In this document: positions 1 through 34,746 of the stretch, piece after piece | Numbering within the stretch: position 1 is the stretch's first letter | Layout of the letters: every line of letters begins with the position of its first letter | Origin: Candidatus Thermoplasmatota archaeon | GTDB lineage: Archaea; Thermoplasmatota; SW-10-69-26; JACQPN01; JAIVGT01 | Direction of reading: 5' to 3' | Assembly (NCBI GenBank): GCA_035541015.1 | Contig: DATLFM010000039.1 | Span: 1 to 34,746, forward strand | DNA length: 34,746 bases | Translations under genes and position numbers: made by a program | The notes under the pieces: generated by a model | Told to the model about the DNA's origin: nothing | What the model saw: the letters and a program-made list of their open reading frames with translations, nothing else | Databases searched by the model: none

Positions 1-440
1 CTCCACCCGCCCACGAAGACGCGCGAGCCGTCCGTTGAGACGTCGATGGCGATCGCGAGGTCCAGGTGGTTCCCGGGACCGTCGTAGGTGGCAATCCAGC
101 GGGAAAGGCCGCTTTGCGGGTCCAGCGCCATCGTGAGGAAGTCTGAGCTTGCGCGAGTCGTGCTGGTTCCGGCCACGTAGAGCGTCGAACCGTCGGGCGC
201 AAGCTTCATCCGAAACGCGCCGTCAGACAATCCTGCGGGCCCGTCGTACCGGTGCGTCCACGCGGGGCAATCGTGAAAGGGATCGGCGCGTGCAAGCGCG
301 CACGCCGCGTCGCGGACGTTTTGGGCCGCCTCGTTGAGGTTCCCCAAGCTCCCGGCCCATCCGGCTGCCACGATCCAAGCGGCCACAATCACGCAACCAT
401 TTGCCCTGCCTTTTCGTCCGTGCACGCAACCCGCCGCCAT
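1..440 (-). CDS. Secreted beta-propeller-type protein, partial (runs off the left edge)
   Basis: This open frame on the minus strand has no stop before the window edge. It starts at ATG 440. The first ~35 residues hold a basic stretch and a hydrophobic segment (VIVAAWIVAAG), consistent with a signal peptide or anchor. From about residue 60 two repeat units are visible. Each has a W..RYDGP or W.ATYDGPG motif followed by KLAPDGSTLYVAG or DVSTDGSRVFVGG, the pattern of beta-propeller blades in secreted archaeal and bacterial proteins. The fold is inferred from these repeats; no enzymatic activity can be assigned. The start lies 23 bp after the stop of the upstream membrane-tethered winged-helix regulator, so the two are probably cotranscribed, making this a candidate target or partner of that regulator. 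The true length is unknown. Confidence 0.75.
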   Translation of the reverse strand, partial: MAAGCVHGRKGRANGCVIVAAWIVAAGWAGSLGNLNEAAQNVRDAACALARADPFHDCPAWTHRYDGPAGLSDGAFRMKLAPDGSTLYVAGTSTTRASSDFLTMALDPQSGLSRWIATYDGPGNHLDLAIAIDVSTDGSRVFVGGW

Positions 441-463
441 CTGCTGGACGCTGCGGTCGAAGG

Positions 464-1954
464 TTAAGCATGTTCGCCGGGAATTTGGACCGCGTACACC
501 TTCCGCCCTCCGTCGAGCCGAGTCGTGATTGCGCGCTGGGCGGCGAGCGCCTTGAGGTGATAGTGCACGCGCGTCTTCGAGTGGCCAAGCAGTCGCGCGT
601 ACTCGATGAGCGTCAAGCCCGGCCGCTTGGCAATCGCCGCAAGGACCGCCCGCGAGGCTTCCGAGACGACCGTCTGCGGGACCTCGGCGGACTTTCCCGC
701 CGCAACCCAGACGGTCGAGCGTCCGGCTGGCACGGGCTTGGCCAAGCCGACCCGCCCCAGCGTGCGCAAGTGGTGTGTGACCGTCGTGCGGTTGACGCCA
801 AGCTCGCGCGCCAGGTACGTGGGCACGACGCCGGGTTCGCGCAGCAGTCGTTCGTGGATGCGCGCGCGAAGATCCTGCTGCAGCGCCAAGTTGGGGCGGA
901 CGCGGTGGTAGAAAAAGGCGACAAACGCAAGGATCGTCGCGCTCACGACGGCAAGCTGCAAGGGAACGCCGATCTCGGGGAAAGACGCGACGGCGCCTGG
1001 CTGGGAAGCCGTCTCCCCCATGCGCCCTGGACCAGACGGGAACGCTGGAGCTTTCGTTTGGATCGATTCCATGAGGGAGGCTGCCGGTGACATGAGGCTG
1101 AGAAGGATGGCGGCGCGGGAAGGATCGGCGTCGTCTGCGGTTAGCCGACCGCGGAGCACCGTGGCGGCATCGTCTTCAAGCAGGATCTCGGGCTCCACGA
1201 CGGCCGCGTTGAGGACGCCTGCGGGATCCGGGCTTTCGATGCGCTCGTCGACGACCACAATGACATCCGGCGGTTCCACCGGGACCACGAGGTCAATCTG
1301 CGCGGGCGCCAGCGGCGGGGGATGGACTTCGGGTCGGGTTTCGGAAAGAAGGCCGTATCCTGGAACGTCCGACGGACGAACATGCGCGTGGAAGTACCGG
1401 ATGGGGTTCTGGACGAGCCACACGACGTAGGCCAACTCGCAGGCAAGGAACCTTCCGGGTCGGAGCATGATGCGATGATCGACATCGACAGGCGCGCAGT
1501 CATCGTGGAAGAGATCCTCTCCACCGGGCGCGCCTGGACCGTGCAAGGGCACGCCGTGCTCGGGAAAGAGCTCGACCTTCAAGTCCTTGCAGACGTCCAT
1601 CTCCACGTCTTCGCACGAAGGGGCGGAAAGGGACGGCGCGCTGCGCAGCTTGGCAACGAGAAGGTCCAAGGCCTCAAGGACCAAGGGGCCCACCGGCACG
1701 CTCACGGGCTCGAGGGCGGGCAGGAGATCCCCGACGCGCGGGGGCTCGGGAAGCGGGGGCAAGGCTTCCGCGTGGTCGAGGGTTACGACCCGCTCGCCGG
1801 AGGCTTCCGGCGCCACGGAGGCTTCGACATGGTCCCGATCGGCCCGCGCGTGGACCTCGACGGCTGCGGGCGGCTGGGCCGCGACCCCGGCTGCCAGCAA
1901 CGAGGAAAGCGTCAGGACCACCGCAAGGAACCCGTAACGCCTTCGTGAAACCAT
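464..1954 (-). CDS. Membrane-tethered tandem winged-helix regulator (copy A)
   Basis: This 496-residue protein has a signal-like N-terminus (about residues 7-26). An extracytoplasmic region of ~300 residues follows, with cysteines at 114, 122, 153 and 172. A single transmembrane helix lies at about 328-350, and the C-terminal part is predicted cytoplasmic. A YHRV sequence follows the helix. The first winged helix is at about 360-418 (recognition helix near NRTTVTHHLRTL) and the second at about 428-490 (SKTRVHYHLKAL). Both look like ArsR/MarR-type DNA-binding domains. The architecture suggests a one-component regulator that senses something outside the membrane and acts on DNA inside; this role is inference. 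It is closely related to the protein at 3470-4990 and more distantly to those at 12774 and 16531. The beta-propeller gene follows 23 bp downstream, and a TATA-like box lies ~34 bp upstream of the ATG. Confidence 0.88.
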   Translation of the reverse strand: MVSRRRYGFLAVVLTLSSLLAAGVAAQPPAAVEVHARADRDHVEASVAPEASGERVVTLDHAEALPPLPEPPRVGDLLPALEPVSVPVGPLVLEALDLLVAKLRSAPSLSAPSCEDVEMDVCKDLKVELFPEHGVPLHGPGAPGGEDLFHDDCAPVDVDHRIMLRPGRFLACELAYVVWLVQNPIRYFHAHVRPSDVPGYGLLSETRPEVHPPPLAPAQIDLVVPVEPPDVIVVVDERIESPDPAGVLNAAVVEPEILLEDDAATVLRGRLTADDADPSRAAILLSLMSPAASLMESIQTKAPAFPSGPGRMGETASQPGAVASFPEIGVPLQLAVVSATILAFVAFFYHRVRPNLALQQDLRARIHERLLREPGVVPTYLARELGVNRTTVTHHLRTLGRVGLAKPVPAGRSTVWVAAGKSAEVPQTVVSEASRAVLAAIAKRPGLTLIEYARLLGHSKTRVHYHLKALAAQRAITTRLDGGRKVYAVQIPGEHA

Positions 1955-1969
1955 TCCGCTCCCACCGCA

Positions 1970-1977
1970 GGGCTGGA
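1970..1977 (-). promoter_or_regulatory. Motif TCCAGCCC upstream of regulator copy A
   Basis: On the minus strand the octamer TCCAGCCC lies 15 bp before the ATG at 1954, between the TATA-like box and the start. The same octamer lies 14 bp before the start of the paralogous regulator at 4990. A GGTG and GGGAG follow in both leaders. It may be an operator or a conserved leader element. Confidence 0.4.
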
Positions 1978-1983
1978 TTGCGG

Positions 1984-1993
1984 CTACATAAGC
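1984..1993 (-). promoter_or_regulatory. TATA-like box for regulator copy A
   Basis: The minus-strand sequence GCTTATGTAG stands out in GC-rich DNA. It is centred ~34 bp upstream of the ATG at 1954, a suitable distance for an archaeal TATA box with a very short leader. Confidence 0.45.
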
Positions 1994-2053
1994 GTATCGC
2001 TCGCGCTTTTGGACCGCGCGCGAAGCGTTCTAGGCTCTGGGCGGATCACCACG

Positions 2054-3421
2054 TCACGGCTCGGGACAGGCGGCAAGCGCCGCCTCCACGGCCTCCTTCG
2101 CGTCCACGATGCCGTGGCCCGTCGCGTCGTCGTGACCGGGCGCGGCAAGATCGCGCGCCGTGGCGACGAGGATGCCGCGCACCGCGTCGGCGTCAAGCGT
2201 GGGGCAGGCGGACCGCACGAGGGCCGCGACGCCCGAGACGTGCGGCGTGGCCATGCTCGTTCCGCTCAGGTGGCAGTAGTACAGCGCCTCGCGGGGGTCC
2301 ATGTCCTCGGGCAGCCGCAGGTCCCTTCCGCTTTCGGCTTGGGACTTGAACTGCACGTTGCTGAAGAAGCCCACGCAGGACGGTTGGAAGCTTCGTCCCC
2401 ACAGCCCGTGCATGGTCGAGACGTACAGCCACGCCTCGTGCGAGTACGTGGAGAGGATGCCGCCTCCCGGCGCGGCGAGCTCGACGGCGCCGCCCTGGTT
2501 GCTGAAGCACGACACGCCAAGTCCGCTGTCCACGGAGGCCACGGCCACGACGAGGGGGTCGCTTGCGGGGTACCGCACGCCGGGGTTCGGGTCCGTGCAA
2601 GGGTGGTTGCCGGCGGCGGCCACAAGAACGACGTCGCTTGCGGCCGCGATCCGAAGGGCGAGGTTCACGAGACCGTCGAACCCGGGGAAGCTGAAGCTCA
2701 TGGAGATCACGCGCGCGCCCGAGGCTGTGGCCTGCAGGACGCCGGCGGCCACCTGGGGCGAGGTTCCGATCGGGCCGGGGTTGGCCGCAAGAATGTTCGG
2801 CGCGTCCGAGAACACGCGGATGGGGACCACGAGGGCGTCGGCAACGCCGGCGATGCCAATCGCGTTCTGGCGCGTGGCGCCGACGATGCCGGCCACGTGC
2901 GTGCCGTGGCCCCAGAGGTCGTAGCTTGGGCCCGCGCACGCGGCCGCGAGGTCGGGCTGCTCGCAGGCGACGCCCGTGTCGAGCACGCCCACGGGCGTGG
3001 GAACGCTTGCCAGAGGCATGCTCGCCCACGCTTCGGGAGCCCGGATCGCAGCGAGGCCCCACTGTCGGTCGCGCAGCGCGTCCTTGAGCGCGGGGACCGA
3101 GTCGAGCGGCCCCTCGAGCGTCGCGAGCTGCACGGGAAACACCGCGCGAACGCCGGGGCGGGCGGAAAGAAGCGCGGACGCGAGGGAGGCGCGCTCAGGC
3201 GTCGGGAACTCGAGGGAGACGAAGGGAAGGAGGACGTCGTTTCGCAGCGCGACGACGGATCCGAGAGAGGATGCGACGCGGTCCAGGTCGTCAGGGATTC
3301 CGCCGTCGAAGACGACGGCCAGCTGGGTAGGCCGGCGCTCGTCCGCGACAAGGCCTCCAAGTGAAGGGGAAGCCAGAAGGGAGACCGCCAACAAGCCCGT
3401 TACGAGGAACCGCATGCGCAT
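2054..3421 (-). CDS. Secreted subtilisin-like serine protease (S8)
   Basis: This is a subtilase of about 455 residues, started at ATG 3421 because the sequence from there (MRMRF plus a long hydrophobic run) is a good Sec signal peptide. ATG 3415 is equally possible, and an in-frame ATG at 3466 would add 15 polar residues before the signal. A propeptide-like region of ~120 residues precedes the catalytic domain. The catalytic triad is complete: Asp148 in VLDTG, His172 in GHGTHVAG, Ser389 in SGTSMATPH. The oxyanion Asn272 is in AAAGN. The protein should act outside the cell; substrates are unknown. It begins 48 bp after the stop of the membrane-tethered regulator at 3470-4990, so the two may share a transcript, although an AT-rich stretch at about 3448-3471 could hold its own promoter. 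No C-terminal anchor is seen. Confidence 0.95.
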   Translation of the reverse strand: MRMRFLVTGLLAVSLLASPSLGGLVADERRPTQLAVVFDGGIPDDLDRVASSLGSVVALRNDVLLPFVSLEFPTPERASLASALLSARPGVRAVFPVQLATLEGPLDSVPALKDALRDRQWGLAAIRAPEAWASMPLASVPTPVGVLDTGVACEQPDLAAACAGPSYDLWGHGTHVAGIVGATRQNAIGIAGVADALVVPIRVFSDAPNILAANPGPIGTSPQVAAGVLQATASGARVISMSFSFPGFDGLVNLALRIAAASDVVLVAAAGNHPCTDPNPGVRYPASDPLVVAVASVDSGLGVSCFSNQGGAVELAAPGGGILSTYSHEAWLYVSTMHGLWGRSFQPSCVGFFSNVQFKSQAESGRDLRLPEDMDPREALYYCHLSGTSMATPHVSGVAALVRSACPTLDADAVRGILVATARDLAAPGHDDATGHGIVDAKEAVEAALAACPEP

Positions 3422-3469
3422 GCCGTGCAAAGCGCGAAACCGATCCCTTGAACATTTTCCCTGCATTTT

Positions 3470-4990
3470 TCAACCTCCGCCTGCGCGGCCGGATCCGGCA
3501 GTCGTCGTGGGGAGCCGGTATCGCGGGGAACCGTCCGAATCGTCGCGTCGCAGCTCTCCTGAGGCGGCAAGGAGCCGCAAGTGGTAGTGGACGCGCGCGC
3601 GGGAATGGCCCAGGACGCGGGCGTAGTCGTGCAGCGTGCCGCCCGGCTGCAAAGCCACCGCCTCCAGGACGCGTCGCGCGGGGGGCGAGACGACGCCGCG
3701 GGAGAGCGGCTCGGACCTGCCGGGCGACGTCCAAAGGATGGCGCGCCCGACCACGGTCCGGCGCGCAAGGCCCAGCCGAAGGAGCGTTCGCAGATGGTGC
3801 GCCACCGTCGTGCGGTCGACGCCAAACTCGCGGGCAAGGTGGCTTGCCACGACCCCCTCCTGGCGCAGCAGGCGCTCGTGGATGCTCGCGCGAAGGTCCT
3901 GGCGAAGCGCGGAGTCGGGTCGTATGCGGTGGTACAGAAGCGTTGCCGCCGCGGCCATCGCGGCCGTCGCCCCGGCGAGGATCAGGGAGACGAGCGTGCC
4001 GCCTCGCAGCCATTCGGGCGGCGGAGCGCGCGCGGCCGCCTCCGAGACCACCGATCGCGAGGCAGCAAGCGACGGCACCAAGAGGGCGGCCGTCTCGGGG
4101 TTCGCAAGCGTGGGGGAGACGGCGGCGCTCGGGCGGGGCGGGTTCGGCGCGTCGGCGGTCTCAAGCGCGCCGGCGATTGCGTCGCGACGCGCGGAAAGGC
4201 TCGCGTCCCGTACCGCGACGCCCACGTTGGGATCGGGAGCCGACGCCTCCGGCAGGGTGGGCTCGACGTCGAAGCTCACGCCGGGAACGAGCGTGCGCAA
4301 CGCGTCCCGTTCCGCAAACAGCCGGTCCAGGAGCAGCCAGGCGTCGGCGATGGGGGAAAAGGCGTCCGTGTCGAGGTTGAGAGCCGACGGAACCCAGGAC
4401 GAGCCGTCGACGCGAACCGCGACCGGTTGGAGAGGGGAGGCAACGGAGAGGAACAGGGAATCGTCGAAGAGCCGCTGGACGGCGCCGTTGGCCGTTTGCC
4501 AGATGCAGCGCTCGGTCTCCCCTGGAATCCAGGCCGTGCCGTGGTACGTCTGGCGGAACCCGCAGCGCTCAAGCGCGGGGGGCGTCGGCAGGCTGCCGTC
4601 GGTCTGCCATTCCATGCAAAGGCTGCGCTCCAAGAACAAGCCCGGCGGATGGGAGCCGTCACAACCCAGAAGCTCGAGGTCGAGCGCGGGCGCGCGCGGC
4701 GCCCGATCGCGCGCGTCGCGGGCAAGAGCGTAAGCGCGGATTTCCGCCTCGGGCCCGCGCAACGGGACGTCCGCCGCCGCAGTGAGGGTCGGGCGCTCGA
4801 CGCCCGGCGACGGCGCGTCCAAGGACGCCTCCCGTTCGTCCGCGAGCACGCGCGCCTGGCACCCAAGCCCATGCCAGCCCGCGTCGCACGAGAGCCGCGC
4901 GGGGGCGCCTTCGGCTTCGGCGAGGCCTGCGGCAAGCTGGACGACGACGAGAACGAGAACGAGACGCGGCAATAGCCTCCCCGCAGCCAT
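3470..4990 (-). CDS. Membrane-tethered tandem winged-helix regulator (copy B)
   Basis: This 506-residue protein starts at ATG 4990, where the N-terminus MAAGRLLPRLVLVLVVV forms a signal peptide. The extracytoplasmic region (about 27-328) has cysteines at 35, 44, 110, 125, 143 and 162. A transmembrane helix at about 330-353 is followed by LYHRIRP. The first winged helix is at about 360-420 (DRTTVAHHLRTL) and the second at about 432-494 (SRARVHYHLRLL). The intracellular half closely resembles copy A (464-1954). The sensor regions are much more different, suggesting different signals feeding similar DNA-binding modules; that reading is inference. The subtilase at 2054-3421 follows within 48 bp, and another subtilase ends 73 bp upstream. 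The open frame continues upstream past 4990, but that extension lacks protein-like composition and overlaps the neighbouring subtilase. Confidence 0.88.
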   Translation of the reverse strand: MAAGRLLPRLVLVLVVVQLAAGLAEAEGAPARLSCDAGWHGLGCQARVLADEREASLDAPSPGVERPTLTAAADVPLRGPEAEIRAYALARDARDRAPRAPALDLELLGCDGSHPPGLFLERSLCMEWQTDGSLPTPPALERCGFRQTYHGTAWIPGETERCIWQTANGAVQRLFDDSLFLSVASPLQPVAVRVDGSSWVPSALNLDTDAFSPIADAWLLLDRLFAERDALRTLVPGVSFDVEPTLPEASAPDPNVGVAVRDASLSARRDAIAGALETADAPNPPRPSAAVSPTLANPETAALLVPSLAASRSVVSEAAARAPPPEWLRGGTLVSLILAGATAAMAAAATLLYHRIRPDSALRQDLRASIHERLLRQEGVVASHLAREFGVDRTTVAHHLRTLLRLGLARRTVVGRAILWTSPGRSEPLSRGVVSPPARRVLEAVALQPGGTLHDYARVLGHSRARVHYHLRLLAASGELRRDDSDGSPRYRLPTTTAGSGRAGGG

Positions 4991-5004
4991 TCTCTCCCGC
5001 ACCG

Positions 5005-5012
5005 GGGCTGGA
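5005..5012 (-). promoter_or_regulatory. Motif TCCAGCCC upstream of regulator copy B
   Basis: The octamer TCCAGCCC on the minus strand is 14 bp before ATG 4990. It is the counterpart of the motif at 1970-1977 and is followed by a similar GGTG...GGGAG leader. Confidence 0.4.
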
Positions 5013-5020
5013 GTGGGGAG

Positions 5021-5029
5021 GCTTAAACG
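5021..5029 (-). promoter_or_regulatory. TATA-like box for regulator copy B
   Basis: The minus-strand sequence CGTTTAAGC is the only AT-rich run in this leader. It is centred ~35 bp upstream of ATG 4990. Confidence 0.45.
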
Positions 5030-5063
5030 TGTCGCCCGCTTTCTTTGACGCCGCTTCGCGGTT

Positions 5064-6752
5064 TCAGACGACGTCTCGAACCGCGGGGCGATTGGGGACG
5101 AAAAGCACGTCCCACCGCTCCACGCGCTCGTCCCCGCGCGTGGCGACGAGCAGGACGCCATATGAGCCCGGCGCCTCGTAGTTGTGCACGACAAGCGCGC
5201 CGCGCGCGGCGCTGCCGTCGCCAAAGTCCCACGTCGCCTCCCATCCCGACAGCGCGGGCGGGACCACAAGCGTCGCCGCCAGGTCCTCGACGCTCGCATG
5301 GAACGTCGGCTCCCCCGGTGCGGCGGGGCGGACCGCGATCGTCCTTGCTTCGTTGACCTCGCTGCGGCCGTCGCCGACGACGAGCCGAACCGTGTACGTT
5401 CCGGGCCGCTCGTACGCGTGCGCGACGCGGGGCCCCCACCACACGGTGCCGTCGCCGAGGTCGAAGCGGAAGGTGAGAGGCCGGCCTTCCGGGTCGAACG
5501 ACGGCGAGGCGTCGAGCGCGACGACGGCTCCGCGCACGTCTGCCGACCAACGCGCGACGGGCGGCGCGTCGGGCGCTCCTCCGCCCGGGCAGGCGCCGGC
5601 CATGGCCGCGAGCACCGCCTCGCGCGCATCGAGAAGCCCGTTCCCGAAGTCCGCGTCGCGGCCGGGAGCGCCAAGGTCGCGCGCCGAGCACTCAAGGGCG
5701 CGCCGCACGTCCGAGGCGGAGAGAAAAGGCGCGGCCGACCACGCGAGGATCGCGGCGCCGGCGACCGAGGGCGCGCTCACCGACGTTCCCGTCCGGTGCA
5801 GGTAATGGTCGTCCTGGCCGCTCCAGGGGCCAAGCGCGTTTTCCCCCGGCGCCACGAGGTCGACCTCCGGCCCGCGCGGCGAGAACCCGCACCGCTTAAG
5901 GGAAAGCGTCGCGCACCCGACCGCGAGCACGTCCGGGTAGCGTGCGGGAATCGAAACGCAGCCGTCGCAGCCGCGGTTCCCCGTCGCGGCCACGAGCAAG
6001 ATGCCGGCCGCCGCCGCGCGCTCCACCGCACGCGCCAGGACGGGACTCTCCTTTCCCTCCTCGTCTCCCAAGCTCAGCACGACAACCATTCGCGGCTCGG
6101 GTTGACGCGCGCACCATCCGATCGCCGAGGCCACGGCCGCGTCCGTGCCCCGGCCGCTTGCGTCGAGCGCCTTGGCCGCGTACACGCGCGCCGTGCCCGC
6201 CACGCCGGCCACCCCCACGCCGTTGTCGGAGGCCGCCGCCGCCACGCCGGCCACAAGCGTCCCATGCCCATGATCGTCGTAGGGCTCCTCGCGGCCGGCC
6301 ACGAGATCCACGAACCCGGCCACGCGGCCCGCGAACTCCTCGTGCGTGCCGCGAAGGCCCGTGTCGACGACGCACAGCGCCGCGCTTGCCGCAAGCGGCG
6401 CGAAATCCCACGCCCGCGGCGCCTCGATCGCAAAGAGGTTCCGCTGGTCCCAGAACCGCGGATCGTTCGGAAACCACGCGGCGGCAAAGGCCGTTTCGGG
6501 GCTCACGAAGGAAACCTCACGATCCTCCGCGGCGTGCGCGCGAAAACGCGTGGCGTCGAGCGTGCGCACCACGGCGAAGGCGAGATCGTCGTCCACGCGC
6601 ACGACGGTCGAATCCCACCGGCGCTCCCCGGGGGAAACGTGAGCGCCGAGCGCAAGTCCGACGATCCATGTCGACGGCGCTTCGACGGGAATCGCCCCTG
6701 AGAGCGCGGGGGAAAGCATGGCCAGCGCAAGGCCGGCAGCGGCAAGACGCAT
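5064..6752 (-). CDS. Secreted subtilisin-like protease with two PKD domains
   Basis: This 562-residue S8 protease starts at ATG 6752 with a clear signal peptide (MRLAAAGLALAMLSPALSGA). After a short propeptide-like region, the catalytic domain spans about residues 98-380. The triad is Asp130 in VVDTG, His163 in HGHGTLVAG and Ser324 in TGTSVSAPS, with the oxyanion Asn259 in ATGN. Two PKD-type beta-sandwich domains follow, at about 398-475 (FDLGDGT, Y..PGTYTVRL) and 482-552 (WDFGDGS, YEAPGSYGV). PKD domains in secreted proteases often assist binding to substrates or surfaces. The gene is divergent from the DUF99 gene across 98 bp, and its stop is 73 bp before the regulator at 3470-4990. It is more diverged from the subtilase at 2054 than a recent duplicate would be. 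Confidence 0.95.
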   Translation of the reverse strand: MRLAAAGLALAMLSPALSGAIPVEAPSTWIVGLALGAHVSPGERRWDSTVVRVDDDLAFAVVRTLDATRFRAHAAEDREVSFVSPETAFAAAWFPNDPRFWDQRNLFAIEAPRAWDFAPLAASAALCVVDTGLRGTHEEFAGRVAGFVDLVAGREEPYDDHGHGTLVAGVAAAASDNGVGVAGVAGTARVYAAKALDASGRGTDAAVASAIGWCARQPEPRMVVVLSLGDEEGKESPVLARAVERAAAAGILLVAATGNRGCDGCVSIPARYPDVLAVGCATLSLKRCGFSPRGPEVDLVAPGENALGPWSGQDDHYLHRTGTSVSAPSVAGAAILAWSAAPFLSASDVRRALECSARDLGAPGRDADFGNGLLDAREAVLAAMAGACPGGGAPDAPPVARWSADVRGAVVALDASPSFDPEGRPLTFRFDLGDGTVWWGPRVAHAYERPGTYTVRLVVGDGRSEVNEARTIAVRPAAPGEPTFHASVEDLAATLVVPPALSGWEATWDFGDGSAARGALVVHNYEAPGSYGVLLVATRGDERVERWDVLFVPNRPAVRDVV

Positions 6753-6850
6753 CAACGAGGCGCCAGCACGCCGCCGGCGGCTTGAGCGTTGCGGAATCGC
6801 CGCGCGCCCGCCCGGTAAGCCTTCAAGCCCCCGCGCGCCGTTCCCCCGGC

Positions 6851-7423
6851 GTGAAGGCCCACGCGCGCGTGGTCGCCTTCGACGACGGGCCCTTCGGCTG
6901 GGACGACGAGCGGACGGACGTGATCGGCGTCGTCGCGCGAGGGCCCGACTACGTCGAAGCCGTGCTGCGGACGGAGGTGCTCGTCGACGGCGACGACGCC
7001 ACGGAGCGTCTCCTCGCCGCGCTGCGGACGAGCCGGTACCGGGAAGGGTTGCGCGCCATCCTTCTCGACGGCGTCGTGTTGGGCGGGTTCAACGTGGTCG
7101 ACCTTGCGGGCCTCCACGCCGAGCTTCGCATCCCCGTCGTCGCCTTCACGCGCGACACGCCGGACTTCGACGCCATCCGCGCGGCGCTCGAGAAGCACTT
7201 CCCCGACGGGCCCCGCCGCTTCGCGCTCCTTTCCCAATGGCCGCCCGCCCCCGTCGATCTTCCCAACGGGCGCGCGCACGTGAGCGCGCTTGGCATGACC
7301 GTCCCGGAGGCCTCGGCGTTGCTCGCTTCGCTTACGGTGCGCGGTCTTGTGCCCGAGCCGCTTCGGCTGGCGCATCTCATCGCGGCCGGCGTCGGCCGCG
7401 GGGAAAGCCGCGGGCGGCCGTAG
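6851..7423 (+). CDS. DUF99 / endonuclease dU family protein
   Basis: This 190-residue protein matches the archaeal DUF99 (UPF0215) family. It has the N-terminal HARVVAFDDGPF, the central LLDGVVLGGFNVVD, and IPVVAFTRDTPDFDAIRAAL. Members resemble endonuclease V in fold, and one has been reported to cleave deoxyuridine-containing DNA, so a DNA-repair role is likely but inferred here. The start is GTG 6851; an ATG at 6718 belongs to another frame. A weak AT-rich run (TAAGCCTTCAAG, ~6812) is about 30 bp upstream. The last 13 codons and stop are duplicated as a relic 85 bp downstream (see repeat at 7381-7522). The gene converges on the PGI/PMI gene. Confidence 0.85.
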   Translation: MKAHARVVAFDDGPFGWDDERTDVIGVVARGPDYVEAVLRTEVLVDGDDATERLLAALRTSRYREGLRAILLDGVVLGGFNVVDLAGLHAELRIPVVAFTRDTPDFDAIRAALEKHFPDGPRRFALLSQWPPAPVDLPNGRAHVSALGMTVPEASALLASLTVRGLVPEPLRLAHLIAAGVGRGESRGRP

Positions 7424-7437
7424 CGGCCGACGACGGC
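7381..7437 (+). repeat. 57-bp direct repeat, copy 1 (end of DUF99 gene)
   Basis: This copy covers the last 13 codons of the DUF99 gene, its TAG stop and 14 bases beyond. Copy 2 at 7466-7522 matches it at 50 of 57 positions with no gap. All five differences before the stop fall in third codon positions and are synonymous. Confidence 0.85.
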
Positions 7438-7442
7438 TCCGG

Positions 7443-7464
7443 GGAACGCGCCGCAGCGCGTTCC
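7443..7464. terminator. Hairpin between the two repeat copies
   Basis: The arms GGAACGCGC and GCGCGTTCC form a perfect 9-bp stem closed by a CGCA loop. It sits 19 bp after the DUF99 stop, in a convergent intergenic region, so it could be a transcription-terminator or mRNA 3' hairpin. No T-run follows, which weakens a terminator role in an archaeon. Confidence 0.4.
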
Positions 7465-7465
7465 A

Positions 7466-7522
7466 CGCGGCCGGCGTCGGCCGCGGCGAAAGTCGTGGAC
7501 GGCCCTAGCGACCGATGACGGC
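7466..7522 (+). pseudogene. 57-bp direct repeat, copy 2: relic of a DUF99 gene 3' end
   Basis: Read from 7467 this segment encodes the same 13 C-terminal residues as the intact DUF99 gene (AAGVGRGESRGRP) followed by TAG at 7506-7508. Its five coding differences are all silent. There is no matching coding sequence upstream of it, so it is a tail fragment. It looks like what is left after an incoming or duplicated DUF99 copy replaced an older allele. Confidence 0.6.
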
Positions 7523-7528
7523 GCCGTT

Positions 7529-7558
7529 GTATACATACGTATACATTCGTATACGACG
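7529..7558. repeat. Three phased GTATAC palindromes, 10-bp period
   Basis: GTATAC occurs at 7529, 7539 and 7549, exactly 10 bp apart, within decamers of the form GTATACNNNC. It is an AT-rich island in GC-rich DNA between two convergent genes, 9 bp before the PGI/PMI stop. The helical phasing places all three sites on one face of DNA. Its function is unknown; a protein-binding, bending or termination site is possible. Confidence 0.75.
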
Positions 7559-7566
7559 TGCCCGCG

Positions 7567-8622
7567 TCAGGGCTTCCACGATTCGATCGTGCCCAGACGC
7601 GAAAGCTCGCTCTTGAGCCGCCCGATGACCTCGACGGGCGTGGGATCCACGTTGCGCAGGCGGGCCAGGTAGTAGCTCGTCCAGTCGCCAAGGTACACGA
7701 CGGAGAACAGGTTGGCGAGGAAGTCGCCCCCGCTTGCGGCAAGCCGCGCGACGGCCGCGCCGCGCTCCCGCGCGACCGTCTCCATGAACCGCGCGCGCTC
7801 CTCGTTGGCGCGCCCGGCCTCGGGGCCCGTGACGATCGCAAGCGCCACGCGCGAGGCGTCGTCGCCCGACCACCCGACGAGGTCGTTGTGGCAGATCTCG
7901 GGGATGGCGCCGTGGAAGGCGAGGACCTTCCCGTTCTCGGAGAGCTCGTTTGCAAACCGCCGCGCGGCGATCGCGTAGGGCCCAAGGCCGTAGCAGACGG
8001 CGATGCGGCCGACGAGCGCTTGCGCGATCGCGCGAGCTTCGTTCTTGTCGGCGGGCGCGTCGGGCGTGAGCGCGGGCGCAAGCTCGGCGACGGCGGCAAG
8101 CGCGGCCTTGCAGGAGGCGCCAGGGTCGGGCACCGCGCCCCATTTCGAGAGCGCGAAGGCGAGCGGAATCGTGAGGTAACCGGCGGCGGCGCGGGGCTGG
8201 AAGCCCTTGGGGAGCGCGACGACGTCGACGCTTGCGGCCTGCGCGCGCGCGGCGAGCTTGCCGCCGGTCGTGACCGCAAGGCGCGCGGCGCCGCGCGAGC
8301 CCGCAAGTTCGAAGGCGGTGAGGGTTTCCTCCGTGTCGCCGGAATAGGAGAGGGCGACGACGAGCGTGGAGTCGTCCACGAACGAGGGCAGGCCGTAGTC
8401 GTGGTGGAGCACGATGGGCGTGCGGCCGCCCTCGCGGGAGGCCCAGGCGGCCACGAGGGCGCCGCCGATGCCCGAGCCGCCCATGCCGCAGACGACCACG
8501 CGCGAGACGGGGCGCGTGGCGCGGGGCGCAAACGCGCGGCCGATGGCGATCGCGTCGCGCACCTGGTCGGGGAAGCCCGTCAGGGAGGAGCCCACGCTTC
8601 CGTCGTTCATGCAAGCCCTCAT
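7567..8622 (-). CDS. Bifunctional phosphoglucose/phosphomannose isomerase
   Basis: This 351-residue SIS-domain isomerase interconverts glucose-6-phosphate or mannose-6-phosphate with fructose-6-phosphate. It is the archaeal/crenarchaeal-type enzyme rather than the cupin PGI. Visible features are the first SIS motif VVVCGMGGSGIGG (about 42-54), the phosphosugar-binding SYSGDTEET (about 92-100), and the C-terminal active-site region IPEICHNDLVGW with the conserved His. It supplies hexose phosphates for glycolysis or gluconeogenesis and mannose for surface glycans. The start may be ATG 8622 or ATG 8610; the latter leaves more room for a promoter in the tight divergent gap with the DUF531 gene. 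It ends next to the phased GTATAC array. Confidence 0.93.
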   Translation of the reverse strand: MRACMNDGSVGSSLTGFPDQVRDAIAIGRAFAPRATRPVSRVVVCGMGGSGIGGALVAAWASREGGRTPIVLHHDYGLPSFVDDSTLVVALSYSGDTEETLTAFELAGSRGAARLAVTTGGKLAARAQAASVDVVALPKGFQPRAAAGYLTIPLAFALSKWGAVPDPGASCKAALAAVAELAPALTPDAPADKNEARAIAQALVGRIAVCYGLGPYAIAARRFANELSENGKVLAFHGAIPEICHNDLVGWSGDDASRVALAIVTGPEAGRANEERARFMETVARERGAAVARLAASGGDFLANLFSVVYLGDWTSYYLARLRNVDPTPVEVIGRLKSELSRLGTIESWKP

Positions 8623-8648
8623 GCGGGCCTTGCCGGATAGGGGTTTCG

Positions 8649-9242
8649 ATGGTTCGCACCGACGGACGGGGGCCGCGACTCACGCTCGGATTGTACAATT
8701 CCTACGATCCCGCCCGGTTCCACGAGCAGCACCGCCGGACGCTTGCGCGCGTGGCGCCGCTCGCCATGGCCTACGATTGCAACGTGGCCACGTTCGGCTT
8801 TCCCTTCGACGAAGGGCGGCGCCGCGAGCGGCCCACGGGCGTGGACCTCCGCACGCCCGTGGAGATCGCCGACTTCGTGGCCGACAGCACGACGATCGGC
8901 GAAGGCGGCAAGTACTTCCGCGAGCTCGCCTCCGCGGGTCGCTTCGCCGCCTTCCCGTTCCCGGACCCGGGGTTCCCGCCGCAGCTCGGGACGGTCGTGC
9001 TCACGACGAGCCGGGCCGAGGGCGCAAAGGCGCTTTCGCTGCGTCAGGCGCGCGAGCTTGTCCGGCGCGAGTCGGCGACGTTTGTCTTCGGGCTTGGGCC
9101 CCACGGCGCGCCGCGCGAGGTGTTCGGGCAGGCGCGGCACCTTTTCGACGTGACGGGCCGGGGGCTCAGCCTCGAGACCGCCACGGCCATGGGCGCCGTG
9201 GTGGGCGCGCTTGCAGCCGACCGCGCGGCAGGAGGAGCCTAG
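8649..9242 (+). CDS. DUF531 family protein
   Basis: This 197-residue protein matches the archaeal DUF531 family: LTLGLYNSYDPARFHEQHRR near the N-terminus, the mid-protein NVATFGFPFD, and a C-terminal GLGPHGAP followed by TGRGLSLETATAMGA. The C-terminal pattern resembles SPOUT-type RNA methyltransferases, so a nucleic-acid methylation role is conceivable, but this is only resemblance. The ATG at 8649 lies 26 bp from the divergent PGI/PMI gene. Its stop overlaps the ribosome-binding region of the NUDIX gene that begins 1 bp later, indicating an operon. Confidence 0.85.
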   Translation: MVRTDGRGPRLTLGLYNSYDPARFHEQHRRTLARVAPLAMAYDCNVATFGFPFDEGRRRERPTGVDLRTPVEIADFVADSTTIGEGGKYFRELASAGRFAAFPFPDPGFPPQLGTVVLTTSRAEGAKALSLRQARELVRRESATFVFGLGPHGAPREVFGQARHLFDVTGRGLSLETATAMGAVVGALAADRAAGGA

Positions 9243-9243
9243 C

Positions 9244-9669
9244 GTGGCGACGCCCGGGCGCCCCGAGTCGCCGCGGCTCACCGTGGACGGCATCGTTCCG
9301 TTGGACGGTGGGGTGGTCCTCGTGCGTCGCGGTCGGCCCCCCTTCGCGGGTCGCTACGCGTTGCCCGGTGGGTTCGTCGACGTGGGGGAGACGACCGAGG
9401 CCGCCGTCGTGCGCGAGGTGCTCGAGGAGACGGGCCTGGCGACGCGCGTTTCGCGGCTTGCAGGCGTGTACAGCGACCCTTCGCGCGACCCGCGGGGCCA
9501 CACGGTGAGCGTCGCGTACGAGCTGTCGCGGCTGGGTGGAACCCTTGCGGCCGGCGACGACGGCGCGGAGGTCGGAATCTTCCCGCTCGGTCGGTTGCCG
9601 GACCTCGCCTTCGACCACGCGAAGATCCTTTCGGAGTGGATGCGCAGCCTCCCTGGAAAGCCTATATAG
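9244..9669 (+). CDS. NUDIX hydrolase
   Basis: This 141-residue protein carries a complete NUDIX box. It starts GGFVDVGE and, after a TTEAAVV linker, ends REVLEETGL, which fits GX5EX7REUXEEXGU. Such enzymes split nucleoside diphosphates linked to another moiety using Mg2+. The length and DGGVVLVRRGRPPFAGRYALPGG context suggest an ADP-ribose or nucleotide-sanitising pyrophosphatase; the substrate is not determinable. The GTG 9244 start is chosen because a strong GGAGGA lies 7 bp upstream and the DUF531 stop ends at 9242. An in-frame ATG at 9211 would overlap DUF531. Its own stop lies inside the TATA box of the PCNA gene. Confidence 0.93.
   Translation: MATPGRPESPRLTVDGIVPLDGGVVLVRRGRPPFAGRYALPGGFVDVGETTEAAVVREVLEETGLATRVSRLAGVYSDPSRDPRGHTVSVAYELSRLGGTLAAGDDGAEVGIFPLGRLPDLAFDHAKILSEWMRSLPGKPI
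9662..9669 (+). promoter_or_regulatory. TATA box of the PCNA gene
   Basis: CTATATAG is a near-ideal archaeal TATA box about 40 bp before the PCNA ATG, predicting a leader of ~15 nt. It overlaps the stop codon of the NUDIX gene, so the replication genes can be transcribed separately from the upstream operon. Confidence 0.7.
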
Positions 9670-9705
9670 GCGCGGAGGGTTTCCCGCCCGTCGAAGGGAT
9701 TTTCC

Positions 9706-10446
9706 ATGTTCGAGGCCCGCTGCAAGGCCGACGTCCTGCGCACCGTCATCGACGCCATCTCGACCCTCGTGGACGAGGTCAAGCTCAAGGTCGGGAAGGA
9801 CGGCCTCTCGCTGCGCGCCGTGGACGCCGCGCGCGTCGCCATGCTCGACCTTACGCTATCGAAGGGCGCCTTCGTCACGTACAAGGCCGAGGACCGCGAG
9901 CTTGGCCTTGACGTCGACAAGCTCAAGGAGGTCCTCAAGCTCGCCCAGTCCGAGGACGAGATCACCTTCACCCTCGACGAGGAGGGCAACCGCCTCGTCA
10001 TCCGCATCGGCAACCTCGTGCGCCGCATGAGCCTCGTGGACACCTCGGCCATGGCAGACGCCCAGATGCCCAAGCTCGAGTTCCCCGCCACGATCGCAAT
10101 CGCCGCCTCGGAGCTCGAGCGGGGCGTGCGGGCGAGCGAGGCCGTGGCCGACCACATCGAGCTTCGCGCCACGCCCCAGCAGTTCGAGCTTGCGGCCGCC
10201 GGCGACACCGACGTCGTCAACCTCGCGCTCGACAAGAAGCAGCTCACGAACCTTCGCTGCTCGGAGAACGAGGTCCGATCGCTCTTCTCCCTCGACTACT
10301 TCGGCCACATGGTGAAGGCGGCCAAGGGAGCAAGCGACGTGACGATCTCGCTGCGCACGAACTACCCCGTCAAGCTCGACTTCGACATCGCCGGCGGCAA
10401 CGGGCACGTGACCTTCCTGCTGGCCCCGCGCATCGAGAGCGAATGA
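9706..10446 (+). CDS. pcn: DNA polymerase sliding clamp PCNA
   Basis: This 246-residue PCNA forms the trimeric ring that tethers replicative polymerases, FEN1, ligase and other factors to DNA. The N-terminal MFEARCKADVLRTVIDAIS, the central LVDTSAM region and the C-terminal PVKLDFDIAGGNGHVTFLLAPRIESE are classic. The last segment includes the TFLLAPRIE strand that contacts PIP-box partners. Length and composition are normal for the family. Its TGA overlaps the ATG of priL as ATGA, so clamp and primase large subunit are translationally coupled. Only one PCNA gene is seen here. Confidence 0.98.
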   Translation: MFEARCKADVLRTVIDAISTLVDEVKLKVGKDGLSLRAVDAARVAMLDLTLSKGAFVTYKAEDRELGLDVDKLKEVLKLAQSEDEITFTLDEEGNRLVIRIGNLVRRMSLVDTSAMADAQMPKLEFPATIAIAASELERGVRASEAVADHIELRATPQQFELAAAGDTDVVNLALDKKQLTNLRCSENEVRSLFSLDYFGHMVKAAKGASDVTISLRTNYPVKLDFDIAGGNGHVTFLLAPRIESE

Positions 10447-11522
10447 GCGGGATGGCGCCGACGACGGCGCGGGCTCTGCCCGAGCATCCGGCCCTTCTCG
10501 CTCGGTACCCTTTCCTTCCGGAGGCGTCCGCGCTTGTCGCCTCGGCCGGCGCCACGCTTGCGGACGTCCTGCACGACCGCGCCTTTGCCGGAGCCCGCTC
10601 GCGCGGCCTCGACCGCGTGGCAAAGGCGCTGGACGGGGACGCGATCCCGCGATCGACGGCGGCCACGCCCTCGGAGGCGGTCGTCGAAATCCTCTCGTGG
10701 GGCGTCGCGCGCATGGTGGCAAGCTGCGCGGGGCACGCGATGGTGGTGCGAAAGCTCGCCGTGGCCGAATCGAAGCTCCTCACCGCGCACCTCTCCGGCG
10801 AGCGCGAGGAGATCGTCGAGGCAGTCGCCGCGTCGCTGGGGCTTCGGACGCGCGGCCTCTCCGTCGCGCTTCCGGACTACCTGCGGCACGCCGTCACCCT
10901 GCGCGATCCCGCGTGGAAGCTCGTGAACCAGCGCGTGGCCGCCGGGTGGGTGGCGCTCGACGCGCGGCGCCTCGGACGCCTTGCCGAAGAGGCGCTCCGT
11001 CGGCGGATCGAGTCCGAGCTCCCCGTCGATCCTTCGCCGGAGGTCCGTCGCGCCTTCGACGAGCCCGCCGCCGCCTTCGCCGCGAAGGCAAAAGAGCAAG
11101 CCAAGCGCTTCGAGCTTTCGTCGCTTGGCGAGGTGGACCTCGCGCTGCTTCCCCCGTGCATGAAGGGAATCCTGGGGCAGCTCCAAGCGGGCGTGAACGC
11201 GCCGCACACGGCGCGCTTTGCGGTGACGAGCTTCCTCCACGGGATCGGCATGGACGCCGAAGCCATCATGAAGCTCTTTTCGAAGGCGCCCGACTTCAAG
11301 GAATCGCTCACGCGCTACCAGGTCGAGCACATCACGAAGAAGGGGGAAGGACAAGGCTACACCGCGCCGGGCTGCTCCACCATGCAATCGTGGAACGTCT
11401 GTCCGTTGCAGGAACGCGACGCGCGTTGCCTCTCCCGCGGCATGCACCACCCGCTCATCTACTACCGGTGGGCGATGAAGGACAAGAAGGGCTCCCCCGG
11501 CAAGGGGACGGTAGGCGCGTAG
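10443..11522 (+). CDS. priL: DNA primase large subunit PriL
   Basis: This 359-residue PriL regulates the PriS catalytic subunit during primer synthesis. The C-terminal iron-sulfur domain is intact, with four cysteines at Cys239 (LPPCMKGIL), Cys311 (APGCSTM), Cys320 (WNVCPL) and Cys329 (DARCLSRG), the usual spacing for the [4Fe-4S] ligands. The helical KGEGQGYTAPGC region before the second cysteine is also typical. ATG 10443 overlaps the PCNA stop; ATG 10452 is an alternative. The partner priS gene is 13 kb away in this window, not adjacent. Confidence 0.95.
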   Translation: MSGMAPTTARALPEHPALLARYPFLPEASALVASAGATLADVLHDRAFAGARSRGLDRVAKALDGDAIPRSTAATPSEAVVEILSWGVARMVASCAGHAMVVRKLAVAESKLLTAHLSGEREEIVEAVAASLGLRTRGLSVALPDYLRHAVTLRDPAWKLVNQRVAAGWVALDARRLGRLAEEALRRRIESELPVDPSPEVRRAFDEPAAAFAAKAKEQAKRFELSSLGEVDLALLPPCMKGILGQLQAGVNAPHTARFAVTSFLHGIGMDAEAIMKLFSKAPDFKESLTRYQVEHITKKGEGQGYTAPGCSTMQSWNVCPLQERDARCLSRGMHHPLIYYRWAMKDKKGSPGKGTVGA

Positions 11523-11564
11523 CCCGCGCGTTGTTCCATCGGGGTTGGCGCATGCGATCCGCGG

Positions 11565-11580
11565 CCGGCTCGCAAGCCGT
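11565..11580. terminator. Weak hairpin after priL
   Basis: The arms CGGCT and AGCCG around a CGCA loop (11566-11579) form a short stem 43 bp after the priL stop. A possible 3' end signal; the stem is short and no long T-run follows. Confidence 0.25.
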
Positions 11581-11646
11581 TTCCTGCGGTCGTCGTTTCA
11601 CGCAAGTTGGAAGGAAGTTGAAGTGGCCCCCGTGGGTCTTGAGCGC

Positions 11647-12576
11647 ATGCACGTCGCACGATGGCTTCGCACGATGGCAGCCTTGTTGACCGCAACCCTG
11701 CTGGCCGGCTCAGGGGCTCTTCCTGTAGGCGCCGGGCCGCGGCCCGCCGTGGACGAATGCGTGCTCGCGGGAGGCGGAGACGGGATCCCCACCGCCTCCG
11801 GCTGCCCACCGTCGGTGTCGCCCTTCTGCGTGGAGGACCTCCGGGAGCGGCACGTGCAGGTGATCTACGCTCGTGCGCCCGACGGCGAGGACCGGTACGA
11901 GCTGTTGCTGCCGGACATCCGCGCGCACGTCAAGCTCGCAAACGGCGTCGTGTACCGTGAGGGCCTCGTGTTCGGCCGCGACATCCGGTTCCGCATGGCT
12001 TGCGAGGCCGACGGGGAGGTGTCCGTAAGAAACGTGGTGATCGGCTCCATGCGCGATCGGGACCCGACCTGGAGCTCTTTCTCCATCCTGGCGGAGCTCA
12101 AGGCTCAAGGCTACGACCGCAACAACGTGAAGTACCTCGTCGTGATCGACCGGACGCTGGGAGGCGGCGGCTGGGCGTACCCAATGTACTACGACAGCCG
12201 ACCCGGCCCCGAGAACGCCAACAACAACCGTGTCGCCTACGCCGTGGTCGGCAAGCCCAACTTCGAGGTCATGATCCACGAGCTTGGCCACACGCTGGGC
12301 GCCGTGCAGGCAAACGCGCCCCACTCGCAGCCCAACGGCCACTGCAACGAGGGCCAGGACTACATGTGCTATTCGGACTGGTGGCAAAGCGAACCGCGCG
12401 ACGCCCGCGATCTGTCCTACAACGGATTGCGCTGCACGGACCGAGAGTACTTCGACTGCGGTTACGACGATTACTTCAATCCCGACCCGCCGCCCGGAAG
12501 CTACCTCGACCGCCACTGGAACCTTGGACGCCCGGCCAACGGGTTCTTCGAGTTCCGGCCGCTGGCGGCTCCCTAG
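11647..12576 (+). CDS. Secreted HExxH zinc metalloprotease-like protein (copy 1)
   Basis: This protein of about 309 residues starts at ATG 11647, with a signal peptide (RWLRTMAALLTATLLAGSG). ATG 11674 is possible. The catalytic motif HELGHTLGAVQ places zinc ligands His211 and His215 and catalytic Glu212. About 20 residues later comes NGHCNEGQDYMCY, whose Met240 may form a metzincin-like Met-turn. Cys233 and Cys241 could pair, and His232 or an acidic residue may be the third ligand. I do not recognise a named peptidase family; activity is inferred from the motif. The protein at 14518 is a paralogue sharing HVQVIYARA, the zinc region and the C-terminal DYF.P.PPPGSYL..HWNL. It is followed by a membrane-tethered regulator. 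Confidence 0.85.
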   Translation: MHVARWLRTMAALLTATLLAGSGALPVGAGPRPAVDECVLAGGGDGIPTASGCPPSVSPFCVEDLRERHVQVIYARAPDGEDRYELLLPDIRAHVKLANGVVYREGLVFGRDIRFRMACEADGEVSVRNVVIGSMRDRDPTWSSFSILAELKAQGYDRNNVKYLVVIDRTLGGGGWAYPMYYDSRPGPENANNNRVAYAVVGKPNFEVMIHELGHTLGAVQANAPHSQPNGHCNEGQDYMCYSDWWQSEPRDARDLSYNGLRCTDREYFDCGYDDYFNPDPPPGSYLDRHWNLGRPANGFFEFRPLAAP

Positions 12577-12724
12577 GACGTATGCGTTCGGGCGCGTTAC
12601 CGGCGGAGCGGACGCAAGCATTAAGCGATGCGTAGGAGACGAGCGGGTGGGAGAGGAGCGTGGAGCCCCCAACGATCCGCACGCGGCACGCAGGGGAGCG
12701 GACGCCGGGGACGGTTCCGGCAAG

Positions 12725-12741
12725 TTGGGGCAAGTTTCATG
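12725..12741 (+). promoter_or_regulatory. Candidate shared element TGGGGCAAGTTTCAT
   Basis: This sequence, 33-49 bp upstream of the regulator start at 12774, nearly matches TGGGGCACGTTTGAT at 14477-14491, which is upstream of the second metalloprotease. It could be a binding site for one of the local winged-helix regulators. Confidence 0.25.
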
Positions 12742-12773
12742 ACCGCCCGCGCGGCAAGGCCGCCGGGAGAGGC

Positions 12774-14429
12774 ATGCGGCAGGCAAGCATCGCGATCGGC
12801 CTTCTGCTCGCCGCGCCACGCGCCGTGAGCCGGTCTTGTCGTTTGCCTCCTGCGCGCCTGCCTGGCCCCCGCCGCAAGGGAAGCCGCGGGCTTCCCCGGC
12901 GCCTGGCCGATCTTTCCGTCGCCGGCGCCGTGCTGGCGGCTGCGCTTGCCGCGCCGACGGCAAGCGCCGCCGACTGCTCGCAGGCGCCTCTGGCCTGCTG
13001 CCTTGTCGACGCCATCCTCCACGTGGGATGGGTCGACGCCCCATGCCGCAACTCGCACCACCTCGTGGCCGCCCATCTTCTGGAGGGAAGCCGGACCAAG
13101 GCTTCCGTCCAGCCGCTTGCGGGCGTGCTCGTGGAGATCGCATTGGATCCCTCGCATCTTGCCGCCGACTCCGACGAACCCTTTCTTCGCCTGCGGTACG
13201 AAGCGGGCTTCCAATCGATGCACGCGGGGGCTCCCGATCTCGTGGAGCTCATCCGGCTCGTGACCTCGACCCGGGCGCACGGGCAGACGAGCGCGTCCGT
13301 GGAGCTCTTCGTTCCCTGCGCAAGGTCGGTCGCCCGCGCCTGGGCGGGAGCCGGAGGAGGCCTTGCCGGGGAGGGCGCCGCCGCGGAACACAATTTCGAC
13401 GGCGACGCCCGCGCGGTGTGCGGCGCAATCCTCGCGAGCCTCCCCTCGCCTTCCCGCCCGGACGTTCCGGGTCCGCCGGCGGTCGCTCCCCCGGATGCGG
13501 GCGAAGCCGCGGTTGCCCATCGTGACCCCGCCCCGGTCCCGGGCGTCGGGGATCCGGTCGCCAAGGCGGCTCTCGACGTGGCCGGCGCCGCCGGCGACGC
13601 GCGCGCCAGCGCCCGCCTCGACTGCGAAGCGCCCTTGGTCACGCAGGACGCCTGCCACGCGAGCTTCTCGACGCCCGACGTGCTGGCCGTGCCGGCGGAG
13701 CCCGGCCCGCCACCGCAGGAGCCCCCTTCGCCCTCGGAAGCTTCCGGGGGTCATGCGCCTTCCTCCTCACGCGCCGACAAGGAATCGACGCCGTCGATCC
13801 CGTCGGCGGCGGACCCGCGCGGGGTCCTCCCTGGCTACGGTCCCGCAGACTCGGGGTCGTCCCGGGGCAGCCTGGCCGCCGCGCGGCCGGCTCCCCCGGC
13901 CCCTTCGCCGGCGGAGGCTTGGAGCGCCCTGCTGACGCTGGCGGCCCTTGCGGGCGGGCTCTACCACCGGATCTCCCGCGAAAGGGCCCTCGAGCAGGAG
14001 ACGCGCCGCAGCGTCTACGAGCTCATCCGGCGGGAGCCGGGGCTCCGCACGGGGACCGTCGCGGCGCGCCTGGGCTTGAGCTACAAGACGGTCGGCGCCC
14101 ACCTGCGGTACCTCGCCCAGTTCGGCTACGTCGAAGGGATCGGGGACGGGCAGCGCCGCTACTTTGCCACCGGCTCGATTTCCTCGGCGGACAAGCGCCT
14201 CCACCTCGCCGCCTCGCGCCCCGCCTCGCGCCTCGTGCTCGAGTTCGTGCGCGAGCGGAAGACGGTGGCCTTGGCCGACCTTCGCGCCGCCTTGGCGATG
14301 CCCAAGGCGACGGCCACGTCGGCTGTGCGGGCCCTGCAAGCGGCCGGGCTCGTGACGGTGCGGCGCGAGGGCCGTTTCGTCTTCGTCTCGGAGTTTCCCT
14401 CGCGCCAGGCCGAGAAGCCACAGCCGTGA
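12774..14429 (+). CDS. Membrane-tethered tandem winged-helix regulator (copy C)
   Basis: The predicted protein is about 551 residues from ATG 12774, chosen for the GGGA core 5 bp upstream. A GTG at 12660 and a GTG at 12827 are in frame, and the true start is uncertain. The strongest signal-peptide-like segment is LADLSVAGAVLAAALAAPTASA at about residues 42-65. A cysteine-containing extracytoplasmic region follows, then a long Pro/Ala/Ser-rich linker (about 220-380). A single transmembrane helix lies near 383-398, followed by LYHRISRE. The first winged helix (about 403-465, recognition helix YKTVGAHLRYLAQFG) and the second (about 480-545, PKATATSAVRALQAAG) complete the cytoplasmic part. It sits between two secreted metalloproteases and is probably the partner of one of them (inference from position). 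A remnant of a similar gene lies at 15528-16000. Confidence 0.85.
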   Translation: MRQASIAIGLLLAAPRAVSRSCRLPPARLPGPRRKGSRGLPRRLADLSVAGAVLAAALAAPTASAADCSQAPLACCLVDAILHVGWVDAPCRNSHHLVAAHLLEGSRTKASVQPLAGVLVEIALDPSHLAADSDEPFLRLRYEAGFQSMHAGAPDLVELIRLVTSTRAHGQTSASVELFVPCARSVARAWAGAGGGLAGEGAAAEHNFDGDARAVCGAILASLPSPSRPDVPGPPAVAPPDAGEAAVAHRDPAPVPGVGDPVAKAALDVAGAAGDARASARLDCEAPLVTQDACHASFSTPDVLAVPAEPGPPPQEPPSPSEASGGHAPSSSRADKESTPSIPSAADPRGVLPGYGPADSGSSRGSLAAARPAPPAPSPAEAWSALLTLAALAGGLYHRISRERALEQETRRSVYELIRREPGLRTGTVAARLGLSYKTVGAHLRYLAQFGYVEGIGDGQRRYFATGSISSADKRLHLAASRPASRLVLEFVRERKTVALADLRAALAMPKATATSAVRALQAAGLVTVRREGRFVFVSEFPSRQAEKPQP

Positions 14430-14476
14430 GGGCCGAGGGCGTCGTGCGCCTGATCCTTCCGTACGGTTCCAAGAAT

Positions 14477-14491
14477 CTGGGGCACGTTTGA
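14477..14491 (+). promoter_or_regulatory. Candidate shared element TGGGGCACGTTTGAT
   Basis: This is the second occurrence of the element at 12725-12741, with 13 of 15 positions alike. It lies 27-41 bp upstream of the metalloprotease start at 14518. Confidence 0.25.
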
Positions 14492-14517
14492 TTTTGCAGC
14501 CAGGGCTCCCGTGGGCG

Positions 14518-15531
14518 ATGAGAGCCGTCTTCGCTTCCCGTGCCTGGCCTTGGGCCGCCTTCGTCCTTGTGGTTGCCGTGGGGGCATCCGCGCTTCCGTT
14601 GCTCGCCCTGCAGGCGGCATCCGACGAGTCGGTTTCGCGCTCGGTGGGGGAACTTCGCAATCCATGCTTGTCGGAAGGCGCAGGCGATTTCATGCCGTGG
14701 TTTGGGGCCTGCCCGAATCGGGTGCCGCCCGATTGCGCGCCGACGTCGGCACCGCACGTCCAAGTGATCTACGCGCGCGCCTCCGACGCGCCGGATCGGT
14801 TCGAAACCATGGCGCCCAAGGTACGAAAGCTCGTCGAGCTTGCCACGGGCGCCATCGACCGCGAGGCACGGCTGTTTGAGCATGAGGGGCGGATTCGGGT
14901 CGCGTGCAAGGACGGCCAGGCCGACGTCGCAAACGTTGTCTTGGCGGTGACGGCCGAAAACGCCACCTTCCGCCGCATCAAGGACGATCTGGCGGCCGTC
15001 GGTTACGGTCGCGCGGGCGTGAAGTATTGGGTCTGGTATGACGGGCGGAGCATCGAAGGCGTCGCCGGGCTCGGCGATTTCCGGCAGGACCATCGGCTGG
15101 CCCCCGACAACGAGAACGTGATCGAGCGAGGGTATGCGGTCACCTTCGGAATCGAGAGTTGGATCGTGATGCTCCACGAGCTTGCCCACACGATGGGCGC
15201 TGTCCAGCGGTCCTCTCCCAACGCGACCGCGTACGGCCACTGCCTCGACGGCCAGGACATCATGTGCTACGACGATCGGTTCCTCGATCCGCGGACGACG
15301 CGGGACTTGATGCCCTACAATCCAGCCGCATGCATCGACTACGAACATTTCGACTGCAACCACGACGACTATTTCCACCCGGAGCCCCCACCGGGATCGT
15401 ACCTTGCCACGCACTGGAACTTGGCGCATCCGTACAACGTGTACCTCCGCGTGACGCGCGCAAGCTCGATCGAGGATTCCGGGAAGTTGGGCGCAAACCC
15501 AAAACCCCTCGTGCAAGTCGGTGAGACATGA
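14518..15531 (+). CDS. Secreted HExxH zinc metalloprotease-like protein (copy 2)
   Basis: This protein of about 337 residues starts at ATG 14518, whose product begins with a signal peptide (MRAVFASRAWPWAAFVLVVAVG). A TTG at 14488 would add ten residues. The motif HELAHTMGAVQ gives zinc ligands His220 and His224 and catalytic Glu221, followed by YGHCLDGQDIMCY with the putative Met-turn. The C-terminal DCNHDDYFHPEPPPGSYL matches the paralogue at 11647, confirming a duplication, but the sequences are well diverged. Its stop overlaps an ATG (ATGA at 15528) that opens a decayed frame resembling the regulator family. Confidence 0.85.
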   Translation: MRAVFASRAWPWAAFVLVVAVGASALPLLALQAASDESVSRSVGELRNPCLSEGAGDFMPWFGACPNRVPPDCAPTSAPHVQVIYARASDAPDRFETMAPKVRKLVELATGAIDREARLFEHEGRIRVACKDGQADVANVVLAVTAENATFRRIKDDLAAVGYGRAGVKYWVWYDGRSIEGVAGLGDFRQDHRLAPDNENVIERGYAVTFGIESWIVMLHELAHTMGAVQRSSPNATAYGHCLDGQDIMCYDDRFLDPRTTRDLMPYNPAACIDYEHFDCNHDDYFHPEPPPGSYLATHWNLAHPYNVYLRVTRASSIEDSGKLGANPKPLVQVGET

Positions 15532-16000
15532 CCTCTCGATCGCGAGCCCGTTCGTATGCGACATTCCTCCTGGTTGCCTGCCTGATCGCGCGGGCCACTC
15601 CGGGCCCGGCCGCCGTGCGCGGGCCCCCGTCCGACTGCGCGTTGGCCAAGGGTGCGACGGTATCCTAACCGAGGGGTGCCGGCACCCGGAGCGCTCGCAG
15701 GCGCGGCCGATGGCGGGTCGCCCAAGGGCGCCGATTCGGCGGTTCTTGCCGGCTTGCCCGGCAAGGATCACGTCTTCGGGGTGGATGTGCGCATCGAGCT
15801 TCAGCGGACATTCGTCGCAGCTTGAGGCGCCAGGGTCACAGGTCGAGCAACTTTGTCGTCAGATTTTGCGGCGGCTCGCGTCGCCCACGCCTGCCGCAGG
15901 CGTCCCCCGTTTGGCCGACGCGGAGGGGTCGGCGTCCCTGCAGCCCGGGGAAGAGGCGGACGGCGCGAACCCCGGAGCGCAAACCCCCTGCGCCTCTTGA
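15528..16000 (+). pseudogene. Decayed relative of the membrane-tethered regulator sensor region
   Basis: The ATG at 15528 overlaps the preceding stop and encodes 46 residues that look like a signal peptide (YATFLLVACLIARATPGPAAV) followed by a PSDC motif, ending at TAA 15668. Protein-like sequence continues in the next frame (GKDHVFGVDVRIELQRTFVAA, stop near 15824). It then continues in the third frame (VEQLCRQILRRLASPTPAAGVPRL, stop at 16000). The last piece resembles copy C around ARAVCGAILASLPSPSRPDVPGPP. I read this as a regulator gene broken by at least two frameshifts, with no trace of its transmembrane helix or winged helices. An alternative is that only the 46-residue secreted peptide is real. 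Confidence 0.45.
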
Positions 16001-16530
16001 GCCCGACGAAGCCATGGTCCAAACTCGCGCCCGGTTGCAGGTTGCGGCCGACTCGCCCGACCTGCCACGGCCGCGCAGGCAACGAACAGGGGCGACGACG
16101 CGGGACAAACGTCAAGCTGCGCCCCCAAGACGGCCTAACCGCCGCTCCTGTTTTTCTCGAAGTGCGCGCGCACCTGCTCGATGGAGGAAGCACGAGGAAC
16201 TCATGAGCGTGCTCCAACCGTGCAACTTGGGGTTTTCCTCCGACAACGAAGGGCATTGGATCGGGCATGGCCGCAAACCGCGGGACCTGAAGCGAGGAGA
16301 TCTTCGGCGACCGCGTGGGCCGACGAGCAGGCGGACCACAAGCCTTATGAATTTGGCGGCGGGGGACTGTAGGCAAGCCATGTTCCCCCAGCCGGAAACC
16401 GGTCCTAGTTTATCGGAGGCGGCGGGCCGCCAGAGACGAAGGGTCGTCATTGGCGGGCTCTCCACCCTCCAGGCAGATTGGGTGCAGATTGAAGCCAATC
16501 GTCGCCGACGGCGGGCGGGGTGAAAGATCC
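16001..16530. other. Non-coding or eroded stretch
   Basis: No convincing gene is seen on either strand in these ~530 bp. Open frames here have biased, low-information composition rich in Arg and Pro. Two AT-richer runs occur, CCTTATGAATTTGG near 16343 and CTAGTTTATCGG near 16405. Either could be a promoter for the regulator at 16531, but both are 120 bp or more from its start. The stretch probably includes the remainder of the decayed gene upstream. Confidence 0.5.
16517..16523 (+). promoter_or_regulatory. Ribosome-binding site that fixes the GTG start at 16531
   Basis: GGGGTGA is complementary to the archaeal 16S rRNA 3' end and is spaced 7 nt from GTG 16531. It decides the start in favour of the short form of regulator copy D. 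Confidence 0.65.
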
Positions 16531-17730
16531 GTGGCCGCGAGAGGGGCGCGTTTGCTTGTCGTAAGCGCGTGCATCGCGCTTGCGCCTGCGGCAGGCGCAG
16601 CACCGGACATGAATGCGTGCCCGTTTGGCAGCCCCACATGTGCGCCTAACTTTGGCACGGGGTCCGACGCGGGAGTTCAGGGAACCGGGGAAGCTTCCAT
16701 CCATGGGCCCTGCAGCGGCGAAGATTTGGAGTTCACCTTCGAAGCCGACCCGTCGTCAACGGGGCAACGCAAGCGGCTTGCAGCGAAACCTCCTGCGTGC
16801 CCGATGGACTCCAATCCCACGTTTGCGCCCGAGCCCGCTCGAGCCGCCGCCCAGGAAGTTCTCGGTGCAAGCGTCCAGGCCCGCGTCGATCCGGGGTCAA
16901 GCGAAAGGCCTCTCTTCGTCCAGGGCTCGTGCAAACTTCCCATCTTTGGGGGGGAGAAAGAGTTCTGCTCTCTCGAAAGCCCGGAAACTGAAGCCCATCT
17001 TCCCATCCCTTCGCCTGAACGCTCGGGACCACTGCCCTTAGAGACTGGCGCGCCGGGACCAGCGGGCGTTGCAACGCTTGCTCCGACCACGGCAAGCCCT
17101 ACGACGCAAGCGACAACCTTGGACCCCGTCTCTCGGAGCGAGAGCTCACTTTTCGACCAAACCCGGATTTCGGCGCTGCCGCGAGGATCCGCGTTGGAAC
17201 CCCAGAACCCTCTGCCGCTTGTAGGCCTTGCGATCGGTACCCTTCTGGCCGCCGCGTACGCCTTGTACCATCGCATCTCGCGTCAGGACGTCCTTGCCCA
17301 TCCTTTGCGCTCGCGCATCTACGAGTTCATCTGCGCAAACCCGGGCGTGCGTGTGGGTGCCATTGCCCGCCACCACGGCGTTGCCTACAAGACTGCGCTG
17401 GCGCACGTCTTGACGTTGCATCGCTTGGGCGTTCTGGACCGGGCCGGAAACGGGCACGCGCGGTGGTTTGCAAGCGGGCGTTCGTCACCCAGCGCCCGGA
17501 AGGAGATTCTCGCGACGACGGCGCCCGCGACGGCCGCTGTCCTCGCCCTCGTACGCGCACGGGGTTCCATGTTCCAGATCGACATTCAATCGGAACTTGG
17601 CCTGCCCAAATCGACGGTGAGCGCCGCGACAAGCCGTTTGGCGGCCGATGGGTTGGTTCAGCTGCTGCCCGCCGGCCGCACGCGGCAAGTGGTGGCGGTG
17701 CAGCGCACGCCTCCGGCGGGATCTTCTTAG
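16531..17730 (+). CDS. Membrane-tethered tandem winged-helix regulator (copy D)
   Basis: This 399-residue protein starts at GTG 16531. The start is supported by a strong ribosome-binding site, GGGGTGA at 16517-16523, and an immediate signal peptide (ARLLVVSACIALAPAAGA). A TTG at 16450 is in frame but lacks such support. A ~200-residue extracytoplasmic region with several cysteines leads to one transmembrane helix at about 228-248 and the family's LYHRISRQ. The winged helices are at about 255-315 (AYKTALAHVLTLHRLG) and 325-390 (PKSTVSAATSRLAADG). It resembles copy C more than copies A and B. It lies next to an exported protein of unknown function at 17834, which may be its target. Confidence 0.85.
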   Translation: MAARGARLLVVSACIALAPAAGAAPDMNACPFGSPTCAPNFGTGSDAGVQGTGEASIHGPCSGEDLEFTFEADPSSTGQRKRLAAKPPACPMDSNPTFAPEPARAAAQEVLGASVQARVDPGSSERPLFVQGSCKLPIFGGEKEFCSLESPETEAHLPIPSPERSGPLPLETGAPGPAGVATLAPTTASPTTQATTLDPVSRSESSLFDQTRISALPRGSALEPQNPLPLVGLAIGTLLAAAYALYHRISRQDVLAHPLRSRIYEFICANPGVRVGAIARHHGVAYKTALAHVLTLHRLGVLDRAGNGHARWFASGRSSPSARKEILATTAPATAAVLALVRARGSMFQIDIQSELGLPKSTVSAATSRLAADGLVQLLPAGRTRQVVAVQRTPPAGSS

Positions 17731-17833
17731 CGCTGCCCACGCGGGGCCCGCGAACGTCCGTGATCGTCCGTTAGAGCCAAGCTTCGGCGAGATTGGGGGG
17801 GACCTTTTCTTGCTTCTCGCCGATCGCTCGGGC

Positions 17834-19258
17834 ATGAGCGGAAACCGTGCGGTGCCGGCAGCGTCGTGGACCGTCTTCTCAGCTTTGCTGCTTCTCCTTC
17901 CCTCGGCCGCTGCTCTGCTGGGAACGATCGAACGCTCTGAACACGGGCCGGCGATCGCCCTTCCCATCGACGTGAATCCGAACCCGTCGTTGCCGCAGCG
18001 TACCGTCGGCGACTTCCTGTGGGAGAAGCGGATCCCGTACCTTGGACGAATTACGCTCAACGAAGAAGATCACCGTGCAAGGGGCCCCCTGGACATTCGG
18101 GTTCCGTGGTACGAGTCGCGAGTCGACGTGGTCCTTCGCGGCGCCCCACCTGTGCTGACCGTCGGCACAGGGGGCGACAATTCTGCCAGTTTCAACGATC
18201 CTTTGCCTTGGACCCTGATCCTGCCGATGGAATACTCCGGCACGCTTCCCAATTTCGGGTATACGATCCTGCACGACGGACGCCTGGCAATGACGTCCAT
18301 GCCCATGTCCACGGGCGATACGATTTTCTGGAACGTACCCGTCGTCGAGGGCACGTACTACATTCAGTACGGGGCGCCTTGGCTCTGGCCGCGCGAAGGG
18401 GACTGGTGGCGGTGGGACTACATTCTGCGTCTGCACGTCGACGAGCCAGCCCCCGACGGCTTCGAGGAGGGAGAGTCAACCGGTGCAGAAGAGCTTGCAC
18501 CCCTTGCCCACTCGTATTCTACGGCTTCGTACCGGCCATCCTCGTACCCGGCCCCGCCCTCTTGCATGGCGCGCGGAAACAGCCAAAAATACTGCGAGTG
18601 GCAAGAAAAGCAGCCCAAGAGGGTGTGGGATGAAGTTGGCGATGTTGTTGTAGGATCGGTCCACACGGTGACGCCTCCTAACGGCGTCGCATACGACCTG
18701 AAAATCTACTATAGGCTCTGCGCAAAGGTAACCGTTCATTCGAAGGCAAGCGGCGGGTTTGCTGCCGGCCCGACCAGCTGGGGAGGTTATTACCAGACGT
18801 TCCGGGCGCGTGAAGAATGCACGGGCCAGTTGGCGGGCGCAGAGCACGGAACATGGGAACTTTTCCGACCCGGTATGTTCGGCGTTGCCGAGTATGCGGA
18901 TGGCAGCATGAAGAAGTACTTCAAGGGGTTTGTGAAGAACACCGCGGAAAACCCGAGGCTCGTTGGAAATCCGGGACCGCTCAACCCGCCTCACGACGCA
19001 ACTCTTATCAAGGTACCCGCTGGGATGCAGAGGGACCTCACCTACACCTCTGAGCGGGGCTCGAAAGCCGTCATTTCGGCTGGCGCCAAAGTCGCAAGCT
19101 GGTTCCTTGATGTCGAACTCGAGACCGATAACGAGCACCAATCGTACGTAGTTATCAGCATCGCCGCAAACGTCGACACGTGCTTCAAAGTATGGGGTTA
19201 CGAAGGAGCCCACATGTCGATTCGTCCGGCGATTGTCTGGGTTCGTTGTCCCGAATGA
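17834..19258 (+). CDS. Exported protein of unknown function
   Basis: The predicted protein is 474 residues from ATG 17834. The N-terminus has a signal peptide (AASWTVFSALLLLLPSAAALL). The mature part is rich in aromatic residues and beta-prone. The middle (~residues 215-255) is Ser/Tyr/Pro rich (YSTASYRPSSYPAPPS) and looks like a linker between two domains. The second half has paired cysteines (CMARGNSQKYC, LCAKV, EECTG, DTCFKV, VRCPE). No transmembrane helix or enzyme motif is seen, and I do not recognise the family. It begins 103 bp after regulator copy D on the same strand. Codon choice is somewhat less GC-rich than in neighbouring housekeeping genes. Confidence 0.75.
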   Translation: MSGNRAVPAASWTVFSALLLLLPSAAALLGTIERSEHGPAIALPIDVNPNPSLPQRTVGDFLWEKRIPYLGRITLNEEDHRARGPLDIRVPWYESRVDVVLRGAPPVLTVGTGGDNSASFNDPLPWTLILPMEYSGTLPNFGYTILHDGRLAMTSMPMSTGDTIFWNVPVVEGTYYIQYGAPWLWPREGDWWRWDYILRLHVDEPAPDGFEEGESTGAEELAPLAHSYSTASYRPSSYPAPPSCMARGNSQKYCEWQEKQPKRVWDEVGDVVVGSVHTVTPPNGVAYDLKIYYRLCAKVTVHSKASGGFAAGPTSWGGYYQTFRAREECTGQLAGAEHGTWELFRPGMFGVAEYADGSMKKYFKGFVKNTAENPRLVGNPGPLNPPHDATLIKVPAGMQRDLTYTSERGSKAVISAGAKVASWFLDVELETDNEHQSYVVISIAANVDTCFKVWGYEGAHMSIRPAIVWVRCPE

Positions 19259-19300
19259 GACGTTGCTGCAGAACCGTCCTGCTATCTTGGTAGGAAGCTT

Positions 19301-19786
19301 ATGCCGCCGGCGGCAAACCCGAGGGTCATGCGCATTGCACTGGCTCTCGGGTTTCTCGTCGTCGGCTTTCCGCCGGCGGTGGCGTCGGACGGCCTTGGCT
19401 GTCTCCCGTGGGAAGAATGTCCCATCGCCGCCTGGTTCGAGTCCAAGGCGGAATGCTCCGCATCGACCGATCGATGCGTGCTGGACGTTTCGGGCGTGGC
19501 CACCGCCACCGGTTGGCTAGAGCCCGTGGTGATGTCGTGTCAACTGGACGGGCCCGACGGCAGTCGCGCGAGCAACGAAGCGATCGGTGCCGGCCGAGCG
19601 CAATGCCGCGCGCGCCTGCGCCTTGAGGTCTCGATCGCGCCGGGCCAGTGCACGTGGATCCCCGGATTCCGGTTCGGGGCCAAGGTCACGGGCCTGCTTA
19701 CAGGGGGGTCCGCCGAGCGCATCTTGGCCGCAGACCTTCGGGCATGCAACAAAGCGAACGCGGTGCCGGACGGGTTGGATCGGTGA
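19301..19786 (+). CDS. Small exported cysteine-rich protein of unknown function
   Basis: This 161-residue protein starts at ATG 19301 with GGAAG 5-9 bp upstream; ATG 19328 is an equally good alternative, preceded by GAGGG. It has a signal peptide (MRIALALGFLVVGFPPAVA) and then seven cysteines within ~125 residues (GCLPWEECP, ECSAS, RCVLD, SCQLD, QCRAR, QCTWIPG, ACNKA), suggesting disulfide stabilisation outside the cell. No family is recognised. Its stop overlaps the GTG start of the next gene (GTGA), so the two exported proteins are translationally coupled. Confidence 0.75.
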   Translation: MPPAANPRVMRIALALGFLVVGFPPAVASDGLGCLPWEECPIAAWFESKAECSASTDRCVLDVSGVATATGWLEPVVMSCQLDGPDGSRASNEAIGAGRAQCRARLRLEVSIAPGQCTWIPGFRFGAKVTGLLTGGSAERILAADLRACNKANAVPDGLDR

Positions 19787-21492
19787 GCGGCGTGACGCGC
19801 AGCGCAGCGGTTCTGATCGTGCTCGCGACGCTTCCCCTCGGCGCCTTCGAGACCGACGCGGGCGCGCACGCGCCGGTCCGCGCCCTTTCGTTCCAGGATC
19901 TCCTCGAGCCTCTCGACGCTTCCGTTGTGAGGCTTTGGGGGTCCCATGCGTGGACGCTCGACACCGCCGAGCTTCCCGACGGCGGGACTACGATGCTGCG
20001 CACTGTCTCGGAGGGGCCCGTCCAGGGGGCCAGCATCCTGACCGACGACGTCGAGTACATCTCCTTCTACGCGCGCGCGATCCCCCAGACGCCCTCGGTG
20101 GGAGCGGGCTGGCTTTCCGTCCGCATCGACGGGGAACGCGCCGACACCGTCAACCTGCTGGCGTGGCCTTCGGCGTGGGTTCCCTTCACCCTTCGGTTGG
20201 GCGGAGGGATCCACGCCGTCGAATGGACGGTGTCGGGTAGAAGCGGGGGCGTTGCCTTCGAAATCGAACTCGTCGGCCCCTCGAATCGAGCCCCTCCGTC
20301 CCAAGTCGCCCCTTTGTCCATGCATTGGCCTGAAATCCCGGCGCGCGTGGAGTTCGTATGCCGGGTGCCCGACCTCGTCGTGCGAATCCGTGACGTGGCC
20401 GACCTCGGTCTGGCGCGTGTCGAGGCGTTCCTGGACGGTGAAGCTCTCCGCGGCCTGAGCTTTGGTGCGGGGACTCGGACGGCCAATGGTGTCATGGGCA
20501 CTTATCGGGTCGGATGGCTTCACGAGGGGCTCCTTGTCATCCCGCTTGGCAACTTGCCGCCAGACCGCGACGTACCCTTCCGCCTCACCGTGCGCGATGT
20601 GACCGGTGAAGCTCGGTTGGACTTCGGGACGATCTTGCGATTCAAGGACACGATGAGCGTGCACGTGGATTTGAGGAACCGCCAGCCCGACCCGAACCTT
20701 CGCGGGAACGTCGTTTTCGATTGGTTCAATTCCGCCGACGGATACATGTACGAGCGCAAGCCCCGAATGGTCTCCACGTTGAGGGGTTGCATCGACGGAG
20801 CGACGATCGACTGGTTCGTCGATGGAAGTATCGTGCCCGGCAGCGCCACGCAGGCGATCGCGCAATTCACGACAATCGGGCGGGACGCCCAGGGGCTCGT
20901 CGTAACGCTCTGGTCCCCGACGGAGCTTGCCGCGGAGTACCTTTTCGGGACGCTCGACTATGGATCGGCGCACCGGGTCGAGGCACGTTGGCTCCTTTCC
21001 AACGGTGAAGATCGGTCTGCGAAAGTTGAGTTCGTGGAAGGTTTGGATGTCCGCCACATCCGGCTTGCCCCCAGCGAGCTGCCGCGCGCGTGGTTGTTTG
21101 GACTCCGATTGCCTCAAGGACCCGGATGGGGGTACGGAGTTTCGATCGCCGGCTGCTCGCCGTACCTCGGGCACGTAGCGCCAAGGCTCGAAACGCCCGA
21201 CCTTAACCTGATCGTCCCGGGCGATGGCTGGGTCGAATTGCTCGCGGAGCACGCCCCGCACCGGCTTGAGGTCGTCGCCGGAATTCCGATTCTCCAGGCG
21301 AATCAAGTCTACGCCCCCAGCAACGACGACCGATTCACATCGTTCTACCAACTCAACGCTCGGCTCCACATCAGGACGTTTGCCGATCCCGACGCATCGG
21401 AAACACCTCTTTCCGAACGAGCACTGCGATACTTTGGTCAACTGGTGGAGGCCGCCGTTCGGAGCGGATCCTCAGATGCGGCGACGGTTTGA
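19783..21492 (+). CDS. Large exported protein of unknown function
   Basis: This 569-residue protein starts at GTG 19783, which overlaps the previous stop as GTGA; GTG 19792 is possible. The N-terminus VSGVTRSAAVLIVLATLPLGAF is signal-like. The remainder alternates short hydrophobic strands (RVEFVCRVPDLVVRIRDV, RLHIRTF) with Gly/Asp turns, suggesting an all-beta multi-domain extracellular protein. There is no C-terminal membrane anchor, and only four cysteines are seen. No catalytic motif or known domain is recognised. A hairpin at 21501-21519 follows the stop and probably ends this plus-strand block. Confidence 0.75.
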   Translation: MSGVTRSAAVLIVLATLPLGAFETDAGAHAPVRALSFQDLLEPLDASVVRLWGSHAWTLDTAELPDGGTTMLRTVSEGPVQGASILTDDVEYISFYARAIPQTPSVGAGWLSVRIDGERADTVNLLAWPSAWVPFTLRLGGGIHAVEWTVSGRSGGVAFEIELVGPSNRAPPSQVAPLSMHWPEIPARVEFVCRVPDLVVRIRDVADLGLARVEAFLDGEALRGLSFGAGTRTANGVMGTYRVGWLHEGLLVIPLGNLPPDRDVPFRLTVRDVTGEARLDFGTILRFKDTMSVHVDLRNRQPDPNLRGNVVFDWFNSADGYMYERKPRMVSTLRGCIDGATIDWFVDGSIVPGSATQAIAQFTTIGRDAQGLVVTLWSPTELAAEYLFGTLDYGSAHRVEARWLLSNGEDRSAKVEFVEGLDVRHIRLAPSELPRAWLFGLRLPQGPGWGYGVSIAGCSPYLGHVAPRLETPDLNLIVPGDGWVELLAEHAPHRLEVVAGIPILQANQVYAPSNDDRFTSFYQLNARLHIRTFADPDASETPLSERALRYFGQLVEAAVRSGSSDAATV

Positions 21493-21500
21493 GCCGGAGA

Positions 21501-21519
21501 GGCCGGCCACGAGCCGGCC
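21501..21519. terminator. Hairpin in convergent gap
   Basis: A perfect 7-bp stem (GGCCGGC / GCCGGCC) with a 5-nt loop starts 9 bp after the stop of the exported protein, between two convergent genes. A terminator-like position, but no T-run follows. Confidence 0.35.
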
Positions 21520-21578
21520 GTCCTGCCCTCCGCCGGCTCCCGCCTGCTTGGATCGCGCGGGCCCGAGGCGACTCGTCA

Positions 21579-22559
21579 TCAGCCAACAACCCGTAGCGAC
21601 CCTTCAATGGCATCTCGGACTTGGTCTCCGATCTGCCGGGCCACCAGCGGCGGCACGGCCTCGCCAGCCTCGTCGTACTGAACGTTGCGGCCGCCCAGGA
21701 AGACGTGCTCGTCGGGGAACGACATGAGCCGCGCGTGCTCGCGAACCGTAAGGTAGCGATCCTGGAACGGGTGCAGGAAGCGCGACGATCCCATGACCGT
21801 AGGCGCCGGCTCGTCTGCGCGGATGCGCGTCTTGTGCCCGAGGACCTTGCCCGTGGCGGAGCGGTAGTGGTAGATCGAGTCGCCCGTCCCCAAGCCCTCC
21901 ACGCGGCCTCGCTCGCGCCGGCTCATCGTGAGCTCCTCGTGGTTGGGAACGTCGGCCTCCAGGCTCTCCAGATCGGAGATGGCCTCCCAGGCCGTCGGGG
22001 GCCGCTCCACGCGCGGGAGATCGAGCTTGACGTTCGAGACGAAGATCCGGTTGCGCCGGCTGGGAAGCCCGTGCTCCTCGCACGCGATCCGGTTGAAATG
22101 GATCCGCGGATAGCCCGCCGAGCGGAAGAGGCGGCGCAGCTCGGGAACGAGGGCACCCTCCGCGATGCCCGGCACGTTTTCCATCACGAAGACGCGGGGC
22201 GCGACGGCCTTCACCGCGCGGATCGTGTGGAACACGAGCCCCCCCACGCGGTCCTTGTAGAGGCGGTCGAGGGGATCGGCGTAGCGCTTCGCGTTGGCGG
22301 CCGTGAAGGGCTCGCAGGGGGGGCTTGCAAGGACGACGTCGCACGACGGAAGCGTGGCCGGATCGACGCGCTTGAAGTCGTCGCAGATCACCTCCACCTT
22401 CGGGAAGTTCTTGGTGAAGGTCTCCGCGATGGGCCGGTAGCCTTCGACGGCCGCAAGCGTGCGGAAGCCAGCCTCGTGGAAGCCGCGCGTGCCTCCGCCG
22501 GCGCCGGAGAAAAGGTCGACGACGGTGAATCCCCCGCCGCGGCGCGAGATCCGGGGCAT
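21579..22559 (-). CDS. DNA (cytosine-5) methyltransferase
   Basis: This 326-residue enzyme transfers methyl from S-adenosylmethionine to C5 of cytosine in DNA. Motif I is DLFSGAGGG (15-23). Motif IV is SPPCEPF with catalytic Cys82, where most relatives have PCQPF. Motif VI is MENVPG (126-131). Motif VIII is PSRRNRIFV, with Ser where Gln is usual. A target-recognition region of ~80 residues precedes REHARLMSFPD, and motif X reads GEAVPP rather than GNAVPP. Core residues are kept, so activity is likely. It starts 4 bp after the stop of the gene at 22564-23127, suggesting cotranscription. No recognisable endonuclease is next to it, so it may be an orphan methylase or the partner of an unrecognised one. 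Confidence 0.93.
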   Translation of the reverse strand: MPRISRRGGGFTVVDLFSGAGGGTRGFHEAGFRTLAAVEGYRPIAETFTKNFPKVEVICDDFKRVDPATLPSCDVVLASPPCEPFTAANAKRYADPLDRLYKDRVGGLVFHTIRAVKAVAPRVFVMENVPGIAEGALVPELRRLFRSAGYPRIHFNRIACEEHGLPSRRNRIFVSNVKLDLPRVERPPTAWEAISDLESLEADVPNHEELTMSRRERGRVEGLGTGDSIYHYRSATGKVLGHKTRIRADEPAPTVMGSSRFLHPFQDRYLTVREHARLMSFPDEHVFLGGRNVQYDEAGEAVPPLVARQIGDQVRDAIEGSLRVVG

Positions 22560-22563
22560 CGCC

Positions 22564-23127
22564 CTAGCCTTTGCGCACGCGGTCGGCGACCTTTCCCAAG
22601 AGCTCGATGGCGTTGATCCAGTAGTTGGCGTCGGCGTTCTCGCCGAGGATCTCGTACCCGACCTCGTGGCCCTTCACCCAGAGGTGCAGGCGCTCCGTGT
22701 CCACCGACAGCTTGTTCAGGATGTCCGTGGGAACGACCGACCCGGCCGCGGGCGTGGCCGCGTGGAGGGCGAGCTTCTTTTCGAATGCGGGGTTTCCGGT
22801 CGCCTGCGCGGGAAGGGGGGGCACGCCGAAGTCCTCCTCGGCGCCCCTTGTCGCGACGTGAACCTCTTGGGGCGCGGGGGTGGGCATGGTCAGGCGCACG
22901 ATGGTGAACGCGTTGCGACGGCTGCCTCGAGTCTCCTCGATCGCCACCACCTCGGCTTTATATGCCTCGTAGTCGCCCCAAACCCGGAGCGCCCCCTCGC
23001 CCGCCTCGAAGCCCAAGGCGTTGGTGATCCCTTGGAACGTTACGTCGTACTCTTCGAAGGGCACGGGAATCAGGAGGGGGAAGACAGGACGGGGGCTTGA
23101 GATTTGCTGCATGTACGCCAAGTCCAT
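22564..23127 (-). CDS. Conserved-looking protein of unknown function, partner of the methyltransferase
   Basis: About 187 residues are predicted from ATG 23127; a TTG at 23157 and an ATG at 23112 are alternatives. The first ~90 residues look like a compact beta-rich domain (PVPFEEYDVTFQGITNALGF, YKAEVVAIEETRG, FTIVRLTMP). A less ordered middle follows, and a helical C-terminus contains LHLWVKGHEVGYEILGENADANYWINAIELLGKVADRVRK. There is no signal peptide, transmembrane helix or nuclease motif that I can see. It lies directly upstream of, and 4 bp from, the DNA methyltransferase, so a shared role in DNA modification or protection is possible but only positional. Confidence 0.7.
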   Translation of the reverse strand: MDLAYMQQISSPRPVFPLLIPVPFEEYDVTFQGITNALGFEAGEGALRVWGDYEAYKAEVVAIEETRGSRRNAFTIVRLTMPTPAPQEVHVATRGAEEDFGVPPLPAQATGNPAFEKKLALHAATPAAGSVVPTDILNKLSVDTERLHLWVKGHEVGYEILGENADANYWINAIELLGKVADRVRKG

Positions 23128-23301
23128 TTCGCTTATCTTCGGCAGGAAACTAACCAAGGCTTGGACCGGGACCGGTAGCGTATCGTCACCATCATACGGC
23201 TGTCAATGCAGTCCCGGTCCTTCTCTTTCTGACCGGTCGGCCCTGGCGCCGGCGGATTGTTTTCGCCGGGTTCAAATGCGTTTGCGAGCGTGTCCGCCCC
23301 G

Positions 23302-23970
23302 ATGGTGCTAGGGCCCGAAGCCGTCACGACCTTCGCCAGCGTTGCCAGCACGGCGTTTGCCCTCCTGCTGGGCGCGCGGTTCCTCCTCGCGGCCCAACGC
23401 CTGGGGGGCCTTGCCGTCCTCCGGCTGCCGGGCCTTGGCTTCCTGGGACTGGCGCTCTCGGCCCCCCTCACGCTTCCGGCCATCCTCGACTCGCCCTACG
23501 GTGGCTGGCACGTCCTGCACCTCGTCCTCCAGGTCGCGTCCTTCACGGCGATCGCCCTTGGGTACCTGCTGCGCGCGCGCCACGGCGACTCGCCCGAGCG
23601 CGAGCCCACGATCGCCTACCACGTCCTGCTGCTTTGCGCGGTGGCCCTCCTCGTCCCCTTCGCGGTGCTCTCGCTCACGCAGACGAGCCTGCGGGCCGCC
23701 GTCACGGTGGGCCACAGCTTCACGGCCCTTCTCGTGGCCGGCGTCACGGCCCACCTTGCGGCAAGCGGCCGGACGAGCCTCAACCGCGCCCTCGTCGTCG
23801 TCGGCTACGGCTGGCTTGCCGCAAGCCAGGTTTTCCTCGCCGCCGTGGCCGTGGCCGACGCGGGCCTGCGGTCGACGCTCTTCACGGCGGCGAACCTCGC
23901 CCTCGTCGTCGGCCTGGCCGCCCTGCTGCTTGCGATGGCCCGCGACGCGCGGGGAGGGTCCGCCCAATGA
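23302..23970 (+). CDS. Seven-helix integral membrane protein
   Basis: This 222-residue protein starts at ATG 23302; GTG 23290 is an alternative. Seven hydrophobic segments are visible at about 8-30, 40-60, 70-92, 103-125, 133-153, 162-184 and 192-212. They are separated by short loops, of which the one after segment 3 (RARHGDSPEREPT) is the most charged. No transporter or enzyme signature is recognised. Its TGA overlaps the ATG of a small winged-helix protein (ATGA), so the two are coupled. A membrane sensor feeding a DNA-binding partner is one possible reading, inferred from position only. Confidence 0.75.
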   Translation: MVLGPEAVTTFASVASTAFALLLGARFLLAAQRLGGLAVLRLPGLGFLGLALSAPLTLPAILDSPYGGWHVLHLVLQVASFTAIALGYLLRARHGDSPEREPTIAYHVLLLCAVALLVPFAVLSLTQTSLRAAVTVGHSFTALLVAGVTAHLAASGRTSLNRALVVVGYGWLAASQVFLAAVAVADAGLRSTLFTAANLALVVGLAALLLAMARDARGGSAQ

Positions 23971-24248
23971 CGCGTGACCGCGTCGCCATCTACGCGGACA
24001 TCCTGCGGGCCGTGAAGGCCCAGGGCGGCGAGGGCGCCAAGATCACGCCCGTGCAGCTTGAGGCGAACCTGCCAAGCGACCGCATGCGACGCTACCTCGC
24101 CGAGCTTGCGGAGGCGGGGCTTGTCACGGGGCCGCCCTGGAAGCTCACGGAGAAGGGCGAGACCTTCCTCCGGGAGTTCGCCCGCTTCCGGGGCTTCCTT
24201 GCCGACTTTGGCATCCTGCGCGACGACGACACCCGTGGCACGCGGTAA
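23967..24248 (+). CDS. Small winged-helix DNA-binding protein
   Basis: This 93-residue protein has the layout of the archaeal HTH_45-type winged helix: an N-terminal helix DRVAIYADILRAVKAQ, GAKITPVQLEANLPSDRMRRYLAELAEAGLV as helix-turn-helix, and KLTEKGETFLREFARFRGFL as wing plus final helix. It is a single-domain protein without membrane segments, probably a transcription regulator. It overlaps the end of the 7-TM gene and is followed within ~30 bp by the primase catalytic subunit gene, with which it may be cotranscribed. Confidence 0.85.
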   Translation: MTRDRVAIYADILRAVKAQGGEGAKITPVQLEANLPSDRMRRYLAELAEAGLVTGPPWKLTEKGETFLREFARFRGFLADFGILRDDDTRGTR

Positions 24249-24280
24249 CCTTGAAGCCGTCCGCGGCTCCTTGGCCCGCG

Positions 24281-25567
24281 ATGGGATCGCCCCCCGGCAC
24301 CTTGCCGTCGACCCAGGCACCCCCCGCCGCCGCGCTGTCTTCGCCGTCGCCCGCGCCGTCCTCGCCTCCCAACCCTGCGCTCGAAGCCGCGATCGCGCGA
24401 ACCGTCGAGTTCGTGAACGAGCGCCTCCGCGAGCACTACGCGCGGACCGACCCTTGGATGCCGCCGCGCTTTGGGCGGCGCGAATGGGGCTTCATGTACC
24501 TTGGCAAGCGCTTCGTCTCGCGTCACCTCGGATTCCGCTCCCGCGAAGAGCTGCAGCGTTTCCTCGTGCGCGACGTGCCGGCCCACGCCTACTACAGCAC
24601 AGCGTACTACGAGACGCCCGCCGCGCCCACCATGGAGGAGAAGCACTGGCTTGGCGCCGATCTCATCTTCGACCTCGACGCCGACCACCTGCCCGGCGCC
24701 GCGGGGCAGCCCTTCCACGAGCTTCTCGCGCGCGTGCGCGGCGAAGCGGTATGGCTCGTCGAGGAGTTCCTCCTTCGCGACTTCGGCTTCTCCAAGGACG
24801 ACCTTCGCATCGTCTTCTCGGGCGGACGCGGCTACCACGTCCACGTCACGCACCCCGACGTGCTGCCGCTTGGAAGCCCCGAGCGCCGCGAGATCGTCGA
24901 CTACGTGACGGCCAATGGGCTCGCGCTCGACACGCTCGTGCGGGAGCGGGCGTACATGCAGGACGAGTTCCGACGGAAGGCCCGCCGGGCGCCCGTCCTT
25001 CCCTCGGCCGACGAGCCCGGCTGGGGCGGGCGGCTCACGCGCGCAATCCTGCGGCGCGTCGACGCGCTGCGCGCCATGCCGGAGGAAGAGGCTCTGGCCG
25101 CGCTGCTTGCCGTTCCCGGCGTGGGAGAAAAGCGCGCGCGGGAGACGCTCGAAGCCGTGGCGCGAAAGCAAGCCGCGTCGGGCGAGGCCGTCTCCGCCGT
25201 CCTACCGAAGCCGCTCCTCGAGCGTTGGAAGCAGGAGGTCGCCGTCGAGACGGCCGGCGAGACGGACGAGCCCGTGACAAGCGACGTGAAGCGCCTCATC
25301 CGCCACCCGGGCTCGATCCACGGCAAGACGGGGCTTCGCGTGACGATCGTCCCGCTGGAGAACCTGCCGGCGTACGATCCGCTCGTCGACGCGGTTGCCT
25401 GGAGCGAGCGCGAGCCGCCGGTCCGGGTCAAGGTGGGAGCACCCGACCGCTTCCGTCTTGGGGGGCGCGAGTGGGACGTCGCGGCGGGCGAGCACGAGCT
25501 TCCGCTTGCCGCCGCCATGTTCATGATGCTGCGCCGCAAGGCGCTGTTTGCCGACGCGCCCGTCTAG
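24281..25567 (+). CDS. priS: DNA primase catalytic subunit PriS
   Basis: This protein of about 428 residues starts at ATG 24281; a TTG at 24251, just after the previous stop, would add ten residues. It synthesises primers together with PriL. The catalytic DxD is Asp131/Asp133 in FDLDADHL. The nucleotide-binding SGGRGYHVHV lies at about 179-188, and the third carboxylate is Asp335 in TSDVKRLIRHPGSIHGKTGL. An unusual region between about 245 and 325 contains LLAVPGVGEKRARETLEAVA, a helix-hairpin-helix-like element inside the primase fold. The first ~35 residues are Pro/Ala/Ser rich and probably disordered. The stop codon shares the tetranucleotide CTAG with the convergent lipoprotein gene. Confidence 0.95.
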   Translation: MGSPPGTLPSTQAPPAAALSSPSPAPSSPPNPALEAAIARTVEFVNERLREHYARTDPWMPPRFGRREWGFMYLGKRFVSRHLGFRSREELQRFLVRDVPAHAYYSTAYYETPAAPTMEEKHWLGADLIFDLDADHLPGAAGQPFHELLARVRGEAVWLVEEFLLRDFGFSKDDLRIVFSGGRGYHVHVTHPDVLPLGSPERREIVDYVTANGLALDTLVRERAYMQDEFRRKARRAPVLPSADEPGWGGRLTRAILRRVDALRAMPEEEALAALLAVPGVGEKRARETLEAVARKQAASGEAVSAVLPKPLLERWKQEVAVETAGETDEPVTSDVKRLIRHPGSIHGKTGLRVTIVPLENLPAYDPLVDAVAWSEREPPVRVKVGAPDRFRLGGREWDVAAGEHELPLAAAMFMMLRRKALFADAPV

Positions 25568-26136
25568 GCTTCCGCCGGGGCTTCGGCCGCCGGGCCGCGC
25601 AGAGCGAGCACGGTCGTGTCGGCCGAGTAGTCGGCCACGACCGTGAGGCCGAGTTGGTTGGCCACGACGACGCTCCAGTCGCCGGCCCCGAGGCCCTTGG
25701 ACAGGCGGATCGTGCACTCGAGCTTCTTGTTCACGGCCGGCTCGATGGCGCCGCAGCCTTCCTCGCGGCTGTTGGCCGCGCGCTCGTCTTTGGCGTCGTA
25801 GAGGAACAGAATGGGCGGGTGGTTGCCCGTGTACGTGACCGTGTAGACGACGACGATCTCGACGGCGTCCTCCACGACGGGGAAGGGCCACTCGTGGATG
25901 AGGCCGATCTGGGCGTTGGGGTCCGGAAGCCGTCCCTCGAACACGCGCTGGAAGGCGACGTACGTCTCGGTCGCGTTGTCGACCTCGTCCACGATCTCGC
26001 CCGGTTCGCGGTCGAGACGATCGCCCAGGCCCTCGTTCGAGGCAGGATCGACGCTCTCGTCGGCCCCGAGGCAGCCGGCCAAGAGCGGGGCAGTGAGGAG
26101 AAGCGCAACCACGGGTCGCCACGATGTGCTAAGCAT
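25564..26136 (-). CDS. Membrane-anchored lipoprotein of unknown function (copy 1)
   Basis: This 190-residue protein begins with a signal peptide and lipobox LLAGC; Cys22 should be lipid-modified and anchor the protein outside the cell. After an acidic linker comes DEVDNATE, which also occurs in the lipoprotein at 26639-27175. The rest looks like a single beta-sandwich domain (EIVVVYTVTYTGNHPPILFLYD, CTIRLSKGLGAGDWSVVVANQ). No enzyme motif is seen. The ATG at 26136 is preceded by a TATA-like AGAATAAGAT ~29 bp upstream, implying a nearly leaderless mRNA. It converges on priS with overlapping stops. Confidence 0.8.
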   Translation of the reverse strand: MLSTSWRPVVALLLTAPLLAGCLGADESVDPASNEGLGDRLDREPGEIVDEVDNATETYVAFQRVFEGRLPDPNAQIGLIHEWPFPVVEDAVEIVVVYTVTYTGNHPPILFLYDAKDERAANSREEGCGAIEPAVNKKLECTIRLSKGLGAGDWSVVVANQLGLTVVADYSADTTVLALRGPAAEAPAEA

Positions 26137-26160
26137 TGGGAACTCATCTCAGTTTCAGGT

Positions 26161-26170
26161 ATCTTATTCT
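26161..26170 (-). promoter_or_regulatory. TATA-like box for lipoprotein copy 1
   Basis: Minus-strand AGAATAAGAT centred ~29 bp upstream of ATG 26136. Confidence 0.45.
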
Positions 26171-26198
26171 TGTTGTACGAGCGGCGTACATTCCCAAG

Positions 26199-26471
26199 CT
26201 ACGTACTGGCGCCGATACACTTGATCCCGAAAACCCAGCCGTCCTCTTTGTACGCACCGATACAGAAGTCGTTCATGTCGCCCTGCCAGCCGGCGCAAAT
26301 ATAGCTTTGTGTTTGGGCTACCAAAATAGGCACGGCCTGCCCTTGGTACGCCACGCCCACGTCTCCATTTGCGGAATAAACCCCATCGCAATCCGAGACG
26401 GCAATCGCACTCGGAATCAAGAAAACGGCCGCAATCAATAGAAATACACACAAGAGTGCCCTATGTGCCAA
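26199..26471 (-). CDS. Small exported protein of unknown function
   Basis: About 90 residues are predicted from TTG 26471. The start is chosen for GGGTGA at 26476-26481 and a TATA-like AGCTTTAAGCAC ~36 bp upstream. An in-frame TTG at 26522 lacks such signals. The N-terminus (RALLCVFLLIAAVFLIPSAIAV) is a signal peptide. The remainder is short, Gly- and aromatic-rich, with cysteines in SDCDGVY, YICAGW, DFCIGAY and IKCIGAS that could form two disulfides. No family is recognised. Base composition is clearly more AT-rich than the surrounding genes, which may mean recent acquisition. It lies between two lipoprotein genes on the same strand. Confidence 0.6.
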   Translation of the reverse strand: MAHRALLCVFLLIAAVFLIPSAIAVSDCDGVYSANGDVGVAYQGQAVPILVAQTQSYICAGWQGDMNDFCIGAYKEDGWVFGIKCIGAST

Positions 26472-26501
26472 CCCTTCACCCGCGACCCAATTGGTTGGAA
26501 T

Positions 26502-26513
26502 GTGCTTAAAGCT
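26502..26513 (-). promoter_or_regulatory. TATA-like box for the small exported protein
   Basis: Minus-strand AGCTTTAAGCAC lies ~36 bp before TTG 26471 and supports the short start. Confidence 0.4.
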
Positions 26514-26638
26514 TCCCGACAAAGCCAGGGCGGCGATTGCATCAGGGCAATGACGGAATTTGGGTTCAATTATTCAAGCCCGGAATGCGCGTGCCCGGAA
26601 CTCCGCCGTAGAAGATGCCCCCGGCTGTTTCAAGCAAG

Positions 26639-27175
26639 TCAGGCTGGAACTTCCTGCGAAACCATCATTTTCCACTGGATTTGGGCAGGTCCAATCGCGT
26701 TGCCGAAGAAGCGGATGGTCCACTCACCGGCCTTCGGGGTCTTGATTGAGTATTGGCCCGATCCGGCGGACGTACTGAACGAATCCTCACAACCGCTGTT
26801 TGGGCTGCAATCGGGATCGGCAACGAGGACCATCACGTCGCCGCCTTGGGTCGTCACATCCAAAAGAATCTCCCTGGTTTCCTCCCCGGCTTCGAAGCGC
26901 TGGACCGTTTGACTTGCACTTGGCGCGTTCACGGGCCCCACGGTGACGATCGTGCCGGAATACTCCTGCTTCTTCCAGACGTACTCCGAAGCGTCCTCCG
27001 TCGCGTTGTCAACCTCGTCTGCCGCGTCGCCGGGGTTCACGCCGCCCGTCGGGTCCTGCGTCGCGGGGTCCACGGGCTCGCCTGGCGCCTCGCCACCCAG
27101 GCAGCCGGCCAGGAAGGGGGCTGCAAGAAGCATGGCTAGGACGGAAAGCTTCCGGGCGGACGACGGCCTGGACAT
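26639..27175 (-). CDS. Membrane-anchored lipoprotein of unknown function (copy 2)
   Basis: This 178-residue protein starts at ATG 27175 and has a signal peptide with lipobox FLAGC (Cys25). An acidic, Pro-rich linker and DEVDNATE follow, the same octapeptide found in the lipoprotein at 25564. The globular part (EYSGTIVTVGPVNAPSASQ, EILLDVTTQGGDVMVLVADPDC, GQYSIKTPKAGEWTIRFFGN) reads as a jelly-roll or pre-peptidase C-terminal-like beta domain, which often binds surfaces. That fold call is tentative. The two lipoproteins are probable distant paralogues. A TATA-like box lies ~38 bp upstream, and the gene is divergent from the FAH-family hydrolase. Confidence 0.8.
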   Translation of the reverse strand: MSRPSSARKLSVLAMLLAAPFLAGCLGGEAPGEPVDPATQDPTGGVNPGDAADEVDNATEDASEYVWKKQEYSGTIVTVGPVNAPSASQTVQRFEAGEETREILLDVTTQGGDVMVLVADPDCSPNSGCEDSFSTSAGSGQYSIKTPKAGEWTIRFFGNAIGPAQIQWKMMVSQEVPA

Positions 27176-27208
27176 GACTGCACCTTCGCGGCCCGGTCGT
27201 CATCAAGG

Positions 27209-27217
27209 CAAATAAGA
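27209..27217 (-). promoter_or_regulatory. TATA-like box for lipoprotein copy 2
   Basis: Minus-strand TCTTATTTG is centred ~38 bp upstream of ATG 27175 in otherwise GC-rich DNA. Confidence 0.45.
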
Positions 27218-27256
27218 TTTGTGGTCCCGTCGGCCAGCAGCCCTTCTCCTGTCGTT

Positions 27257-27280
27257 CCTCTTTTAGGGTCATAAAAGAGG
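27257..27280. promoter_or_regulatory. Perfect inverted repeat in the divergent promoter region
   Basis: CCTCTTTTA and TAAAAGAGG form a perfect 9-bp inverted repeat around a 6-nt spacer. It sits between the divergent lipoprotein and FAH-family genes. The right arm could itself serve as a TATA box for the plus-strand genes, so this may be an operator overlapping a promoter. Confidence 0.5.
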
Positions 27281-27300
27281 CCGCCGCGCAGCGGTAGAAA

Positions 27301-27308
27301 CGTATAGG
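27301..27308 (+). promoter_or_regulatory. TATA-like box for the FAH-family gene
   Basis: CGTATAGG is centred about 25 bp upstream of GTG 27329, the distance expected for a leaderless archaeal transcript. Confidence 0.4.
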
Positions 27309-27328
27309 GCCCGCCCGCATGCGCCCTC

Positions 27329-28003
27329 GTGGGCTGGGTCCGGCTCCGCGGAGAGGCGCATCCGATCCCCGTCGGCAAGATCGTCTGCCTGGGGCAAAAC
27401 TACGCCGAGCACGCGCGCGAGATGGGCAACCCCAACGCGCCCGAGTTCTTCTTCTTCCTCAAGCCCGCCTCGGCCATCGTCCACGACGGCGAGCCCATCC
27501 TGATCCCGCCGGGCGTGGGCCGGGTGGACCATGAGGTGGAGCTTGCCGTCGTGATCGGCTCCACCGCGCGCAACGTGCCCGTCGCGCGCGCGATGGACCA
27601 CGTGCTCGGGTACGCCCCGTTGCTCGACGTCACCGCACGCGAGCTGCAGGCGCAGGCGAAGAAGCAGGGTCGGCCGTGGACGGCGTCGAAGGGCTTCGAC
27701 ACGTTTGCGCCGGTGGGCACGGTCGTGCCCCGCGCCGACGTTCCCGACCCGCACGCGCTTGCGATCGAGCTTCGGGTGAACGACCAGATCCGCCAGCGGG
27801 GGTCCACCTCGCAGATGGTCGCCCGCATCCCCGAGGCCATCGCGCGGGTCTCCGAGGTCATGACACTGGAGCGGGGAGACATCCTCGCGACGGGCACGCC
27901 TGCGGGCGTCGGGCCGCTTCATCCGGGCGACCTGGCGGTGGCGCGCATCGAGCGGGTGGGCACGCTTTCGAACCCCGTCCGTGCGCAACCGAAAGGCACG
28001 TAA
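27329..28003 (+). CDS. Fumarylacetoacetate hydrolase family protein
   Basis: This 224-residue protein belongs to the FAH superfamily, which hydrolyses or hydrates 1,3-dioxo acids such as acylpyruvates using Mg2+. Visible are IVCLGQNYAEHAREMG, the substrate-loop region FFFLKPASAIV, the metal-binding DHEVELAVVIG, SKGFDTFAPVGT and the C-terminal GDILATGTPAGVGPL. It is a stand-alone FAH domain of typical length. The GTG 27329 start fits the family N-terminus; an ATG at 27319 is out of frame. The specific substrate is unknown. The GINS gene begins 23 bp after its stop, so it heads a plus-strand run. Confidence 0.92.
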   Translation: MGWVRLRGEAHPIPVGKIVCLGQNYAEHAREMGNPNAPEFFFFLKPASAIVHDGEPILIPPGVGRVDHEVELAVVIGSTARNVPVARAMDHVLGYAPLLDVTARELQAQAKKQGRPWTASKGFDTFAPVGTVVPRADVPDPHALAIELRVNDQIRQRGSTSQMVARIPEAIARVSEVMTLERGDILATGTPAGVGPLHPGDLAVARIERVGTLSNPVRAQPKGT

Positions 28004-28026
28004 CCCCGCCCGGGACTACGCGACGC

Positions 28027-28701
28027 GTGCAGGCTCCGCTCTCCTACGAGTCCATCCAGGACCGGTTGAAGCGCGAGAGCCGCTCGGCCGGCCTCCAGAA
28101 GATGGAGTCGTCGTTCTTCGGGGACCTCGAGCGTCACCTGCGGGGGCTCCAGGAGGATTACCTGCGCGAGCAGTCGCGCGCGCCCGGCTCGGGCAAGGGG
28201 ACGATCCTGCACGACGAGCTCTCGAACATCCGCCACGTCGCCGAGGCCCTCTACGAGGCCCGCGAGCGCAAGGTCGTGGCGCGCGCGCTCACGGCCGCGC
28301 GCGGGGGCAACCTCGACACGACGAACATGCTCAAGGAGGAGGTCGACCTCGCGCACCGTCTCCTCGAGACGCTCCGCGAGGCGCGGCGGGGTCTCTTGCG
28401 CCGCCCGGAAGCCGCTCTTTCCACGCCCGCCGCGCCTGCCCCCGATCCCGCGCCCGTTGCGCCCGCGGCGACGGCGAGCGAGGCCCCAGCCTCGGTCGAG
28501 GCCGCGCCGGCCCCCGCGTCCCCGGCGCCGCGGGCGGCCGTGCGCGTCCTCGTGCGCCTCCTCGAATCCGTGCCTCCGTTTACCGCAAGCGACCTTCGCA
28601 CGTACACGCTTGCTCGCGGCGACGTCGTGAGCCTTCCCCGCGACGCGGCCCGCGCGCTCACGATGCACGGAAAGGCCGTGGAGATACGGCCGACGGCGTA
28701 G
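28027..28701 (+). CDS. GINS complex subunit (archaeal Gins51/Gins15 type)
   Basis: This 224-residue protein starts at GTG 28027. GINS links MCM helicase, primase and polymerase in the archaeal replisome. The N-terminal helical A domain spans roughly residues 1-130 (LSYESIQDRLKRESRSAGL, ERHLRGLQEDYLREQ, ILHDELSNIRHVAEALYEARERKVV). A Pro/Ala-rich linker (about 136-172) leads to the small C-terminal B domain (VRVLVRLLESVPPFTASDL, YTLARGDVVSLPRDAARAL). A-then-B order is the Gins51 arrangement. The ribosome-binding site of tiaS (GGAGGCGAGG) begins at its last stop base. Assignment rests on the B-domain pattern and helical layout. Confidence 0.85.
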   Translation: MQAPLSYESIQDRLKRESRSAGLQKMESSFFGDLERHLRGLQEDYLREQSRAPGSGKGTILHDELSNIRHVAEALYEARERKVVARALTAARGGNLDTTNMLKEEVDLAHRLLETLREARRGLLRRPEAALSTPAAPAPDPAPVAPAATASEAPASVEAAPAPASPAPRAAVRVLVRLLESVPPFTASDLRTYTLARGDVVSLPRDAARALTMHGKAVEIRPTA

Positions 28702-28715
28702 GAGGCGAGGATCCC

Positions 28716-29990
28716 TTGTGGATCGGCATCGACGACACGGACAGCCGCCGCGGCGGCTGCACGACGTACCTCTCCAACCGCATTCGGGAAGCCTTCCCCG
28801 AGCTCACGCTTGCGCAACCCCCTTCGCTCGTTCGCTTGAACCCCATGGTTCCGTGGAAGACGCGCGGGAACGGCGCAGTGGCGATGCGGTTTGAGGGCGC
28901 GCTTTCCCTGGACGAGGCCTACCGGCGGGTGGAGTCCGTCGTGCGGACGCTTTGCGACTTGTCGGACGCGGACACGAACCCGGGCATCGTGGTTGCAAGG
29001 CGCCCGCCGCCGCGCTCGTTCTACGAAGCGGCCGTCCGGCGCATCGTGACGCGGGCGGAGGCCGACGCCGCGCTCGCCGGCTGCGACGCGCGCGCGGGAG
29101 GCTTCAACGGCGCGCTTGGCGTGATCGGCGCCACGGCTGCCGTGGCCTGGACGCCCGACGCGAACGCCAGCTGGGAGCTCGTGGCGTACCGCGCGCGGAA
29201 TCGGTGGGGCTCGCCGCGCGCGGTGGACGCGCGCTCGGTGGCCGACATGGCGACGGCGTTCCCGTCCACGTTCGACAGCTACGACTTCGAGAACGACGAG
29301 GTGGTCATGGTCCCCGGCTCGCCGTGCCCGGTCCTGTGGGGCATCCGCGGCGACGACCCGGAGGACCTGCCGCAAGCGGCCGCGCGCGTGCGAGGCGAGG
29401 TGCCCTCCGAACGCACGCTCTTTCGCACGAACCACGGGACGGACGATCACCTCGTGAGCCGCCGCGTGGCCGACATCGGCACGTTCGAGTCCGTGCGGGT
29501 GGCCGGGCGCGTGACGAGCCGGCCGGAAAACCTGCCGGGTGGCCACGTCCGCTTCGATCTGGAAGATTCCACGGGGACCGTGACTTGTCTTGCGTTTGAG
29601 CCCACGAAGGGATTCCGCCACGTCGTACGCAAGCTTTCGGCGGGAGACGGGATCGTCGCCTGCGGCGGCGTCGGCCCGCGACGCGCGATCCACCTGGAGA
29701 AGCTTTGCGTGCAGGCGCTTGCCGCTCCGCGCCCGCGAGCGGTCGAAAATCCGCGATGCCCGTCGTGCGGTCGCGCGGCCAAGAGCGCGGGGGCGCTTGC
29801 GCCGTACCGCTGTCGACGCTGCGGCGTCCGCATTCCCCGCGGCGCGGCGGTCCTCGCCGCGGCGCCGCGCGAGCTTGCGCCCGGCTGGTACGAGGTGCCC
29901 GCGCGGGCGCGCCGCCACCTTGCCATGCCGCTTGCGCGCGCGACGCGACGAAACCTTCTTCCGCCCGCGCCGGCCTTGCTCGCGGCGTGA
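28716..29990 (+). CDS. tiaS: tRNA(Ile2) 2-agmatinylcytidine synthetase TiaS
   Basis: This 424-residue enzyme attaches agmatine to C34 of the AUA-reading isoleucine tRNA using ATP, essential for decoding AUA in archaea. The N-terminus LWIGIDDTDSRRGGCTTYL is the family signature. The kinase-like and ferredoxin-like parts extend to about residue 260. An OB-fold follows (VRVAGRVTSRPENLPGGHVRF, GTVTCLAFEP), and a C-terminal zinc ribbon has Cys348, Cys351, Cys366 and Cys369. The TTG 28716 start is chosen because GGAGG lies ~10 bp upstream and the DDTD motif must be near the N-terminus. The TGA overlaps the GTG of kae1-bud32 (GTGA). Confidence 0.95.
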   Translation: MWIGIDDTDSRRGGCTTYLSNRIREAFPELTLAQPPSLVRLNPMVPWKTRGNGAVAMRFEGALSLDEAYRRVESVVRTLCDLSDADTNPGIVVARRPPPRSFYEAAVRRIVTRAEADAALAGCDARAGGFNGALGVIGATAAVAWTPDANASWELVAYRARNRWGSPRAVDARSVADMATAFPSTFDSYDFENDEVVMVPGSPCPVLWGIRGDDPEDLPQAAARVRGEVPSERTLFRTNHGTDDHLVSRRVADIGTFESVRVAGRVTSRPENLPGGHVRFDLEDSTGTVTCLAFEPTKGFRHVVRKLSAGDGIVACGGVGPRRAIHLEKLCVQALAAPRPRAVENPRCPSCGRAAKSAGALAPYRCRRCGVRIPRGAAVLAAAPRELAPGWYEVPARARRHLAMPLARATRRNLLPPAPALLAA

Positions 29991-31615
29991 TCTGCGTCGG
30001 CATCGAGGGAACCGCGCACACGCTTGGCGTCGGCGTGGTGACAGGCGAGGGGGCGATCCTCGCCAACGTGGCCGACATGCTGCGGCCCGAGACGGGCGGC
30101 ATCCACCCGCGCGAGGCGGCCACGCACCACGCAAGCCTCGCGCCCGACCTCCTCGACCAGGCCCTTGCGAAGGCCGGCGTGGGCTACGCCGACGTCTCGA
30201 TCGTCGCCTTCAGCCAAGGCCCGGGCCTGGGACCGTGCCTTCGCGCCGCGGCAACGGCCGCGCGCTCGCTTGCGGCAAGCCTCGAGGTGCCGCTCCTGGG
30301 CGTGAACCACTGCGTGGCGCACCTCGAGATCGGCCGCCTCGTCACCGAGGCCCGCGACCCGCTCCTGCTGTACGTCTCGGGCGGCAACACGCAGGTGATC
30401 GCGCTTCGCGACGGGCGATACCGCGTCTTCGGCGAGACGCTCGACGTGGGCGTGGGCAACGCGCTCGACAAGTTCGCGCGGGAGCAAGGCATTCCGTTTC
30501 CGGGCGGGCCGCGCGTCGAGGCGTTGGCGCGCGCGGGCGACCGGCTGCTTCCGTTGCCCTACACGATCAAGGGCATGGATGTCGCCTTCAGCGGGCTTGT
30601 CACGGCGGCCACGAAGCTTGCCGCCGCCCATCGTCTCGAGGACGTGGCCTTCTCGTTGCAGGAGACGGCCTTTGGCATGCTCGTGGAGGTCACCGAGCGC
30701 GCGCTTGCGCACACGGGGAAGGAAGAGGTCCTGCTGGGCGGCGGCGTCGCGTGCAACGCCCGCCTGCGCGAGATGGTCGCGCAGATGTGCGAGGACCGGG
30801 GCGCGCGATCGTTTGCGCCGGAGCCCTCGCTGTGCGTCGACAACGGCGCGATGATCGCCTGGCAGGGGATCCTCCAGCACCGCGCCGGAATGGCCACGCC
30901 GCTTGCCGAGTCCGTCATCCTCCCGACGCAGCGCACGGACGACGTGCCCGTCCGGTGGCCCGTCGAAGAGGCGCGCGGGAGCGAGCTTCGAGCAGCGGGC
31001 GCAAGCGTGCTTGCGCACGGCGCCGAAGCGCAGGTGTTCCGCGTCCTCTACCGCGGCCGTCCCGCCGTCGTCAAGCGGCGGTTGCCCAAGCGCTACCGTC
31101 ACCCGCAGATCGACGGGGCCCTCCGCGCGCAACGAACGAGGACGGAAGGCCGTCTCCTGGCCGAGGCCAAGCGGGCCGGCGTGCGCACGCCCATCGTGTT
31201 TGACATCCGGCCGGAGCAGGGCGAGCTTTGGATGGAGGAGCTCGCCGCGCCCCGGCTTCGCGAGGTTTTGGGGGAAGCGTCCCGAAAGGACCTGGAAAAC
31301 CTCCTTCGATCGGCGGGGGAGGCCGTCGCGCGCCTGCACGATGCCGACGTCGTGCACGGCGACCTCACGACGAGCAACCTCCTTGCGCATGGCGACGGCG
31401 TGGCGCTTCTTGACTTTGGCCTTGGCGTGCGGTCGCGCGACCCGGAGGACAAGGGAACGGATTTGCACGTCCTCATGGAGGCGCTCTCGGCCACGCATGC
31501 GGAAGGCCTCTTCGACTTCGTTCTCGGCGGGTATCGGTCGGAGGCCAAGGATCCGAAACCCGTCGAGGAGTCCCTCGCCCAGATCGTGCGGCGCGGGCGC
31601 TACCGCGGAACCTAG
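29987..31615 (+). CDS. Kae1-Bud32 fusion: tRNA N6-threonylcarbamoyladenosine synthase with associated kinase
   Basis: This 542-residue fusion forms t6A37 on ANN-decoding tRNAs as part of the KEOPS complex. The Kae1 half (about 1-325) keeps GGIHPREAATHHASL, the metal ligands His108 and His112 in NHCVAHLE, YVSGGNTQV, and SLCVDNGAMIAW with the conserved Asp. The Bud32 half (about 335-542) is a small atypical kinase/ATPase with AEAQVFRV, the lysine in AVVKRR, HGDLTTSN (Asp459) and LLDFGLG. The fused arrangement is known in several euryarchaea. It starts at GTG 29987, overlapping the tiaS stop. Its own stop shares CTAG with the convergent dehydrogenase gene. Other KEOPS subunits are not in this window. 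Confidence 0.97.
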   Translation: MICVGIEGTAHTLGVGVVTGEGAILANVADMLRPETGGIHPREAATHHASLAPDLLDQALAKAGVGYADVSIVAFSQGPGLGPCLRAAATAARSLAASLEVPLLGVNHCVAHLEIGRLVTEARDPLLLYVSGGNTQVIALRDGRYRVFGETLDVGVGNALDKFAREQGIPFPGGPRVEALARAGDRLLPLPYTIKGMDVAFSGLVTAATKLAAAHRLEDVAFSLQETAFGMLVEVTERALAHTGKEEVLLGGGVACNARLREMVAQMCEDRGARSFAPEPSLCVDNGAMIAWQGILQHRAGMATPLAESVILPTQRTDDVPVRWPVEEARGSELRAAGASVLAHGAEAQVFRVLYRGRPAVVKRRLPKRYRHPQIDGALRAQRTRTEGRLLAEAKRAGVRTPIVFDIRPEQGELWMEELAAPRLREVLGEASRKDLENLLRSAGEAVARLHDADVVHGDLTTSNLLAHGDGVALLDFGLGVRSRDPEDKGTDLHVLMEALSATHAEGLFDFVLGGYRSEAKDPKPVEESLAQIVRRGRYRGT

Positions 31616-32679
31616 GGCGCAAGCACGACCTTCAGCGACTCGCCGGCGCCCGCCGTCAACGCGAAGCCTTCCGCCGCGCGGGCCAGAGGAAGGCGGTGGG
31701 TCACCATCTCTCGCACGTCCACCTCCCGCCGGGCCAGGAGGCCCAACGCGTCCTGCAGGTCCGTCGGCGAGGCGCCGTACGTGCTGCACAGGCGAACCTC
31801 GTCGCGCCACAGGTCGTTGAACGGCATCTCGACGCGCGTTCCGGGCATCGTCGGCGCGAAGAACAGCACGGCCCCTCCCGGCTCGACGCATTCGAACGCA
31901 CGCGCAAGGGCCGAGGGCGCGCCCGCCGTGACGACCACGAGATCGGCTCGCCGCCCCTCGTTCTGGGCCCGAAGCGCGGCCGCGTCGAAGGACCGCGCGT
32001 CGAAGACGGCGCGAGCGCCCATGCGTTCGGCTGCCTTCAGCCGGAAGGGCACGAGGTCGGCGGCCAGCACGCTGGCTCCGCAGGCGGCGGCGACCTGCAC
32101 GTGCAAGAGTCCCGACAAGCCCGCGCCTAGGACGAGCACGGAATCCGAGGGGCGGACACCGCCGGCGTTGCGCTGGCCCCGAAGCACGCACCCAAGCGGC
32201 TCGACGAACGAACCCTCCTCGTACGTCATGTCCTCGGGCAGCCGCAGCAGTCCCCGCGCCACGTGCACGGGAGACAGGCGTGCGAACTCGCAGAACCCGC
32301 CGGGATCGAAATGGGTCGTCTTCAGAAGCGCGCAGGCGGCGTCGTTTCCCCGCCGGCAATGGCGGCACGTCCCGCAGGAGACGTGGTGCGTGGCGACGAC
32401 GCGGTCGCCGGCGCGCCAGCCGCGGATCTCCGGCGAGACCCAAGCGAGGTCGCCGGCCACCTCGTGCCCAAGGACGGTGGGCGCCTTGGGCTTGCGGTAC
32501 CATTCCATGACGTCGCTTCCGCAGACGCCGCTTGCGCGGATGCGGAGCAATGCTTCGCCCGCCGAAGGGGACGGCAGCGGCCGCTCTTCGATGCGGACGT
32601 CGTCGTTGGCGCGGTACACGGCCACGCGGTGACGCTCCGGAAGCGAGCCGGGCGCGGGTGCAAACGACGCGGAGATCAC
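31612..32679 (-). CDS. Zinc-dependent medium-chain alcohol/polyol dehydrogenase
   Basis: This 355-residue MDR enzyme starts at GTG 32679, overlapping the stop of the aldolase gene (GTGA). The catalytic zinc site is Cys53 (SGVCGSD), His72-Glu73 (GHEVAG) and Glu160 (FVEPLGC). The structural zinc site is Cys102, 105, 108 and 116. The Rossmann motif VLGAGLSGLL ends in Asp208 (ADLV), favouring NAD over NADP. It resembles sorbitol/threonine-dehydrogenase-type enzymes; the substrate cannot be read from sequence. Coupling to an LsrF-like aldolase suggests a short pathway oxidising a phosphorylated or free polyol/ketose intermediate (inference). Confidence 0.93.
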   Translation of the reverse strand: MISASFAPAPGSLPERHRVAVYRANDDVRIEERPLPSPSAGEALLRIRASGVCGSDVMEWYRKPKAPTVLGHEVAGDLAWVSPEIRGWRAGDRVVATHHVSCGTCRHCRRGNDAACALLKTTHFDPGGFCEFARLSPVHVARGLLRLPEDMTYEEGSFVEPLGCVLRGQRNAGGVRPSDSVLVLGAGLSGLLHVQVAAACGASVLAADLVPFRLKAAERMGARAVFDARSFDAAALRAQNEGRRADLVVVTAGAPSALARAFECVEPGGAVLFFAPTMPGTRVEMPFNDLWRDEVRLCSTYGASPTDLQDALGLLARREVDVREMVTHRLPLARAAEGFALTAGAGESLKVVLAP

Positions 32680-33485
32680 CTGGACTTGCCGGACCGGACC
32701 TCGGCGTAGAGCTGGTCGGCCTCCTTGGCCGTGTACCCGTCGTGCACGATCGCGCGGATGGCTCGGATCATGGCGACGGGGTGCTCGCCCTGCCAGATGT
32801 TGCGCCCCATGTCCACGCCGATGGCGCCTGCTTCCATGGCGCCGCGTGCCATCACGAAGGCGTCCATGGGCGTGGAAAGCTTGGGACCGCCGGCGATCAC
32901 GATGGGGACCGGGCAAGCTTCGACGACCTTGGCGAAGTCGTCGCAGTAGTACGTCTTCACCATCGAGGCTCCAAACTCGGCGCAAATGCGGCTGGCGAGC
33001 GAAAGGTAGCGCGCGTCGCGCTTCTCGAGCTCCTTTCCCACGGCCGTGATGCCAAGGACCGGCATGCCGATGGATTCGCACTCGTTCACGAGCTCGCCCA
33101 AGGCGGACAGCGTCTGATGCTCGCCCTGGGCGCCCACGAAGACGGAGAGCGCCACGGCCGACGCGTTGAGCCGAACGGCGTCCTCCACGGACGTCGTGAC
33201 GACTTCGTTCGAAAGGTCCTCCATGAGGACCGAGGCGCCGCCCGACACGCGAAGGATGAGCGCGGCGGAGGTCTCAGGAGGAAGGCTCGTGCGCGCGACG
33301 CCTCGCGTGACGGCCACCGCGTCGGCGTGCGGGAGAAGCGGCGCAAGCGTGGAACGGGGATCCTCGAGCTTGGAGGTCGGACCCAGGAAGTAGCCGTGGT
33401 CGGCCGCGAGCATGACGCTCTTGCCGCGGGGGGCAAGCTTCGCCATGCGGTTCTGGAAGCCCCAATCGCTGCGGATCGTCTTCAC
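32676..33485 (-). CDS. LsrF-like class I aldolase/thiolase (DeoC/FbaB superfamily)
   Basis: This protein of about 269 residues starts at GTG 33485; GTG 33494 would fit a leaderless mRNA. It closely follows the pattern of LsrF, the 3-hydroxy-5-phosphonooxypentane-2,4-dione thiolase: SDWGFQNRM, VMLAADHGYFLGPTS, LSNEVVTTSVEDAVRLN, then VKTYY with the Schiff-base lysine (Lys177), VPIVIAGGPK and GVDMGRNIWQGEHPVAMI. The phosphate-binding AGG and GRN motifs are kept. No other autoinducer-2 gene is present, so its natural substrate is probably another phosphorylated ketose or dione. A TATA box lies ~36 bp upstream, and the dehydrogenase gene is coupled downstream. Confidence 0.9.
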   Translation of the reverse strand: MKTIRSDWGFQNRMAKLAPRGKSVMLAADHGYFLGPTSKLEDPRSTLAPLLPHADAVAVTRGVARTSLPPETSAALILRVSGGASVLMEDLSNEVVTTSVEDAVRLNASAVALSVFVGAQGEHQTLSALGELVNECESIGMPVLGITAVGKELEKRDARYLSLASRICAEFGASMVKTYYCDDFAKVVEACPVPIVIAGGPKLSTPMDAFVMARGAMEAGAIGVDMGRNIWQGEHPVAMIRAIRAIVHDGYTAKEADQLYAEVRSGKSR

Positions 33486-33754
33486 GCGGGACACCGGGGC
33501 GACGCATGGACCGGCCGCATATAGGCTTTGCCGCGGCAGGGTCGGCGCCAATCCGCGCAAGCGCAAGACGGGTGAAAAGGGGAGGTAGCCCGCGGGAGGG
33601 AGGCACAGAATAGGGAGGATCCTCGGCGCGGGCCGTCTCTTCCTTTGCGCGGCGGACCGCATATAGCCGGACGCGAGGGCGCCATGGGAACGGGGGCGAA
33701 GGTCTTTGGGTCCCCTTGGCCCCCGCGCGTGCGGGGTGGGCAGGTCGAGACCGG
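33486..33754. other. Intergenic stretch with two TATA-like boxes
   Basis: No protein gene is convincing in these ~270 bp. The TATA box at 33518-33525 serves the aldolase gene. A second sequence, GCATATAGCC at 33659-33668, is very similar and has no gene start 25-50 bp away on either strand. It could drive a small RNA on the minus strand toward 33530-33635, or be a second, distal promoter. Confidence 0.4.
33518..33525 (-). promoter_or_regulatory. TATA box of the LsrF-like gene
   Basis: Minus-strand CCTATATG is centred 36 bp upstream of GTG 33485 and 27 bp upstream of GTG 33494. It is a close match to the archaeal TATA consensus. Confidence 0.6.
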
Positions 33755-34132
33755 CTACCGTTCCGGACGGAACTGAGGCGGCGCGGGCGGCCACTGCTCG
33801 GGCGGCACCTCGAGGTTCCGGATGCCCTCCCAGTGGGTCTGCACGGCCGTCTGGAAGTCCCCCACGGAGACGAACTGCGTGTCGTCCTTGAGCTTCCCCA
33901 GCACGCGCCGCAGGGGAAGCTGCGTCCGTTCCGAGATGCGAACCTCCCGGTCGCCCGCCTCTTGCGCCACGTCCTCCACGGTCGTGGGGAAGCGGAGATC
34001 GCGGACGGCCGCCACGACGCTTAGCACGCCCGTGTGCTCCTGCCACGGCCGCTCGCCTTGCTCAACCCGCTCCCTCGTCTGCTGGATCTCCCGCTCGCGG
34101 CGCAGGCTCTGCTCTCGGGATGGTTCGGTCAT
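33755..34132 (-). CDS. Small cytoplasmic protein, DUF5789/DUF2795-like
   Basis: This 125-residue protein starts at ATG 34132, with GGAGGGA ~15 bp upstream and an AT-rich AGCTTTTCG ~28 bp upstream. The first 30 residues are charged and helical (REQSLRREREIQQTRERVE). The core (VLSVVAAVRDLRFPTTVEDVAQEAG, QLPLRRVLGKLKDDTQFVSVGDFQTAV) has the helix-strand layout of the DUF2795/DUF5789 family common in haloarchaea and other prokaryotes. The match is by pattern and is tentative. No signal peptide or enzyme motif is seen. Function is unknown. It ends 269 bp from the aldolase gene. Confidence 0.75.
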   Translation of the reverse strand: MTEPSREQSLRREREIQQTRERVEQGERPWQEHTGVLSVVAAVRDLRFPTTVEDVAQEAGDREVRISERTQLPLRRVLGKLKDDTQFVSVGDFQTAVQTHWEGIRNLEVPPEQWPPAPPQFRPER

Positions 34133-34201
34133 GCGCAGGGCTTTCCCTCCAGCGTCGAAAAGCTTCGCGCACGTTCCACGGAGAACGGCGGCGGCCGGGC
34201 G

Positions 34202-34746
34202 TCAACCTCGCGCGGGAAAAAGCCATCCAAGCTGCTGGAGCGCGAACGCCGCGTAGGCTGCGATCAGGAGGATGGCGAGCCGGCGCGAGGCCGGCCGGTT
34301 GCGGACCAAGAGGTACCACCAGAGCAGGATGCCGGCCAGAAGGAAGGGAACCGCTCCGGAAAGAGGCGCAAGATCGACGGGCCCGCCGCCCACCACGGCC
34401 ACGGCGCCAAGGATGAGCGTCAGGTTCACGGTGCAGGCGCCAAAGAGGTCTCCAAGGGCCAAGTCGTGCTCGCCCGCGCGGATGGCCTGCGCAAGCACGG
34501 AGAGCTCCGGAAGCGACGTTCCCACCGCTACGACCGTAAGGCCAAGGACCTCCGGCGAGACGCCCGTCGCCGCAAGAAGCGAAACGGACGACCGGACCAC
34601 AAGCTCGCTTGCGGCAAGCACGAGCGCAGCTGCGCCAAAGAACAGCAGAAGCGATCGCGAGCGGTCGTTCTTGGCCTGCGCCGCGGCGGGGACAAGCGCG
34701 GGCGCCTGACGCGCCTTGTAGAGGAAGTACGCGAACACGCCCAGCA
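34202..34746 (-). CDS. Na+/Ca2+ exchanger-type cation antiporter, C-terminal part
   Basis: This frame is open to the right edge of the window, so only the last ~181 residues are seen. They contain five or more membrane helices and the second alpha repeat, GLTVVAVGTSLPELSVLAQAIR followed by DLALGDLFGACTVNLTLILG. This is the ion-binding signature of CaCA-family exchangers, which normally reads GTSLPE and GN.xGSN. Here Asp-Leu-Phe-Gly-Ala-Cys-Thr-Val-Asn replaces the usual GSNxxN, so ion preference may be unusual. A GTG at 34738 is unlikely to be the true start because the frame and membrane pattern continue upstream. The N-terminal repeat lies outside the window. Confidence 0.88.
   Translation of the reverse strand, partial: LGVFAYFLYKARQAPALVPAAAQAKNDRSRSLLLFFGAAALVLAASELVVRSSVSLLAATGVSPEVLGLTVVAVGTSLPELSVLAQAIRAGEHDLALGDLFGACTVNLTLILGAVAVVGGGPVDLAPLSGAVPFLLAGILLWWYLLVRNRPASRRLAILLIAAYAAFALQQLGWLFPARG

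Follow-up and report, generated by a model that had tools for sequence, protein, structure and literature searches.

Probable tandem duplication of a secreted protease and a membrane-anchored regulator, with both regulators intact, in an archaeal genome

The stretch of archaeal DNA analyzed here (the window, all 34,746 nucleotides of contig 39; the draft genome measures 2.2 Mb in 114 contigs and is 96% complete) raises the question of whether a two-gene unit of protease and regulator was duplicated, with one of the two regulators subsequently decaying. A preliminary description had given the order as metalloprotease 1, regulator C, metalloprotease 2 and broken regulator-like frames, and had taken the presumed loss as support for treating protease and regulator as a functional pair. 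The open reading frames bear out this order. Elsewhere, the window carries genes for PCNA and the large primase subunit, which identify the host as an archaeon. It has no RNA genes at Rfam gathering thresholds and no tRNA genes. Two lipoprotein-like genes on the reverse strand (25564-26112 and 26639-27133) look alike, in that a brief hydrophobic run and AGCLG form the start of each protein.

The two proteases, P1 (11647-12576) and P2 (14518-15531), both lie on the forward strand and are clear paralogues, as had been proposed. The proteins are 44-45% identical (44% over 268 amino acids, E = 5e-66), each has a hydrophobic N-terminal segment, and both carry the HExxH, GHC...MCY and PPPGSYL motifs, which occur as HELGHTLGAVQ...GHC...DYMCY...PPPGSYL in P1 and as HELAHTMGAVQ...GHC...DIMCY...PPPGSYL in P2. 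A genome-wide count of the family returned P1 and P2 only. Both appear to be secreted, metzincin-like metalloproteases; their scores against the Pfam Reprolysin families, 25.2 bits for P1 (Reprolysin_5, E = 2.2e-5) and 16.2 bits for P2, fall under the curated cut-off of 27 bits. Inspection of the active-site region revealed that the zinc motif of metzincins, HExxHxxGxxH/D, is replaced in both proteins by HExxHxxGAVQ, with glutamine at the position of the third ligand, for which the invariant H241 or D247 may be alternative candidates. The Met-turn methionine is present as the invariant M249, within DIMCY in P2 and DYMCY in P1, and a structural model of P2 shows a partial alpha/beta fold, of low confidence, whose best PDB matches in a fold search are metzincins (ADAM/ADAMTS, OgpA and Amuc_1438).

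Relatives of these proteases were found in 6 of 390 genomes of the phylum, the present one counted in, and in the actinomycetotal genera Lentzea and Actinokineospora; none was found in the one genome of the same family, which is about 76% complete. One homologue (locus L019 of genome G002, about 8361-9800, reverse strand) contains an in-frame TGA inside the catalytic region that is either a sequencing error or the mark of a decayed gene. A distant relative, G076, has five copies of the family, and a tandem pair on its contig 32 (L023, 8974-12334) has no adjoining regulator.

Between P1 and P2 lies RegC (12774-14429, forward strand; candidate starts are ATG 12774, GTG 12825 and GTG 12930), in which a signal or transmembrane segment is followed by a Pro/Ala-rich ectodomain of more than 300 amino acids, a putative transmembrane segment, a juxtamembrane YHRIS and two winged helices (MarR_2, 1.1e-8; HTH_20, 3e-7; HTH_metalloreg, above cut-off). 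Downstream of P2, the second regulator is neither lost nor decayed: an intact gene of 399 codons, RegD (16531-17730, forward strand), begins 1 kb past the protease, 531 bases beyond position 16000, where the preliminary description had ended its interval. The preferred start is the GTG at 16531 (alternative, 16534), with GGTGAAAG just before it. RegD has an N-terminal hydrophobic segment, an ectodomain, one predicted transmembrane helix (17212-17292, residues 228-254 of the model, where a continuous helix coincides with a hydropathy segment near residue 226) and a DNA-binding region of tandem winged helices (17293-17715; MarR_2, 4.4e-8; DUF7343, 8.7e-7). An AlphaFold model of the protein likewise shows a tandem winged helix, with pLDDT mostly 77-96, and a disordered ectodomain.

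The relationship between the two regulators is close. Of the 54 matches to RegD in the genome, RegC scores highest, at 94.9 bits, and the runner-up reaches 68.4; a search of eleven other genomes with RegD returned nothing closer, the best score being 60.6 bits. RegC and RegD group as sisters (support 100/97) in a tree built from 54 aligned DNA-binding domains, of which 53 belong to the present genome and one to a relative, and 200 of 200 bootstrap trees recover this clade. Their ectodomains share no detectable similarity, and that of RegC matches nothing else among the sampled genes. RegD also differs from its surroundings in composition: its codon bias is weak, and GC at its third codon positions, 0.65 for the ectodomain and 0.76 for the DNA-binding part, is below the 0.79-0.92 of most other genes in the window. 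Rapid evolution, acquisition of the gene or relaxed selection may account for this. Because of this weak bias, a gene caller seeded with genes of the window missed RegD, which was entered by hand. More broadly, positions 14500-21500 stand out by a lower GC content and a weaker codon bias, with GC at third positions of 0.65-0.79 where the rest of the window mostly has 0.84-0.92; besides P2 and RegD, this segment encodes secreted-looking proteins (17885-19258 and 19783-21492) that match no Pfam family.

What, then, of the spacer of about 1 kb between P2 and RegD (15532-16530), whose first part, up to 16000, had been described as broken regulator frames? The features listed for those frames are partly real, in that a 46-codon open reading frame with a signal-peptide-like N-terminus is present at 15528-15668, its ATG overlapping the P2 stop as ATGA, and CRQIL is encoded at 15854-15868. 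The likeness of CRQIL to CGAIL of RegC (13419-13433) did not stand. The two agree at three of five residues, the best pentamer match of the spacer to the RegC ectodomain is 4/5, and all 60 of 60 random 480-bp windows compared with that ectodomain yield matches of 4/5 or 5/5; the resemblance is trivial. Nor did a frameshift-tolerant DNA-protein alignment of 15528-16530 with the ectodomains and DNA-binding domains of RegC and RegD bear out a decayed regulator: the scores were reached by 106-172 of 300 shuffled proteins and by 95-220 of 300 random genomic windows, and the same procedure applied to RegD DNA and the RegC domain gave 274. In this test, the spacer resembles neither regulator beyond chance. 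A phmmer search with the three frames of the spacer gave no support for a regulator remnant, no Pfam match was found in 15532-16530, and a search of nine genomes with the spacer DNA returned fragments shorter than 50 bases only. An unfiltered blastx with composition correction switched off produced low-complexity, Arg-rich matches only and was discounted. Codon-based frameshift scoring likewise gave the spacer 10.3 on the forward strand and 12.6 on the reverse (P2 scores 84), such that no coding signal exceeds that of the reverse strand.

These results bear on two alternative readings of the spacer. Conceivably, the partner of P2 decayed and survives as the frames at 15528-16000, RegD being an additional paralogue in its own right. 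The short reading frame would suit this idea, since the hydrophobicity of its start is equalled by 2.6% of comparable shadow frames, as would the length of the spacer, which is among the longest of the sampled gaps (6 of 457 are at least 900 bp). The frame itself has no Pfam match and may mark where a lost gene began or may be a product of chance; it is a weak hint of a former gene, and the sole one in the spacer. Against a decayed partner stand the lack of beyond-chance similarity to the ectodomain or DNA-binding half of either regulator, the absence of any winged-helix remnant, and the sister relationship of RegD to RegC, by which RegD fills the very place expected of the lost regulator. A DNA-binding remnant should have shown up, and a remnant consisting of ectodomain alone could escape recognition because ectodomains in this family diverge beyond detection, as those of RegC and RegD do. 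On balance, we consider a decayed partner improbable. That the spacer holds a gene which is intact in reality and looks broken through errors of assembly or sequencing would be in keeping with a draft genome of 114 contigs, and is still less credible, indeed highly improbable: the codon signal in every frame is at or below that of the reverse strand, and frameshift errors alone would not erase such a signal. The spacer is probably non-coding DNA, in which traces of an unidentifiable former gene may or may not persist.

As for the origin of the array, the sister relationship of RegC and RegD, the same order and strand of the genes, and an insertion of 8-9 residues that P1 and P2 have in common (the R[DT]xRDLxxYN region) and that other aligned homologues lack fit the duplication of a two-gene block, as the preliminary description had proposed. 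P1 and P2 group together in 52% of bootstraps of the protease tree, so the evidence for duplication of the block comes chiefly from the regulators, together with the insertion, and it is possible that the proteases have independent histories. One may suppose that a regulator alone was duplicated, or that the proteases came separately, the adjacency of protease and regulator being incidental in a genome rich in both. The modest grouping of P1 and P2 would agree with this, as would three order-level relatives whose protease has no adjoining regulator (two of these homologues adjoin ribosomal-protein-like genes instead). We regard this alternative as rather unlikely, given the insertion common to P1 and P2 and the strict alternation of protease and regulator in two separate arrays of one window.

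The second of these arrays occupies 464-6752 on the reverse strand and also runs protease then regulator, in the order subtilase S8b (5064-6752; Peptidase_S8, 8.4e-45; PKD domain, 8.2e-28), RegB (3470-4972), subtilase S8a (2054-3421; Peptidase_S8, 1.2e-38) and RegA (464-1954). Both subtilases are predicted to be secreted and lie directly upstream of RegB and RegA, respectively, and these two regulators have the architecture of RegC and RegD by hydropathy and Pfam matches. RegA and RegB are sisters in the 54-domain tree (support 100/97), yet S8a and S8b are not, a discordance that speaks for regulators duplicating alone; a grouping of S8a and S8b as a duplicated pair was recovered in 0% of bootstraps and was rejected. 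Beyond the window, subtilases lie close to regulators about as often as chance predicts (1.9 expected, 3 observed among 20), which again favors incidental adjacency. Secreted proteins make up 28 of 84 neighbors of regulators and 25 of 117 distant genes, a weak enrichment (p = 0.07; p = 0.32 with the window excluded), and with neither count showing a firm excess, protease-regulator pairing as a genome-wide rule was rejected. At one other locus (L061, contig 52, 3206-10910), four consecutive regulator paralogues are followed by a subtilase. Taking these lines together, the P1-RegC-P2-RegD locus is probably a tandem duplication of a block of protease and membrane-anchored regulator in which both regulators are intact, and it looks like an ordinary tandem duplication without a decayed regulator. 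Since pairing is absent in the order-level relatives that carry the protease and not above chance elsewhere in the genome, the proposal of a functional pair draws weak support from the two arrays, which make a protease-regulator link plausible in the present window.

With both regulators present, the natural experiment that loss of a regulator would have provided is gone, and no argument for pairing can be drawn from decay. The remaining interest lies in the two arrays of the same order and in the size of the regulator family, of which the 2.2-Mb genome encodes about 50 members with tandem winged helices (54 DNA-binding-domain matches), many with a transmembrane helix and ectodomain; the family is also seen in genomes G001-G004 and G076. 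No orthologue in the relatives is closer to RegC than about 66 bits, and in the short flanks of the relatives' regulators neither an S8 nor a HExxHxxG motif was present, with GDAGG matched once. Judging by their predicted domains, RegC and RegD would be members of a family of transmembrane transcription regulators (TTRs) that has expanded in this archaeon. In the topology we infer, an N-terminal signal or anchor is followed by an extracellular ectodomain of variable, low-complexity sequence, and a single transmembrane helix links this to the two cytoplasmic winged helices at the C-terminus. Most likely, the ectodomain would read an envelope or extracellular condition, and the regulator would set the transcription of nearby secreted-protease genes from the membrane. 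A more direct coupling strikes us as a long shot: the secreted protease from the gene just upstream would cleave or shield the ectodomain, proteolysis outside the cell would thereby gate a transcription factor held in the membrane, and subtilase and metzincin-like classes would each have been recruited to the task. The two arrays provide a concrete set for asking whether archaeal transmembrane regulators control adjacent proteases.

Among known systems, the Lentzea and Actinokineospora secreted proteases share the catalytic core of P1 and P2 at 37-40% identity, but have longer C-terminal regions. Metzincins of the M12B/reprolysin-like type resemble P1 and P2 in the HExxH helix, the Met-turn-like DIMCY/DYMCY and the alpha/beta topology, whereas P1 and P2 differ from them in having glutamine for the third zinc ligand and a conserved GHC and D-x-MCY downstream. 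On the regulator side, TTRs have been surveyed in bacteria and archaea as single polypeptides that combine a DNA-binding domain with at least one transmembrane region (PMC10269533), a definition that the present regulators appear to fit: both have a predicted DNA-binding domain (MarR_2/HTH_20 in RegC; MarR_2/DUF7343 and the modeled tandem winged helix in RegD), and the transmembrane region is predicted directly in RegD and by homology in RegC, whose own hydropathy segment beside the DNA-binding region falls under the threshold used. They depart from the surveyed TTRs in their C-terminal tandem winged helix and in their number, about 50 in one 2.2-Mb genome as compared with an archaeal average of 4 +/- 2 per genome (PMC10269533). 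ArnR and ArnR1 of Sulfolobus acidocaldarius are likewise archaeal membrane-bound one-component regulators and, as here, a paralogous pair, with targets that differ in part (PMC6396743). In ArnR, the HTH is N-terminal and two transmembrane helices lie at the C-terminus (PMC6396743), a layout that is reversed in RegC and RegD, where an N-terminal ectodomain and one predicted transmembrane helix precede the C-terminal winged helices.
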